Of a stretch of 64,000 nucleotides of DNA, positions 1 through 64,000 are shown one piece after another; the first letter of the stretch is position 1; the number at the start of each line of letters is the position of its first letter. The DNA lies in contig CP136064.1 in assembly GCA_032622095.1 (NCBI GenBank), forward strand, positions 130,497,605-130,561,604. Direction: 5' to 3'. The position numbers and the translations under genes are program-made. Below the pieces are notes generated by a model. That model did not search any database. It had not been told where the DNA came from and saw only the letters and a list, made by a program, of their open reading frames with translations. This DNA is from Siphonodentalium dalli (Eukaryota; Mollusca; Scaphopoda; Gadilida; Siphonodentaliidae).

Positions 1-61
1 CACAATCCATGCGAAGGACAGCCATGTGCGCGTGGTGTTACGGCTGAATGGGAGTGGGGTA

Positions 62-316
62 GATTTTAAAAATGACAAAAAAGATAACAATGAGATTTTA
101 TTCAATGAATCAATATTGCGTGTAGCCACGTGTCGCGGGATAACCTGCTGGCATCGGGATAGCATGCTGTTGATGAGAGGGGCGATTCTACGCTTTGGAA
201 TGTTCCTCCATTCGTCCTGCAACAGACAGTGCATGTCACAGAGCATGGTGTGGTCATTGACACAATGATAAACAGCTCTATTCAGTTGGTCCCACAAATG
301 TTCTGAGCTTCCCCTA
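62..316 (-). pseudogene. Tc1/mariner transposase, C-terminal remnant
   Basis: Read on the minus strand, the stretch encodes EHLWDQLNRAVYH, then EWRNIPKRRIAPLINSM and SRCQQVIPRH. This is the standard C-terminal end of Tc1-like DDE transposases (the '..EHLWD...EW..IP...I..L..SM..RC' signature). The upstream half of the same decayed gene lies about 13.3 kb away at 13,594-13,890, on the other side of a TA-flanked insertion that begins at 317. The central catalytic region is missing, so the gene was already internally deleted before or when it was split. Homology fades below about position 100. It cannot encode an active enzyme. Confidence 0.75.
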
Positions 317-640
317 CACTGCCAAAAATAATTTCTTAATAAGATAAAATATCTTGAAACAAGAAAAACTATTTCCTGAAACAGGAAAATAAATCTTATT
401 TTGAGAAATATACCCCCAAAGTCTGCTACATCAAGAAAATTTAAGAAACTCCCACCAGACAAAAGATAGTTTTCTCAAAAAAGATAGATTTTAGTCTTGA
501 AACAAGAAAAAATTTCCTTACTAAGAAAATAGCTTCAAAAATTAAATATATATTTCTTGTTTCAAGATTTTTTTTCTAAGTTAAGAAATACTTAAAGAAA
601 ATATTTCTAATCCAAGAATTAATTGTTATGTACAAATTAC
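317..640. repeat. left terminal and subterminal repeat region of the 13.3-kb element
   Basis: Starts with CACTGCCAAAAATAATTTC, then alternates short runs such as TTTCTTA, AAGAAAA and CTTGTTTCAAG on both strands. The mirror region at the right end (about 12,960-13,593) has the same composition and ends in the inverted terminal sequence. Such subterminal repeats usually serve as transposase binding sites; that role is inferred. Confidence 0.6.
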
Positions 641-699
641 TGCTGTAATAGAATAACTGTAAAAGTCCAACGATAGCAAAATTGTGATCAAAATTTTAT

Positions 700-985
700 G
701 GTAAACATTGAAAAAGGTCCAACCTGTTGATTAAATATTCTGAAATTCATATTCATACTTAAATATTTGAACTACATGTAATACTACAGCTATAGGATTA
801 TATAATTGTTGACAAGTCACTCACTGTAACAGTTTTGTTTACATAACATTGGAAAAGGTCCAACCTGTTGATTAAATATTCTGAAAATGTTATTCATAGT
901 TAAATATTTGAACTAATAATACAGCTAGAATTATATATTTGTTGACAAATCACTGTAACAGTTTTGTTTACATAACAATAGTTTC
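700..985. repeat. two-copy tandem duplication, ~141-bp unit
   Basis: The segment containing AAAGGTCCAACCTGTTGATT and ending in CAGTTTTGTTTACATAACA occurs twice, with the shared start at about 713 and 854. The two copies differ by small indels and substitutions. No coding potential. Confidence 0.8.
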
Positions 986-1289
986 AACAGCTGTAATTTT
1001 GTTATTGGCAATCTGTCAGTAAGTGTTTTTATCTATTTCTCAATGCGCTTAGGGCATGCTGACCTTTATACAATTTTAATAAAATTTTGTTTGCACAATA
1101 TAGTGGGTCGCCATTGAGGAGGCCTCCCTTGAAATCTCCAGTTGGTGGTTTGCCACACCATCCTGAACTAGACAAACCGCTCTGGTGGCCCCTTGCATTG
1201 AACCTATTAATTAAACCGGTACTTCAAGCTGGTATATACCCCTCTTATATAAGGATGGAAGATGCTACCAATTTCAAACCGATGGTATT

Positions 1290-4280
1290 TCTTCAGAGTT
1301 GACTCTCTTGTATTATGAAAGCAAGCCCAATGAGGCCATGCACCTATTGTATGTTTATAACACACAAAAGACTATAATCTTAGCAGAATGGATGTCTCTG
1401 ATGATACAAACAATAAAATATCCAATTTATCCATAGTTGAATTTCATTTGGCTATATAGGAAAGCATACAATGTGGCTTTTATTTAGTTTCCACAAAGTA
1501 TTTTAAGTAAAATATCCATTAAGTGATGTATTCTGCCTTGTCCTATATATTAAAATGCATGCAATGGCCATGAGAAATGCTTAATTTATTGGTAGAGATG
1601 TCAATCAGATAAGAAATACTGACATTTTAGGTTTGATACACCATTTCAGCTGGCTTGGCATCTTTTAAATTTGAAACCTAAGGGAATTAATTCAGCTTTG
1701 ACTCTCTAAATTATGGAAGAAAGCCCAAATGAAGCCACTATTTGCACGTTAGTAACATGTATAAGGCTATATCTCAACAGAATACATGTCTCTGATAAAA
1801 TGCACAATAAAATATCAATAGTTCAATTGCATTTGGCTATAGAGGGATGCATACAATATTGGTTTTATGTAGTTTCCACAGACTATTTTAAGTAAAATAT
1901 CCATCAATTGATGTTTTCTACATAGCCTTGTATATTAAAATGCATGTAATGACCATGGGAAATGTTTAATTCATTAGTTGATATGTCCATCTGATAAGAA
2001 ATACTGACAATTGAGGTTTAAAATACCATTTCATGGGATTATGGGATCATAAATATCAAACTGAGGGAATTTCTTCAGATTTGACTCTCTAAATAATGGA
2101 AGAAAGCCCAAATGAAACCACTATTTGCATGTTAATGACATGTATAAGGCTATATCTCAACAGAATACATGTCGCTGATAAAATACACCATAAAATATCC
2201 ATAGTTTAATTGCATTTGGCTATAGAGGGATGCATACAATATTGCTTTTAAGTAGTTTCCACAGACTATTTTAAGTAAGATATCCATCAAATAATGTTTT
2301 CTACCTTGCCCTATATAGCATAATGCACGCAGTGACCATGAGAAATGTTTAATTTATTGGTAGAGATGTCCATCTGATAAGAAATACTGCCATTTGAGGT
2401 TTGATACACCATTTCAGCTGGCTTGGCATCTTACAAATTTGAAATAAGGGAATTTATTCAGCTTTGACCCTCTAAATTATGGGAAAAAAGCCTAAATTAT
2501 GCCATTATTGGCATGTTTATAACATATATAAGGCTATATCTGAACAGAATACATGTCTCTGATGAAATCAACAATAAAATATCCATAGTTTAATTTGTTT
2601 TGGCCATACAGGGATGCATACAACATGGCTTTTAGGTTGTTTCCACAGACTATTTTAAGTAAAATATCCATCAAATGATGTTTTCTGCCTTGTCCTGTAT
2701 ATTAAAATGCATGCAATGACCATGAAAAATGTTTAATTTATTGGTAGAGATGTCCATCTGATAAGAAATACTGCCATTTGAGGTTTGATACACCATTTCA
2801 GCTGGCTTGGCATCTTACAAATTTGAAATAAGGGAATTTATTCAGCTTTGACCCTCTAAATTATGGGAAAAAAGCCTAAATTATGCCATTATTGGCATGT
2901 TTATAACATATATAAGGCTATATCTGAACAGAATACATGTCTCTGATGAAATCAACAATAAAATATCCATAGTTTAATTTGTTTTGGCTATACAGGGATG
3001 CATACAACATGGCTTTTAGGTTGTTTCCACAGACTATTTTAAGTAAAATATCCATCAAATGATGTTTTCTGCCTTGTCCTGTATATTAAAATGCATGCAA
3101 TGACCATGAAAAATGTTTAATTTATTGGTAGAGATGTCCATCTGATAAGAAATACTGCCATTTGAGGTTTGATACACCATTTCAGCTGGCTTGGCATCTT
3201 ACAAATTTGAAATAAGGGAATTTATTCAGCTTTGACCCTCTAAATTATGGGAAAAAAGCCTAAATTATGCCATTATTGGCATGTTTATAACATATATAAG
3301 GCTATATCTGAACAGAATACATGTCTCAGGTGAAATAAACAATACAACATCCATAGTTTAATTTGATTTGGCTATACAGGGATGCATACAACATGGCTTT
3401 TAGGTTGTTTCCACAGACTATTTTAAGTAAAATATCCATCAAATGATGTTTTCGGCCTTGTCCTGTATATTAAAATGCATGCAATGACCATGAAAAATGT
3501 TTAATTTATTGGTAGAGATGTCCATCTGATAAAAAATACTGCCATTTGAGGTTTGATACACCATTTCAGCTGGCTTGGCATCTTACAAATTTGAAATAAG
3601 GGAATTTATTCAGCTTTGACCCTCTAAATTATGGGAAAAAAGCCTAAATTATGCCATTATTGGCATGTTTATAACATATATAAGGCTATATCTGAACAGA
3701 ATACATGTCTCAGGTGAAATAAACAATACAACATCCATAGTTTAATTTGATTTGGCTATACAGGGATGCATACAATATTGCTTTTATGTAGTTTCCACTG
3801 ATTATTTTAAGTAAAATATCCATCAATTGATGTTTTCTACATAGCCTTGTATATTAAAATGCATGTAATGACCATGGGAAATGTTTAATTTATTAGTTGA
3901 TATGTCCATCTGATAGGAAATACTGACATTTGAGGTTTTAAATACCATTTCATGGGATTATGGGATCATAAATATCAAACTAAGGGAATTTCTTCAGATT
4001 TTACTCTCTAAATGATGGAAGAAAGGCCAAATGAAGCCACTATTTGCATGTTTATAACATGTATAAGGCCATATCTTTGCAGAATGCTTTTCTCTGATAA
4101 TAAAACAAATAACATATCTATATTTCATAGTTTAGTTGGCAAAACAGGGTGCATAACATGTGGTTTTAAAGTAGTTTCACAGACTATTTTAACTAGAATA
4201 TCAATTAAATGATGTAATCTAACTTGTCCTGTGTTTTAAAATGCATACACTGACCATGATAAATGTTTAATACAAACAGC
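1290..4280. repeat. 384-bp satellite array, about 7.7 units
   Basis: The landmark TTGGTAGAGATGTCCATC recurs at about 1,589, 1,973 (diverged), 2,357, 2,741, 3,125, 3,509 and 3,894, giving a constant 384-bp period. The units between about 2,340 and 3,770 are almost identical, while the outer units are more diverged. That is the expected picture of recent amplification from the middle of the array by unequal exchange. Short ORFs in it are broken and differ between units, so it is not coding. Confidence 0.9.
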
Positions 4281-5718
4281 GTCCTTAATGCTGCACCAGC
4301 CTAACTCCCGTTATGAAAGGGTTAAATTAATAAACAAAGGTTACACAGACATCCCCCCTTCAACAGCGCGGTGAGTGTGTTTTTTATGTAATATATGTCA
4401 TATCCGGTATAAGAGCCCCCCCCCATTTCGTACGCTGTATTCCATGCCCTGTTATGAGGTACGCCATATTCCGGCCCCTCTGTTAGGAGGTATTCGGTAT
4501 TCCAAAAATACCGGTATTCGTATACCAACCTTCCAATAAAACGATCATAAGAATAATACAAATGCGATGTTTGTCACAATAAATGCACGGTTTGACATAC
4601 AGATCGTCGATCATCAATTTATATCAATTTAGACATGGACATGATGACCGGCGTTCGTACGGCAATAGAGAATTTATCCATATGGCTGTTAACTGGTATT
4701 TCGTATTCCACCCTCTGTGTTAAGTGGTATTATTCCGTATTCCAAGGGGTGGGGTGCTCTTATATGGTGTGAAGTTTACAACTAATGTGGCAGTCATGAA
4801 ATTTTTAATTATTAGAACTGTTTGGGATATATACACCCCAATAACCCTGTCTTCACGCTCCTGTTGGTGGTGGCCTTATCAATCTATTGCTTCGTTGAAC
4901 TTTTATTATTGCAAATTTGAGGTAAAAGTTCTTGAAGCGTGTAATTTCGTTCCACTTTACAACAGCGGCACAATGATTCCAATTTTTTTAACCTACCGGC
5001 GCAGATCGAGGCTGGACGTCCAACTTACGTTTTCATAGGATACAAATTGATCGGATTTTAGGTAAGTGAAACTAATTAGTCATCACTTGAAGTGATTTCT
5101 CATTATGAACAGACTGTTACTAGTAAAATACTTAATCGAACTACAATTAAAAATTCACGACTTATCCTGTTTTATTCAAATGAAATTTGATAGTAAATCG
5201 GCCTAATTTTGTTTCCGTTAAATATTTCAGAAAATGGAATCCGTCATTGATAAATGAACATTTTTTTGGTCAAAATAGTAACTTCTGACGGACTATGATT
5301 ATATGGCATTTATGAATCATATATAAAGGTAGCCCTACACAATATTCCCAACTGTGTTCCCAACTGCAAAAACGATTTTTAATGAATTATAAATTGGCCT
5401 AAATTTGATGCTTCATAAAAGGAAAAACTGTCCGGGAATGGCTATTTTCGTCTGCAAAATCAAATTCTGCCATAAATGCAGTGTATTATCGGTCGACATT
5501 AATATGACAATAGTTGGAATATTAAAAGGTCCCAGTTATTGAAAATATACATGTAGCTTATAAGGAAATTGTCAGTTATGATCAGTTATACCGGTACCGG
5601 ACTACCGGTACTTCATACCATTATTCTAACAAATGTCAACCTGATAGAATTCCCACAATCTCTTTAATATTGTCATGCCATGGCCAATTTAACACTAAGT
5701 GAACGTTCAGATTACCAC
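4281..5718. other. non-coding interval
   Basis: Contains several degenerate GGTATTCCGTATTCC-like copies between about 4,430 and 4,750 and a (TTAA)CCCTTTC-type sequence near 4,310 that resembles, in inverted orientation, the sequence at about 26,968. No gene, RNA or complete transposon is recognisable. Confidence 0.5.
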
Positions 5719-6040
5719 GATACAATCGTAAGTGGAAATATTTCTGTCGTAGGAAGTAACCGCTCAACTGTGCATGCTCACCTCAAAATCGTAGGTAAAA
5801 AATAATATCATGCACTGTTTTATTTAAAAGCAAAATTGTGGCGTATCCTTGGTTATCCCCATTTGCGACGTAATCACTAATCAGTCATGTGTATGTAAAA
5901 ATTGTGGCCTGAAGGATCGCATGATAGTCAATCACATGCTTTACAAAAAAACTGTGATTTCATCATGTACGACATCGTAATCATGTGAACAAACTATCCA
6001 CGATCTCGTCGATCCCGGTTCCTCCACTTAAGATTGTATC
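5719..6040. mobile_element. MITE copy 1, TIR GATACAATCGTAAGTGGA
   Basis: Left end GATACAATCGTAAGTGGA and right end TCCACTTAAGATTGTATC are inverted copies with one mismatch. A second, related element with the same layout follows at 6,089-6,386. Both contain the shared internal sequence around ACCG...TGCGCATGCTCAC. No ORF; a non-autonomous element. Confidence 0.65.
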
Positions 6041-6088
6041 TTTCATCTGTACGTTCACTGAGTGAACATTCATGATTCATATGACTAC

Positions 6089-6386
6089 GATTCAATTGTA
6101 AGTGGACAGATTCCCATCTTGGGTAATAACCGATAGTTGGACTGCGCATGCTCACGACATGATCACGAGTTATATCAATGCAGAATTGCAAAATTGTGAC
6201 GTATCCTTGGTTACCTCCACTTGATGAAATTTGCGTGTACGTAAAAATCGTACAAAGTAAATGGAAATATCATAGGATAGTTAATCACGTGGTTAACCAC
6301 CGATATTAAATATACTCATCTGCGATGACATCGTAACAAACTATCCATGATTTTGTCAGGCCCGATTCCTCCACTTACGATTGAAT
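6089..6386. mobile_element. MITE copy 2, adjacent to copy 1
   Basis: Left end GATTCAATTGTAAGTGGA and right end TCCACTTACGATTGAAT are inverted. It is the tandem neighbour of the element at 5,719-6,040, separated by about 48 bp, and shares its internal motifs (TGCGCATGCTCAC, GATAGTTAATCAC). Confidence 0.65.
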
Positions 6387-6789
6387 TATGGTCTTCTGAC
6401 ATCTGAATCGCCGAAAATGCTAATATTGTTGGAAGAATGAACTTTACACTTGTTTTTTGAATATGTTTGCAAATTATGAAAATACATGCATCCATATCAC
6501 ATATATATGTACATGTATTTTTTCTTCAATTACAGAAATACCAGATTCATTAGCCATGGTGGATGCGGCATCATGCCCTCTCATCTTCAACATATGAAGA
6601 TTGATTTCGCCCATGATTAGTCTTAAGCGTCGGTCCTGTCTAGCTAGACACGTGGCAATGAACAAATGACAGGTGAAATATCACTGGAAGTCTGTTCGCC
6701 AAAATACCAGTGGTGAGTTTATATCTATAGCTACCATGCAGATGAATATTTGTACATTGTCACCAATACATGTATATACCGCTATCCTC

Positions 6790-7700
6790 AAAATCATGGA
6801 CCTTAAAAATGGGGGGGGGCAGGGGGGCCGGAAAAAAACTGCAGACACAGGGTGGAAAAAACTGTTTTCTTCGGTTTGGGTACCCCCCCCCCCCCCACAG
6901 CAAAACTGCAGTTTTTTTTCCACTGACCATTTGCCCCCCCCCCCAGAAAAATCAAATCTACCCCAGCCGGACAACAACTCGGTTTGACCGGAAACCGAAA
7001 AAAACACCTGAGCGTACAATTCACGAGAGGTGCTTGGTAACTTAGTTTAGATTATTATGACTAAAATGGTCATTGTCTACCAGTAGAACGCAGATTTGTA
7101 CCTCGTGATGTCATGACATGTACAAACATGTATATTGGTGATCGCAACGCTATGTATGCACTTTAAAAAATGACAACTAGTCATTACCTCGACTTTGAAA
7201 AATCTGATGCAAATGAGATGAGTGAGATACCAGCATATAACTGTTTTCTGATACCATTGGAGGAGAAATTGTTTAATACATGGGATAGTTCTGCAGTAAA
7301 AATTTGCCATATAAGCGATCGCAGGGTAGAATTCTGCAATCGACTGGTAGACACTGACATAGTTGGCATTATTAAGAGGGTTAATGGGGTCAATATCACA
7401 TGTAAACCAAGACAGTGGTTATCCAAAATTGTTTTATGTGGATTGTACTACTCATGTATATATGATTTGGATATTAAGGTTAATCCATATTCTATAAAAT
7501 GAGAGAAAATTGAAGTTGTGAGTCTGAAAATACATATTTGGATTTTTTTTTACATGCAACCCCCCCTAAATGAATAAGGACAAAATTTACGTGTAAATTT
7601 TTTACGCCCAGGTACCCCCCCCCCCACCCCCGGTACGTTGTGTCCCGCAGTTTTTTTTCCGCGGGGGGGGGGGGATACCTGGTAATGATCGCAGTATATG
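6790..7700. repeat. paired poly-G/poly-C low-complexity segments
   Basis: Runs of 8-14 G or C occur at about 6,811, 6,885, 6,935, 7,615 and 7,667, embedded in related sequences (GGTACC next to C runs, AACTGCAG next to T runs) that appear in opposite orientations around 6,800-6,950 and 7,555-7,680. Predicted ORFs here are glycine/proline artefacts of the homopolymers. The interval between them and up to 8,110 holds no recognisable gene. Confidence 0.55.
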
Positions 7701-8117
7701 ATATCCACCACGGTATCAAGTCGATTACTGTTGTGGAGCACCATGCAGTTATGATACACCAACAAATATCACACCAAAAGTTGAAAATTAAAACAGCCAC
7801 ATGGATCTTGTTCAATGAACTTATATATGCATGAATAAGATGAATCACTAAATTATATTTTCATGCTTGTTTGTGTAATGCCAATCAATGCAGCCTGACA
7901 ACATGGATGGGTGGAGTTTATAAATTGACAGCCGAAACAATGTTGGCAACTTCAAAGTTCATTATGTGCTACATTTAACCCCCGTATATACAATACAATT
8001 TTTCTATCAGCGTTCCCATGTCCTATATTTGGAGTACTATATACATGTACATGTAACGAAGGCCATCCGTTCCACAGATATGAGGAAAAACACTGCATTT
8101 TATTTTCATGCATGCGA

Positions 8118-8250
8118 AACATGACAACATGCATATGGGGTGTAACATGACAACATGCATATGGGGTGTAACATGACAACATGCATATGGGGTGTAACAT
8201 GACAACATGCATATAGGGTGTAACATGACAACATGCATATGGGGTGTAAC
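8118..8250. repeat. 26-bp minisatellite, five copies
   Basis: Five head-to-tail copies of a 26-bp unit containing ACATGACAACATGCATATGG. Copies start at 8,118, 8,144, 8,170, 8,196 and 8,222, and only one has a base change (ATAGGG for ATGGGG). There is no spacer between copies, so this is a minisatellite and not a CRISPR array. Confidence 0.95.
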
Positions 8251-8539
8251 TGCGGTATATGCAGCGTTGAAACTGTACTAGTAACCATAATGAGGTGTTG
8301 GAGGTTACTGTGCTTTATATCTTTAATACTGCAGTATTAACGGGGGGGGGGGGGGGGTACTATACTAAGAGGTGGCCAATTACTTTGAGTATACATGTAG
8401 CCATACCTCACACATGGAACAGGGCTTGACTTATTCTTAGGTACATGGAAAAATAGGTACGCGGAGCAATACATAACACCTAGTCTGCTTAGTATATTTT
8501 ACATAAATATCAACCGATTTTGTGCAGTGTTAAAGCGGT

Positions 8540-8664
8540 AACCTTATAGTACTGCTGTGTTAGAAGTTTCTGGTGTGAGACCACACAAGCCATATTTCTG
8601 AATAAATCCTGAAAAATTACCCACAATCCTGAGGTTAAGTGGTCACTTACTTTGGGCATTACTG
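8540..8664. mobile_element. CAGTAATGCCC MITE family, partial copy
   Basis: The right part (AAATCCTGAAAAATTACCCA ... CATTACTG, followed by TA) matches the family represented in full at 11,174-11,357 and 60,350-60,478. The left terminus is not recognisable. Non-autonomous, Tc1/mariner-like by its TA duplication. Confidence 0.6.
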
Positions 8665-8928
8665 TAATTCCCTGACATTCCCCCCAATATATGACTAAAA
8701 GAAAATTCACCCTTTTGAAGTTTTGATATCGTTTAACCATGAAATGGCTCGAAAAAGATGTTTTATGAGATTTACGTTTGGTTTTTATTTAATTTTGTTT
8801 GTTCAAGTAGCATATCAAATGAGTGAAATTTTATTTTAGTCATTCATGTGGGTATCGTGAGTGGGGAGATATTTAAGGGGAGGTATCCTGTTACAACGGT
8901 ATATGCTACTAGTACATGTACATAATTA

Positions 8929-9068
8929 TTAACTGTCATGTGGACTGTTTTTATGGAGATGTAACCGTGAGGTAAGTGGACATAACTTGTGTAAAACCCT
9001 TTACATACAAGTTATGACCACTTACCTCACGGTTACATCTCCATTAAAATAGTCTACATGACAGTTAA
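8929..9068. mobile_element. TTAA-flanked hairpin MITE, 140 bp
   Basis: A near-perfect inverted repeat: the left arm starts TTAACTGTCATGTGGACTG, the right arm ends with its complement CATGACAGTTAA, and arms of about 60 bp flank a short loop near 9,000. Both outer ends are TTAA, suggesting a 4-bp TTAA duplication as made by piggyBac- or Kolobok-type transposases. A transcript would fold into a long hairpin. Confidence 0.7.
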
Positions 9069-10906
9069 TCCTTATATTTATATATATTTAGCGAAAAAGC
9101 CACTTTTGTAAATGTATTTAAATTGAATAGTGTATCGTGACAAAAACAGCCCAAAGTACCCAATAGCACCCTTGGCAAAAGTTAATAGGAACAATTTCTC
9201 TTCATATTGCAACCAGGTGATGTATAATTAAGTCAATCCTGCGCGAGTCCAAATGCGCCCAAAACATTACGCGTTCGTCTTTCCAAACCCAATGACGTAT
9301 GGATGGTGTTGTGAGCTTGGTGTTATGAGCCGTTGCGCATTCACCGAGAAATAACTGCAACTAGCCACGTGGGCGCGGACCAATCAGTATGCTGGATTTA
9401 GTGATGACAACACTTAGTATGTAAATATATGTATTTGTAGCTGATTCTGACCAACATGCAGCGTTTGAATGGATAACAATACTGTTATAACTGCCCCCCC
9501 CCCCCCCCCCCCGGGTGATTCATTTGGACCGTACATCTTAATAATATGTACATGATTAGTCATTCCGCTTTTCTGATGTCATTACAAGCATTCAAATCTT
9601 ATTTTTCAGACAGGAGGAGCTGCCTGATTGGATTGAGACATACAAATTTCATTCAAGGCCTGATATCTGATAACCAATCATAGAATCATGTTTCCTGAGT
9701 GTTTCTTGCAGATAATGATTACACTTGATACCAATATTATTAATTCTGTCCAAGACTGGATGAGGAAGGATTTCAAATGTTATTCGGTGTACATGTAACG
9801 GATACATGTAATCTAGATGTTATCGGTATTCGTCCATGCATGACATAATGTGAGTTGTTGCTTTGTGACAGTCCTGGCTATATACATGTACCATATGTAT
9901 ACCAATGAATGGTATGCACTGAATCCAGTACTGTGCAGTGTGCAGCGAAGGGGAGGCTTTAATATATAACCAAATGATGACCAATGTCTTCATCAAAGGC
10001 AAAAATGACACATCCATTCCTTCCTTGATGGAGACCGATCAGTGACGTCTACATTTTATCAGACTTAGTGGTGAAAATCTTGGCAAGTGAAGTTAGTGAA
10101 TTCAATTCTACAACATACATGTACATGTACCTGTATGCTTCTGTATGTACCTGTATGAGTCTCAGAAAATGTGCACTATGGCATCCAGTGTATGCATAAC
10201 CTTTGTTATACCGTACTTCATACTACATTGACCAGAATTTGGAGGTGTACCAGTTTCATATCTCTACACAAAGCACAACAGTACCCATGGATCAGTCTCA
10301 AGCCTTGTTTCTGAGCTTGTCTGAAGGATATGAACTTTTAAAGATATATTATGCACTTGTTCTGGTGCGTGAAACTGATCAGTTAGTACCAAGGCGCTAT
10401 GCCAACTGGAAGAAGGTAGCATTCTACTAACATAGCCGAAAATCGAAAGCAAATCAACCGTATCACTCCATAGAACACATTGCCTGAGCTACGCTCATTT
10501 GTGAATATTTACTACTCGATTCGGGGCGCATCTATCGGCGATAATATAACGAAAACGAGTTCGCCTTTGATAGTTACTGCATTTAATTATGTATACGAAT
10601 GATGGTGTGTGTTGTTAATTTGGATATAATATTTGTAAAAAGTACTACTTTGAACAAGATTATTCTCCATTTATATTTTATCACCCTATTGGAGTGTTTC
10701 ACATCACTTTAAGTGACAAATTATTGCAGCATGTCAATATAATCAGATTCATGTACATGTACACACATACAAGCCTTAAAATCCATCACAGAATAAAAAT
10801 ATTCTGATGTTCCTTTATCTTTGTCAACCTGCTGTATCACCAAGTAATATGTACAAGGAGCTTAATGTGGCTTAGACATGTACCATACATGTACATTTAA
10901 AGACAG
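9069..10906. other. non-coding interval
   Basis: Includes a run of about 20 C near 9,493 and ACATGTAC simple repeats. Short ORFs lack any recognisable domain. No RNA gene or complete transposon seen. Confidence 0.5.
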
Positions 10907-11447
10907 ATAATCCGAGTTCACGCTCCTCAATTACCATTTCTTTGGCTTCAGGGGTAAAAATAACTTATTCGAGTTGAGGAACACACCCTTTAAAGTTCTG
11001 AGTTAAAAAATAAAAAATTTTGAAATCTGTTATTTTTCACCACCATGAATATTTCCCGGCCTAGCAAATATTCAATGAGTCGATTGAAATAATCTTGATA
11101 CCAAGTTGCGATGAACAAAATGTTGATTTATAACACGTTTTGGAAAATGTTACACTAGAGTTGACAGTAGTTACAGTAATGCCCAAAGTAATTGACCACT
11201 TAACCACAGCAGAATTAAATGGCTTGTTGCCATTCATCGGAAAGCTCTTGGGGAGAGCTTTCCGATGAATGGCAACAAGTCATATTTCCGACTAAATCCT
11301 GAAAAATTTCCCATAATTCAGCTGTGGTTAAGTGGTCGATTACTTTGGCCATTACTGTAGCATTATGTTTTGGTAATTAATTGATTAAGAAATGTTGTTC
11401 TTAGAATCTGATGATATGGAGACCATGGAGAGATTGTTTACCTTTAA
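10907..11447. mobile_element. TTAA-flanked MITE (GGTACTC family), split by another MITE
   Basis: Begins TTAAAGACAGATAATCCGA and ends ACCTTTAA, related to the family whose full copy is at 57,487-57,975 (ends TTAAAGGTACTCAATCCGA). It shares the internal markers of that family: the ACCATTTCTTTGGCTTC segment and the GAGGAAC motif. The CAGTAATGCCC MITE at 11,174-11,357 is inserted inside it, so this copy is the older of the two. Confidence 0.65.
11174..11357. mobile_element. CAGTAATGCCC MITE, full copy with TA duplication
   Basis: Starts CAGTAATGCCCAAAGTAATT and ends with the inverted CATTACTG; flanked by TA at 11,172-11,173 and 11,358-11,359. The middle is itself a hairpin (TTGCCATTCATCGGAAAGCT and its complement). 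Inserted in the TTAA MITE at 10,907-11,447. Confidence 0.85.
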
Positions 11448-11631
11448 TTGTCAATGTTGACTTTAAAGCATACTAGTAACATATGTTATGTTTATTTTAT
11501 GTATCCCTGCATAAAATGGGGTGATAAATTTATATTATACTCACATCTGGTCTTTTGATATTTTGTGAGTAATTTATATGAAAGAATGGCATTGCATGCT
11601 AGCAATTCCGATAAACATCACTGTTAAAATG

Positions 11632-11771
11632 AGGCTTGTTGCCATTCATCGGAAATCTCTCAGAGAGCTTTCCGATGAATGGCAACAAGCCATATTTCCG
11701 ACTAAATCCTGAAAAGTTACCCACAATTCTACTGTGTTTAAGGAGTCGATTATACTCGGGGGGCATTACTG
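11632..11771. mobile_element. CAGTAATGCCC MITE, truncated copy
   Basis: Retains the internal hairpin (TTGCCATTCATCGG ... CCGATGAATGGCAA) and the right terminus CATTACTG followed by TA, but lacks the left CAGTAATG end. About 80% similar by eye to the copy at 11,174-11,357. Confidence 0.7.
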
Positions 11772-12960
11772 TATTCGATATCTCAAGCTGTTGCATACCG
11801 AAAAGACTTGGGCTAGTACCTGAACAGTAAATCTGCATGATTCATGAAACAGCTATTGAAAACATGCTGTATATACACAGAATTACACAATTTTGTTTAT
11901 GGGTTTGTTGATATGACACGAGTGCTAGCGCACAATGACGGAATGAACAGCACACCCTAGAGTTCTATCTTTCCTCAATGGCACAAGTGCCGTATCAACA
12001 AATCCATTAATACAAGTGTCTTTCTGTGTTTATTACACATCACCCGTCCTAGAATATGTGCATTTAAAAATACAGGGTTACGATGTTTGTTAAGGCACAT
12101 ACAGTGCTTGTTTTGTCATGTGTGATGATTTTTTTTCCTATCGTTTGAACTGGATACTCAAATAACAGAAATTGTTATATATTTTTTTAGCAACCGACAG
12201 ATTTGAGGTAACTCTTTCTATAAATATATTGAAAATCATGTGTCGGGATGTAATTATTAGCAATCAATATATTTTTTGTTGCATATATAGGTTTATACAA
12301 TTTTAAGAGGCAGAACAAGATACAGGTACTTTGTATAGTTTCATTTTAGCGAATGTACACAGTATCTTGTTTGGCCTCTTGCAATTTTAGAAACCCATAA
12401 CTGTAACGAGAAATTGTTGATTGTATATTTAAAGTTTAAAGGTACGGGAGGCCTTGGCGGTGGGTATGCTGTGAAAATATTTCCACCGGTCAAAAACCGC
12501 CACAAACAGAAAGAATATTAAAATGTAGACAGACTTTGTCCGTATACAAATAAGAAATATCGCATAAACAGTATGTTATTGTCATATGTTTGACCATTCT
12601 TATGTAAACAAAAGCATAAAAAGGTACTTTCCTGGTGTTTGTTTATATTATGATGGTAAACATAAAGAGCGTTCATTGTTGCTGAATTTTGATATGGAAC
12701 GAATAAAGAGCATTTATATGATTTGTGTGTGATTAGCCAGTAACACTGTGCTGCCTTCTGTAACACAATCAGGCTCCTGCTTAGGTAAAATATAGTAGGT
12801 CTTTATGATAGCATGCTGTTTACGCGATGGTCATGGTATATATGAACAAAACTGTATGCGTTTTAATGTTTTTCTGTTTACGGTGATTGAAACAAATATG
12901 AATATTTTCGACAACTAAGGCCTCCCGTGCCTTTAAGCCCCCTTATTGTCTCTATTATAC
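11772..12960. other. non-coding interval
   Basis: No recognisable gene. Around 12,440 and 12,920 the inverted sequences GGTACGGGAGGCCTTGGCGG and AAGGCCTCCCGTGCC suggest the ends of another non-autonomous element of about 490 bp (12,440-12,935). This was seen but not resolved. Two copies of the AAAGAGCGTT motif lie at 12,662 and 12,702. Confidence 0.4.
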
Positions 12961-13593
12961 ATTTAACAATGATATTTACAAAGAAGTTTTTATATTCAGA
13001 TTAAATGTCAATTGTATATTTTAAAACACAATTGAAATTATATATTAATTTAAAATTAAATGTTTTTCTTAATTAAGAATTGTTTTCTAATGTATCTTTC
13101 CTAATTGGGGAAAATATTCCTAGTTAAGAAAACTTGTTTTCCTTACTTAGATTTATTTTCCTGCTTGAGAAAATCTCATTCTAGAAAAAATTGGCATCAC
13201 TTAAGAAAAAATATCTTGACGATATTTCTAACTATAGAAAATATAATTTCTTGTTCTAGATTAATTGTATAGCTTTCTTAAATTTCTAGCTATTCTCCCA
13301 AGATAATCGCAGTATCTTAAACTTATCTTATTTCAAGAAAAATAAACTTATGTGAGAAAAACAATCTTTCCTACATTAAGAAAAAAAATCTATACTAAGA
13401 TTTTTTTACTAGGATTTTCTTACTAAGATTACTGTGTTTTCTTAAAGAAATTTTCTCAGACAAGAAATTTTCCCACCCTTTCATTTCTTGACCTAGAAAA
13501 TATGTTTTTCTTATTTTTCTAGCTATTCTCCCAAGATAATATCTCATTTCAAGATTTTTTTTTTCCTGAATTGAGAAAATATTTTTGGCAGTG
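12960..13593. repeat. right subterminal and terminal repeat of the 13.3-kb element
   Basis: Alternating TTTCTTA, AAGAAA and TTTCAAGA-type words on both strands, ending in TATTTTTGGCAGTG, which is the inverted form of the left terminus. Followed directly by TA and then the Tc1 transposase remnant. Confidence 0.6.
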
Positions 13594-13890
13594 TACCATC
13601 AGATTCCCATTAACAGGGACGAGGTTAGTCTTATGTGTGGTGCTGATACATACCACTCCTGGACGTCATCCTACGCAATGTAGCGTTTGTTAAATAACGA
13701 TCTTGTCTAGCGGTGGTAACCCTCAGTCTTCCAGTTCTGGGGCGATCTGCGATATTGCCAATCTGCTGGTTTCACTGTCTTAAATTCCGTATGTTTTTGG
13801 CATTACCCCATGCGGCGGGCAACATGTTTTATGGAGAAATTCACCTCCAAAAGGCCAATAGCTATGCCTCTGTTTTGGGTTGGGTTGATT
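13594..13890 (-). pseudogene. Tc1/mariner transposase, N-terminal and mid remnant
   Basis: On the minus strand the DNA encodes, in order: RGIAIGLLEVNFSIKHVARR, then (after a frameshift and a stop) ADRPRTGRLRVTTARQDRYL, then in another frame HKTNLVPVNGNLMV. These are the paired helix-turn-helix DNA-binding region and the 'VNGNL' segment of Tc1-like transposases. About 150 residues between the last two blocks are deleted. The C-terminal end of the same gene is at 62-316. Confidence 0.75.
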
Positions 13891-14950
13891 TCAACCTTCC
13901 CAGCTAAAGGTGTATGGAATGACTGAAGGGAATGAGTATGGACCGGGTACATACTGTTCCCATTCGGCAAAGTTATGCTCTAAACATTTATGAGGACTCA
14001 CAAAATCATTTTCTGACAAAAAGTACAGGCAGTACACAATGTGTAATCAAGGAAACAATACTGTGGCCGAGATCACTCTACCTGTGTGTTTGCCATTTTT
14101 TGAAAAGCACCCCTCATACAATCAACTCGTGCTAAGTCGTCCCCGTAAATTCACTTACATGGCTGTCCTTTGCACGAATTGTGTCTCTAGCTCCAGTAAT
14201 CATTTGTTGAAAGTTTCACCAAAATCCAACCAATATCTCCGAAAATATTACACATGATATTAGGGGGACTTTTTTATGTATTTATATGTGCCATCTACCG
14301 TGCGACTGATGCTGGAAGGCAAACATATTAATAGAGGAGTTCGGGGATTGAAGCTGTTGTATGAGGCATTATCACGGCTGTTCGTGTTTTCGACACAAGA
14401 CTGGTGTACAACAAACGGTGTCCCATTCATCGATGTGACATTAGATAACACACTTCGTCAATTGCAGAGATTGTTCACTGGTCAGTCACCAAAAGACATT
14501 GGAATGTCATCAGATAACCTATCTGCTGTTGAGGAATCATTGGAGAAATTTAGAACCACTGGAAGATCAAAGTCCGCAACATTCAAGTTTTGGGACGACT
14601 TCGTGCAAACGGTGGGTGTCATGCCCAGAATGATTAGAGCCGATCGGTCAGCAGATTTTGATCTTCACCTCAGTGCAGTGTGCGAGGCCATTCCGTATTT
14701 CATCATGGCTGATAGACACCTCTATTCGAGATATGCCCCCATATACGTTGCTAAGATGAAGCAACTGAAAACAGACCAACCAAATACTTATGATCATCTG
14801 AAGAAGGGTGGTTTCGTCGTTCGACGAAGTGGTCGACATCGATTCAACTGCGTTCCTACTGATCAGGCCTTGGAACAATCCGTTAACCGGGAAGCAAAGA
14901 GTCCAGGGGGTCTGGTAGGCTTCACCGGGCGGAAAGCAGCTTTGTTATCC

Positions 14951-15982
14951 TTCATCCCATTTTCCTCTCTGCTGATTGGCTGAGAGTGCGTCACATGGCG
15001 GGCGATGATAAATCACCATATTACCCTCTCAGTTTTTGACCGCTCAGCTGTTACCAGTAAACATAGAACTACGAAGAACTCAGCGCGCAGAGATTCTCTC
15101 AACAACCGCGAACTGTGGTGTTTGCTAATTTGCATAATTGTGTGTTTTTTTATTTGCAATTTGAGCACGCTATGTATAAATGGTGTTATCACAGACACAT
15201 ATATGTTATAAGGTGTAATATTCATATTGGACCTTTTTATATCAATAATAAAGACCGTGGGACAAATATATAAACCTTATTATGTAGTTGGTATTCTGCA
15301 GACAATTGCACATACGATGTACATACGTTACAACTACGTTTATGTACTAGATCAAATAGCCACTCTTTGCTGTTTATCAATTGATTATTTCTTTTCTTCA
15401 ATACATTCACCAGACTTCAGAGAATACCCGTATGTTGCGTAACGATCTGTGACAGATGTCAATTTCTTTTTGCACTACTACAACGTGTTAGTTCCACATT
15501 TTAGCATTCTGGAATTTAACACGTCTGTCGGCGTCTTCACGCTCATTTGAAACGAAACCGAACATTTCGCTGCATGGCTACTCAACTTCGAAATTGCTTT
15601 ACTCCTCTTTCCGTGAACCGATTTCCACAATGCAACCAGCAAACTGACCGGAGAATATCTGCGCAAATGACGGGTAAGTTAATTGATCCAGATTATGAAT
15701 GTTTTATTTTCTAAATAGCGATGATTCCAACATAAAATTAACTTTTCGAACTGGATTAAAGAATATATGCGCGCATTTATGCCTGCTATTAAGGAGGTTC
15801 GTGTGTTCTCCATTGTCAGATAACAAAACAGTTATCACCCTTGTTTTCGTGAGACACGGGGATTTGTCGCCGCTCTCGACCTGGAATGTCACCCTCGGGC
15901 CTGGCGGCCCTCGGGTGACATTCCAGGTCTCGAGCGGGCGACAAATCCCCGTGTCTCACTCAATCGCGGGCGATAACTGTAT
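14951..15982. other. ~1.03-kb insertion between two blocks of the decayed gene
   Basis: The protein homology stops after ...RKAALL at about 14,948 and resumes with LLRWLMTRH at about 15,981. TTA is present at both edges, so a 3-bp duplication is possible. There is no GT at the left edge, so an intron is unlikely. No clear terminal inverted repeat is visible. The segment contains the 111-bp hairpin at 15,849-15,959. Confidence 0.45.
15849..15959. repeat. 111-bp GC-rich near-perfect hairpin
   Basis: Left arm GTGAGACACGGGGATTTGTC..., right arm ...GACAAATCCCCGTGTCTCAC, with arms of about 53 bp and a 4-5-base centre (CTGG between GGGCC and GGCCC). Only a few mismatches or bulges. Conspicuously GC-rich against the AT-rich surroundings. 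Confidence 0.9.
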
Positions 15983-16667
15983 ATTATTGAGATGGCTGAT
16001 GACCCGGCATGTAACAGCAGCATATTCAGAGAGTTTTAGAAATTTGTTTTCGAAAGGAGAGGCGAGTGAATACCGGGAAATCAATCCTAGTAGACTTGCA
16101 AGAGATTCTGGGGATGTATCATCTATTGTTGAGTGTGTTAGAGAGCAATTTGAAACCCATTCGATATTAACCACGTATCACATCGACTTCTAAACATTGT
16201 TACTGGTCGAGTTGTATCCGATGAAGCGGAGAAAGGACTATCCGCACTCGTTGAAACTGGTAGGCGGGTGATTCTACGGTAACTGAGCAAAACACTGTCC
16301 AATGGGCAAAATTCACCACAAGACAAGCACTGCTCATCACGAGCAAGTAAAATGGCCAGCATTTTAAAACTGAGAATCCAGGCATAAATTAGATACCAAA
16401 ATTAAATGATTACCATACTCCGGTATGGGTCTTAGGCATGACGACAACCGACAAGATACCACGAAACTGCATGTCCCAGAGCAGACACGCCAAATTTCTC
16501 CGATTTTCCTTAGGCACTGGTGAATGTGTATTCAAAACCGAAATCCACCTTCTGGTGTGGAATTTTGCAAGGAATCTAATGCCACCAAAATTATACAGAG
16601 ATACCAAAGAAGCATCCTACAAAAAGCTATTTATTTGTCACAAAAACGTTGTCCCGTGATCAAGAAT

Positions 16668-17060
16668 CATTACACTAACGCGAGCCTAAAATGTGTTGCC
16701 ACGTTTCCCTTTGGTGTCAGTTGTATATCACATATGTCGCAACGTGAACGGAAACTTCCATGTTAACAATAAAAAAATATGTTTCCTGAGTATTCGTGAA
16801 ATTCTGAAGGAAATTAACATTTGAATAGCCGGATTTTGTACCGTATATTTATTCACCGTCATTACACTAACGCGGAACACTATAATACTATATGCATTGA
16901 CTGAACATTACACAGCTTTGATAAAAGCGTCTGATGTAAGCGTGTTCATAAACTAGTTGATTGGTTTGGTTGTCGATATTCAAATTTTTTATCACATGAT
17001 GAATGCGAAATCGTCATTACACTAACGCGTCATTACACTAACGCTGTTTGCGTTTATGTA
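16668..17060. repeat. left subterminal repeats CGTCATTACACTAACG
   Basis: Copies at about 16,668, 16,858, 17,012 and 17,028, plus a related inverted copy near 17,055. The same word appears near the right end at 21,893-22,316 on both strands. Probable transposase binding sites (inference). Confidence 0.75.
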
Positions 17061-17726
17061 ATGACGCTGCTTTGGTGCAATAACGTGTTTTCATTATAGT
17101 CCAGGCTCATGGTGTAACAATTGTGCAAAATGTGATACAATCATGAAACTTGGTATATATGTTCCTCGTGCACTACTCATCATTTTCAGACATGGATGCA
17201 ATGGCGGCAGGTCATTCCTTAACAACTGCTGCTAGCATGCAACTGTCCAACTTCGAATAAAAGCACATATCACTAATATTGTGGCAGTTTTAACAAACTA
17301 AAATACGCCAGGTATCATTTTTATGGTTCAAGTGTTTATTAGTAATGTAAATATCAACATAACAACGGTAAAAAATAACAAACAAAAAATAGTGATAATA
17401 CATTACTGGGAGGTGGCATGACCTTCTGGTCGTCTTCCTACCATCTCCCTGGAAAAACTTCCTTTCTGGCTCTGAGCTCCCCTGGTCAGTGGTCATACTT
17501 TCAAATTAGACTTATGCTTATTGACATTGCAACTTTTATCAACAAAATAATAATAATGCTACTGCAATATCATTGGATAATAATTATTGCTGTTTTTTCA
17601 TTTAATGAAAATTATTGAATGAAACTTAATGATGAATTAATGATGATGATGAGACAGAACAAGTATCTAAATATCTAAATCAGTTTCCTATAATTTGTCA
17701 GTGATATGTTATATGATATTACCACC

Positions 17727-19418
17727 TCATGACATGACGCCTGGATAGCAGTCATGACAATATAAGTTTTTACATTCAACTTTTTCAAGGTAAGACTCAA
17801 TTAATTCTAGTGTAACCTGGCGTTTAAAGTTAGTACGTGGCATAAGGGATTGTGAATTTATGTCAACTTCTTTCCATTGTTTTGGGAAGATATGTAGCGG
17901 TAGGTTTTCAGTAAATGTGGTTCTAGCCCTAGTTTCGTGAATATTTCCAGTTTGTCTAGTAATCTTTGTTGGATTATTATATTTGTTGTAAGTGTCTAAA
18001 AGTGAGCTGGGTAAAATATTATTTGACCAATCATGCATGAATAGATAACATTTAATTCTGTATATGTCCTTTATTTTTAGAATCTTACTAAGTTTAAAAA
18101 GCGGGTCTGTGTGGCTATTGTATCTTACATTGTGGATAGTTCGGATAGCTTTTTTCTGTAATACGATCAGTTTATTGATGGTTTTAGCATTGCCCCAAAT
18201 TTCAATACCATACATTATATGACTTTGAATAAGAGAATGATATAACATGTGCATACTTTTTTGTGAAAGGATATTTTTTACACGATTAATGGCATATAGT
18301 GCTCGAGATATTCTTGTTGAGATAACAGATACATGGTGTTTAAATGTTAAATGTTCATCAATGTGAATACCAAGGAATTTGAATGTAGTTTCTCGATAAT
18401 TATTGCCGATTCTTTCTATTTGATTCCCATTTATTATAAGATGGTGATTATTGGAATTATGTTTACCACCTGTTGGTTGAATTATGATATACTTGGTTTT
18501 CTTGGTGTTTAGTGATAGCTTATTTGCCTTACACCAGTTATTTAAGCCATTTAATTGAGCATTGGTATGGGAAAAAAGATATTTTATGTCATGATGAGAT
18601 GAATATACTGTTGTGTCATCTGAAAATGACAAAAGAGACAGTTTTGTACTTTTGTACATATCATTGACATATATTAGAAAAAGTATTGGCCCCAGTACAG
18701 AACCTTGAGGCACCCCAATCGTGTTGCGCCTCTTTGAGGAGACTGATCCTTCAATATCTACATATTGCATCCTATCCTTTAAATAGCTTGTAAACCAATT
18801 TTTAACATTGCCCCTAATTCCGTAGTATTCGAGTTTAGTTAAGAGAATATCATGGTTTATCGTATCGAAAGCTTTTGAAAAATCAATAAAAGTAGCTAAT
18901 GTACCATCCTTAGTTTTCTTATCATTATTACTAGCAACATCATTTAAAAGTTTAATTATAGGATGTATAGTGGAGCGACCTTTACGAAACCCATATTGGT
19001 GAATATAAAATTTATCATCAAAGTATTCCGTTAAACGACTGCAAACCACTTTCTCAAGTACCTTTGAAAATATTGGAAGTATACTAATTGGACGATAATT
19101 TTCAACTAGAGTTTTTTTATTGGATTTGAATAGTGGTATGATTCTGGCTATTTTCATGTCCCTTGGAACAATACCCTTTTCAATTGATATATTTATTATA
19201 TGGCATAGAGGTGTAGATATTTCACTTATAGTTTCTTTAAGAAGACTTGTTGTTATTCCCAAATTATCCTTACTAGTTTTATTTTTCATATTTTTCACAA
19301 TATTGTCCAATTCTTCTATGTTTGTTGGTCTCATAAACATACTATTAGATGTTGGTTCATCAAGATAATGTGTAAAGTCATGATCCACTTTTTTGTCAAT
19401 ATGTTCTGCTTCTCGCAA
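17727..19418 (-). pseudogene. LINE reverse transcriptase
   Basis: 563 residues. Reverse transcriptase motifs are in order: NYRPISILPIFSKVLEK (about 107-123), FIDFSKAFDTI with the first catalytic Asp at 179, GVPQGSVLGPILFLIYVND (235-253), and SFSDDT with the catalytic Asp pair at 267-268. The last motif reads SFSDD instead of the usual FADD. The C-terminal domain ends in a Cys/His cluster (CKNLYCHDC). No RNase H. The frame is open throughout, but the N-terminal part is in another frame (19,331-19,897), so the copy is broken by a small deletion near 19,440. Confidence 0.85.
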
Positions 19419-19419
19419 T

Positions 19420-19897
19420 CCAATAGTTGGAAGAAATTGTTAAATTCTTCTGCTATTTGATATCTGTTCTGTATTTGTTTACCATCAATGTTAAAACTTT
19501 GGGGGTACTGCATCTTTTTATTTGAATGCTGGATAACTTCCCTCAAAATATCCCATGTTTTCTTCATATCACTTTTATACATATGCAGCCTACTATTATA
19601 ATAATCTTTTTTTATATATCTTTTGACGCGATTAAAGTATCGACAGTAGTTTTTATAGTTTTCTATATTGATGCCTGTTGGAGACCTCAATTGTTTTCTA
19701 TATAATTTTCCTTTTTCTATTGACGACTGCAATAGGCCTTTGGTCATCCATGGCTGTTGTTTTTGGAAATTTTTGTTAGTTTTTTTTAGCGGAAAGGCAA
19801 TGTCATAAGCATTTGTGTAAACATCCATGAATGATTGGTATGATTCATCTACGGATGATGATTGCAAAGTTATTTCAAAGTCTGTAGATGATAGCAA
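19420..19897 (-). pseudogene. LINE ORF2 linker upstream of reverse transcriptase, frameshifted
   Basis: Encodes the usual segment between endonuclease and reverse transcriptase: QQPWMTKGLLQSSIEKGKLY, a basic stretch with KKDYYNSRLHMYKSDMKKTW, and IAEEFNNFF, where homology should continue into the reverse transcriptase frame. A frame change at about 19,440 separates them. No EN catalytic motifs upstream. Confidence 0.7.
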
Positions 19898-20079
19898 TCG
19901 CTTAAAACAAGATATATTATCTTCATCAAAGATCCTATTCCAAATGGATTCACAGCCACCTTTTGGATTTTGGAGGAATCAATTTGGCGATAAAATGTTG
20001 CAAAGTGGTCACTCACATATGGTGAAAACAATTACAATAGTTGTAGTCAGTGTGGATCTGACAGGAAAATTACCATAAT

Positions 20080-21890
20080 TATTTCTTACCTACAAGGGTG
20101 ATAACGGTTGCTATGGACATACCCGAAATCGCAAAACGTACACATGACTGCTATTATGGCAATTTTAACAAACTAAACTGCACCATGTAGCATTTTGTCG
20201 ATGAAAACAATTATTTTTCTTTCCACAAACGCATCGTCAACATACTTTTCTCGGTCCATGACGTAGATATATCATGTATACGGACCTGCTCATTCTTGGG
20301 TACAATGTCATACCATACCTTTATCGACCTGTGTCCCATGACCTACATATATGACCCTCGGTCCATGGCCAGCCTGCAGCATGGTGGCATTGGTGCATGG
20401 AATATTCAAAGGGACCACCACCATGATCTTGATATAGGGCATTGGTCCAATATCTATATGTTTAGGTGGATACTTGGCATAACTATCCGATGTGTCCATA
20501 GCCTAAAGTACATATGGACATCCTATGAATCCATGATATACTACAGACAATGTGCATGGTATACATATATGCAGCTGATTCCACGGCCTAACTACGGGCA
20601 CCTGGTATTTACACCATGTAACAGCGCCATGGTCCATCTGCGGTCAGAAATAATTCGGGTTATTTGCTAATATACATAGTTACAAGTTGTCATTTAAAAT
20701 TTCGAAAAAAGAGAAGAGTGTTGTTATTTTCATATAACACACATAATAATTCGATTGTATCTTCATAAGGTTTCTTGGACCAAAATATCCTGAGCTGTAT
20801 CTGATTTCGCCCATCACTGTTTACGTGTGGAGAAGGCAAGAACATGTTATGACAACCTATACCATCGAAGATACATCATTTAACAATTTACTTGTGTTTG
20901 ACGGACAGGGACGGGAATAAATGATGGGAAGGTTGGGGTGTCTCCGCGATTATGTATTCAGTTGTTCCCTTTCATCACCAGATTTTTTTTGGAGAGGAGA
21001 GGGGTGGAAGCTCAAAGGATTTTTCAGCACTTTAAGGGAGAAGGCGTCCGCATAAAGTAACTATCGCGAACACTCATAAGTTTAGAACGTGAAACCCTGG
21101 TCTCCTTTAAACTTCTATATTTTTCCTGAGTTATAAACTCGAAGTTGACGCTTCATATGAGGTATGTAATCGCTGTCAGAGCATTGACATTTACAACGAA
21201 AATTCCAGGGAAGGCCCACACCGGGCCCCTTATTTCGCGCACCATGCACTGACGCAATTTAGAGTCATTGACATCTTTAATTGATTCCATTTTCAATGAA
21301 CTATAGAAAATCGAAATTGACACTGATGGGCTCCAGAATCATATCAAAGCAGTGAATTTTCACAAAGTTCCCCGATGGAGGCCGCGCAAGAATTTAGCTT
21401 CTATATTGGCACCTTAAACTGATCGTTGTTTTTCTCAATTAGAGAATCGAAATTGAGGCCCGGAATCGCTCTCGGTTTACTGAGTATACACATATTTTCA
21501 CAGGGACGCTGGGGGAGAGCACCGGACCCAATCCGCAGAATGGGGCCACACGCACAACCTCTTACTCTACACTACGCGCATTCGGCATCAGATTCGTAAC
21601 CGCCCACCATAAAAGCTGGCTACGGAATAATCCAAAGCAAAGCCTTCTACTGATGGTCAATAGCGCCACTGGCCATTAGTAGAAGGATTGGATTAGCTAC
21701 GGGCTTGTTACACATCTGCCAGCAATATACCTCTTTATTCATCATAATGTCCGCACTTACCATCAAAATAATGTCCGCACTTACCCCAAAACATATATCT
21801 ATGGTTATAATAGGTATCGTATAATATGTACATTCACCACTGGTGTCGCATGGTCATTTCATCAGCCATCTCCTGTCCAACAGGAGGATA
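20080..21890. other. non-coding interior of the 6.2-kb transposon
   Basis: A 124-codon ORF at 20,296-20,670 is rich in His, Tyr and Met and arises from quasi-repetitive CCATGACCTACATAT-like words. I see no domain. The rest holds no recognisable gene. Confidence 0.5.
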
Positions 21891-24607
21891 TAACGTCATT
21901 ACACTAACGGTGCGTCATTACACTAACAAAATCGTCATTACACTAACGCTAAGGAATATCAGCTGAGTTATCCGAAATATATAACACAATGAATCTCTCA
22001 TTCCACCGATTTATTCTTCGTGGGTGTTTAATATAATATGAATCATTATTCCCCATGAAAGTGGTTACGTCCGAGAATATTCAAGAAGTGTTCCGAAGAA
22101 TGGGCGAAAAATTACAAATGTTTGTGCCTCGAAAATTCAGATAAAGCTTTTATTTTCAGAACTAGAACCTCCCCGGCACTCCGAAAATTGCGAAGTTGCC
22201 AAGGAACGCGAATAACCATAATAAATGGCCATATCTTCGTAACTATACATGTGGTGCCAGCTTGAAATGATGCTAAAATGCGTTAGTGTAATGACGTTTC
22301 TGGTTTACACTAACGGTCTAAAACAGATAAAATGAGAAAATAATCAGCAAATAATTTTTACCAACCACATTTCTCGAATATTTCTGACTAACAACACATA
22401 ATGTGCCCTATCATACACCATAGAACGAAGTTTGTATTTCTGATGTACCGGGATACTCAAATTGCTCAGTTACCGTAGAATCACCCAGGCGTCACATGAT
22501 GAAGTCATACGAGAAAAGACTGGCCAAGGGTAAGTCGGAATCTTTCTGGGAGAAAAATAAAAAATTGCGCACTCCAACCTTCTCCAACATGAGGAAGAGC
22601 ATTACATTCGACAAAGGCAAGACAATTTCTTGTTCGAGTGAGGTTCTTTTCCGCCGTCTTCTCGCAGTGTCAAGTTGCTCGAAAGATGGAACGGATGTTT
22701 TCGAAAGGAGATATGTGCGCCTGTGTTGTTCTGGTCTTTGGTAGATATGATGTTGTGGATTCGGTGAAGTCTTATGAACGTTCGCGTCGTGGGGCGAGTG
22801 GAGATTGCAATGCGGGCCCGAGCCACAAAGTGATTGGTGCATGGCGTGATGTGCCGAGTTACAGGGTATTTCTCAAGAGTTCTGCTAACAAGGCCGCCCT
22901 TGCTGCATTTGTTTGCGAGCGTTTGTCTTTTGTTCTCCCTGAGAGGATCCCTGTAGATAAGAGTGTTATCCTGGCTGGTGGTTTCACAGACGGCGCTCTG
23001 GTGACAGAACTAACAACCGATGGATCCAAGATTCGGTCTGACCTTTCCTCTACACAAGAAGAAGCGGACACCCGAATGGTATTTCACTGCATTAAGTTAG
23101 CTTCTACTCATAGCAGGGTAATCGTTCGGTCTGACGATACAGATGTCTTGGTACTGTTGGTTTACTATCTCAGTCTTAAAATGTTGTCATACGAAGTCTT
23201 CATGCACGCAGGTCACGCAGGAAAACAGGTGACACATGAAAGATTCATTCATGTGCACGAAATAGTTGAAAGTTTAGGGCCCCAGGTATGTGCATGCTTA
23301 CCTGGCATGCACGCGCTAACTGGATGTGACACTACAAATGCTATGTATATAGGGTAGGGAATAAAACTGCTGTGCGTAAACTGGCCGACCATATAAATGA
23401 CATAAATGGTCTATCTAACTTTGGTCTTTGTCGGTCTGTCAACAGAATAATATCAATCGCTAGGAACTTTGTTCTCCTGTTGTATCTGAAAAAAGAAGCA
23501 GAGTGCCAGCGATTTAAACGAGTTGCGATTCATTGTGGCTGCGACTTCCGACGCGGCATGTGCCGCACTACCACCAACCGAGTCGGCCTTCAGATTACAT
23601 GCTCTCCGAGCTCATTACCAGGCAGCTTTATGGCAGAGCAGCCACTTACCTGATCCGCCGGATCTCGATATGTCTGACTTTGGGTGGAACAGAACCCAAG
23701 ATGGTGACCTCGAACCAATTCTAAATGACCAAGAGTGTGCCCCACTCCATCTCAGGGACACGACACACCTATATTGCAAAGACAAAGGTTGTGTGGCAGC
23801 ATCCAAATGCCCCTGCCTACATGCTGGATTATCATGTACTGAACTTTGCTCTTGTGACGCGGATTGTCCCAATTTCACATCAGTTGATGATAGCGATGAA
23901 GATGTTGTTTCCAGTGACGATGACACATTTTGTGATTAGCTATGTTACAATCTGATCTTTATTTTACACATGGCTATGGTAGTTGAATCTACGTTTCATT
24001 TATATTGAAGACTTGATAGTTCTATCTTAAAAAAATAATGAAGATATCTCGGTCAACTAGAGTTATTCGAGCCCAAATAACCCGAGCCATTATATGTTGT
24101 TGTTGTTGTTGTGATTGTGTGTCTGGAATCCTGAATCCATGTTTTCCCCCTTAAATGTGCTAACTGGCATTCGTTCTGTCACATATGACTGGATCGCTGA
24201 TCCGTTTAAATTAAGATCGTTTCGACATTGATGCACAGCCATTCTTAAAAGATCATGTATTTTTTCGCCCAAAAACGTGTTTGGTGGAGAGATAGCTAAA
24301 ATCTAATATCTCACAGGTCGTTCAAACTTTCTGTCAAATTTATCTTACATACTATGGTTGGATAACTAATATATCACAGGAGGTAATTATTTCGGCGTTA
24401 TTGCGACATTCGTCTAAATTGTAGTGTTTGAAAAACTATTTTTGTGAAAAAGGGAATTTTTTTTAGTAAAAAATACATATTTAGGCTCCAAATGACAGCC
24501 AAACCCCACATAATCACGAATTTTTTTCTTCCAAGTGAAGCTGTGGTCTGATGGGGTAGATTTAACACCAAATAATCAGTAAATAATGTAGGGATTAGCC
24601 ACAGGGC

Positions 24608-24944
24608 TTAACCTCTTCGCTGCTAAATGACGTTATGACGTCGTGTGCTGGGCTGTTGACGTTATTGCCATTTTCCAATGGGAAAATATAGCGGGAATGT
24701 CAAAAGAACCATAAAAGTGACTCGTCTGAAAGGCTATTATCGATCACAATCGTGGAACATCATACACTGTTTGAAACGTCGAGATACAATTATTCCGATG
24801 CACTAATCTCTGAGTTCCATTTATGTATAATGGCCTACTTATAGTGTGTTGAAGTAGGTCCGTAGTACCTACGGACCATATAGCACACGGCGTGCACTTT
24901 TACGTCCGTAATAGATACGGACGTCATAGCAGCGAAGAGGTTAA
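24608..24944. mobile_element. TTAA-flanked MITE, piggyBac-like ends
   Basis: TTAACCTCTTCGCTGCTA at the left and TAGCAGCGAAGAGGTTAA at the right are inverted and each includes TTAA, the target duplication of piggyBac-type elements. The interior has smaller GACGTCAT-type palindromes and no ORF. 337 bp including both TTAA copies. Confidence 0.8.
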
Positions 24945-26245
24945 TATTCCAAAATCGCGAATTTCTGTAAAATATCACCAGCGGGTATCATCAATCATTA
25001 ATTTGACCATAGCCACCACCATTTAAAAAAAAATTAATTTTCGTTTCCGATAGCCCAATATAATTCTGCATAAAAAAAAAAACTAGTTTCAACTTGTTCT
25101 ACCCGACCACTTTTGGCGTTTGGCCGCTGCACTAGAAATAATAATGTAAACGACAATAAACAAAATTGAAATTCCCAACTGCACCTTTTACCGGACTCGG
25201 CCTCGGGGTCGCAGTACAACTTTTAATGCGTCACAAAAATCCCAATTTCTATAAATAAAACCCTCATGTGCCCATAGATTACCAAGAAACTGTAGCTGAT
25301 AATACACCCGGAGAGCGAAATCAGTCGAGATTTAAAACCGATGGACAAAATCAGACAGACGTAAGATAGCATTGCGTCATAGTTGGAGGGCAGGAAGTTT
25401 TATATTGAATGAGTTGTCCGCCAACCTGACCATTGCTACCTTACCTGCAAGATAGAGTAGAGTTCCCCCTTGTTACACTATTGCGGTCGAAACATCGATC
25501 ACCTTTAGCATTCCGTGCAATATTTTGACCGATATTCTTAACACTTGGGAGCGGTAGGTTTAAAGATATTTTCTGTTGGAAGATTTGTTTTATTTTGGAA
25601 CAGAAAGTTGACTAATAATCTACATAAGGTATAGTATCTGTGTTAACTTTTGTCGCAAATTCTGCTTAATGATTTGATGTACACGCTTTTAATATAGGCA
25701 CGACACAATGATAATTTATTGTGGAAAAATTGTGGAAAGAGCGTTTATTATCAGCTTAGAATATATGTGGATCAACATAGCTAATGTTGGTACCCGAATC
25801 CAACAATTACATAGTCAAATATTGAATTAACTTGACAAAGATAATTATTGAAATAAATATTGAAGTTGCCAGAATATTTGCATAATAAAGAGCGTTTACT
25901 ATAAATTTTATTTTGTGTGGAATATAAACCTATTTCATGCTATTTTGGTGAATTTCATTGTCACAATTTAACAAAGAGAGTCTCAGTATTAGCCTATATT
26001 TATATGTGCAGGTTATCACTAACACTAGCTGACGTCTACAATGCAGAGCGTTTACTATTTTATAATATCTTTGTGAATCGTAAACCTATATTCGGTTATT
26101 TTATGCCGATATATTTAGATTTTATATCAGTTGACATATTAACAAGAGGTGGCATCAGAGATGCTGTGTCTCGTTTTCGGTGGCTTACCGCCGGTGGCTA
26201 CCGCCAATTGGTGTGCATCAGTATCGGTAGACTAATGAATAGGTA
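24945..26245. other. non-coding interval
   Basis: No recognisable gene; a 109-codon ORF at 25,917-26,246 has no domain. Three copies of the AAAGAGCGTTTA motif lie at about 25,736, 25,884 and 26,044. Confidence 0.45.
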
Positions 26246-26249
26246 AAAT

Positions 26250-26860
26250 CGAAAAATGACTAATTAAGGGCCATAACTCTATCAAATTTTATCGGACCTG
26301 GCCGGTTTTCGAACTCGACCGAGATATTCTTGGGAGACACCTATATACCAAATTTCAATCAAATCGGATAACGTTTGTTGAAGTTATCGCGCTAACGAGC
26401 TGAAAATTCGTGAAAAATGACTAATTAAGGGCCATAACTCTATCAAATTTTATCGGACCAGGCCGGTTTTCGAACTCATCCGAGATATTCTTGGGAGACA
26501 CCTATATACTAAATTTCAATCAAATCGGATAACGTTTGTTGAAGTTATCGCGCTAACGAGCTGAAAATTCGTGAAACATGACTAATTAAGGGCCATAACT
26601 CTATCAAATTTTATCGGACCAGGCCGGTTTTCGAACTCATCCGAGATATTCTTGGTTTCGCGCTAACGAGCTGAAAATTCAAAGGGCCATAACTCTGTAA
26701 TAAATGTGCGGACGAACCCGATTTTTTTAAATCCGTCAATAAACGGTTGAGTTATAAGCAAAACACGTCGCCCGTACGCCCGCCCGCCCGTCCGCCGCCC
26801 ACCGTCCCTCATCAAACTTTAAGTCGAGTTTTGGAAAAAAACTCGACTAATAAAATAATT
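26250..26860. repeat. 161-bp tandem repeat, ~2.7 copies, with a GC-rich tail
   Basis: TGACTAATTAAGGGCCATAA recurs at about 26,256, 26,416 and 26,578, a period of about 161 bp. The third copy is cut short. The array is followed by a CGCCCGCCCGCC-rich segment and an inverted AAGTCGAGTTTT / AAAACTCGACT. Similar 'GGGCCATAACTC' repeats are common in mollusc genomes (general knowledge). Confidence 0.8.
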
Positions 26861-27177
26861 AGCGCCCACTGAATAAAGAGCGTTCATTCCTTAACTTAAT
26901 TATTTATGCTACCATCATCCCTTGTATTTAATTAATAGTGATCGGCCCTATACCCTAATAAGAGCGTTTAACCCTTTCGTTACGGGATCGGCGCTGGTGC
27001 AGCATTAAAGATCATGTGCCAATGCATTCTCTTATATATGCAAGTCTCCCATAGGGAGCCTCGCATATAAAGATAATGCACTGGCAAACAATGTCAATGT
27101 AAATATTGTTAGGCCAATGTATTCTCTTATATATATTTTTAATCTGTTATTTGAGATAAGTAGAAACTTGAACAAGA

Positions 27178-28706
27178 AATTGTTATGCGCGTTCATGACT
27201 TCCAAAAGGCATTCGACGTAGTGTGGAGGCAAGGACTTTTGGTGAAACTTTTGAAATATGGGATCAATGGGAAAATATTCACGGTTATTGCCAACATGTA
27301 TAATCATATTAAATCCTGTGTTCAAGCAGAGGGACACATCCATTTACTTCCCCTGCCATGCTGGTGTTAGGCAAGGAGTGAACCTACCCCATACTATTCA
27401 CACTGTACTTGAACGATTTGCAAGAATATTTACTCGATAACGACGTAGTGGGCTTAAAAACAATAGACCTAGAAATAGAGAATCAACTCAACTATTATGT
27501 AAACATTTTCATAATTATTTACGCCGATGATACGACACTCATGGCGGAAACCCCAAAAGTATTACAACAATAATTGGATCTCTTTGAAAAATATTGCAAT
27601 AAATGGAAATTAACAGTGAATATCGAGAAAACAAAAAGTGTCAACCTATCGAAGACCAGTCTCCCAAAAAAAGACAAAATTTCTGTTCAAAGGTAGAAGA
27701 ATCGAAACAGTAAACAAATTTAATTACCTTGGAATAATATTTTGCAAATCTGGATCATTCACGACGTCAAAAAAGGCCCTGGCAGAAAAAGCTACCAAAG
27801 CCATGTACTCAGTTATTGGAAAATCGCGAAAGCACTGTCTCTCGATCAAAACCAACTTGATTTGTTCGACCTGCACGTTATGCCAATTTTATTATATGGT
27901 TGCGAGATTTGGGGTTTCAGTAACAATGATATTTTGGAAAAAGTTCATCGAAAACTTATGAAGCATATTCTTAACCTCAGACCATTTACTCCCAAATTCA
28001 TGCTGTATGGGGAATGCGAGAGGCTACCAATTGACGTGTATACAAACACGAGAATAATAAAATATTGGTGTAAAATTATGAACAGTGCGGAGGTAAAATA
28101 TCTCAGAATACTTCTGAAATTAGCACAGACTATGTTTGATATCAACGCTAATAATTTCCCTTTGTTACACAGAATCCACGATTGATTAGAACACTGTAAC
28201 CAATTACATGCATGGCACATGGACCGCATACCGGATACTGGCCAATTCGTTTCGTATATAAAGTGTAGTAGTTTAATTTCACAATTCACAGATAACTGGG
28301 AATAACAACTCCAGTCGTGGTAAGACATACCAAATTTTTAAACATGACATCTTTCGAAAGGTATCTAACGTTGAAAGTAGTAAACCGGATTACATTATGT
28401 AAATTTAGAACCAGTAATCGCCATTTACCGATTGAAACAGGACGCTGGCGAAAACCTGAACAAACTGACCGACTATGTCCACTATGTAACTCCAGAAAGA
28501 TTGGAGATGAATTTCATTATCTTCTCGAATGCGACAGATTGTCACCCGAGCGACAGCGATTACTATCAAAATTTACTAACAAAAAACAAATTACTATCAC
28601 AATGAGTGAAATACTGAACCAGAACAATTCAACAGACATACGGAAATTGTGCGATTTTATTAAAATAATTAATCGTGAACTTATAAATTCGGTTAAGCTT
28701 GGGTAG
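27178..28706 (+). pseudogene. LINE reverse transcriptase fragment with frameshifts
   Basis: Plus-strand blocks in successive frames: FQKAFDVVWRQGLL (first catalytic Asp replaced by His in VHDFQKAF), VRQGVNL, IYADDTTLMAE (catalytic Asp pair, about 27,520-27,550), KWKLTVNIEKTKS, FNYLGIIF, LLYGCEIWG, and a C-terminal zinc-knuckle-like CPLCNSRKIGDEFHYLLEC. At least four frameshifts, and the 5' half is missing. A different LINE lineage from the copy at 17.6-20.0 kb, judged by motif spelling. Confidence 0.85.
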
Positions 28707-28709
28707 ATA

Positions 28710-30734
28710 CTGAACATGATAGTAAATGACACTGCATTCATACGAAGCTAACATGAACTAACGTGCGCAAGCGACTAAACCTGAGTGAATACATACCCTT
28801 AACTAGAATGCACTCACTGGAGCTGCCTATTTTTGCGGTGTCTTGCCAACAACAGTATTAACCACGGGTGCTGCATGGCCCCTCTGAGAGATCGATAACA
28901 AATATGGATATCAAATTTCAGTTCATCCATCGCTGAAATATTTGTGTGTACGGACAGAATATCTCTGTTATCTCCAGTTGATCTATATTACATTAATTAC
29001 CATACGAGTTGTTTAACATATTTATAGAACAATATAGACATCGCTGATATGAAGGGTGTGAAGACGATTGGTTGTCGATGATGCTATATATTATATACCA
29101 ATGAACTAAATTACTAGTTTGACTAGAATGATTTATGTATGCCATTGCAAGTCAGCGGCAAAACCATCGAAGACAATTACAAATACCGACACAATTAAAA
29201 GGGAACTGTTAATAAAACTTTTTGTTCAGTAAAATAAACTATACCAGTGTCATAACGTAGAATTAAGGTTACTAAAAACGAATCATATTCGAAAACACCA
29301 ACTTATAGCGTAAAAATCGAGATTTTAATGACTTTTTGACGTCGATAATAATAAGGAAAAACTAAAAAGCCAGTTTTATGTGCACAAAGAAGCGTGACGT
29401 CAACGTGGGAACGCAACTTTTTTTCGGATGAGGGAATAAGACGTAAACATGTCCACGTGTTTTCTCATTTGTTTTGTTAATGGCGACTTACGATACAAAT
29501 CTACTATTTTCAACAATTTGGACATTTAGAAAGTATTGATGACTGAAGTGTGTAAATCATATAATATCACGGAGTTGTGCTACGTTGGACGCTGTTTTGA
29601 GAATTTTCGATGAATATTGTAAATTGGATTTTCGATTCTGGACTGGAGGTTGACCTTTCGCAATTGAAACAAATTGACACTTTTATAGACAGATTTATGT
29701 TTTAGAGGAATGTTTATCAACCAAGAGTCAAAATTATTGGACTGTAGGCCTAATGTGCATAGAACAGTTGTCTGCAGTTTTCAACACATTCTTGGTGGAA
29801 AAAGATTCTAAAACTACGATGGCAATTTGGGAAGTAAATCACCTATTTTCGATGGTAATCCGACGTGGGCCGTATTCAACAATGCCAGCTAGGAGCTGAT
29901 GCTGAACTCTTCCAATTTGATGATTATTTATTATAATTAATAAATTTTTTTTTTTAATCATTTCGCTTGTATATATTCTCCAAAATCAGTTGGACAAGTG
30001 TAGGTGAACAACCAATATATATTGTACAATAATAGCCTGATCGAGTTAAAATAGATTCATTGATCGGTCTTCCTGGCATATTGCTCACTGCTGTATTGTA
30101 AGAGGGGAGACCTCTAAATTTCTTGAACATTGAAATTCCGTTTGTTTAAGAATTTGTAGATGTTTATATTGAATATTCTCAGTAAATAATTATTCTGTTT
30201 GTCTCAAAAGAAATCCGAATAATTGTTATTGTTTGCAAGTACTAGTATTGGTTGAAAGATAATTATAGAACAGTTTAGATTGACTCCCCTCTTACCAGAT
30301 GCATGCTGACTGTGGAAGACCGATCGGTCTATTTAAGCACTTCCGGGCTATTATACATGTAGATCACTCGGTGATTCACCAAGGTTCGTTGGATGGCTCA
30401 AACGATGGCTCAAACGATGTTTCCTAAGAAATTCCTACCATGGCCGGTTTATATATACCCTTAATTTGAACCACACAGTTGATTGTTTCGTACCATATGT
30501 TTTGTCATTTCACACCATATACATTTGTATGTTTCGTTGGTTCCCACAAATGGTAATTGGTCATGCGTATGCAGCGTACCATGTGAAAAATTATTTTAAT
30601 TTTGTTAACTTAATGAAAGCGAACATGTTTACGATTTAAAGTTACGTGATGATGACAACCAGACAATTACATGTAAACATATTTCTTTCTTTTTTGCGAA
30701 AAAATTTTAACAAATTGAAATTGTGGCAACAAAG
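28710..30734. other. non-coding interval
   Basis: Segments near 29,205-29,420 (TTAAAAGGGAACTGTTAA..., GTGACGTCAACGTGGGA) reappear in inverted orientation at about 55,230-55,445, marking a dispersed element that I could not delimit. No gene recognised. Confidence 0.45.
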
Positions 30735-31017
30735 TTAAAGATACATAATCGGAATTAACGCTTTCATATTACTATTTCCTTGGCTTCGGGGGTAAACATA
30801 TTTGATTCGAGTCGAGGAACCCACCCGTGTTGAACAAAATATTGATAAATAACAGGTTTTGGAAAATTTTGGCAATTGTTTACTATTGTTGACTGGTTAG
30901 CATATTTTTTTTTTGGGCATTTAATCGATTCTGATAACCGAAGCGGCATTTCAAAAAAATGTTTGTTGTTGGAATCTGATAATATGGGAACCATCGAATC
31001 GGTTTGAGTACCTTTAA
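30735..31017. mobile_element. TTAA-flanked MITE (GGTACTC family), short copy
   Basis: TTAAAGATACATAATCGGA at the left and GAGTACCTTTAA at the right, with the family's internal ACTATTTCCTTGGCTTC and TTCGAGTCGAGGAAC blocks. Lacks the middle of the full copy at 57,487-57,975. Confidence 0.65.
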
Positions 31018-32497
31018 TGTTATTTCCAAAAAATAATACGGTATACTCAATGGTACAAATCGTCGAAATGATACATGTACTGGTATGAAATGTCCAGAAC
31101 CCTGGTGCGAAACATCTCTATGTCAAACTTCTATGGCACGAAATGTCCAGCAACCTATTGGCTGTTCAGTCCATTGCACATTATAATTTATTTCCAAATA
31201 AAGGTAATACTAAATATTAAAGCAGTGTTTAGAGTTAAGTTCAATCTTAATTGTACATGTGATATAGTCACACGGACTTGATGTAAAGAAAACAAGTAAA
31301 ATTGAGGATGCCACTTTATCAAACATTATAAATGCATCAATATTCTATTGATATGTATACCGGTACATGTAATGCTTTACAAACGCATGTTTTTGTATAT
31401 ATATTTTTACTTGTTTTCTTAACAAGCCCCTGTGGCCTCAGTTTAAGTACATGTACATGTATAGGAAGCCACGACTTATCTGCGAAAGAGCTCTGGGTAT
31501 CTTGTTCACTCATTGTGTGACCACTGAAATCAGAGACGTGGCTAGATAGTCTCCCTATTGGGGAGGGGGTCCACCTTGATACATGTATGTTACGACAGCA
31601 CCACTTGGAAGAAAGTTTCCTACTGATGGCTATATCGGTAAAAAAAAAAATTCAAATTTTTGCCCGGTATGGCTTGTTATCAAACTACATTTGTACATGT
31701 ACTTACCGTAGGTGAATATCACTTCAATTTGCCTTAAAGGTACTCAATCCGATCAGAGGGTCCCATCTCAACAGATTCCAACAACAATCCGATCAGAGGG
31801 TCCTATATTACTATTTCTTTGGCTTTTAGGGTAACAAATATTTGATTCGAGTCGAGAAACCCATCAAACAAAGCTCAGAGTTATTAGATATTGATTTTTT
31901 AAATTTGTTATTTTCTCGAGATGAGTACTAATAGCGAGTTTGCGATTTCAAACCGGTACGGGTACCGGTACGCGTACGGGTAGCTACCCGTACCGGTACA
32001 CGTTTTGTAATCGCAAACTGTTTTACGGGTAGAATTCATCACATCGACTGGTATTGTATGGTGAGCCAACTGCAACAAAAATAATATTATGATATAGATA
32101 GATTGCTATTCGTATTATTGGCCGATGTTATACTTAGCGTTATGGATTGCTGGAAATGTGTATTTAGATTAGATGGGCACCAGGATAATCGGTTGCTTTC
32201 ATCAAGGACGAGGCCAGCAGTTGGAAGGGGTTGTGCTTTTCTTTCACTTATCTTGCCATAATCTTGGTAACATTTAAAACATTAGGATTCTACAAGTCAT
32301 AGACCGATCGAGTGTTGACTATAAATCGGTTGGAATTTTTAGACTTAAAAAATTATGTTATAGTTAAATTTTCCAACCAATATTCGGTGTAAAATGTATT
32401 GTTTTAGACCCAGGGTCTAATAATGTATTACGCGTACTTTCAGTCAGATATAAGACCGAATTTGTCCCTCATTTTAGTTGGGGAATATTAAGTCATA

Positions 32498-32969
32498 TTA
32501 AAGATGCATAATCCGAATTAACGCTCCCAAGTTACAATTTCTTTGGCTTCGGTGGGGGGGGGGGGGGGGGGGGTGGGGGTAACAATATTGGATTCGAGTC
32601 GAAGAACACACCAATCAAAGCTCAGGTTGAACAAATATCGATTTTTGAAGTTCGTTATTTCTTGAAATGTGTAATTATTTGTGGCCCAGAAAAGAGTCAC
32701 CAAACCGACGGTCTCTGACAAATTTGACGAAGATGGATAAATCTAAAATCAAGTGGTAATACGGCCAAATTTCGTGATAATAAGGCCATATTTCGTTGAA
32801 CAACATGTTGATAAATAACACGTTTTGGGAAATTTTATACCATAGTTGAAGCGGTTAGCATTATTTTGTTTGTAATTAATGGATTCTGATAACAAAGCGT
32901 GTTTTGAATAAATGTTGTTGATGTAACTTGGTGATATGGGGACTGTCTGGTCGGATTGAATACCTTTAA
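32498..32969. mobile_element. TTAA-flanked MITE (GGTACTC family) inside element X
   Basis: TTAAAGATGCATAATCCGA at the left and TTGAATACCTTTAA at the right, with the same internal markers as the other copies and a run of about 23 G near 32,553. Inserted in the left arm of element X. Confidence 0.65.
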
Positions 32970-33306
32970 GTAACATTGATTTGGAATCTTTAATTAGATC
33001 GAAGGGTCGGCCCTTCGGGGCAAGGGGATATTTATCCCAAGAATTGGGATTTTTGTCGGGATCTAAACCCGGAGTTATGTTGATAAGTTAAACTTAATTT
33101 GTAACAATAAAATGTGTTAAAATGTAGTATTTTTATTATGTGGATTGAATAAAGAGCGTCTGCTTCACTTCTTTGCGAAACACAGAAAACAGCTGAAACT
33201 CGCTCTGATTATGCTTTGATTTTGTAGAGGTACTTCGTGTCTTTAGCGACCTGTATTATCCCCACCAGTATTGTGGTTCAAATGCACCATGTCCGTTCAG
33301 ATGGTA

Positions 33307-33312
33307 AATATA
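33307..33312. other. Polinton target-site duplication, left (AATATA)
   Basis: AATATA directly precedes the left terminus AGAAGAATAGG. The identical 6 bp follow the right terminus at 49,356-49,361. A 6-bp duplication is characteristic of Polinton integration. Confidence 0.95.
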
Positions 33313-34389
33313 AGAAGAATAGGGGTCTCGTTGCCTTCACATCTAAAAATAGAATCTTTGGGGTCTAAAATTGGTTGTACTAAAATATTCCCAAAATATC
33401 AAAAACCCAAAAATTATTTTTCCAAAAAAAAAATTTCAAAACTTTCAAAAATTATTTTTTCCAAAAAATTTCAAAATCCCAAAACTTCCAAAAAATTTTA
33501 AAACCCCAAAATTTCAAAAGAAAACATTTCAAAACCCTCAAAATTATTTCTCCAAAAAAAGTTTAAATAAAAAATTTATAACGAGTTTTCGGTTTCTGAT
33601 AATCTCGATATTAAAAAAATGTCGAATGTTAAATTATTTGCGCGTAATATCTTTCGTTATTTTTTTTGTTCAACCAATGTTTCAATGTATTTATTAATCG
33701 ATGTTTAGAAATAGCTTTATTGGACATTGTGACCATCGATATGAATGCATACATTCCAGTGTTTTATCGGACGCAGTTCATATAATTGTCATACCTGAAA
33801 ATAGACACCATTACTTTTACATAAATAATAAAGAGCGTTTATTCTTTACACTCTCTCTATCCCATATGACAGGTGTGTATTATCGTGAATTATTGGAAGT
33901 TTTGAGATGTACTATGTTGAATCACGAGCGGACAACCCCCAGAATGAATTGTCATATTCGCTGTACACGCAATCACACACGCGACATTGGTGGTAACAAT
34001 GTGTCTTTCACACCTTTGCTTTACCAAATGAATTATATTATTTCCCCGTTCACAGTTATATGCTATTCAGAAAACATATCGATTTAATGTCTGAACAAAC
34101 GGGTTAGTATCAATTAAGGTTGATAAACTGTGTCATTCACACGATAATTAGTTAGCCAAAACATGCAAACGTCCAGGACACTCCATTATAGAAATTGCTT
34201 TGATGACATTGTTATAACAACATGACGTAATAACCACTTATCACTCCAGTCACACTTACGATCATATACCGAAACTACAGGTAGCACCGGTGATGTAACA
34301 TTATATCACTGCTATTGTACCAATGATAGGTTCAGACATGTTCGATGTTTAGAAATAGATATTAACAATTGTTAAATGTGCAGGTGTTC
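33313..34389. repeat. Polinton left terminal inverted repeat
   Basis: Matches the reverse complement of 48,292-49,355 almost base for base; the inner end carries a small indel around 34,360-34,380. The outer part is a low-complexity block of CCAAAA/AATTATTTTTCC words (about 33,380-33,570). One AATAAAGAGCGTTTA motif lies at 33,827. Two open frames (33,371-33,697 and 33,701-34,087) recur in the right repeat simply because the repeats are identical. They have no recognisable domain and I do not call them genes. Confidence 0.95.
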
Positions 34390-34552
34390 TCAGCGGGGGG
34401 AACACAGGGTTATGTAATAATAACCAGTTAAACAACTAATGTTGCCTCGTCCGTACAAAACCAATTATCGGCCTATTCATACATTACGTTCATATATATA
34501 ATCTTATATAATGTTACATCATCCGGGCTTGCATATGTTCGGGATTTTATGG

Positions 34553-34561
34553 TATAAAAAT
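34553..34561 (+). promoter_or_regulatory. TATA box of the polymerase gene (putative)
   Basis: TATAAAAAT lies 80 bp upstream of the polymerase ATG at 34,633, just inside the left inverted repeat. Transcription would start near 34,580-34,590. The ATG context is AAAATGG, favourable for initiation. Confidence 0.5.
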
Positions 34562-34632
34562 ATAGATTACTAAGCTGTATTCCATATAGTGAATATACGC
34601 CGTTGTAATCACTACTCAGGACTTGTCGAAAA

Positions 34633-37600
34633 ATGGCTGAAGAAATAATGACACCTCTGACAGTGGAGGAAATTTATGAAATAGAATGTATTCTGCAAGA
34701 CATCGAAGAATACGACAAGGCTATCGTAGCTTATCAACTGGATGAAGATATAATTGAAGCATCTACGCTTTGTTCAGGAGATGACCCATGGCCGAACCAA
34801 ATCGGATACGGAGAACATGATGCGCCTAAAAATGATGTTAACAACTCACAACCCGGTACAGCTGGACCATCAGGATTACAAAACCGAGAAGACGAACATA
34901 CACCTCATCAAGAAGGAGCTGTAAAATCAGACAATCAAACAGCCGGCAGTTCTGATATTCAAATAACCGGATATAGCATTCGCAAAAGGAGTGAACGAAC
35001 CTTCGGAAACAATTTGGCAACACAGAGAACATATGAGATCAAATTAGATGAAATTTACAAAGAGAAAAAGTTAATCGACATATACAGGAATCTACATTCA
35101 ATGTTCGAGGACACTATTCAAAGAGCTCGTGGAAATTTGGCTGACAATGATCTTGGCAGAGTTATCATTCACCATGAGAGTTTGGACAACCCTATAGTAG
35201 TTCCGTTACAAACGTTGCAAACGTTAAATGCTAACACTGTGATTGACAGAATCGAACTCGTTTTGAACAGCAACCAAACACTGACTGTTAATCAAAGTTT
35301 CCGCATAGATATAGGCACCATCGAGTTACCTAAAGGCGGAGCACGGAGGAGGATAACTGCTTTACATAATGAAAGTGACAATCTAAGAAATAAAACATCG
35401 ATCGTTACGATTGAAAATACCGACAATATGTGTATGGCTCGGGCTATCGCCACATGTTGGTGTAAATTAAATATTTGCAGTCCTGATGAATGGCTAGAAA
35501 TAACACAGAATAGAGGAACCAGAAATAATTTACAACTCATCATGGAATACAGAAAAGTACCGATCAATTATTACAACAATCTGCTGTGCAAAAAACGTAC
35601 TGAACAAGGAAAATTAGCCAAAGCAATTAGTGTCATCGCAGGTGTATCAACAGACAGACCAGCCAGTTTAGCAGATCTAAAAGCATTCGAGGACACTCTG
35701 AATTTGACAATACTAGTCGTCAGTGCTAGACTGGGTAATAAATTCATTACCAGCGCGCCTACAGACGGTATAGAAAGACCCGTGATATATTTATATCTCA
35801 CTGCTAATGAACATTTCCACGCTATACAATCCATAACGGGATTCTTTAGCGCAATATATTTCTGTGTGCATTGTTTAAAACATTATTCAACCAAAGGAAA
35901 GCATTATTGTGAACACACCTGTTTCGTGTGTAAAAGTGATAAATGTGAACAAAGTGAAAACAAAGAACATTGTTCAGATTGTAATATGACGTGTATGTCT
36001 CATCAATGTTTCGTGCGTCATAAAGCAAAACCTATTAATCAAGCTTCGGGAGAAACGACAGCTCCTTGTCAAAAATGGTGGAAATGCTTGGACTGTACAA
36101 AAGTCATGGAGAGAGGGAAAAGACGTCCGAATCAACACGTGTGCGGAGAAACATTTTGTAGATCGTGTGACAAATACACAATGGGAGCACACGAATGTTA
36201 TGTAAGGGCCATACCTCCCGTTACTGATGATGAAAGAGCTAAATTCTGTTTCTTCGACTTCGAAACCATTCAACGCGATATATTGGAATGTTCTGAAGGA
36301 TATGCACCTTTACATACAAAGGATTGCCAGGACTGTAAAGAGGATCATATATGCAAGAAATGTGCTAAGTGTCAGGTGAGTCTTAACCTAATTGTAATAT
36401 ATATATGTAACACATTACAGTCGAAATCACGATAACGTAACGCTCTTTATTAAAGGCGCGCATAAGTAGAGACGCTCTTTCATTTTTAAAAATTATATTA
36501 GATTATCGCTGAACGCTCTTTAGCTGTTACCTCGCGTGTGAGATTACCATATAACAATAACATACTTGAATTCGACCAAAGTTAAGGGGGTCTCAATATT
36601 AAAATTCAACTGAGTCACAGATGTTAAACCGAGTAATTAACTTTTTTAATTCTTGACACATTGAAAAAATGTGTACCATATTTTTTTGTGAAAAGAGATT
36701 TTGTAATTGTTATATAGTAAACTAACATAATATATAATTGTTTTTACTTTATTGAACTTGATATCTGCGTGCTTGAATCGGCAATTATACAGGCTATATG
36801 TCGGATCATGATATACATTTATAATATTGACACGTAGATTGGAAGGAGTAATTTTTAGGATCAACCAACGAACAATAGTAATACGTCAACGCTCTTTATT
36901 AACGTTGAACCCATACCAAAACATTTTTTTTTTTTAATAATTATCTGAACAAAGTGTAGACGTTTTATTTTGTTTTTTATTATCGATAAAGCTAGAGGTT
37001 AAAACGTTCAATTATTACTTTTCAGAACTGTTTAAAAACATGGTGCGGAAAAGTCCAGCATACACCGAACTTCCTCGTCGCCCAAACAGCTTGCTACGAA
37101 TGCATGCATGAATCGTTGGAAGTGAAACCGAACTGTAGAAATTGCGGACCTCTATGTGATGCGTGTATCGACAGTGATGCGAAGAAGAAGAAGAAGAGTG
37201 ACCGAAATTTATGTTCGGATACATGCGGACTCCGAGAGGTTATATTTAGCGGTCCTGATACCGGTGAAAAGTTTGGAAAATGGTTATTCTCGGAACAACA
37301 CAAGGGATTCATAGCACTGGCTCACAACTTCAAGGGTTACGATGGATATTTTCTCATGGAATATCTCATTGATCAATCATTGAGACCCAAAGTTATATAT
37401 AATGGATCCAAATTGATGTACCTATACGTGGAAAAAGATCTTCATATCAAAGTACTGGACAGTCTCAGCTTTCTACCAATGAAGTTGGCACTGTTACCGA
37501 AAACTTTCGGTCTGGATGGCGAGAAAAAAGGATGGTTCCCGCACTTTTTCAATAAATCAGCCAACCAGAATTATGAAGGACCCTATCCGGATGCCAAATA

Positions 37601-39845
37601 TTACGGCGCTGATTATATGAGTGTGGCTGAACGAAAAGACTTCACGAAATGGCACGCTGCTCAAACAAATGCAGTTTTCATCTTCAAGAAAGAATTATCG
37701 GATTATTGTCGTAGTGATGTCAATATTTTGAGACAAGCTTGCATAAAATTCAGAACCCACATCATGAATGCGACTGGAAATATACAACCCGTAATTGACG
37801 AGTTTTCTGGCGATATGAAGTTCAAACTGGTTGGTGCGGTTGATCCATTCCAATACGTTACAATCGCATCGGTATGTATGGGTATATTCAGAACGAAATT
37901 CGTCGACGAGGAATGGAGAGTGCGTCTAAGTACCGAAGGGAAAACGTGGCTTCCTGCTAAATGTAAAGATGGAACTTTGTCTATTTTATACAAAGGTGAA
38001 TGGGTTCAAGAAACAAAACTTGAAGATGAACGCGGCGTCCAAATTCGTGACAAAGAATTTCTCAAATCACAGATAGCTCGAATCCCCAAGACATATAAAG
38101 ATCAATACAGCAAAAGTTCTATTCAATGGCTGGAATGGATGATGTTCAAAGACAAAGTTCACATAACTCACGCATTGAACGGTCGTGAAAAGAAACTCGA
38201 TGATGCAAAGTACAGATTGGATGGCTATTGCGAAGAATTAAACACGGCATTCGAATTTCACGGATGTCAATTCCATGGATGTGAACTTTGTCTGAGTCAC
38301 GATAGAGACGTAGTCAAGAATCCGATAACCAACCAGACACCTAATGAATTATACGGACTCACACAGAAAAAGAAGTTTATAGAAAGTCGAGGCATGAAAT
38401 ATGTGTGCATTTGGGAACACGAGTTCGTCGCTGCTCGAAAGACTAATCCGGAGCTTCGTGACTTCATCGCTAGCTTAGACATTGTTGAACGGCTAGAGCC
38501 TAGAGACAGTTTCTTCGGCGGCAGAACGAATGCAACTAAATTACACTACAAAACTGCCGTTGGTGAGAAAATACATTATTTTGACTTCACGTCGCTGTAT
38601 CCAAGTGTGCTCAAATACTCTCGCTACCCGATTGGACACCCGAAAATCATTTTGGTCGATGACATTACCGAGCTTAAGGATTACTTCGGAATAGCGCAAG
38701 TCAAGATTTTACCACCTAATGGACTCTATCACCCCGTATTACCGTATCGATCCGAAGGTAAACTGAAGTTTCCACTGTGCAGGACTTGTGCTGATAATGA
38801 AAATCAACGACCTTGCACGTGTACGTGCCAACAGAGAGCTATTACCGGTGTTTGGTGTATTCCTGAACTGGAGACAGCTGTCAAAGTGGGATACAAGATT
38901 CTCAAAATATATGAAATATACCATTGGACCGAAACGTCAGACTATAGCCAACAAAATGGATTATTCACGGAATATATAAACACATTCTTAAAGTTCAAGC
39001 AGCAGGCTAGCGGTCTTCCGGATTGGATAAAATCTAACGAAGACATGGATAAATACATCACAGCGTATAAAGACAACGAAGGTATATTACTGGACAGAGA
39101 AAGCATCGAAAAGAATCCAGGACTGAGGCAAATCAGTAAGCTCATGCTCAACTCATTTTGGGGGAAGCTAGGCCAAAACCAGAATTTCAAACAGACCGAG
39201 TATTTCCATGAATCGGAACAAGACAATCTATTCCAGCTCATTTCAAATCCAATGAAACAAATGGAAAATTTTCATGTCATAACTGATGACATTCTTCAAA
39301 TGGAGTGGACCTATCGAAAAGACTGTGTGCCTTGTGGAGCAGCGAATAACATATATTTGGCCACATTCACGACGTGCCACGCTCGATTAATGCTATATGA
39401 AGTTATTCATTCCTTGGACAGAAGAGTATTATATTACGACACGGATAGTTGTGTATTTAGCAGCACTGAGGATCAAATTAATCCCCCACTGGGCGACTAT
39501 TTGGGACAACTGACCAGCGAGCTAGATCCTGATGAATACATCGAAGAATTTGTTTCTGGAGGCCCCAAGAATTACGCTTATCGAACAAATAAAGCTAAAG
39601 AGACGTGTAAAGTTCGGGGGTTCTCTTTGAACTTTGAAAATTCACAGTTCATCAATTTCCAGACGATTAAAGAGCTGTTAGAATCTGGAAGCACAGTGCC
39701 CATCACCACAACCAATCCAAGGAAAATATGCAGATCGAAAGGAAAAAGAAAAATATATAACAGATCTGAGGACAAAGAGTACCGAGTTGTTTATACCAAA
39801 CGCAGACGATTGGATAACATGGATACACTGCCATATGGATATTGA
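34633..39845 (+). CDS. pPolB: protein-primed family B DNA polymerase (exons 34,633-36,375 and 37,026-39,845)
   Basis: Replicates the element from its ends using a protein primer. Two exons, joined in phase 0, give about 1,520 residues. The N-terminal ~400 residues include TDNMCMARA (Asp264, Cys267) and EHFHA (His396), a spacing reminiscent of an OTU-like papain fold; that is inference. A Cys/His-rich region follows (about 405-580). Exonuclease motifs: FFDFETI (Asp542, Glu544), HNFKGYD (Asn682) and YCRSD (Tyr808, Asp812). Polymerase motifs: DFTSLYPS (motif A, Asp1101), KLMLNSFWGK (motif B, from Lys1286) and YYDTDS (motif C, Asp1386 and Asp1388). All catalytic residues are present and the frame is intact. 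Upstream are a TATA box and the left inverted repeat. Downstream is a separate plus-strand unit (PC4-like, TBP-like). Confidence 0.97.
36376..37025 (+). other. polymerase intron, 650 bp, phase 0
   Basis: Donor CAG|GTGAGT after ...KCAKCQ and acceptor TTACTTTTCAG|AAC. The downstream frame opens with NCLKTWCGK and runs 26 codons before the first internal Met of the second open frame. The intron is AT-rich and holds four copies of the AACGCTCTTTATT motif (about 36,438, 36,471, 36,511 and 36,887). Confidence 0.9.
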
Positions 39846-40240
39846 ACGAGGTACGTAATATATATAATTTAATCGTCTATATTTGATCAAGGTTGTAATG
39901 AGAGTGTAAACATTCGATCGATGGTAGTTATCGGATTATACTAAGACTTGTTCAAACACGTTCGATGTTAGATAACATCGAGCGTGTATGAACACGTATT
40001 ACTATAAACGTATGGCCGTGATTGGTCAATTTATCCAAGGTGTCCATTTTTTCGATCTATAAAATGCTACCCGATCCAGTTCACAATTACAAATTCGGTA
40101 GTCCTATACTGTGCGTGTGAAATATTCTATACAGGTTAGTTATGAATTAGTTTTTTTTTTTTCTATCATTACATTTTTACCTCCTGTACAATCTCATTTT
40201 GGTTTATACTTAAACCAAAAACAACTATGTTTTTTTTTAT
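39846..40240. other. intergenic region downstream of the polymerase
   Basis: Holds a promoter for the next unit (CCAAT box and TATA box) and a candidate splice donor at 40,135. A donor-like GAG|GTACGT occurs a few bases after the polymerase stop codon. No clear AATAAA was seen near the stop. Confidence 0.5.
40021..40064 (+). promoter_or_regulatory. CCAAT and TATA boxes of the PC4-like/TBP-like unit (putative)
   Basis: ATTGGTC (inverted CCAAT) at 40,021-40,027 and TATAAAA at 40,058-40,064, 30 bp apart. Transcription would begin near 40,085-40,095, upstream of a candidate 5'-UTR donor ACAG|GTTAGT at 40,135. This is a canonical RNA polymerase II promoter layout. Confidence 0.55.
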
Positions 40241-40801
40241 TTATTTTCTCAACGAAGAGTCACCATAATTCCAGATTATTCCGAATGACCAGATTAATTC
40301 ATTCTCTAATTCTGAAATATATTTCGATTTACTTGTAGAAATGTAATCCAAAATCACGCCGCTGTTAAGTATTTGTTCAATCGTGAACAGTGTACACGGT
40401 TCACGGAGAATGATATATCCGTGAATTATTGTCACTTCTTCAAAACTTCTCTGATTGAAAACCCAGTCTCGGTATTCTGCAAATCTCACAAAGTTATCTC
40501 CAACAAGTTCACGAATGTCATGTATTTTGTTTTTAGGAACGCCTCTAAATACCCAGCGATTTGAAAACATTTGATTCAATATATCTTGTAAGAAATCAGT
40601 TTCAAATTCAGACCTAGCAATCAAAGATTTCAATCGTTGTACAGGAAAATATCCTTCATCTATATTCTTCAGTATTATTTTAATTTCTCTTATAAACCAA
40701 TTGTGTAGTAGTTGTTTTTTTATTTCTGGATTTATAGTTGACATTTCAATTAGCTGATTGTATATTTTCTCCAGTATTTCTGCGGGTAGTATTCTCTCCA
40801 T
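40241..40801 (-). CDS. F-box-like protein
   Basis: 186 residues from the ATG at 40,801. Further upstream the frame continues into a proline/arginine-rich minisatellite translation that is very unlikely to be coding. The N-terminus, MERILPAEILEKIYNQLIEM, has the LP.EIL..I...L pattern of an F-box, which docks to SKP1 in SCF ubiquitin ligases (family knowledge). The remaining ~140 residues are helical and charged, including NRWVFRGVPKN and HDIRELVGDNFVRF; no substrate-binding repeat is recognisable. It is the only minus-strand gene on the polymerase side and lies inside the putative intron of the PC4-like gene. It is not a core Polinton gene. If real, it could redirect host ubiquitination. The F-box call rests on one motif. 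Confidence 0.5.
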   Translation of the reverse strand: MERILPAEILEKIYNQLIEMSTINPEIKKQLLHNWFIREIKIILKNIDEGYFPVQRLKSLIARSEFETDFLQDILNQMFSNRWVFRGVPKNKIHDIRELVGDNFVRFAEYRDWVFNQRSFEEVTIIHGYIILREPCTLFTIEQILNSGVILDYISTSKSKYISELENELIWSFGIIWNYGDSSLRK

Positions 40802-40846
40802 AATGAACTGACTCAATGACTCAATTTTCTTATTCTTATTGAGTAT

Positions 40847-41001
40847 GCGGGCGGGGCGGGCCTCCCCTCCCCCAGGGGCGGGCGGGGCTCCCCCTCCCCA
40901 GGGCGGGCGGGCCTCCCCTCCCCAGGGCGGGCGGGCCTCCCCCTCCCCAGGGCGGGCGGGCCTCCCCTCCCCAAGGCGGGCGGGCGGGCGGGCCTCCCCC
41001 C
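40847..41001. repeat. GC-rich minisatellite, ~25-bp unit, about six copies
   Basis: Repeats of GGGCGGGCGGGCCTCCC followed by CTCCCCA, very GC-rich against an AT-rich element. G- and C-runs are regularly spaced, so one strand could form G-quadruplexes and the other i-motifs. It sits directly upstream of the F-box-like gene and inside the putative 5'-UTR intron of the PC4-like gene. Confidence 0.9.
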
Positions 41002-41116
41002 ACACCCAACATCCACCAAACGCATGAGCGGACTCCTTTCGGACTTTTGTATTCTCGATGTGTAACTGATAAGTAATGTTTTGTTTTCTTATTTTCCAGG
41101 TTCAAAATAAAAAACA

Positions 41117-41728
41117 ATGACTGATCAACCCGATGTTGAAGGAAACCAACGGACTGAAACCAACGAGAGGGCGTTCCATCCACAATGCTTAGCCCCGTTA
41201 GGAAATGACATTTTCCTATTTGACGGCCGATTCCAGGGAAATCTGTATATACACATACGAGAGTGCGGTGAAAGTTCTGCGGGCCAAAAATTTTCGACAA
41301 AATCTGGAATAACATTAAATCTAAGGAGATTCAAAGAGTTGAAATCTTACTTAGCAGATATACATCAAGAAGTGGTCAGTTATCGTACCGGTGAAGACGA
41401 TGTATTCATGAGACGTCATATCGGAGGGAATTTCTTCATTACGATAAAGAGCGGCATCCCGCGTGTTGACATTCGCAGGTATTGGCTGCCTGAACATTCA
41501 GATGATTTGTGTGCAACCAAATACGGAATATCTCTGACATTCGACCAATTTGAAGAACTAGTTGGAGCTATATTCGTCCTGTGTGCTAATATTCCTGAAA
41601 TTGATCAGACTGTGCAGTGCTATTTGACCGACGATCACCAAAACCAGGAAGGATCTTTAAGATGTATGGAATGCTGCCCCAACGGCGATAGAACGTGTTT
41701 GATTAACCGGATGCAGACATTGATCTAA
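41117..41728 (+). CDS. double PC4 (p15 coactivator)-like protein
   Basis: 203 residues. Two successive copies of the PC4 ssDNA-binding fold are visible. Copy 1, residues ~32-90: FDGRFQGNLYIHIRE, then KSGITLNLRRFKELKSYLADI. Copy 2, ~97-165: GGNFFITIKSGIPRVDIRRYW, then KYGISLTFDQFEELVGAI. Each has the four-strand sheet pattern followed by 'GI(S/T)L..(Q/R)F.EL' and a helix. In cellular PC4 this domain binds ssDNA and stimulates RNA polymerase II initiation; two fused copies would mimic the natural dimer. The C-terminus has a small cysteine cluster (CMECCPNGDRTC). Its stop codon is 11 bp from the start of the TBP-like gene, suggesting a shared transcript. The assignment is by eye. Confidence 0.75.
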   Translation: MTDQPDVEGNQRTETNERAFHPQCLAPLGNDIFLFDGRFQGNLYIHIRECGESSAGQKFSTKSGITLNLRRFKELKSYLADIHQEVVSYRTGEDDVFMRRHIGGNFFITIKSGIPRVDIRRYWLPEHSDDLCATKYGISLTFDQFEELVGAIFVLCANIPEIDQTVQCYLTDDHQNQEGSLRCMECCPNGDRTCLINRMQTLI

Positions 41729-41739
41729 ACATTACTCCT

Positions 41740-42264
41740 ATGATGCTACGAATAACTAATGTCGTATGTTCTGCAGATTTGAACTGTTCTATTAATCTAA
41801 GGGATTTGACACTCGGCTGTTCGAACATTGAATACAATTCCAAAAAGTTTAGCGGAGTTGTATGGAAACATTCTAAATTCGGTGGATGTTGCCTCGTGTT
41901 TAACACGGGTAAAATCGTTGTTAACGGGCTTTCTGATAGTGTCAAACAGACACGAGTTCGATTGCGTCGGTACGCTCAACATATTCAAAAATGTGGTTGG
42001 CGAGTGAGATTAAATTCCATAAAAATTTTGACAATGTCTGCATTTTGTCAGTTAAATGGAAAACTTGACTTAAACGTTTTAGTGAAACTTATGGAATGTT
42101 CTTACGAATTAGAGCTGTTCCCTGCGGCAATGTTCAGACGTGAGAAAATACATTTTACATGCTTTCATAATGGAAAAATTGTGATTACGGGCATTAAAAG
42201 TGAAAAGCAGATGTTAAATATTGTATATCCTACCATATGTGAACTTGAATTACTTTCAGAATAA
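41740..42264 (+). CDS. TATA-box-binding protein (TBP)-like protein
   Basis: 174 residues, about the size of a bare TBP core with no N-terminal extension. Two direct repeats form the saddle: repeat 1 with ITNVVCSADL, LRDLTLGCSNIEYNSKKFSG and NTGKIVVNG (57-63); repeat 2 with SYELELFPAA (121-130) and NGKIVITGIKSE (144-155). Phenylalanines occur at the four positions where TBP inserts side chains into the minor groove (F37, F54, F127, F142; the first pair 17 apart as in TBP). This strongly suggests real TATA binding. The element's own genes have TATA boxes (34,553; 40,058; 48,079). It follows the PC4-like gene by 11 bp and ends in an overlapping AATAAA. TBP is not among the core Polinton genes. 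It is probably host-derived or acquired from another virus, and strongly diverged. Confidence 0.85.
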   Translation: MMLRITNVVCSADLNCSINLRDLTLGCSNIEYNSKKFSGVVWKHSKFGGCCLVFNTGKIVVNGLSDSVKQTRVRLRRYAQHIQKCGWRVRLNSIKILTMSAFCQLNGKLDLNVLVKLMECSYELELFPAAMFRREKIHFTCFHNGKIVITGIKSEKQMLNIVYPTICELELLSE

Positions 42265-42265
42265 A
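42260..42265 (+). terminator. poly(A) signal AATAAA of the TBP-like gene
   Basis: AATAAA overlaps the TBP-like stop codon (GAATAAAT). The next 200 bp contain an AT microsatellite and T-rich stretches and then the end of the convergent capsid cluster. Confidence 0.6.
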
Positions 42266-42439
42266 TATATATATGTATCGATTATCTATTTTTTTCATTC
42301 GGGGGGATGGCTCACATACCTTTGTTTTTTGGCTTTTGACGAAACAAACAAAAACAATAGATTTTTTTGTTTGTTTTGACAACAGACCTAATACCACCTC
42401 ACCGGACTCTCTCCACAGACCCCCCACCCCCACCCTCTC

Positions 42440-42480
42440 AACCCAGTCATATACATATATATATATATATATATATATTT
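42440..42480. repeat. (TA)n microsatellite between the convergent gene blocks
   Basis: About 13 TA dinucleotides within CATATACATATA...TATATTTT. Lies in the ~330-bp spacer separating the plus-strand TBP-like gene from the minus-strand protease gene. Confidence 0.9.
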
Positions 42481-42534
42481 TCCCAGTCATACATATGATA
42501 ATATAAGAACGATAAATGATTGTATTTACAATAT

Positions 42535-42540
42535 TTTATT
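42535..42540 (-). terminator. poly(A) signal AATAAA of the minus-strand capsid cluster
   Basis: TTTATT on the plus strand (AATAAA on the minus strand), about 57 bp past the protease stop codon. It is the first such signal after the nine-gene block, consistent with a common 3' end. Confidence 0.55.
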
Positions 42541-42596
42541 TATATACATAATATAATTTAAAGAGTGTTTCTCTCGTTGTCGCTAATGAAGAGCGT

Positions 42597-43043
42597 TTAC
42601 AGAATATATTTCAACATAAAATCCTTAATAATTAAATCATTATACATATAATTATTGGCACTGAAACGTCTCATTATATTTTCTAGACGGTATCCACACA
42701 GTTTATAGAATGCAAAGTATATGCAATAGGGACCGCATATATTAGAACCCTGTAATCTGTAGGCATTGCACTCGTAACGAGGTCCATTCAATAACAACAC
42801 GTGTTTAAATCGTCCGTTGTAACACTCGGGTTTTAATCCCATAGGGTCGAAGAACTCTGATGCGTTATGTTCCTGGAATGTCATCAATATCCAGTGGCGT
42901 CCAGGTTGGCTACTCTCGTCTGTGTTAACTATATACATCCGGGGATATTGGATATAAAGAGGTAATTTGTCTATGGGACAAACATCTATCTCATTATGGT
43001 TTGTGAAACTATTTATCGCCCTCATGAGTCCGCGTGTATTCAT
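42597..43043 (-). CDS. PRO: adenain-like cysteine protease (virion maturation)
   Basis: 148 residues, a compact member of the adenovirus-protease/Ulp1-like family found in Polintons; the family cleaves capsid and core precursors during maturation. The catalytic set is visible in order: His50 in GRHWILM, Asp66 in EFFDPMG, Gln98 in YRLQGS and Cys103 in NICGPYC. The ATG overlaps the major capsid stop codon by one base (TAATG), the tightest possible junction. Last gene of the minus-strand cluster. Confidence 0.92.
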   Translation of the reverse strand: MNTRGLMRAINSFTNHNEIDVCPIDKLPLYIQYPRMYIVNTDESSQPGRHWILMTFQEHNASEFFDPMGLKPECYNGRFKHVLLLNGPRYECNAYRLQGSNICGPYCIYFAFYKLCGYRLENIMRRFSANNYMYNDLIIKDFMLKYIL

Positions 43044-44305
43044 TATTCAATGCAAACTTTACGACTCTCGTCAACTTTGAGAAAGGCAGGAAATTTTGCG
43101 TAAACGATTACAGTACAATTGTCTTTCAAAGCCGATGAGAATTTAATCTCGAGGCGTGTGTGACCTTTGTGCGGTATGACCCTGTCGTGATTAATTCCTT
43201 GTGGGTTTATCCGATATATGCAATAACCTTTCGCATAATCCTCATAAGTAATATGAACGGCTTTTCGTTTCGCATCTTTTATTATCGTATTGTAAGCTTC
43301 TACATATTCCTTACTGGTAAAGTTCGGTTGGAGTGCTTGGGCGGGCATAGACTGCCCGTTGACGTAAAATCCGACGAAGTTGCATCCAAAAGTCGCAAAG
43401 TTGAACGGGTTCTTATCGCGTGAACCGCTTTCAGCCTTTGATGATACTAAGCCAATAATACAGCTACTGGGTACGTTTCCTTGAAATAGATTATCTTCTC
43501 CCAAACTGAATGCACCTTTTGACACTGTATACGTCTTTATGATAGATTTTGAAAAAGGATAACACGCGTTCTTTTTCTTGAGTGACTCAGTATGACTGAG
43601 TAATACACCGGGGTTAACTTTCACAGTGGCTAGTCTCAAATTAGCTTCCTGTATTTTCAACTTGTATGTCTCAGTGGTTCCCGCATACATCAGTCTAAAA
43701 ACATCTCTCGTCTGCCAGAATTTTAACGTGAGTGGGAGACCATTTAGTAGTAATTTGTCCTGTTGGAAGAAGTCAAGCTGAATTGATCCCATAATATCCA
43801 TTATTTGACTAGTACGGGTTGTTTTGGACCTGTAATACAGGCCAGAGTTCCCGCTTTTCGAATCTGCCAGGTCCATACCACCTGCCGTGTCCTTTTCGAA
43901 CGCTTGTCCATGTAGCTGTTCCTTACGTTCAGTTTCTAAGAGTACATCGAAATATGCTTTGTATGGATAATTCGGCCCGACTTGACTCACGGGAACTTGC
44001 TGTATATTCAAATCGACCTGCGAAAATATTGAATGTAGGGGTGCATTTATCAGACCCACATCGTCATTAACGGTTAGAGCCGAACCATCTTGCTTGGTTA
44101 TTTTGAGTTTGAGGAGTAGCAATGTCCGTTTGAGGTCCATGTAGGTTGTGGCCATGGTGGGAATATTGAACTCTAAAGCTGCAGTGTCTGTCAGCTGATT
44201 CACGGGTCTGTAGTTTATCCATTCTGTCGCTTGTATTCCGCTGTCAACCGCGGGCGATTCAAATAATGCCAATTTAGAGGTATGGTACTCTCTGTATTCA
44301 TTCAT
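43043..44305 (-). CDS. MCP: major capsid protein (double jelly-roll)
   Basis: 420 residues, hexon-like subunit forming the capsid shell. Recognised by the Polinton capsid layout: an N-terminal strand region with FNIPTMATTYMDLKRTLLLL, then APLHSIFSQVDLNIQQ, YPYKAYFDVLLETERKEQL, a mid-region GSIQLDFFQQDKLLLNGLPL, and late YINGQSMPAQ-like FYVNGQSMPAQAL. It lies between the small basic protein (4-bp ATGA overlap at its start) and the protease (1-bp overlap at its end). The frame is intact. Confidence 0.9.
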   Translation of the reverse strand: MNEYREYHTSKLALFESPAVDSGIQATEWINYRPVNQLTDTAALEFNIPTMATTYMDLKRTLLLLKLKITKQDGSALTVNDDVGLINAPLHSIFSQVDLNIQQVPVSQVGPNYPYKAYFDVLLETERKEQLHGQAFEKDTAGGMDLADSKSGNSGLYYRSKTTRTSQIMDIMGSIQLDFFQQDKLLLNGLPLTLKFWQTRDVFRLMYAGTTETYKLKIQEANLRLATVKVNPGVLLSHTESLKKKNACYPFSKSIIKTYTVSKGAFSLGEDNLFQGNVPSSCIIGLVSSKAESGSRDKNPFNFATFGCNFVGFYVNGQSMPAQALQPNFTSKEYVEAYNTIIKDAKRKAVHITYEDYAKGYCIYRINPQGINHDRVIPHKGHTRLEIKFSSALKDNCTVIVYAKFPAFLKVDESRKVCIE

Positions 44306-44631
44306 GGTTTATCGAACCAGGTGGTTTTCACTTTCTTAGGGTTATGAGCCAAATCGTTAGGTAACACCCTCTTATTGTTTTTTTTTGACGCCTTACGTGC
44401 TTGTGTCAACTTATTTTCTGCAACTTCGGCTTTGGCCATTTCAATCGCTTGCGCTATGGGTGTCACTACGTTAATATGCGGTTTTAGAACGTCTTCTTCT
44501 TCACTATCGCTATTTTGAGTTTTGTCAATAAAGTAGCGACCCTCATTATCTGGCGTTAACTTCCCATTAATCATGTCCCTGAAATGTTTTCTCCACTTTT
44601 CAATATCGGTTGGAATATACGTGATCGACAT
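44302..44631 (-). CDS. small basic-tailed protein in the capsid cluster
   Basis: 109 residues, function unknown. The N-terminus has an aromatic/charged segment YIPTDIEKWRKHFRDMINGK, the centre an acidic patch SDSEEED, and the C-terminus is lysine-rich (RKASKKNNKRV, NPKKVKT) and ends TTWFDKP. It overlaps the penton-like gene by 32 bp and the major capsid gene by 4 bp (ATGA). Position and charge suggest a virion core or capsid-associated protein. This is inferred from context. Confidence 0.75.
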   Translation of the reverse strand: MSITYIPTDIEKWRKHFRDMINGKLTPDNEGRYFIDKTQNSDSEEEDVLKPHINVVTPIAQAIEMAKAEVAENKLTQARKASKKNNKRVLPNDLAHNPKKVKTTWFDKP

Positions 44632-45037
44632 GTTTCTTCAGATGTAGTGTACAGGTCACTCTGTTTTCTGCATTTATTTTAGAAAGTTTATCGCCTCTTA
44701 TAAAAATCCTGAGACGCTGAAGTTTATCCTGTCTTACGTTTATGTAGAATGAGTCCTCAAAACTCCGCCAATGACCCGTATCACGTGTGTCTCTCTTTAT
44801 AACCCGGAGGATGGGGGATGATGTGTCGCAGGCTATTGATTCTCCACATATGTCCGAACAAATATATAATAAATCCGTGTCTATATGGTCAGTTATGTTT
44901 ATGTCTTTCAAACAACATAACCACGCCCCTTCCAATATTAATACACCAGGTAACTCTATTGTGAAGTCGAGAGGACGATTATCTGGATATTTATCTATGG
45001 AATCGTCGCTAGTCAGGTACAGATAATAATTATCCAT
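44600..45037 (-). CDS. mCP: penton-like minor capsid protein
   Basis: 145 residues. The N-terminus reads YLYLTSDDSIDKYPDNRPLDFTIELPGVL then LEGAWLCCLKDI, the typical opening of the single jelly-roll minor capsid proteins of Polintons, which form the pentameric vertices. It is shorter than many members of the family, so only the jelly-roll core may be present. Four bases separate its ATG from the stop codon of the membrane/PC4-like gene, and its 3' end overlaps the next gene by 32 bp. Confidence 0.7.
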   Translation of the reverse strand: MDNYYLYLTSDDSIDKYPDNRPLDFTIELPGVLILEGAWLCCLKDINITDHIDTDLLYICSDICGESIACDTSSPILRVIKRDTRDTGHWRSFEDSFYINVRQDKLQRLRIFIRGDKLSKINAENRVTCTLHLKKHVDHVYSNRY

Positions 45038-45041
45038 ATGA

Positions 45042-45482
45042 CTAGTTTCTATTTTGTTTCAAATGAGAATCAATGTTCATCTCTTCTCTTATAGTTTTAT
45101 CAACATCACTGAATATATACTTGAAGGCAGACCACTGGTTATACGGAATACTTATAATCGCGGGAGTGTTATTCACAACTCGCCTAATGCGTGTATAAAT
45201 GCGCCCTTGATTATTACATAATGTAACAGTAATGTTTGATCGTATTGTCCACTTTTTCACGAACCCACAGGGGTGTTGTTCGTAATCATGGGGGCGTGAC
45301 TCATTCGTATGACGTAATTCATAGTCCCCCGTCTGACGTGGTATCTTCTTTGGAACTATTATAACCGGTAGTGACAGAGTTATTACCATAATAGTAATTC
45401 CTATCCATTTAAGGAGATTCATATGTAGACGACCGCGTTCTGTTTGAAACATATTCGTCAAGGTATCTGTTCTATTATTCAT
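45042..45482 (-). CDS. membrane-anchored PC4-like protein
   Basis: 146 residues. One clear transmembrane segment (residues ~24-44, LKWIGITIMVITLSLPVIIV) is followed by a soluble domain. Residues ~76-134 (WTIRSNITVTLCNNQGRIYTRI, then ISIPYNQWSAFKYIFSDVDKTIRE) match the PC4 pattern: a small beta sheet, then 'I.I...QW...K..(S)D.D..IR' and a helix. PC4 domains bind ssDNA, so this could tether element DNA to a membrane, or sit in a virion membrane with the domain reused for another role. It lies between integrase and penton-like genes within the cluster. The membrane segment is clear; the PC4 assignment is by eye. Confidence 0.65.
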   Translation of the reverse strand: MNNRTDTLTNMFQTERGRLHMNLLKWIGITIMVITLSLPVIIVPKKIPRQTGDYELRHTNESRPHDYEQHPCGFVKKWTIRSNITVTLCNNQGRIYTRIRRVVNNTPAIISIPYNQWSAFKYIFSDVDKTIREEMNIDSHLKQNRN

Positions 45483-45518
45483 GATTGTAATGGTTTCCCC
45501 TCGGATAGCTTGCTCTTA

Positions 45519-46628
45519 TTAATTTTGATATCTGTCGACATCAGACTCTAAAATCCATGAATTAAATTTGTCAGGCCATGAATGCCAGTGCACCAGGACT
45601 TCAGTTTGACCCTTTCGTTTCCTCTTTTTGACAATTTTATCTATTCTGTAAACTGTTTCGTCATCAACGCGCACCCCTTGAAGTTCTGACTCGTAGAAAG
45701 CACCCTCAATGTTTTCATCCAAGAAATCTGTCAATGTATACAAGGGTATGTTCTGCCTGTAAAACCTCTTAGTCACTTTGAACAACTCTCCAGTCCATTT
45801 CTGAGAATATTCTCGGTCAAAAACTGCTTTGGTGTGTGATATTCTAACGATATCATTTACATTGTATTTGAACTTTTTCTTCAATTTACTTTTAACACCT
45901 CCCTTCTGTCTTATTAACCACTGATCGAGACGAGACTCATCTTCATTCTCAACAGTTATGGAGTCAGGGGTGGTGCCTAACGAACGATGTATTGTATGGT
46001 TATAACTTTTCACAATATCTTGTAGAATGTCGATATATCTAGCATTATTATGCTTTATCATATAACGTGAAATCTTCTGCTTTATAGTTTTTATGACCCG
46101 TTCCGAATAATTGGCTTTCATTTCGTTTTGCGTAAAAATTTGAGATATATGAAGACCCTTAAGGTAACTTTTGACCCGTTTGTTTGTGAACTCCGAACCG
46201 CGATCCGTTCGGAGGACGCGAGGGGTTCTTCCACCTTCAAATATATGTTTCATAGCATTGATCACATTAATTGCAGTTTTCCTCTTTATAGCTTCACACC
46301 ATAACTTCCTAGAAAAAATGTCAATCATTACTAACACGTAGGTGTAATTGTCGTTGTCTTTGGAAACATCATTCATATCCATGAGGTCTCCATCCCATTG
46401 ACTGTCAGAAGCGTTTACAATAACACGAGACCTCGGGAATTTTCGTCTAACACTTTTTGTCAGGGAATAACTTTCATGATTTTGTAGCCACGCCACAATC
46501 TCGCGCTTGGAAATGTTGTGCTTATTTTCAGATTTTACAGTCTGATGCAACTTTGTAGCTCCTGAGTACGATGCGGGGTGACCCGGATTAAAATAAATTG
46601 AACTCAAATAATCTTTCCAATCGGCCAT
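45519..46628 (-). CDS. INT: Polinton integrase with C-terminal chromodomain
   Basis: 369 residues from the ATG at 46,628. An in-frame GTG three codons upstream is not a plausible eukaryotic start. The rve-type catalytic core contains QWDGDLMDM (Asp81), LRTDRGSEF (Asp142) and NYSERVIKTIK (Glu176), a D,D(33)E spacing. The C-terminus is a chromodomain: VYRIDKIVKKR, VHWHSWPDKFNSWI. The enzyme inserts element ends with a 6-bp staggered cut, matching the AATATA duplication. The chromodomain may steer insertion to marked chromatin. The gene starts 5 bp after the upstream stop codon. Confidence 0.95.
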   Translation of the reverse strand: MADWKDYLSSIYFNPGHPASYSGATKLHQTVKSENKHNISKREIVAWLQNHESYSLTKSVRRKFPRSRVIVNASDSQWDGDLMDMNDVSKDNDNYTYVLVMIDIFSRKLWCEAIKRKTAINVINAMKHIFEGGRTPRVLRTDRGSEFTNKRVKSYLKGLHISQIFTQNEMKANYSERVIKTIKQKISRYMIKHNNARYIDILQDIVKSYNHTIHRSLGTTPDSITVENEDESRLDQWLIRQKGGVKSKLKKKFKYNVNDIVRISHTKAVFDREYSQKWTGELFKVTKRFYRQNIPLYTLTDFLDENIEGAFYESELQGVRVDDETVYRIDKIVKKRKRKGQTEVLVHWHSWPDKFNSWILESDVDRYQN

Positions 46629-46633
46629 ATTGT

Positions 46634-47002
46634 TCACAGTGATATCCAGCGTTTGTTCTTTATCTTGGTCAGTTTACCGGCGATTATACCCGGAGGTCTA
46701 GATATTTCACGCTTAACCCCTCTTATTTTCTTTTTTCTTTGCTTGGTATGTGTCTTTTTCGATGTGTTAACTTCTGATTTTTGGATTGCATCCTGAGGTT
46801 CAGTCGTTTGAACTGTATTAACAATCTGATTATTCATCGGGTCCATTTCTTTATCCATTTCATCGGAATGGCTACTATTGTTTGCCGAGATGTCGCTGTG
46901 TTCAATGTTAGACTCCGATGAAACTTTTTTGTGTTCACTTTTTTCAGTGTACCTCATATATCTTTCATACGGGATCAAAACAGTTTTATTCACAGACTCC
47001 AT
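46634..47002 (-). CDS. small hydrophilic protein upstream of the integrase
   Basis: 122 residues from the ATG at 47,002, which overlaps the preceding stop codon (TGATG); an upstream GTG was disregarded. The N-terminus has VLIPYERYMRY, a short conserved-looking motif; the middle is low-complexity and acidic (SDISANNSSHSDEMDKEMD); the C-terminus is very basic (KQRKKKIRGVKREISRPPG) and ends KNKRWISL. I associate this layout with a recurrent Polinton protein of unknown function. Probably a DNA- or capsid-associated virion protein (inference). Confidence 0.75.
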   Translation of the reverse strand: MESVNKTVLIPYERYMRYTEKSEHKKVSSESNIEHSDISANNSSHSDEMDKEMDPMNNQIVNTVQTTEPQDAIQKSEVNTSKKTHTKQRKKKIRGVKREISRPPGIIAGKLTKIKNKRWISL

Positions 47003-47325
47003 CACAAAAACTGTTTCAATTTAGGTTCAACGATGTTCAACATCAAAGTAATGGCGGTTGAGTGATTATTCACACTTTTTCTTTTCCTCAACAAACTCAC
47101 AGATTTATCACCCAAGAATATATAAAATGATTTATATCGCCGTAATTTAGCTTTTTGTTGAACTGTAACTGTTAAACTATCATGTAGTAAATTGATCGTA
47201 ATTTCAACCAGAACTTTCAACTGATTATTAGTTATCGATGTCAATAATGCGTTTCGTTGAGATCTTGATTGGGTTGATGTCAATAGTCTGACAAAATTCA
47301 ACTCATTACGTAATAATCGACTCAT
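47002..47325 (-). CDS. small basic helical protein after the ATPase
   Basis: 107 residues with ALLTSITNNQLKVLVEITINLL, then KAKLRRYKSFYIFLGDKSVSLLRKRKSV. The combination of a helical N-half and a KSVSL(L)RKRK-type basic motif recurs in Polinton-like elements as an uncharacterised gene beside the packaging ATPase. Its stop overlaps the start of the next gene by one base. Function unknown. Confidence 0.75.
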   Translation of the reverse strand: MSRLLRNELNFVRLLTSTQSRSQRNALLTSITNNQLKVLVEITINLLHDSLTVTVQQKAKLRRYKSFYIFLGDKSVSLLRKRKSVNNHSTAITLMLNIVEPKLKQFL

Positions 47326-47365
47326 TTTATCGTCGCGACTCAGCTCCGATACTGTCCCCTTCTTA

Positions 47366-48031
47366 TTACGTAGTAGGTACGTAAATTATAGGGTCTTGGT
47401 TGGGAAACACGTCTGTTCGTAGCCTGTATTTATCCTCAGTGTGAGGGGACATATCTATTATAAGATACGCAAATGGTTTCTTCATACAATCCTTGTATGC
47501 CTCAATGAGTACTTTAGATTTACCGGGATACAATTGTCTACCCAATGTGGAAATTTGTGATCCATCCCTCAAATTTTTGAATAAAATTAGATATCCTGTG
47601 TTTAAGGCTATAGTTCTCGCAGCCTTGCCTTGTGCGTATAAATTTTGTGAAATAAACAGCACCGAAAGACAGCGATGATGAGTTTGCTGCGTAAATAGTG
47701 TTTCAATCTCTTTTTGGTCAATAATGCGAAGCATCAAGTCGTCTAATATTAACATATTATGTTTACCGTCAGCAAATTCTTCGATTTCTGTTTGGGTAGG
47801 TAATCCTTGATGCATGACCAAATTTTCGATTGATGATTCAATTTCATCATAGAAATTTTGATAAATACCGTAACAGTACATTATTTTCTTAGGTGGATCT
47901 CTAGAATACATTCCATTAAGATTTTGCAGGAATCTGTAGACCCATCTCGTCTTACCAGAACCAGTTGGTCCGGTGATGCAAATACTAGAACAAGGTTCAA
48001 ATGGTATGGAGCTATGGTTAATTGGACCCAT
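47366..48031 (-). CDS. ATP: A32/FtsK-type genome packaging ATPase
   Basis: 221 residues. Walker A is GPTGSGKT (residues 21-28) and Walker B is MLILDD (93-98), followed by a sensor-like SVLFISQNLY. This is the HerA/FtsK-superfamily ATPase that pumps DNA into capsids in Polintons and related viruses. It is the first gene of the minus-strand cluster, behind a TATA box at 48,079-48,086 and an A-rich leader (AAAAAAAAAATGGG). Confidence 0.93.
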   Translation of the reverse strand: MGPINHSSIPFEPCSSICITGPTGSGKTRWVYRFLQNLNGMYSRDPPKKIMYCYGIYQNFYDEIESSIENLVMHQGLPTQTEIEEFADGKHNMLILDDLMLRIIDQKEIETLFTQQTHHRCLSVLFISQNLYAQGKAARTIALNTGYLILFKNLRDGSQISTLGRQLYPGKSKVLIEAYKDCMKKPFAYLIIDMSPHTEDKYRLRTDVFPNQDPIIYVPTT

Positions 48032-48078
48032 TTTTTTTTTGTGTTCACTGTGTCCTATTTATTAGTAGCTATACAGTT

Positions 48079-48086
48079 CTTATATA
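48079..48086 (-). promoter_or_regulatory. TATA box of the nine-gene minus-strand cluster (putative)
   Basis: On the minus strand GTATATAAGAACTGTATAG places TATATAAG about 50 bp upstream of the ATPase ATG. A second TTATAAGAACTGTAG lies about 100 bp further upstream, so the promoter is partly duplicated. Gaps between the downstream genes are at most 40 bp, so this is the only roomy promoter position. Confidence 0.5.
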
Positions 48087-48291
48087 CATCATAAGTAAAC
48101 ATTTGTTATGGCTGTTGTAAATGAATTACCAGGATGACACTGCAAGCTATAATATTATAAAAACCTACAGTTCTTATAACATCATTGGTTTTGGTAAGTG
48201 ATGTGAAGGTGTTTGGTGGATGTTGGGGGTTGGGTGTGGGCTGGTATTATCACGTTGGTCTGTGATTGAGTGTACAAAATCTTTTGTCAAG

Positions 48292-49355
48292 TGAACACCT
48301 GCACATTATGTATTTTCTAAACATCGAACATGTCTGAACCTATCATTGGTACAATAGCAGTGATATAATGTTACATCATCGGTGCTACCTGTAGTTTCGG
48401 TATATGATCGTAAGTGTGACTGGAGTGATAAGTGGTTATTACGTAATGTTGTTATAACAATGTCATCAAAGCAATTTCTATAATTGAGTGTCCTGGACGT
48501 TTGCATGTTTTGCCTAACTAATTATCGTGTGAATGACACAGTTTATCAACCTTAATTGATACTAACCCGTTTGTTCAGACATTAAATCGATATGTTTTCT
48601 GAATAGCATATAACTGTGAACGGGGAAATAATATAATTCATTTGGTAAAGCAAAGGTGTGAAAGACACATTGTTACCACCAATGTCGCGTGTGTGATTGC
48701 GTGTACAGCGAATATGACAATTCATTCTGGGGGTTGTCCGCTCGTGATTCAACATAGTACATCTCAAAACTTCCAATAATTCACGATAATACACACCTGT
48801 CATATGGGATAGAGAGAGTGTAAAGAATAAACGCTCTTTATTATTTATGTAAAAGTAATGGTGTCTATTTTCAGGTATGACAATTATATGAGCTGCGTCC
48901 GATAAAACACTGGAATGTATGCATTCATATCGATGGTCACAATGTCCAATAAAGCTATTTCTAAACATCGATTAATAAATACATTGAAACATTGGTTGAA
49001 CAAAAAAAATAACGAAAGATATTACGCGCAAATAATTTAACATTCGACATTTTTTTAATATCGAGATTATCAGAAACCGAAAACTCGTTATAAATTTTTT
49101 ATTTAAACTTTTTTTGGAGAAATAATTTTGAGGGTTTTGAAATTTTTTCTTTTGAAATTTTGGGGTTTTAAAATTTTTTGGAAGTTTTGGGATTTTGAAA
49201 TTTTTTGGAAAAAATAATTTTTGGAAGTTTTGAAATTTTTTTTTTGGAAAAATAATTTTTGGGTTTTTGATATTTTGGGAATATTTTAGTACAACCAATT
49301 TTAGACCCCAAAGATTCTATTTTAAATGTGAAGGCAACGAGACCCCTATTCTTCT
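48292..49355. repeat. Polinton right terminal inverted repeat
   Basis: Reverse complement of the left repeat, ending ...CCCCTATTCTTCT. The same low-complexity block (AATAATTTTTGG words) lies at the outer side and one TAAACGCTCTTTATT motif at 48,828-48,842. Confidence 0.95.
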
Positions 49356-49361
49356 AATATA
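49356..49361. other. Polinton target-site duplication, right (AATATA)
   Basis: Identical to 33,307-33,312. Confidence 0.95.
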
Positions 49362-51054
49362 GGCCTATATTAAAATGAGAAATCAGTCCCCACCTACTAC
49401 TAGTACAGTCATACGATAAAGTAACTAAACGGTTGTATTCAAATTTGCAATATATGGATAAATCCACGATATATTGATGCCCTTGTACAAAGGGTTGACA
49501 CAGGGACGTGACAGCAGGGGTGTCTCACCCCCCCCAACTTTGGTAAAATGTTCAAGGGTTCTCCTAGTTTGATTTTTCAACAATTTATTAATGGATTATT
49601 TGTAGTTTTTAGACCAACATTTGCATATATTCCTTTTTTTTTGTAAGCAATTTGGACTGAAATGGCTACCAGAAACTTTTGGAAATTTTCCACCTTGGGG
49701 GGGGGGGGGGGGGGGGTGTGTCAGGTCTCAAAATTTCTAACAATTGGAAAGCTTGATGCCAATCTGGATGCTACGATTTAGCAAATTACATTATCAAATT
49801 TCAAAAATTTCTCACACCGTGCCGAACAATAGTCGATAGGGTGTGTTGCGGTCCCTCCCAGTGTCAGTCATAAACTGATAATTAGTTTAAGAAACAAAAA
49901 TCGGGGGTGAATTCAGGGGCGCCGGAAGAAGGGGGGGGGGGCAGAGGGGGCAGCTGACCCCCTGCCCTTGACCAAGGGGGCGAGCGGGGGCAGGACTTGC
50001 CCTTTTTCTGGAGACAGAAAATGTTTTGTGTGTGTTTAATCTCGTGTTTTTATAGCAAAATGTGACTTTTTGGGTCCAAATACCACCAATTTCACAAGGA
50101 ATATTATTTTTGTTGTCAATTTTATCACAAAACGGCCATAACAATCGACAAATACCATTAAAATAGGGATTTTTGCCACAATGAATTTATGGTTAATTTC
50201 TCGAGTTTGCGGAGAAAATGCCCTTTTTTGCGGAAAAGTGCCCTTTTTGTAGGCTCTGCCCCCCTGCCCTTGGATGCTTCCGGCGCCCCTGGGTGAATTT
50301 GTATGGCGTTAGACCACTGGATATTAAGATATTCGGATTTTTCAGACTCAGGTCTACACATATTGTGTACTGCAATGTCGGCCCAGTGGATTATATATAT
50401 GCCCATCCCGGCTGGTGACAAAGAGACTACTGATTCATTTAGAATATATGCTACTATCCAAGCGGTTGTGAGGAACCAGTTGGGGAAAAATCAAAGCCCA
50501 GCGGGTGGGGGGGGGGGGGGGGTGCTGCAAATGAAATTACGCGCAAACATGTGAATTTGATATGGTTCAAGTGATATAGTTAGAAATTCGAAGGTGGGCA
50601 CCCTTCCTAATGCGGATACCATTTATAGCCACGTCCCTGCAATGGGTGGTCGAGACTGCATCTATAGCACCATCTACTCACTCTATTAACACAACCTGTC
50701 ATTAATACAGTGAACAAAGATGTTAGTGAAGAGATCGGCCTTCCGTATTTATCTAAGTGCCAGAAGCCGCCTCGAGAATATGAACGTGAAATCTGGGTTT
50801 AAATGACAATTGTATCCATGATTGTTGCCCATGAAATCTTCAATAAATAGGTTAACGCATATCTGACTGGAATTTCGTTGAATTCATGAACCTTTGAGTG
50901 AGAAAATCGTAGTGAAATGTTACCGGTCAATGTGACACATCTACCCGTTCCAAATCGCTATCGCTTTATGAGCTGCATTGAAAGTACCCAAGTTACCGTG
51001 ACGATTTTCGCCGATTTACCGGGTTTTACCCGTACCCGTTCCCGTCGTACGGGT
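49362..51054. other. right arm of element X, non-coding
   Basis: Contains G-runs near 49,697, 49,928 and 50,508, and a subterminal TACCCGTACCCG cluster at about 51,020-51,050 that mirrors the left arm. The segments AGGGGCGCCGGAAG / CTTCCGGCGCCCCTG near 49,916 and 50,277 are inverted, marking a nested element of about 375 bp. No gene recognised. Confidence 0.5.
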
Positions 51055-51584
51055 ATCGCAAACTCGCTAATAATTGCCTTCAACTTCGTAATCTGCTCGA
51101 GATGTGTACACCAAAACACTATTCAAACAGACAAGGATGGATAACTCTAAAATCAAGTGGTAATAATAACGCAATTTTGACTGTGTTCTGGGACAGAAAG
51201 TATTCCCGATAATGAAAAATAATAGATTTCTAAAATCGATATCTAAAAAATCTGAGCTTTGATGGGTGGCTTCCTCGACTCGAATCAAATATTTTTGACC
51301 CCCGAAGCCATTGAAATAGTAATTGAGAGGAGTTTTATCAGATTGAGTACCTTTAAATTGAGTAATATAGTTTTAGGACATCACCAATCAGAGTAATATG
51401 ATTTCATGACATCACGGATCCGAGTAATATGGCTTTACAACATGGCACAATTCTATTTCACTGTTAAATAATGCATACTAAGACAATGATTTTTTGTGAT
51501 GTCACTCATTTGAAAGAGTTGTCAATAGAACACTGTTTACTGTTACTAAGAGGCAAACTAATTAATGTTATGGATAGTGTATTA

Positions 51585-51719
51585 CTTGGTTGGTTTGATA
51601 TTATAGGCCTGATTTCAGCCCTCGGTAACCTCATTTCAGCCTTCGACCTTCGATGTCAGGCTGATAGTGATATGAGGTTACCTTAGGCTGATATCAGGCC
51701 TAATATCAAACCAACCAAG
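51585..51719. repeat. hairpin repeat, copy 1
   Basis: CTTGGTTGGTTTGATATTA ... TAATATCAAACCAACCAAG, with inner arms around AGGCCTGAT...ATCAGGCCT and GGTAACCTCAT...ATGAGGTTACC. Arms of roughly 60 bp. A second copy follows about 317 bp downstream. Confidence 0.85.
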
Positions 51720-51901
51720 AAATGTCCTCTAATTATTATATAACTAGCAGGGTGACCAGTCGTTGCCCAGGTTAATGCTCTCACTTTTTTCTCTGACCCC
51801 AATACCATCACTGTAGGACATTTCTAATCTGCACCATTATGATGATTATCTTTCTCATAAGAAATAACAAATTAATAGTTATGTGTAGGGTATTACATGT
51901 A

Positions 51902-52038
51902 CTTGGTTGGTTTGAATATATTGGCCTGATTTCAGCCCCCTCGGTAACCTCATATCAGCCTTCGACCTTCGATGTCAGGCTGATAGAGATATGAGGTTAC
52001 CCCAGGCCGATATTTGGTCTAATATCAAACCAACCAAG
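51902..52038. repeat. hairpin repeat, copy 2
   Basis: Same structure as 51,585-51,719 with minor changes. The downstream flanks also match (TAACTAGCAGGGT, TTAATGC), so the duplicated unit is larger than the hairpin, about 320 bp. Confidence 0.85.
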
Positions 52039-53284
52039 TAATATCCTCTAAATATTATGTAACTAGCAGGGTCGTTACCCATGTTAATGCAGTGTGGTAC
52101 ATGTATTGTTTTGCCCCTCCCACTGTTTGTCCCTTACCCCAATACCGTCATGTGCTGTATACATTTCTAATCTGCACAATTATGTTGATTATCTTTCTCG
52201 TAAGAAATTGCCCCTGTTAGACCCCTTTGGAGCCATCTAGAAGGTCCCTCGTGAATCGTGAATTAATATAGAATAGACATTCACAAATATAGGTATAGAT
52301 AAAGATTTTTTAAGAAGTTCCCGGACCCCTGTGGTTGTAAATAGAATGCACTCAGAGATTCTGACTTCAAACTTGTGCCACCTTCTAATTTAGATGTACC
52401 GGTATACTACCGGTAGTATTGCTTGATAAGTTGATACCGGTAGACATGTGTTGATATGATTTGGTTGAAAGATTAGAAAATCAGTGCCCCCCCCCCTCTC
52501 AAAATTATCATTTAAGGAATAATCTTGGTTTTTAATGTGATTACAGTTTAAAGATGGTCTATCTCTCCCTAAACCAAGTTTTATATGCAGCAGTTTCCTG
52601 AAATATGTATGAAATATTAAAAATAATAAATATGAATTGAAAACCCCTGTCCGGAAATGCTTCTATCTGACAATATTGATTTTATTTTATATTTTCTGGT
52701 ATATTAGATACATACACATGTACAACTAATTTGGGACATTTTACAGCTCGCAAAAATGTTTGGAGTGTAGCAAGTGGGAGAACTCTATATGAGATCGCCT
52801 GAAAGTTTTATGACATGACGGTTTGTTGTAAAAATAGTAACGAAAAATATGTCCCAATTGATAATCACATTATATAAGAAATTGAATGCCCTCATAGTGG
52901 TGAACATCTACATGTATACCAAATTTCATTGAGATCCAAGCAGTTATTAGCACTACTGTTCAAGTTATGCCCTGAACAGACATCAGACGGATGGACAGAC
53001 AGGTGCAAAACAGTATACCCCCCTTTTTTTAAAAGGGGGTATGAATATCGATAATTGATATAAGCATTTCATGACATGTGTCTTTGACTTAATTTTATTA
53101 TTTTATACCCTGGGAATTATAGAAAACATATTTAGGAAGCTATAGATATAAATCCATCTTCAAATGCTGATCACAAACTGATATTAAATCAGTGTTTGTG
53201 ATTCGGTATAAAGCCTTTAGACTCTACTGTTCAGACTTTACTGTTTACAGCTACCGGTATAATCTTGTGTGCCAAATACAACTG
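52039..53284. other. non-coding interval
   Basis: No gene recognised. Ends of unidentified repeats near 52,230-52,450 and a CCCCCTTTTTTTAAAAGGGGG palindrome at about 53,018-53,040. Confidence 0.45.
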
Positions 53285-53574
53285 CAGGGTGGAATATTGC
53301 GGATGAAGATGGATAATTCTAAAATCAAGTGGTAATAATAACTTGATTTTAGAGTTATCCATCTTCATCCACAATTTTGACCGAGACCACCTTTTTGACG
53401 GCGTGTTTTTGGGCCACAAACAATAGAAATAATAAACTTCAAAAATTGATATCTGATCACTCAAGAGTGTTGATGAGTAGGTTCCTCGACTCGAATCAAT
53501 ATTTTTTACCCCCGAAGCCAAAGAAATAGTAATTTAGGAGCATCTGATCGGATTGAGTACCGTTAAACAATTAT
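53285..53574. mobile_element. GGTACTC-family MITE, partial
   Basis: The right part (TTCCTCGACTCGAATCAATA, CCCCGAAGCCAAAGAAATAG, CGGATTGAGTACC) matches the family. The left side is replaced by an inverted duplication around AAATCAAGTGGTAATAATAACTTGATTTT. Confidence 0.6.
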
Positions 53575-55836
53575 TTTTGTGTCTAGACTTGATTATAAAG
53601 CAAGTTTTCGCAATTGACATGCTTAAAATTGATATATGCATGGGGAAATGTAACCATCGTTGTCTACGTACATGCCCCGTGTGCGCAACATCTCAAATGA
53701 AAAATCCAGTCTCTTGTACTAGTATTTGTAATTAAACTACCGGTATTTGTATAGCATTTGTTATTTAAATTTAGAACAGAGCCATAATTTTGTTTAAATG
53801 TGCAGATCTACATGTATGGTAATAAGGCTTAAGCATCGTGCAGGGTGGATTTTTCTCATAAAATTAATAAACATACAGGTACAAATATTTGGCACACAAG
53901 AGTAGGCACTTTGGTGGAGTCCGATGATGTTAGATGCTGATAGTCTAAAGGGTCAGTGTCTGGTTGTCCCCCTTTCAGAGGAGATACATGTATAAATGGG
54001 TACACGATATTTTGGATCGTCTTAAGTCGTTTCGTACCATATATTTTGTAGTTTCGCACCATATTGTTTGGTCGTTTCGCACCATGTTGGAAATCAATTC
54101 GTCTTTTCATACCAATGATACCATATCACTATACATGTACATGTATGTCACACCATAAGTACGAAATAAAAAAAAGTAACCAAAAAATATGGTATGAAAC
54201 GACCATGGTATCGGATAGTGAAATAATGAAGAAGTCACTATAGTTGTATATCAATTTTTATCATTTATATGGTCACAATAATATAATGCAACGTGAAAGT
54301 TGATATTACATCTGTTCTGTTCGACTTCAGGTGTACTCAATTTCTACTCCGGCAATGTTCAGAATCCTATCCATTGATAATCCAACGACACTGGTACGAA
54401 GCGTCTAGAACTTAGAATCCATATTTAATATAATTATAAATCCTTCAGATATTCAGTGTTACCGATCTCCAGAATCAACAACTGACTGTTCAAGGCGGTT
54501 CCACTCAATGGTTGTTTTTAAGAAGTCATCGTAATGACTAATGTACAGTGCTAGTACGCAGTAGATCGAACGATTCTCTGATGGTGCTGTTAGCACTTGT
54601 TACACACCTCCTAAGTTCTCCCCCAGATTTTGACAGACACCCCATGCCACACTGGGGACAGTAACAGTACTAACACTCACACTGACAGTGAATGAGTGGA
54701 TATGCCTACTGGTAGTCGAAAATCTACGGGATACTAAAGATATAGTCAATTTTGGACAAGCCTACTGCAGTACTGGTACTGGTAGTGGTACAGTGGTGGT
54801 AGTGAATAATAAGTGATGCAGTCCTCAAATTTGGTTGCTTTATTTTCATTGTCTTCTTGGAATTTGTTTTTTAGAGTTAGATGTAGATTATTCATTTGTA
54901 GAATAACAATCAATTATCATGACAATCGTCGTCAAAAATGAATGACATTGATAATTTAATCGATTCAATGATTGTTGACACTGTTGACTTGGTGAATTTA
55001 AATTCGCTGTCCTTGCGACTAATGAGTAATGGGACTATCTTCGTCGGATGGTTCGTGTAAATATGGGCCAATATTCAAACGCAAGCCATCAAAGGCATCT
55101 TCAGTATCTGCCATAGATGCAGTATCCTCCGCAACACGTAACTCGTCGTCATTTTCGTGATCAGAGTCACTTTCAAACGCGGAAATGCTGTGTGCAGAAG
55201 CCATTTTTCGTAAACAGTTCGTCTGCGGGGGGTAAGTCCCACGTTGACGTCACGGGTTTTGCGGTCACGTGACTCGAGCAAAATCAGCTAAGAAATAATA
55301 ATCGATTTTTAAAAGTCGCTAAAAACACGTTTATCTATAAAATTATATCTAATTTTTTATTGGATGTTATATTTGAACCTTATTCACACCAAACTAGCCA
55401 TATAACATTGAAATGATAAACATTTAACAGTTCCCATTTAAATAAAAGACACGTTAGTCTTTGATTAAAAGTGTGAAGATGCCCTTTGCGACTGATCTAC
55501 AGTCTTCGGGAACATATCATCAAAATTAATATTGCGTTGAGAATGAGAAAGCTTGTTTTCCCCAGTTAATAAATAAGGCATTTTAATAATCCATGTTTCC
55601 ACATTCACATTTTTCAGTGTAATTGTTTCTCAATTGAACCACGCGCTCGACTGTTTGGCCGGACATGGTTTATAAATATGCACCAGGATCTTTCGGAAAT
55701 GTTTCGAACTTCGAAGAAAGTTTCCAGAAATATGTTCGCACCTCACTGTCTCTGCGGAAAAATAAAGATTCAGCACGCTTTTAGACTTGATCTCAACTCA
55801 TTTCCTGAGTTTCAAGTTACATAAAATAGGCTTCAA
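53575..55836. other. non-coding interval, one doubtful small ORF
   Basis: Includes repeated TTTCGTACCATAT / TTTCGCACCATAT words at about 54,027-54,090. A 61-codon acidic ORF on the minus strand (55,019-55,204, beginning MASAHSISAFESDSDHEND) could be the first exon of a multicopy family gene, but no continuation was found. Confidence 0.35.
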
Positions 55837-56395
55837 ATGGGCAGTACTATTGCCCACTTTTATTTTCCATGCAGGGAACATATATTTATAATATTATCTC
55901 GGACACGTTATAAACGTTTCTTTTTCAGAGATATATTTCTCCTTTGTATTGTTGCCAGCTGTACATGGTCTAGTTTCAAGAAAATTAATTTAAATAAGCT
56001 AAATGTATGTTACAATAATGCATATAGACTATGTATGCCTATGGGTTATGACAGAAGATGCAGTGCTAGTGGTATGAACATGTTCGTAAATGATACAGTG
56101 TTGTCTATGCCAATGTTGAGACGAATGTTTGTGTATGGTTTTCGTGAAAGGGTGAGCAAGTCGAATAACTGTGTTTTATCTACAATAATGAGGTCAGATA
56201 TATTATACACTTCTGAACTGATAATATATTGGAACGAATTATTGTATACATAAGTCCACTGAACATTATAAATGTTTGCAGCAATATTTCATGGTAACAC
56301 TATAATTGACATGTTGTATATACCTTAATAACTTATGTAAACACAAATAATATGGACACAATTGTCTGAAATAAAGATATATATAATAATAAAAC
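55837..56395 (+). pseudogene. LINE ORF2 C-terminal fragment and 3' UTR
   Basis: The open frame ends with WSSFKKINLNKLNVCYNNAYR, RRCSASGMNMFVND and RRMFVYGFRERVSKSNN, the common C-terminal region of CR1/Jockey-group ORF2 proteins. The stop at 56,253 is followed by a UTR ending AAATAAAGATATATATAATAATAAAA. Homology begins near 55,935; the rest of the element is missing (5'-truncated). Confidence 0.7.
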
Positions 56396-56879
56396 ACGAA
56401 GCTGTTGGCAGATGGATCGGTTTAGCCTGTCCGTGTAATACGAGTCTCAGCTGTCTGGACATCGACGCAATCATGTCGGGTGTTTTGCGCGCACTGTGAC
56501 GTCCTGATGTGCGTCGTGACGTCATGGGGTATTTACCGGATTCCAGAAAGAAATCTTTCAATATTGTTCTTTTATGAACGATTTATTACCAAAATCAAAC
56601 CAGATAACATGCAATTTAAGTATATACGTGGATTTAATTTACAATTGGTGCAACCATTTCATGTTAGCACATGTGCGTTCTTTACATTATGTACTTCCGG
56701 TATGACGTAACATATTCACGGAAGGACAGATAAGCAGACAAATAAACAGATAAACAGATATCCGGACCGAAACCATTACTTGCGTCCAGCATGGACTGGC
56801 GCAAGTAATTATATTACCTCCCTGATAATATAATGGAAGGTGTCTATGCACTTTGGGTTGGTCAATCATATGACACCAT

Positions 56880-57072
56880 AGTATATAGTGTCAACGGAAA
56901 TCACCTATGACAAACAGGTATATTATTTATATTGTAAATACTGTTCATATATTATAATGTATATCATTTGAATATTTATTATGTAAGCCATGTACATAAA
57001 TGTATTATATGTTATCTTAATACCCATATGTATTATGGGTCGACAAGATTAAACGAATTGAATTGAATTTCG
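56880..57072 (+). mobile_element. LINE 3' end remnant (GAATT tail)
   Basis: Ends ATTAAACGAATTGAATTGAATT, a short tandem GAATT tail typical of 3' ends of CR1/Daphne-like LINEs. No coding part left. Confidence 0.5.
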
Positions 57073-57486
57073 TGCCGCCATATGCGGCATTGGCACAGGG
57101 TTTTCGCAATTTTTCAGAAGCTCCAGTAAATAAAGGGTTAATCAGTAGGCATATAGGCCGGGCATATGTCATTCTAAAAAGACAGAATGTCAATATGGGG
57201 AAATAAACGTTGATAGTATTAATTTATAATACTAATGATTATTTATCGTACATATGCCTATTACATGTATTTTATTTTAATGTGTAACTTTTCATGTATT
57301 AACTGTTATTTGCAACTGCCTCCATTGGTGTATTGCAATAAATCATCTTATCTTATTTTATATTATGTCATGATGTGTGCTGTGCGAACTAAACAACTGA
57401 TTACAACAGTAAATGGCGTTTAATTAACTCTATGTAAAATCACCAATGATTTATATATTATAAGTGTCATTTTCTATGGTCCAATG

Positions 57487-57975
57487 TTAAAGGTACTCAA
57501 TCCGAACAGAGGGTCCTCATCTCAACAGATTCCAACAACAACAATCCGATCATAGGGTCCTATATTACTATTTCTTTGGCTTTGGGGGTAAAAAATATTT
57601 GATTCGAGTCGAGGAACCCATCAAACAAAGCTCAGAGTTATTAGATATTGATTTTTGAAATTTGTTAGTTTCTCGAGATGAGTACTAATAATTGCCGTCA
57701 GTTTCGTAACCTGCGCGAGATGTGTACACCAAAGCACTATTCAAACAGACAAGGATGGATAACTCTAAAATCAAGTGGTAATAATAACGCAATTTTGACT
57801 GAGTTCTGGGCCTGAAAGTATTCCCGATAATGAAAAATAATAGATTTCTAAAATCGATATCTAACAAATCTGAGCTTTGATGGGTGACTTCCTCGACTCG
57901 AATCAAATATTTTTGACCCCCGAAGCCATTGAAATAGTAATTGAGAGGAGTTTTTATCGGATTGAGTACCTTTAA
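57487..57975. mobile_element. TTAA-flanked MITE (GGTACTC family), complete reference copy
   Basis: Starts TTAAAGGTACTCAATCCGA and ends with TCGGATTGAGTACCTTTAA, 489 bp including both TTAA copies. It reads through GAGTACTAATAATTGCC, the exact site where the sister copy at 31,734/51,356 is interrupted by element X. No ORF; TTAA duplication suggests a piggyBac- or Kolobok-type helper. Confidence 0.85.
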
Positions 57976-59400
57976 ATACACGCTCTTTAATATATTGATT
58001 AATGTGATAATCGTACTATTCTATTTAATTTTCTATTGCATTTGCACAACAGAAACGTCGAATGATAAAACAGTACGATCTGTCTGTCCGTCTTGAATTT
58101 CTCTTCCGGACCCCTAGACCGATTTCAAACAAAATTGGTGTGGTGACTCGGGGTACTCTGGCGGAGGTTGAAACGGCGTTAGTGTTTCAAAATATTTATT
58201 AAAAAACAATGTAATTAAATAAACGAAATAAACACACACATTAAAATAAACTCACTTTGGGCCTAATACAGAATAAAATAAATGTGAATATTTAGGTTCA
58301 ATATGAACCTATTTTCAGGCCAGATGAACGCTCTTTAAATGTGTGTGTTCACTGTGGCCAGCGCCATGCAACAGAATAACGGGTATAAGTCCACTATGGG
58401 CTTGGCTTATTTCAGAATCAAATAAGTCGAATATGAACCTATGTGAATGTTTAGGTCCAAATGTGCGCGAAGATTGCGCACTGGACGATTATGTAATTTC
58501 GGACGGATTTTGCAGGAGCGGTGGGTCCCGGTTACATGCAAAACAGCAGGAACCTAACGCACAAATTGGCCGCAGCCCCCCCCGATGCTGAATAAGGCGC
58601 CCCCCCCACGAAGGGAGCATGTTTCAGATAGTATTGAATATAAGACAGACTATTGGTTTGGAAATGAACACCATTGGTTTGGAAATAATATATTGATTCA
58701 CAAAATATTGCTATTAAAATGGAATTTTAATATTACAATTTTAAAACTAAAATGTCTGGATCACAAACTCGCGCTTAATGGGATTAGAACCAGCTTCACC
58801 ATCGCGGGACGCCTTATGTTGGCCTAATGTGCAATGCATCTTAGCAGCTGAATCATCGAGTTCCCAACATTCTACTCAGATACCCTCTCGTTCTATCGCA
58901 AATCAAAATGAGAACAACATTTTAAGAAATAAATACATGGCGCATCGGCGTGTATAATCGATTTAGACCCCATGTATATATAGGGGGAACTACTCCTGGC
59001 GATTTGGTTCTCTGCCGAGTTTCGAGAGTATTTTGAGGGGCAATTCCTATTCTCTATTGAGCCATCGGCGGCATATATGTTAAACAAGAAATTCAATTAA
59101 TTGAGGAAAAACACCCACTGTCCCGAGTGGTATTGATAAGCTATTGGAGGGTCTTCCACTTCGCATGCAAAATAGCAAAATATTATTAATTGATGACTGA
59201 TGTACATGTACAGTACACACATAGTAATAACAATTAACGTTATGATTTGAAACTAACCATGATAGGATATTGACAGTAATGTGGTATTAACTACTACGAG
59301 TGGTATTAGTAATAATAGTACCATTCTAGCATAATATATGTGTACGTGATGTATGGGAAATATTAAAGGACAAAACAATAGTTACAATACAATTAGAATT
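57976..59400. other. non-coding interval
   Basis: No gene recognised. Two copies of the ACGCTCTTTAA motif at 57,979 and 58,326. Confidence 0.45.
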
Positions 59401-59430
59401 TTTTTTTTTATTAATCGCAAGAAGAGCTAA

Positions 59431-59900
59431 TTGTGCTTAAGCACAATAAGGGAATCTCTATTGTGCTTAAGCGCAATAAGGATATATTTAACTGTGCTTA
59501 AGCGCAATAATGGAATTTACAAATTGCGCTTATATAATAAAACCCAATAAGGAATCTCTTAATAAGGAATATATTATATATAGTACATAAACTCCCTATA
59601 ATTCAGGTGGTGTGGTCCATCTCCATGGTACAATGGGTGGAACAAATATAGGATTATTCTACTATTTGCACAAGGGTGATCTAATGAGAGATATTAATTG
59701 CGCTTAAGTGCAATATTGATGTAATTTCGCTTACGTGTAATAAGGAATGTCTTATTACACTTAAGCGCAATAAGAATATTCCTTATTGCACAGGAATATC
59801 ACATTGTGCTTAAGCGCAATAAGGTATCTCTAACTGCGCTTAAGCACAATAACTGAAGGAATATTCTTATTGGGCTTGAGCTCAATTAGAGATTCCTTAA
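59431..59900. repeat. array of CTTAAG-centred palindromes
   Basis: At least eight 16-18-bp palindromes of the type TTGTGCTTAAGCGCAA lie at about 59,431, 59,461, 59,492, 59,697, 59,754, 59,803, 59,833 and 59,868, with degenerate ones near 59,523 and 59,724. They are usually followed by TAAGGAATNTC. Each is a self-complementary site, so the array is unlike an ordinary tandem repeat. Confidence 0.85.
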
Positions 59901-60255
59901 GTTATTGCAGTTAATCGAAATTGTCTATTAAATGTCAAGTTGGTTTCCCATCGAGATCATCAACGATGTCTATGCGCAAGGGACCTACGCCAGTCTTCTC
60001 TGTTGGGATTCCAATTGTTGGCTTATTAAATATGCACATATGCTTAAAATACAGTCGTGCGCGAAGCGTGCTCCCGTAGGTCGGGTTTTGTATCCCAGTG
60101 AATTAAAATATCATTGAAATAATCGGTCCCCCCCCCCCCCCATCCAATAAACATCCATATATTGAATATACATGTTTTTGGAGCAGAATTAGATAGTCCA
60201 TATTGGACGCCATCATGGAATTTAATTTTTTTATTTAATTTTCACACATAGTTAT

Positions 60256-60570
60256 TAGTTATGTGGATGGCGTTCTCATTAAACATCACACCCGTATATT
60301 GATTATGTGGATAGAGTTATCATTAAACCTCACATCCTTATATTGGTTACAGTAATGCCCAAAGTAATTGACCACTTAACCAGAGCAGAATTATTGGTAA
60401 TTTTTCAGGATTTAAAATCCTGAAAAATTACCCATAATTCTGCTGTGGTTAAGTGGTCAATTACTTTGGACATTACTGTATGTGGATGGAGTTATCATTA
60501 CACCTCACATCCTTATATTGATTAGGTTATGTAGATGTGAGTTATCATTAAACCTCACATCAGTGTGTTG
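60256..60570. repeat. ~46-bp minisatellite interrupted by a MITE
   Basis: Units TATGTGGATAGAGTTATCAT followed by TAAACCTCACATCCTTATAT repeat about twice on each side of the MITE at 60,350-60,478, which therefore inserted into a pre-existing array. Confidence 0.8.
60350..60478. mobile_element. CAGTAATGCCC MITE, full 129-bp copy with TA duplication
   Basis: CAGTAATGCCCAAAGTAATT at the left, inverted CATTACTG at the right, TA on both sides. Nearly perfect hairpin (arms about 60 bp around GGATTTAAAATCC). Same family as 11,174-11,357 but with a shorter centre. Confidence 0.9.
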
Positions 60571-60729
60571 GGGATTTTGGACCTTGACTTGGGACCTTTG
60601 GTTTTTAACGCAACAAATGCGAGTACACCTTATACACAAGTTTCTTGGATAAGATGAGTTTGAAGCCTGCTTACATTTCGAAATGTTGTCAGTTTTGTAT
60701 CGTCTGCAGCAGAACTCGGCATGTTGAAG

Positions 60730-61600
60730 CAAAAGTTACAAGAGATAAAATATGTACGTAACGAGACTATAATACAAATGAAAAAATAAATTGAGGGAGG
60801 AGTGGGCGATACAGGGAACTAAGGGTTGAACCGATATAAATTTGTAGAGCGATAACGACCAATGTTGACATATCATGCATCTCAACTCTACTGTTGCAAC
60901 AAGGCTATAAAATGGGGGGGGGGGGGTTGTAATAATCTTCGTTATCTCTATATAGTGCCAGAATAGTCATTTATGGACTTCTATAGTGGTACAATGCAAA
61001 TTGGAATCAAATGATAAAAATATGTATGTAACACAACTACGGTATACTGATGAAAATAATTTAGGCCGGGTTTAGATGTTGGGTTGGTTAAATAGACTCG
61101 GAGAAAAAGGGGAACGATGAACTGACATAAATTAGTAGAGCGATAGCGATCAATGTTGCCATGTGATGCATCGCGACTGTACTGTAGCGGCAATGATATA
61201 AAATTGGGGGGGGGGGGGTCTGAAATTATCTCTTACTCTATAGATGGCACCAGGATTATATAGAAAGGAATAGCAATTGATATACGTATACCGTATACTA
61301 TAGTAATACCATAGACATATAAGTAAAATTATCACGTGATAAAATATTACGTAACTTGACTATAGCGATGAAAAAAAAAAAAATTGGACCGGGATTAGAG
61401 GTTCGGTTGGTTATATGTGGATAATTGGATATGGAATTCATACCGATGAGACGATAAAAATTAGTGGAGCGATAAAGACCAATGTTGACACTTAGTCAGG
61501 CTACATGGGGGTTGATACGATAGACCGAAATAAATTTGTCGGGTGATAATGACCAATGTTGACGTATAAAGTAACGCGACTGTACTGTCGCACAATTATC
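60730..61600. repeat. diverged ~290-330-bp tandem repeat
   Basis: The landmark AGAGCGATAACGACCAATGTTG recurs with changes at about 60,846, 61,136, 61,467 and 61,541. Two copies carry a G-run (60,915 and 61,207) at the same place in the unit. No ORF. Confidence 0.65.
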
Positions 61601-61672
61601 AGGTAGAACCTGTCAAATATGGACTCTGTTGGCCAATATGGAACAGCTCAGAAAACATTCGCAGGGCCCTAA

Positions 61673-62205
61673 AATTTATTATTTAACATGGGATCTGCCA
61701 TTAAAATTGATTTATGTCGATAAAATTCTTAATTTTCAAAATTTTAAGCTGAGACTTGGTGTGTCTGTGTGGAATACTTATATATTCCTAAAATGACAGG
61801 GTACAGCACGTAATTATTTTTTAGATGGAAGAATTTAATTTTTTTCGATGATAAATTTTAACATGGGATTTGCTATTCAACTCGATTTATGTCGATAAAA
61901 CTCTTATTTTTCAAAATTTTAAGCTGAGACTTGGTGTGTCAGCGTGGAATACCTATATATTCCTAAAATGACAGGGTACAGCACGTAATTATTTTTTAGA
62001 GGGAAGAAATTATTTTTGTTCAATGATAAATTTTAACACGGGATTTTCCCATTCAAATCGATTTATGTCGATAAAACTGTTATTTTTCAAAATTTTAAGC
62101 TGAGACTGAGGTATGTCTGCGTGGAATACTTATATATTCCTAAAATGACAGGGTCCAGCACGTAATTATCTTTTAGATGGAAGAAATTGATTTGTTTCCA
62201 TGATA
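61673..62205. repeat. ~176-bp tandem repeat, three copies
   Basis: TTTTAAGCTGAGACTTGGTG recurs at about 61,743, 61,918 and 62,094, within units containing ATTTATGTCGATAAAACT and TATATTCCTAAAATGACAGG. Copies are roughly 90% alike by eye. Confidence 0.9.
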
Positions 62206-64000
62206 AAAATCGAGCGTGTGCCGCAGGCAGTGTGCGCTCAAAATGTAAACAACTTTCTCAAGTGTCGTTTTGGTCAACATATCGCTTTCTCGACGGGGAG
62301 ATCTGATCCGAATAATAGCTAAGATGTATTTAGATAGAATTATTGAAAGAATTTGACCGATTATTGTGCATTTTGACTCGAGAATCGAGTGGAGAAAACG
62401 TTTAGTCAAACACGCGAATTCTGCCAATTGCAGTTGCAGACGAGCGCTGTCAGAATCAGATTGACAACAAATGCAGGCCTGAAACTCACCTTTTTGGGAG
62501 GTAAATCCCACTTATTAGATATCAAAACAATCCTTCCTAAGCACATTCCACAAGTTGCTAATATCTTAGGACACAGTAACAGTCAAAATGAATGAATTTA
62601 AATCACGATTCCGAGACGAAGCGAGACATGTACTGTGTACGATTTTTGACTCATTTTGAGTCGCCTTGTTTTCGATGACGTCATTTGCGTTGCCCCACAA
62701 CCTTAACCCTTTCCAATTCCAGCGGCATTTCAATTGGTTGAAATTAAAAATTTCTCAAGTTCTAGCTCAACCTGAATCTAGTTACCCAATTGGTAGAATT
62801 ACTTTAGCAGTACAATTTAGTTTTATCAATTATAACTATAATTTTATTGACGATATGAGGTCAACATCATAATATGAAACTGTTTATGGCGGTGTTATCC
62901 AAACGTGTGCTTTGATAATGGTTATAATTTTATTTTGCGATCAAACGTCAGTGCAGCTCAGCAGAAACGCATAGGCACTATTTCAATTCAGCAGAAACGC
63001 ATGAGTCCTACGATAATAGTACACCCACTGAACGCTCTTCGCGCGTTGGTCAGTGGGTGAAAAAACAACAATTTATACTTAAGATCAATTAAACTCACGA
63101 GTAGTGAACATATTGTGTAGGACACTATTCTCAACTCTTACCTCCCTTGTATTGATAATTAGTTTAATTTTATGAATACACACCCAATGTTATCTGGCAC
63201 TCATCCGATCACGAGCCACCAGCGGCTTTATAGATAGGACAGATAGCATACACTCTCTCATACAACTAATAAGTTCTCTTGAAGTGTTAATTAGTGAATC
63301 TTTCAAAGTTGCCGTCACAGTAGGGGAACACTTGTCAATTCTAAACATAAGCACAAGTGGTTTGTTGGCGTATATGACTATATGTCTGTTGCACTAATCG
63401 TTATTGTTGTGTATTGAACTGTATTCATGCTTTTAATCGACAAATGACTCACATACAAACTAGTCGTCAATCCCGTTCATATTGGTCCATTTGTCCGATA
63501 ACTATATATGTATGGTATACATAATTATGTGGTGGATTAATTCTTAGTAGTAAATAATGTCCAAGACTTGTGGACTTTTTACCTGACGATCTCGCCAAGG
63601 AGGGACTTGATTGGAATGAATTTATACATATGGATTGTCTCAGCAGTCATCTCTTCAGGTAAATGAAATAATTTATTACACAGGATAATGAATCGAGCAC
63701 AATTACGCTGTCGGATGTTTCGTCCGAAATTGAGCCAGGGTTCCAACATCATAAACTTTTCGAAAAATATATAGTGCCATAAGACTTGAGAATCGCCGAA
63801 GCCACACCTACATAATATAGTGTGTTGCTTTATCGTCCACGTTGTCCATAGGTACACCAAGAACTGCTAAAATCTATATCTATATTTGCGAATGTCTGTA
63901 TGTCTCTGCCTTTCTGTGTTCTATATAAATTCACGTGGGATCATCTAGATGACACCAAAGTGGTTTCACATGGGTAATATTTTACGAGGAAGATAATGGT
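62206..64000. other. non-coding interval
   Basis: No gene recognised. A short inverted pair CACCCACTGA / TCAGTGGGTG at about 63,022-63,059 encloses GAACGCTCTTCGCGCG, related to the AAGAGCGTT motif. A 93-codon minus-strand ORF at 63,579-63,860 has no identifiable domain. Confidence 0.4.

Follow-up and report, generated by a model that had tools for sequence, protein, structure and literature searches.

Polintons (Mavericks) and adintoviruses are the described systems closest to the locus reported here. The element in question shares with them terminal inverted repeats (TIRs), a 6-bp target duplication, a protein-primed type of B-family polymerase, an integrase (RVE) with chromodomain, a packaging-type ATPase and, by a marginal match, an adenovirus-type protease. 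It differs from them in that it additionally bears a unit for a PC4-like protein and a TATA-binding protein (TBP). TBP is among the most conserved eukaryotic proteins. The viral TBPs known to us belong to large viruses, many of them with their own polymerase, or to viruses of archaea; many giant viruses bring their own RNA polymerase, and the TBPs of archaeal viruses serve archaeal-type polymerases. Gaia et al. (2023; PMC10132985) give a TBP gene for 59% of mirusvirus genomes, and a further paper describes TATA-binding proteins that are encoded by different endogenous elements in an alga (PMC10675990). Within the open-access literature (subscription titles lay outside the scope) Polinton is not paired with PC4 or with TATA-box-binding; papers that do pair it with TATA-binding protein or TBP do not, in the passages available, concern a Polinton TBP. 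The accessible portion of one paper has no mention of TBP, TATA or transcription (PMC11071308).

The window, i.e. the whole stretch of 64,000 nucleotides from Siphonodentalium dalli that was analysed, contains the element at 33313-49355 (16,043 bp, as delimited by the TIRs and the target duplication). The left TIR (33313..34355, plus strand, about 1.04 kb) and the right TIR (48314..49355, minus strand) are identical in 1044 of 1062 aligned columns, the final 10-20 of which lie beyond the repeat. They start with AGAAGAATAG, and AATATA flanks the element at either side (33307..33312 and 49356..49361), a duplication verified at both ends for the window copy only. On the plus strand, the protein-primed DNA polymerase gene would begin with a putative first coding exon (34633..36375) that ends in CAG before GTGAGT, its boundary drawn from the splice consensus. 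A putative spliceosomal intron follows (36376..37025, GTGAGT...TTTTCAG), and then the remainder of the gene (37026..39845, the listed open reading frame beginning at 37104), which matches B-family polymerases (PF03175, E 1.1e-50). The frames flanking the putative intron agree in phase, as counted from the coordinates; a Pfam scan of the part at 34633..36375 gave no match. A gene cluster on the minus strand runs from the ATPase to the protease. The packaging-type ATPase (47366..48031) is assigned from similarity and place, with Pfam scores to P-loop families all below cut-off and 37% identity over 209 aa to the ATPase of a contig discussed below (L001). It is accompanied by the integrase with chromodomain (45519..46637; PF00665 (RVE), E 4.8e-15; PF00385, E 8.2e-8) and by a 145-aa protein without family match at the minor capsid protein position, where it may have that role (44600..45037). 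A 420-aa protein without significant family match sits at the capsid protein position (43043..44305); its capsid role we assume from Polinton gene order. The protease (42597..43043) matches only marginally (PF00770, E 3.8e-4, 20.6 bits against a cut-off of 21.3 bits). The TIRs, the 6-bp duplication, the B-family polymerase, the RVE integrase and the packaging-type ATPase together identify the element, as judged from its sequence, as an integrated Polinton (Maverick) with putative capsid proteins.

An earlier note on this DNA had described a double PC4-like gene followed 11 bp later by a TBP-like gene, and the coordinates, frames, lengths (203 and 174 aa) and 11-bp spacing are all as claimed there. 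The first gene (41117..41728, plus strand) encodes a 203-aa protein with two PC4-type domains, which are recognized at the sequence level in two stretches (PF02229, E 2.9e-13, 49.6 bits against a 25-bit cut-off). Its single-sequence structure model is of low confidence (pLDDT 37.8), its best PDB sequence match reaches only E 0.026, and a homologue search returned 89 candidates, none significant. The second gene (41740..42264, plus strand) encodes the 174-aa TBP and ends in a stop codon that overlaps with a poly(A)-type signal, AATAAA. Both TBP repeats are recovered, in two stretches with a score of 110 bits (PF00352, E 5e-32; cut-off 22.9 bits), and the best PDB sequence match has E 1.7e-24. 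The GKIVVNG and GKIVITG motifs that had been pointed out are present, and so are the four minor-groove phenylalanines: F37, F54, F127 and F142 align with human F197, F214, F288 and F305 (numbered after a 339-aa PDB chain), positions whose minor-groove role we take as established. Structure prediction gives the TBP saddle with high confidence; structure alignment covers 173 of 174 residues, and identity to human TBP by such alignment is 30%.

Relatives of this TBP form a family. A single-sequence search found 13 proteins at 39-58% identity and a profile search 243 proteins at E <= 1e-8 (the best 120 of the 243 were listed); 101 of 122 family proteins are 169-176 aa long. Four clusters comprise 66, 84, 198 and 288 sequences, in keeping with a repeated element; their Polinton context is putative. 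Among the matches listed, the named sources are the clam Mercenaria mercenaria, which provides the nearest animal-named relatives, and bivalve-symbiont bins (Thiodiazotropha, Sedimenticola, Solemya velum symbiont), whose family members are taken as host DNA. One of the clam proteins is annotated by NCBI as 'TATA-box-binding protein-like 1', the name of a host TBP paralogue, which suggests that Polinton-type TBP genes can be mistaken for host genes.

Conservation within the family is uneven across the functional surfaces; for DNA, TFIIB and TFIIA contacts alike, we presume the roles that these positions have in the TBP literature. The intercalating phenylalanines are kept in 120, 122, 118 and 102 of 122 sequences (with His at the fourth position in 17), and most sequences retain the TFIIB-contact residues (E284 in 100, E286 in 118, L287 in 103; E123, E125 and L126 in the window TBP). 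N167 of repeat 1 is invariant (122/122) and the repeat-1 V is kept in 117 of 122. In repeat 2, N257 (yeast N159) is replaced by Thr in 119 of 122 and V259 (yeast V161) by Ser in 117 of 122. The family thus has no symmetric Asn/Val minor-groove contacts across both repeats, repeat 1 being canonical and repeat 2 Thr/Ser. This is divergence inside the TBP fold family and not a sign of another family. Also in repeat 1, Asn or Gln is found at V220 in 92 and at T222 in 116 of 122 sequences; the window copy has V and N there. At the presumed TFIIA contacts, 99 of the 122 have Asn at N189 and 102 have Arg or Lys at R205, but only 12 have Ala at A184, and Arg or Lys stands at E191 in 107. The window TBP retains N and E; its residue at R205 is Ser. 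The earlier note had the element carry its own initiation factors. Neither of the two outcomes named there as refuting it occurred: the saddle is predicted with high confidence, and many copies and relatives conserve the gene. That the element carries a TBP and a PC4-like protein has good support; the near family-wide change of two repeat-2 DNA contacts speaks against a simple reading as an ordinary TBP. With the contacts at N257, V259, V220 and T222 altered, canonical TATA binding by the element TBP may be weakened or changed. Because several DNA contacts changed in concert while the intercalating residues were kept, the pattern in the family clade suggests an altered promoter preference rather than a loss of function. 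The TBP of L001, which lies outside the family clade, retains N and V in repeat 2. A protein that mostly keeps its TFIIB contacts but has changed repeat-2 DNA contacts and some presumed TFIIA contacts might be a decoy, and its main role could be directed against the host, by competing for TFIIB, TAFs or host TATA boxes and so lowering host transcription. We consider this unlikely, since a pure decoy would not need the four strongly conserved intercalating phenylalanines and since TATA motifs precede the element's own units.

The element is repeated well over a hundred times in the host genome (2.23 Gb in 9 contigs searched). A TBP search gave 455 first-look candidates, and 150 of the 150 scored match at 97-100% identity, 148 of them without stop. 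PC4 and TBP occur together in 36 of 36 fetched pieces, which were selected by TBP; some of them have a gapped or partial PC4. A TBP gene lies 5.2-8.8 kb away on the opposite strand (median 5,673 bp) for 127 of the 150 ATPase copies listed (97-100% identity), 23 being without one, and conversely 129 of the 166 TBP places listed have an ATPase at such spacing; in a control with the TBP places moved by 100 kb, ATPase pairings dropped to 0. TBP copies at C2:85770832, 85773599 and 85776370 and at C2:195210394 and 195213263 follow each other on a single strand at intervals of about 2.8 kb, suggestive of a tandem duplication of part of the element. Some ATPase pairs lie head-to-head, about 1-3 kb apart (including some among L099-L106), and a first look gave roughly 2,900-3,000 ATPase candidates, of which each search scored 150, a number that points to several diverged families of Polintons in this genome. 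In other Polinton families of the host, a TBP or PC4 match was found in none of 13 pieces (10 elements), five of which were 3-kb pieces at the expected distance and eight covered the surroundings of the ATPase only. Not every Polinton, then, needs a TBP, and its carriage seems to be a trait of a lineage.

Of 20 junction pieces, 14 yielded the left end, which with the window makes 15 junctions, 13 of them with at least 6 flanking bases. All 13 flanking hexamers differ from each other, indicating separate insertions. These junctions bear on the idea that the TBP could serve in targeting, by directing the integrase to promoters or TATA-like DNA. Tethering via TBP-containing factors is known for some retrotransposons and provides a precedent; the window copy is inserted in AATATA, and the 13 left junctions show a weak pattern (A in 9/13 at -5, T in 7/13 at -4, purine in 13/13 at -3). 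Yet that pattern may be the integrase's own preference, TATA occurs in only one of the 13 hexamers (that of the window), and 39 of their 78 bases are A or T compared with 63% in the window outside the element. We regard targeting as very improbable.

The TBP gene is intact and selectively maintained. Its pN/pS is 0.29 (44 rows, 37 distinct, no stops) and that of the PC4 gene 0.24 (35 rows, 30 distinct, 4 with a stop), values read from non-independent copy pairs and small numbers of differences. The sample consisted of 44 loci and the window, chosen by similarity of TBP and not of PC4, which may favour intact TBP copies. The TBP set held 43 loci plus the window (L072 was dropped for a gap) and the PC4 set 34 plus the window, ten of the 44 being dropped, nine as gapped (one of these also partial) and one as partial but ungapped. 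In the most diverged copy read (L075), protein identity is 92% for TBP and 90% for PC4, with dN/dS of 0.37 and 0.18, respectively. Eleven further diverged copies gave 0.16-0.35 for TBP and 0.16-0.33 for PC4; each comparison in this set rests on 7 to 51 differences, and PC4 has a stop in 3 of the 12 copies. A 186-aa gene without family match that runs antisense (40241..40801, minus strand) within the putative leader intron of the PC4-TBP unit is likewise under purifying selection (dN/dS 0.12-0.34; found in 11 of 12 copies, one with a stop). The start of its protein appears F-box-like by eye. The same intron holds a GC-rich, minisatellite-like stretch at about 40845-41000, and the long reverse frames opened there look spurious.

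As to its origin, the gene could be a recent chance capture of the host TBP, or a decayed passenger. The conventional host TBP gene on C6 has at least five coding pieces, the three longest of which (34-61 aa) are 91-92% identical to human TBP. The Encephalitozoon TBP is 82% identical to the first piece of the host TBP and 34-36% to the element copies. A first tree had 49 rows, among them 32 family proteins out of 122 and ten of the 12 viral-contig loci (the other two, near-duplicates, were left out). In it the family forms one clade (100/100), with the L001 TBP as its sister (97/90), followed by the TBPs of cellular eukaryotes (99/96); the ten TBPs from viral contigs fall outside this whole group. 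In a second tree (28 of the 122 family proteins plus L075, 4 of the 12 viral loci, host TBP added), the link to L001 is supported at 92/84. Host TBP groups there with human TBP (100/95), while the 29 family rows form a clade of their own (100/99), whose branch measures 1.31 changes per column. A clade of family and host TBP is not formally rejected in this tree (p-AU 0.085), the one point in favour of a recent capture. Against it stand the separate clades and the introns, as the host gene is split and the element gene unsplit, and dN/dS well below 1 speaks against a decayed passenger. Recent capture is contradicted by the tree, the intron difference and dN/dS, and we give this pair of readings hardly any weight. 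We propose instead that the element TBP derived long ago from a TBP of eukaryotic type and became adapted to the element, and an old capture from some eukaryote is its likely ultimate origin.

A scan of bacterial and archaeal genomes gave a single locus, L001, a 3.4-kb contig in a Zixiibacteriota bin, which is probably misbinned eukaryotic or viral sequence. Its TBP is 25% identical to that of the window and lies 1.35 kb from its ATPase. Little else is visible on the contig, but with these two genes it represents an independent instance of a TBP carried by a Polinton-like element. Scans of viral contigs with P0002, the family alignments A1 and A2, the L001 TBP, the window ATPase and the two-ATPase alignment A4 gave no relatives. 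A general TBP alignment found 12 loci in viral contigs; the four whose surroundings were inspected (L005, L006, L007 and L011) look archaeal-viral or cellular by eye, and the TBP genes on these archaeal-looking contigs stand near polymerase-subunit-like or methylase-like genes.

Could such a TBP act on the element itself? TATA boxes at three units had been reported, and they are there: TATAAAA upstream of the polymerase gene (34553..34559, plus strand), TATAAAA of the PC4-TBP unit (40058..40064, plus strand) and TATATAA upstream of the ATPase-to-protease cluster (48080..48086, minus strand). On the plus strand from the left end to the TBP stop, TATAAAA occurs only at 34553 and 40058; TATA motifs are nevertheless common in AT-rich DNA, which is a point against reading the boxes as functional. 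Among 36 copies tried, the PC4-TBP box is kept in 19 of the 20 that cover the site, and the donor of a putative intron in the 5' leader (40135..41099, plus strand; CAG before GTTAGT...TTTTCCAG) in 28 of the 30 that cover it. Six diverged copies were also examined in pieces around their three promoters. The PC4-TBP box was readable in five of them and kept in all five. The polymerase start was found in three of the six, preceded by TATACAAA in one, by TATATAAA in another and by a differing part without TATA motif in the third; the minus-strand start was found in two of the six, each with TATATAAG. The promoter module of the PC4 unit consists of TTGGTCAATTTATCCAAGG with the TATA box below it. 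A near copy (TTGGTCAATTTATCCAAGGTGTC ... TATACAG, with TATACAG standing for TATAAAA) points away from the polymerase gene in three polymerase-side pieces (L081, L090 and L093; orientation taken from the TBP strand in one), indicating that the element re-uses its promoter module. The opposite-end piece L092 contains a stretch resembling the polymerase promoter, and with the near copies it indicates that the ends of these copies are arranged unlike those of the window.

The splice-like signals and the AATAAA at the TBP stop point to transcription in the nucleus by host RNA polymerase II. Together with the TATA boxes at three units, and with no RNA polymerase match among the 14 element ORFs scanned, they also favour the idea that the TBP and the PC4-like protein may steer this polymerase to the element's TATA boxes. 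Starting from the observed genes, selection, amplification, linkage and TATA motifs and from the predicted fold, we infer the further steps, i.e. DNA binding and bending, recruitment of TFIIB and polymerase, timing and the role of PC4, as follows. The PC4-TBP unit would be transcribed on the polymerase strand, TBP perhaps being made as the downstream reading frame of a two-frame message by reinitiation or splicing. TBP would then bind the TATA boxes before the three units and bend them with its four phenylalanines, and its kept TFIIB-contact residues would draw host TFIIB and then RNA polymerase II. In this way the element could be transcribed independently of, or preferentially over, promoters driven by host TFIID. 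The PC4-like protein would probably aid promoter opening or coat single strands in replication. We think it fairly probable that the element is a Polinton with a PC4-TBP unit whose TBP would bind its own TATA boxes and recruit TFIIB and polymerase II.

The second role named for PC4 can also be taken further. PC4 domains generally bind single-stranded DNA, strand-displacement replication requires a single-strand binding protein, and the PC4-TBP unit lies on the polymerase strand, all of which would suit a single-strand binding protein of protein-primed replication that is merely co-expressed with TBP, the latter then being the sole transcription factor. Cooperation between PC4, TBP and TFIIA is known, and together with the pairing in every fetched copy it fits a joint initiation role, as does a weak match to a phage family of the 'transcriptional regulator' type (E 0.0015). 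We put the replication role just short of an even chance; it is compatible with the main reading of the TBP. More tentatively, and with greater doubt than belief, an animal Polinton lineage may have evolved a private promoter system, in which a TBP with asymmetric contacts (canonical Asn/Val in repeat 1, re-specified repeat 2) and a single-chain double PC4 recognise a re-used promoter module, load host polymerase II and bypass TFIID, a system so old that clams and a second, diverged Polinton-like lineage have it too.

Our analysis suggests that the element supplies its own promoter-recognition factor to the host RNA polymerase. If true, a 16-kb animal element with its own TBP would be a compact case of a virus-like element that re-wires polymerase II initiation by a general factor of its own, and its TBP a natural altered-specificity TBP for study. 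Giant viruses (Nucleocytoviricota, including the B263R homologue of the abalone asfa-like virus) also encode proteins with TBP folds, and a structure search of viral proteins with the element TBP placed giant-virus TBPs high among its matches, with a best named match of TM 0.77 on the query and a best unnamed match of 0.80. However, identity to the element TBP is 8-22% among matches at E <= 0.001, and in contrast to many of these viruses no own RNA polymerase was recognised in the window element. None of the 50 structure matches listed, many of them without name, is labelled Polinton or adintovirus. Mirusviruses share the trait of a eukaryotic DNA virus with a TBP gene, but are an unrelated group with a herpes-type capsid and genomes of hundreds of kb (PMC10132985). 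Virus-borne TBPs occur in archaeal viruses, too (Haloarcula virus HJTV-2 and the IMG/VR loci L003, L006, L007, L009, L013 and L014), but these six loci branch with archaeal TBP (95/79). With eukaryotic TBP, the subunit of TFIID, the element TBP has in common the predicted fold, the two repeats, the four phenylalanines and the TFIIB contacts. It differs in that it has no N-terminal extension, in the change of the repeat-2 N and V contacts to T and S and in two short repeat-2 deletions of the element family, seen among the rows listed. The paralogues TBPL1/TRF2 and TRF1 are diverged TBPs as well; TRF2 is to our knowledge without the intercalating phenylalanines, whereas the element family keeps them.
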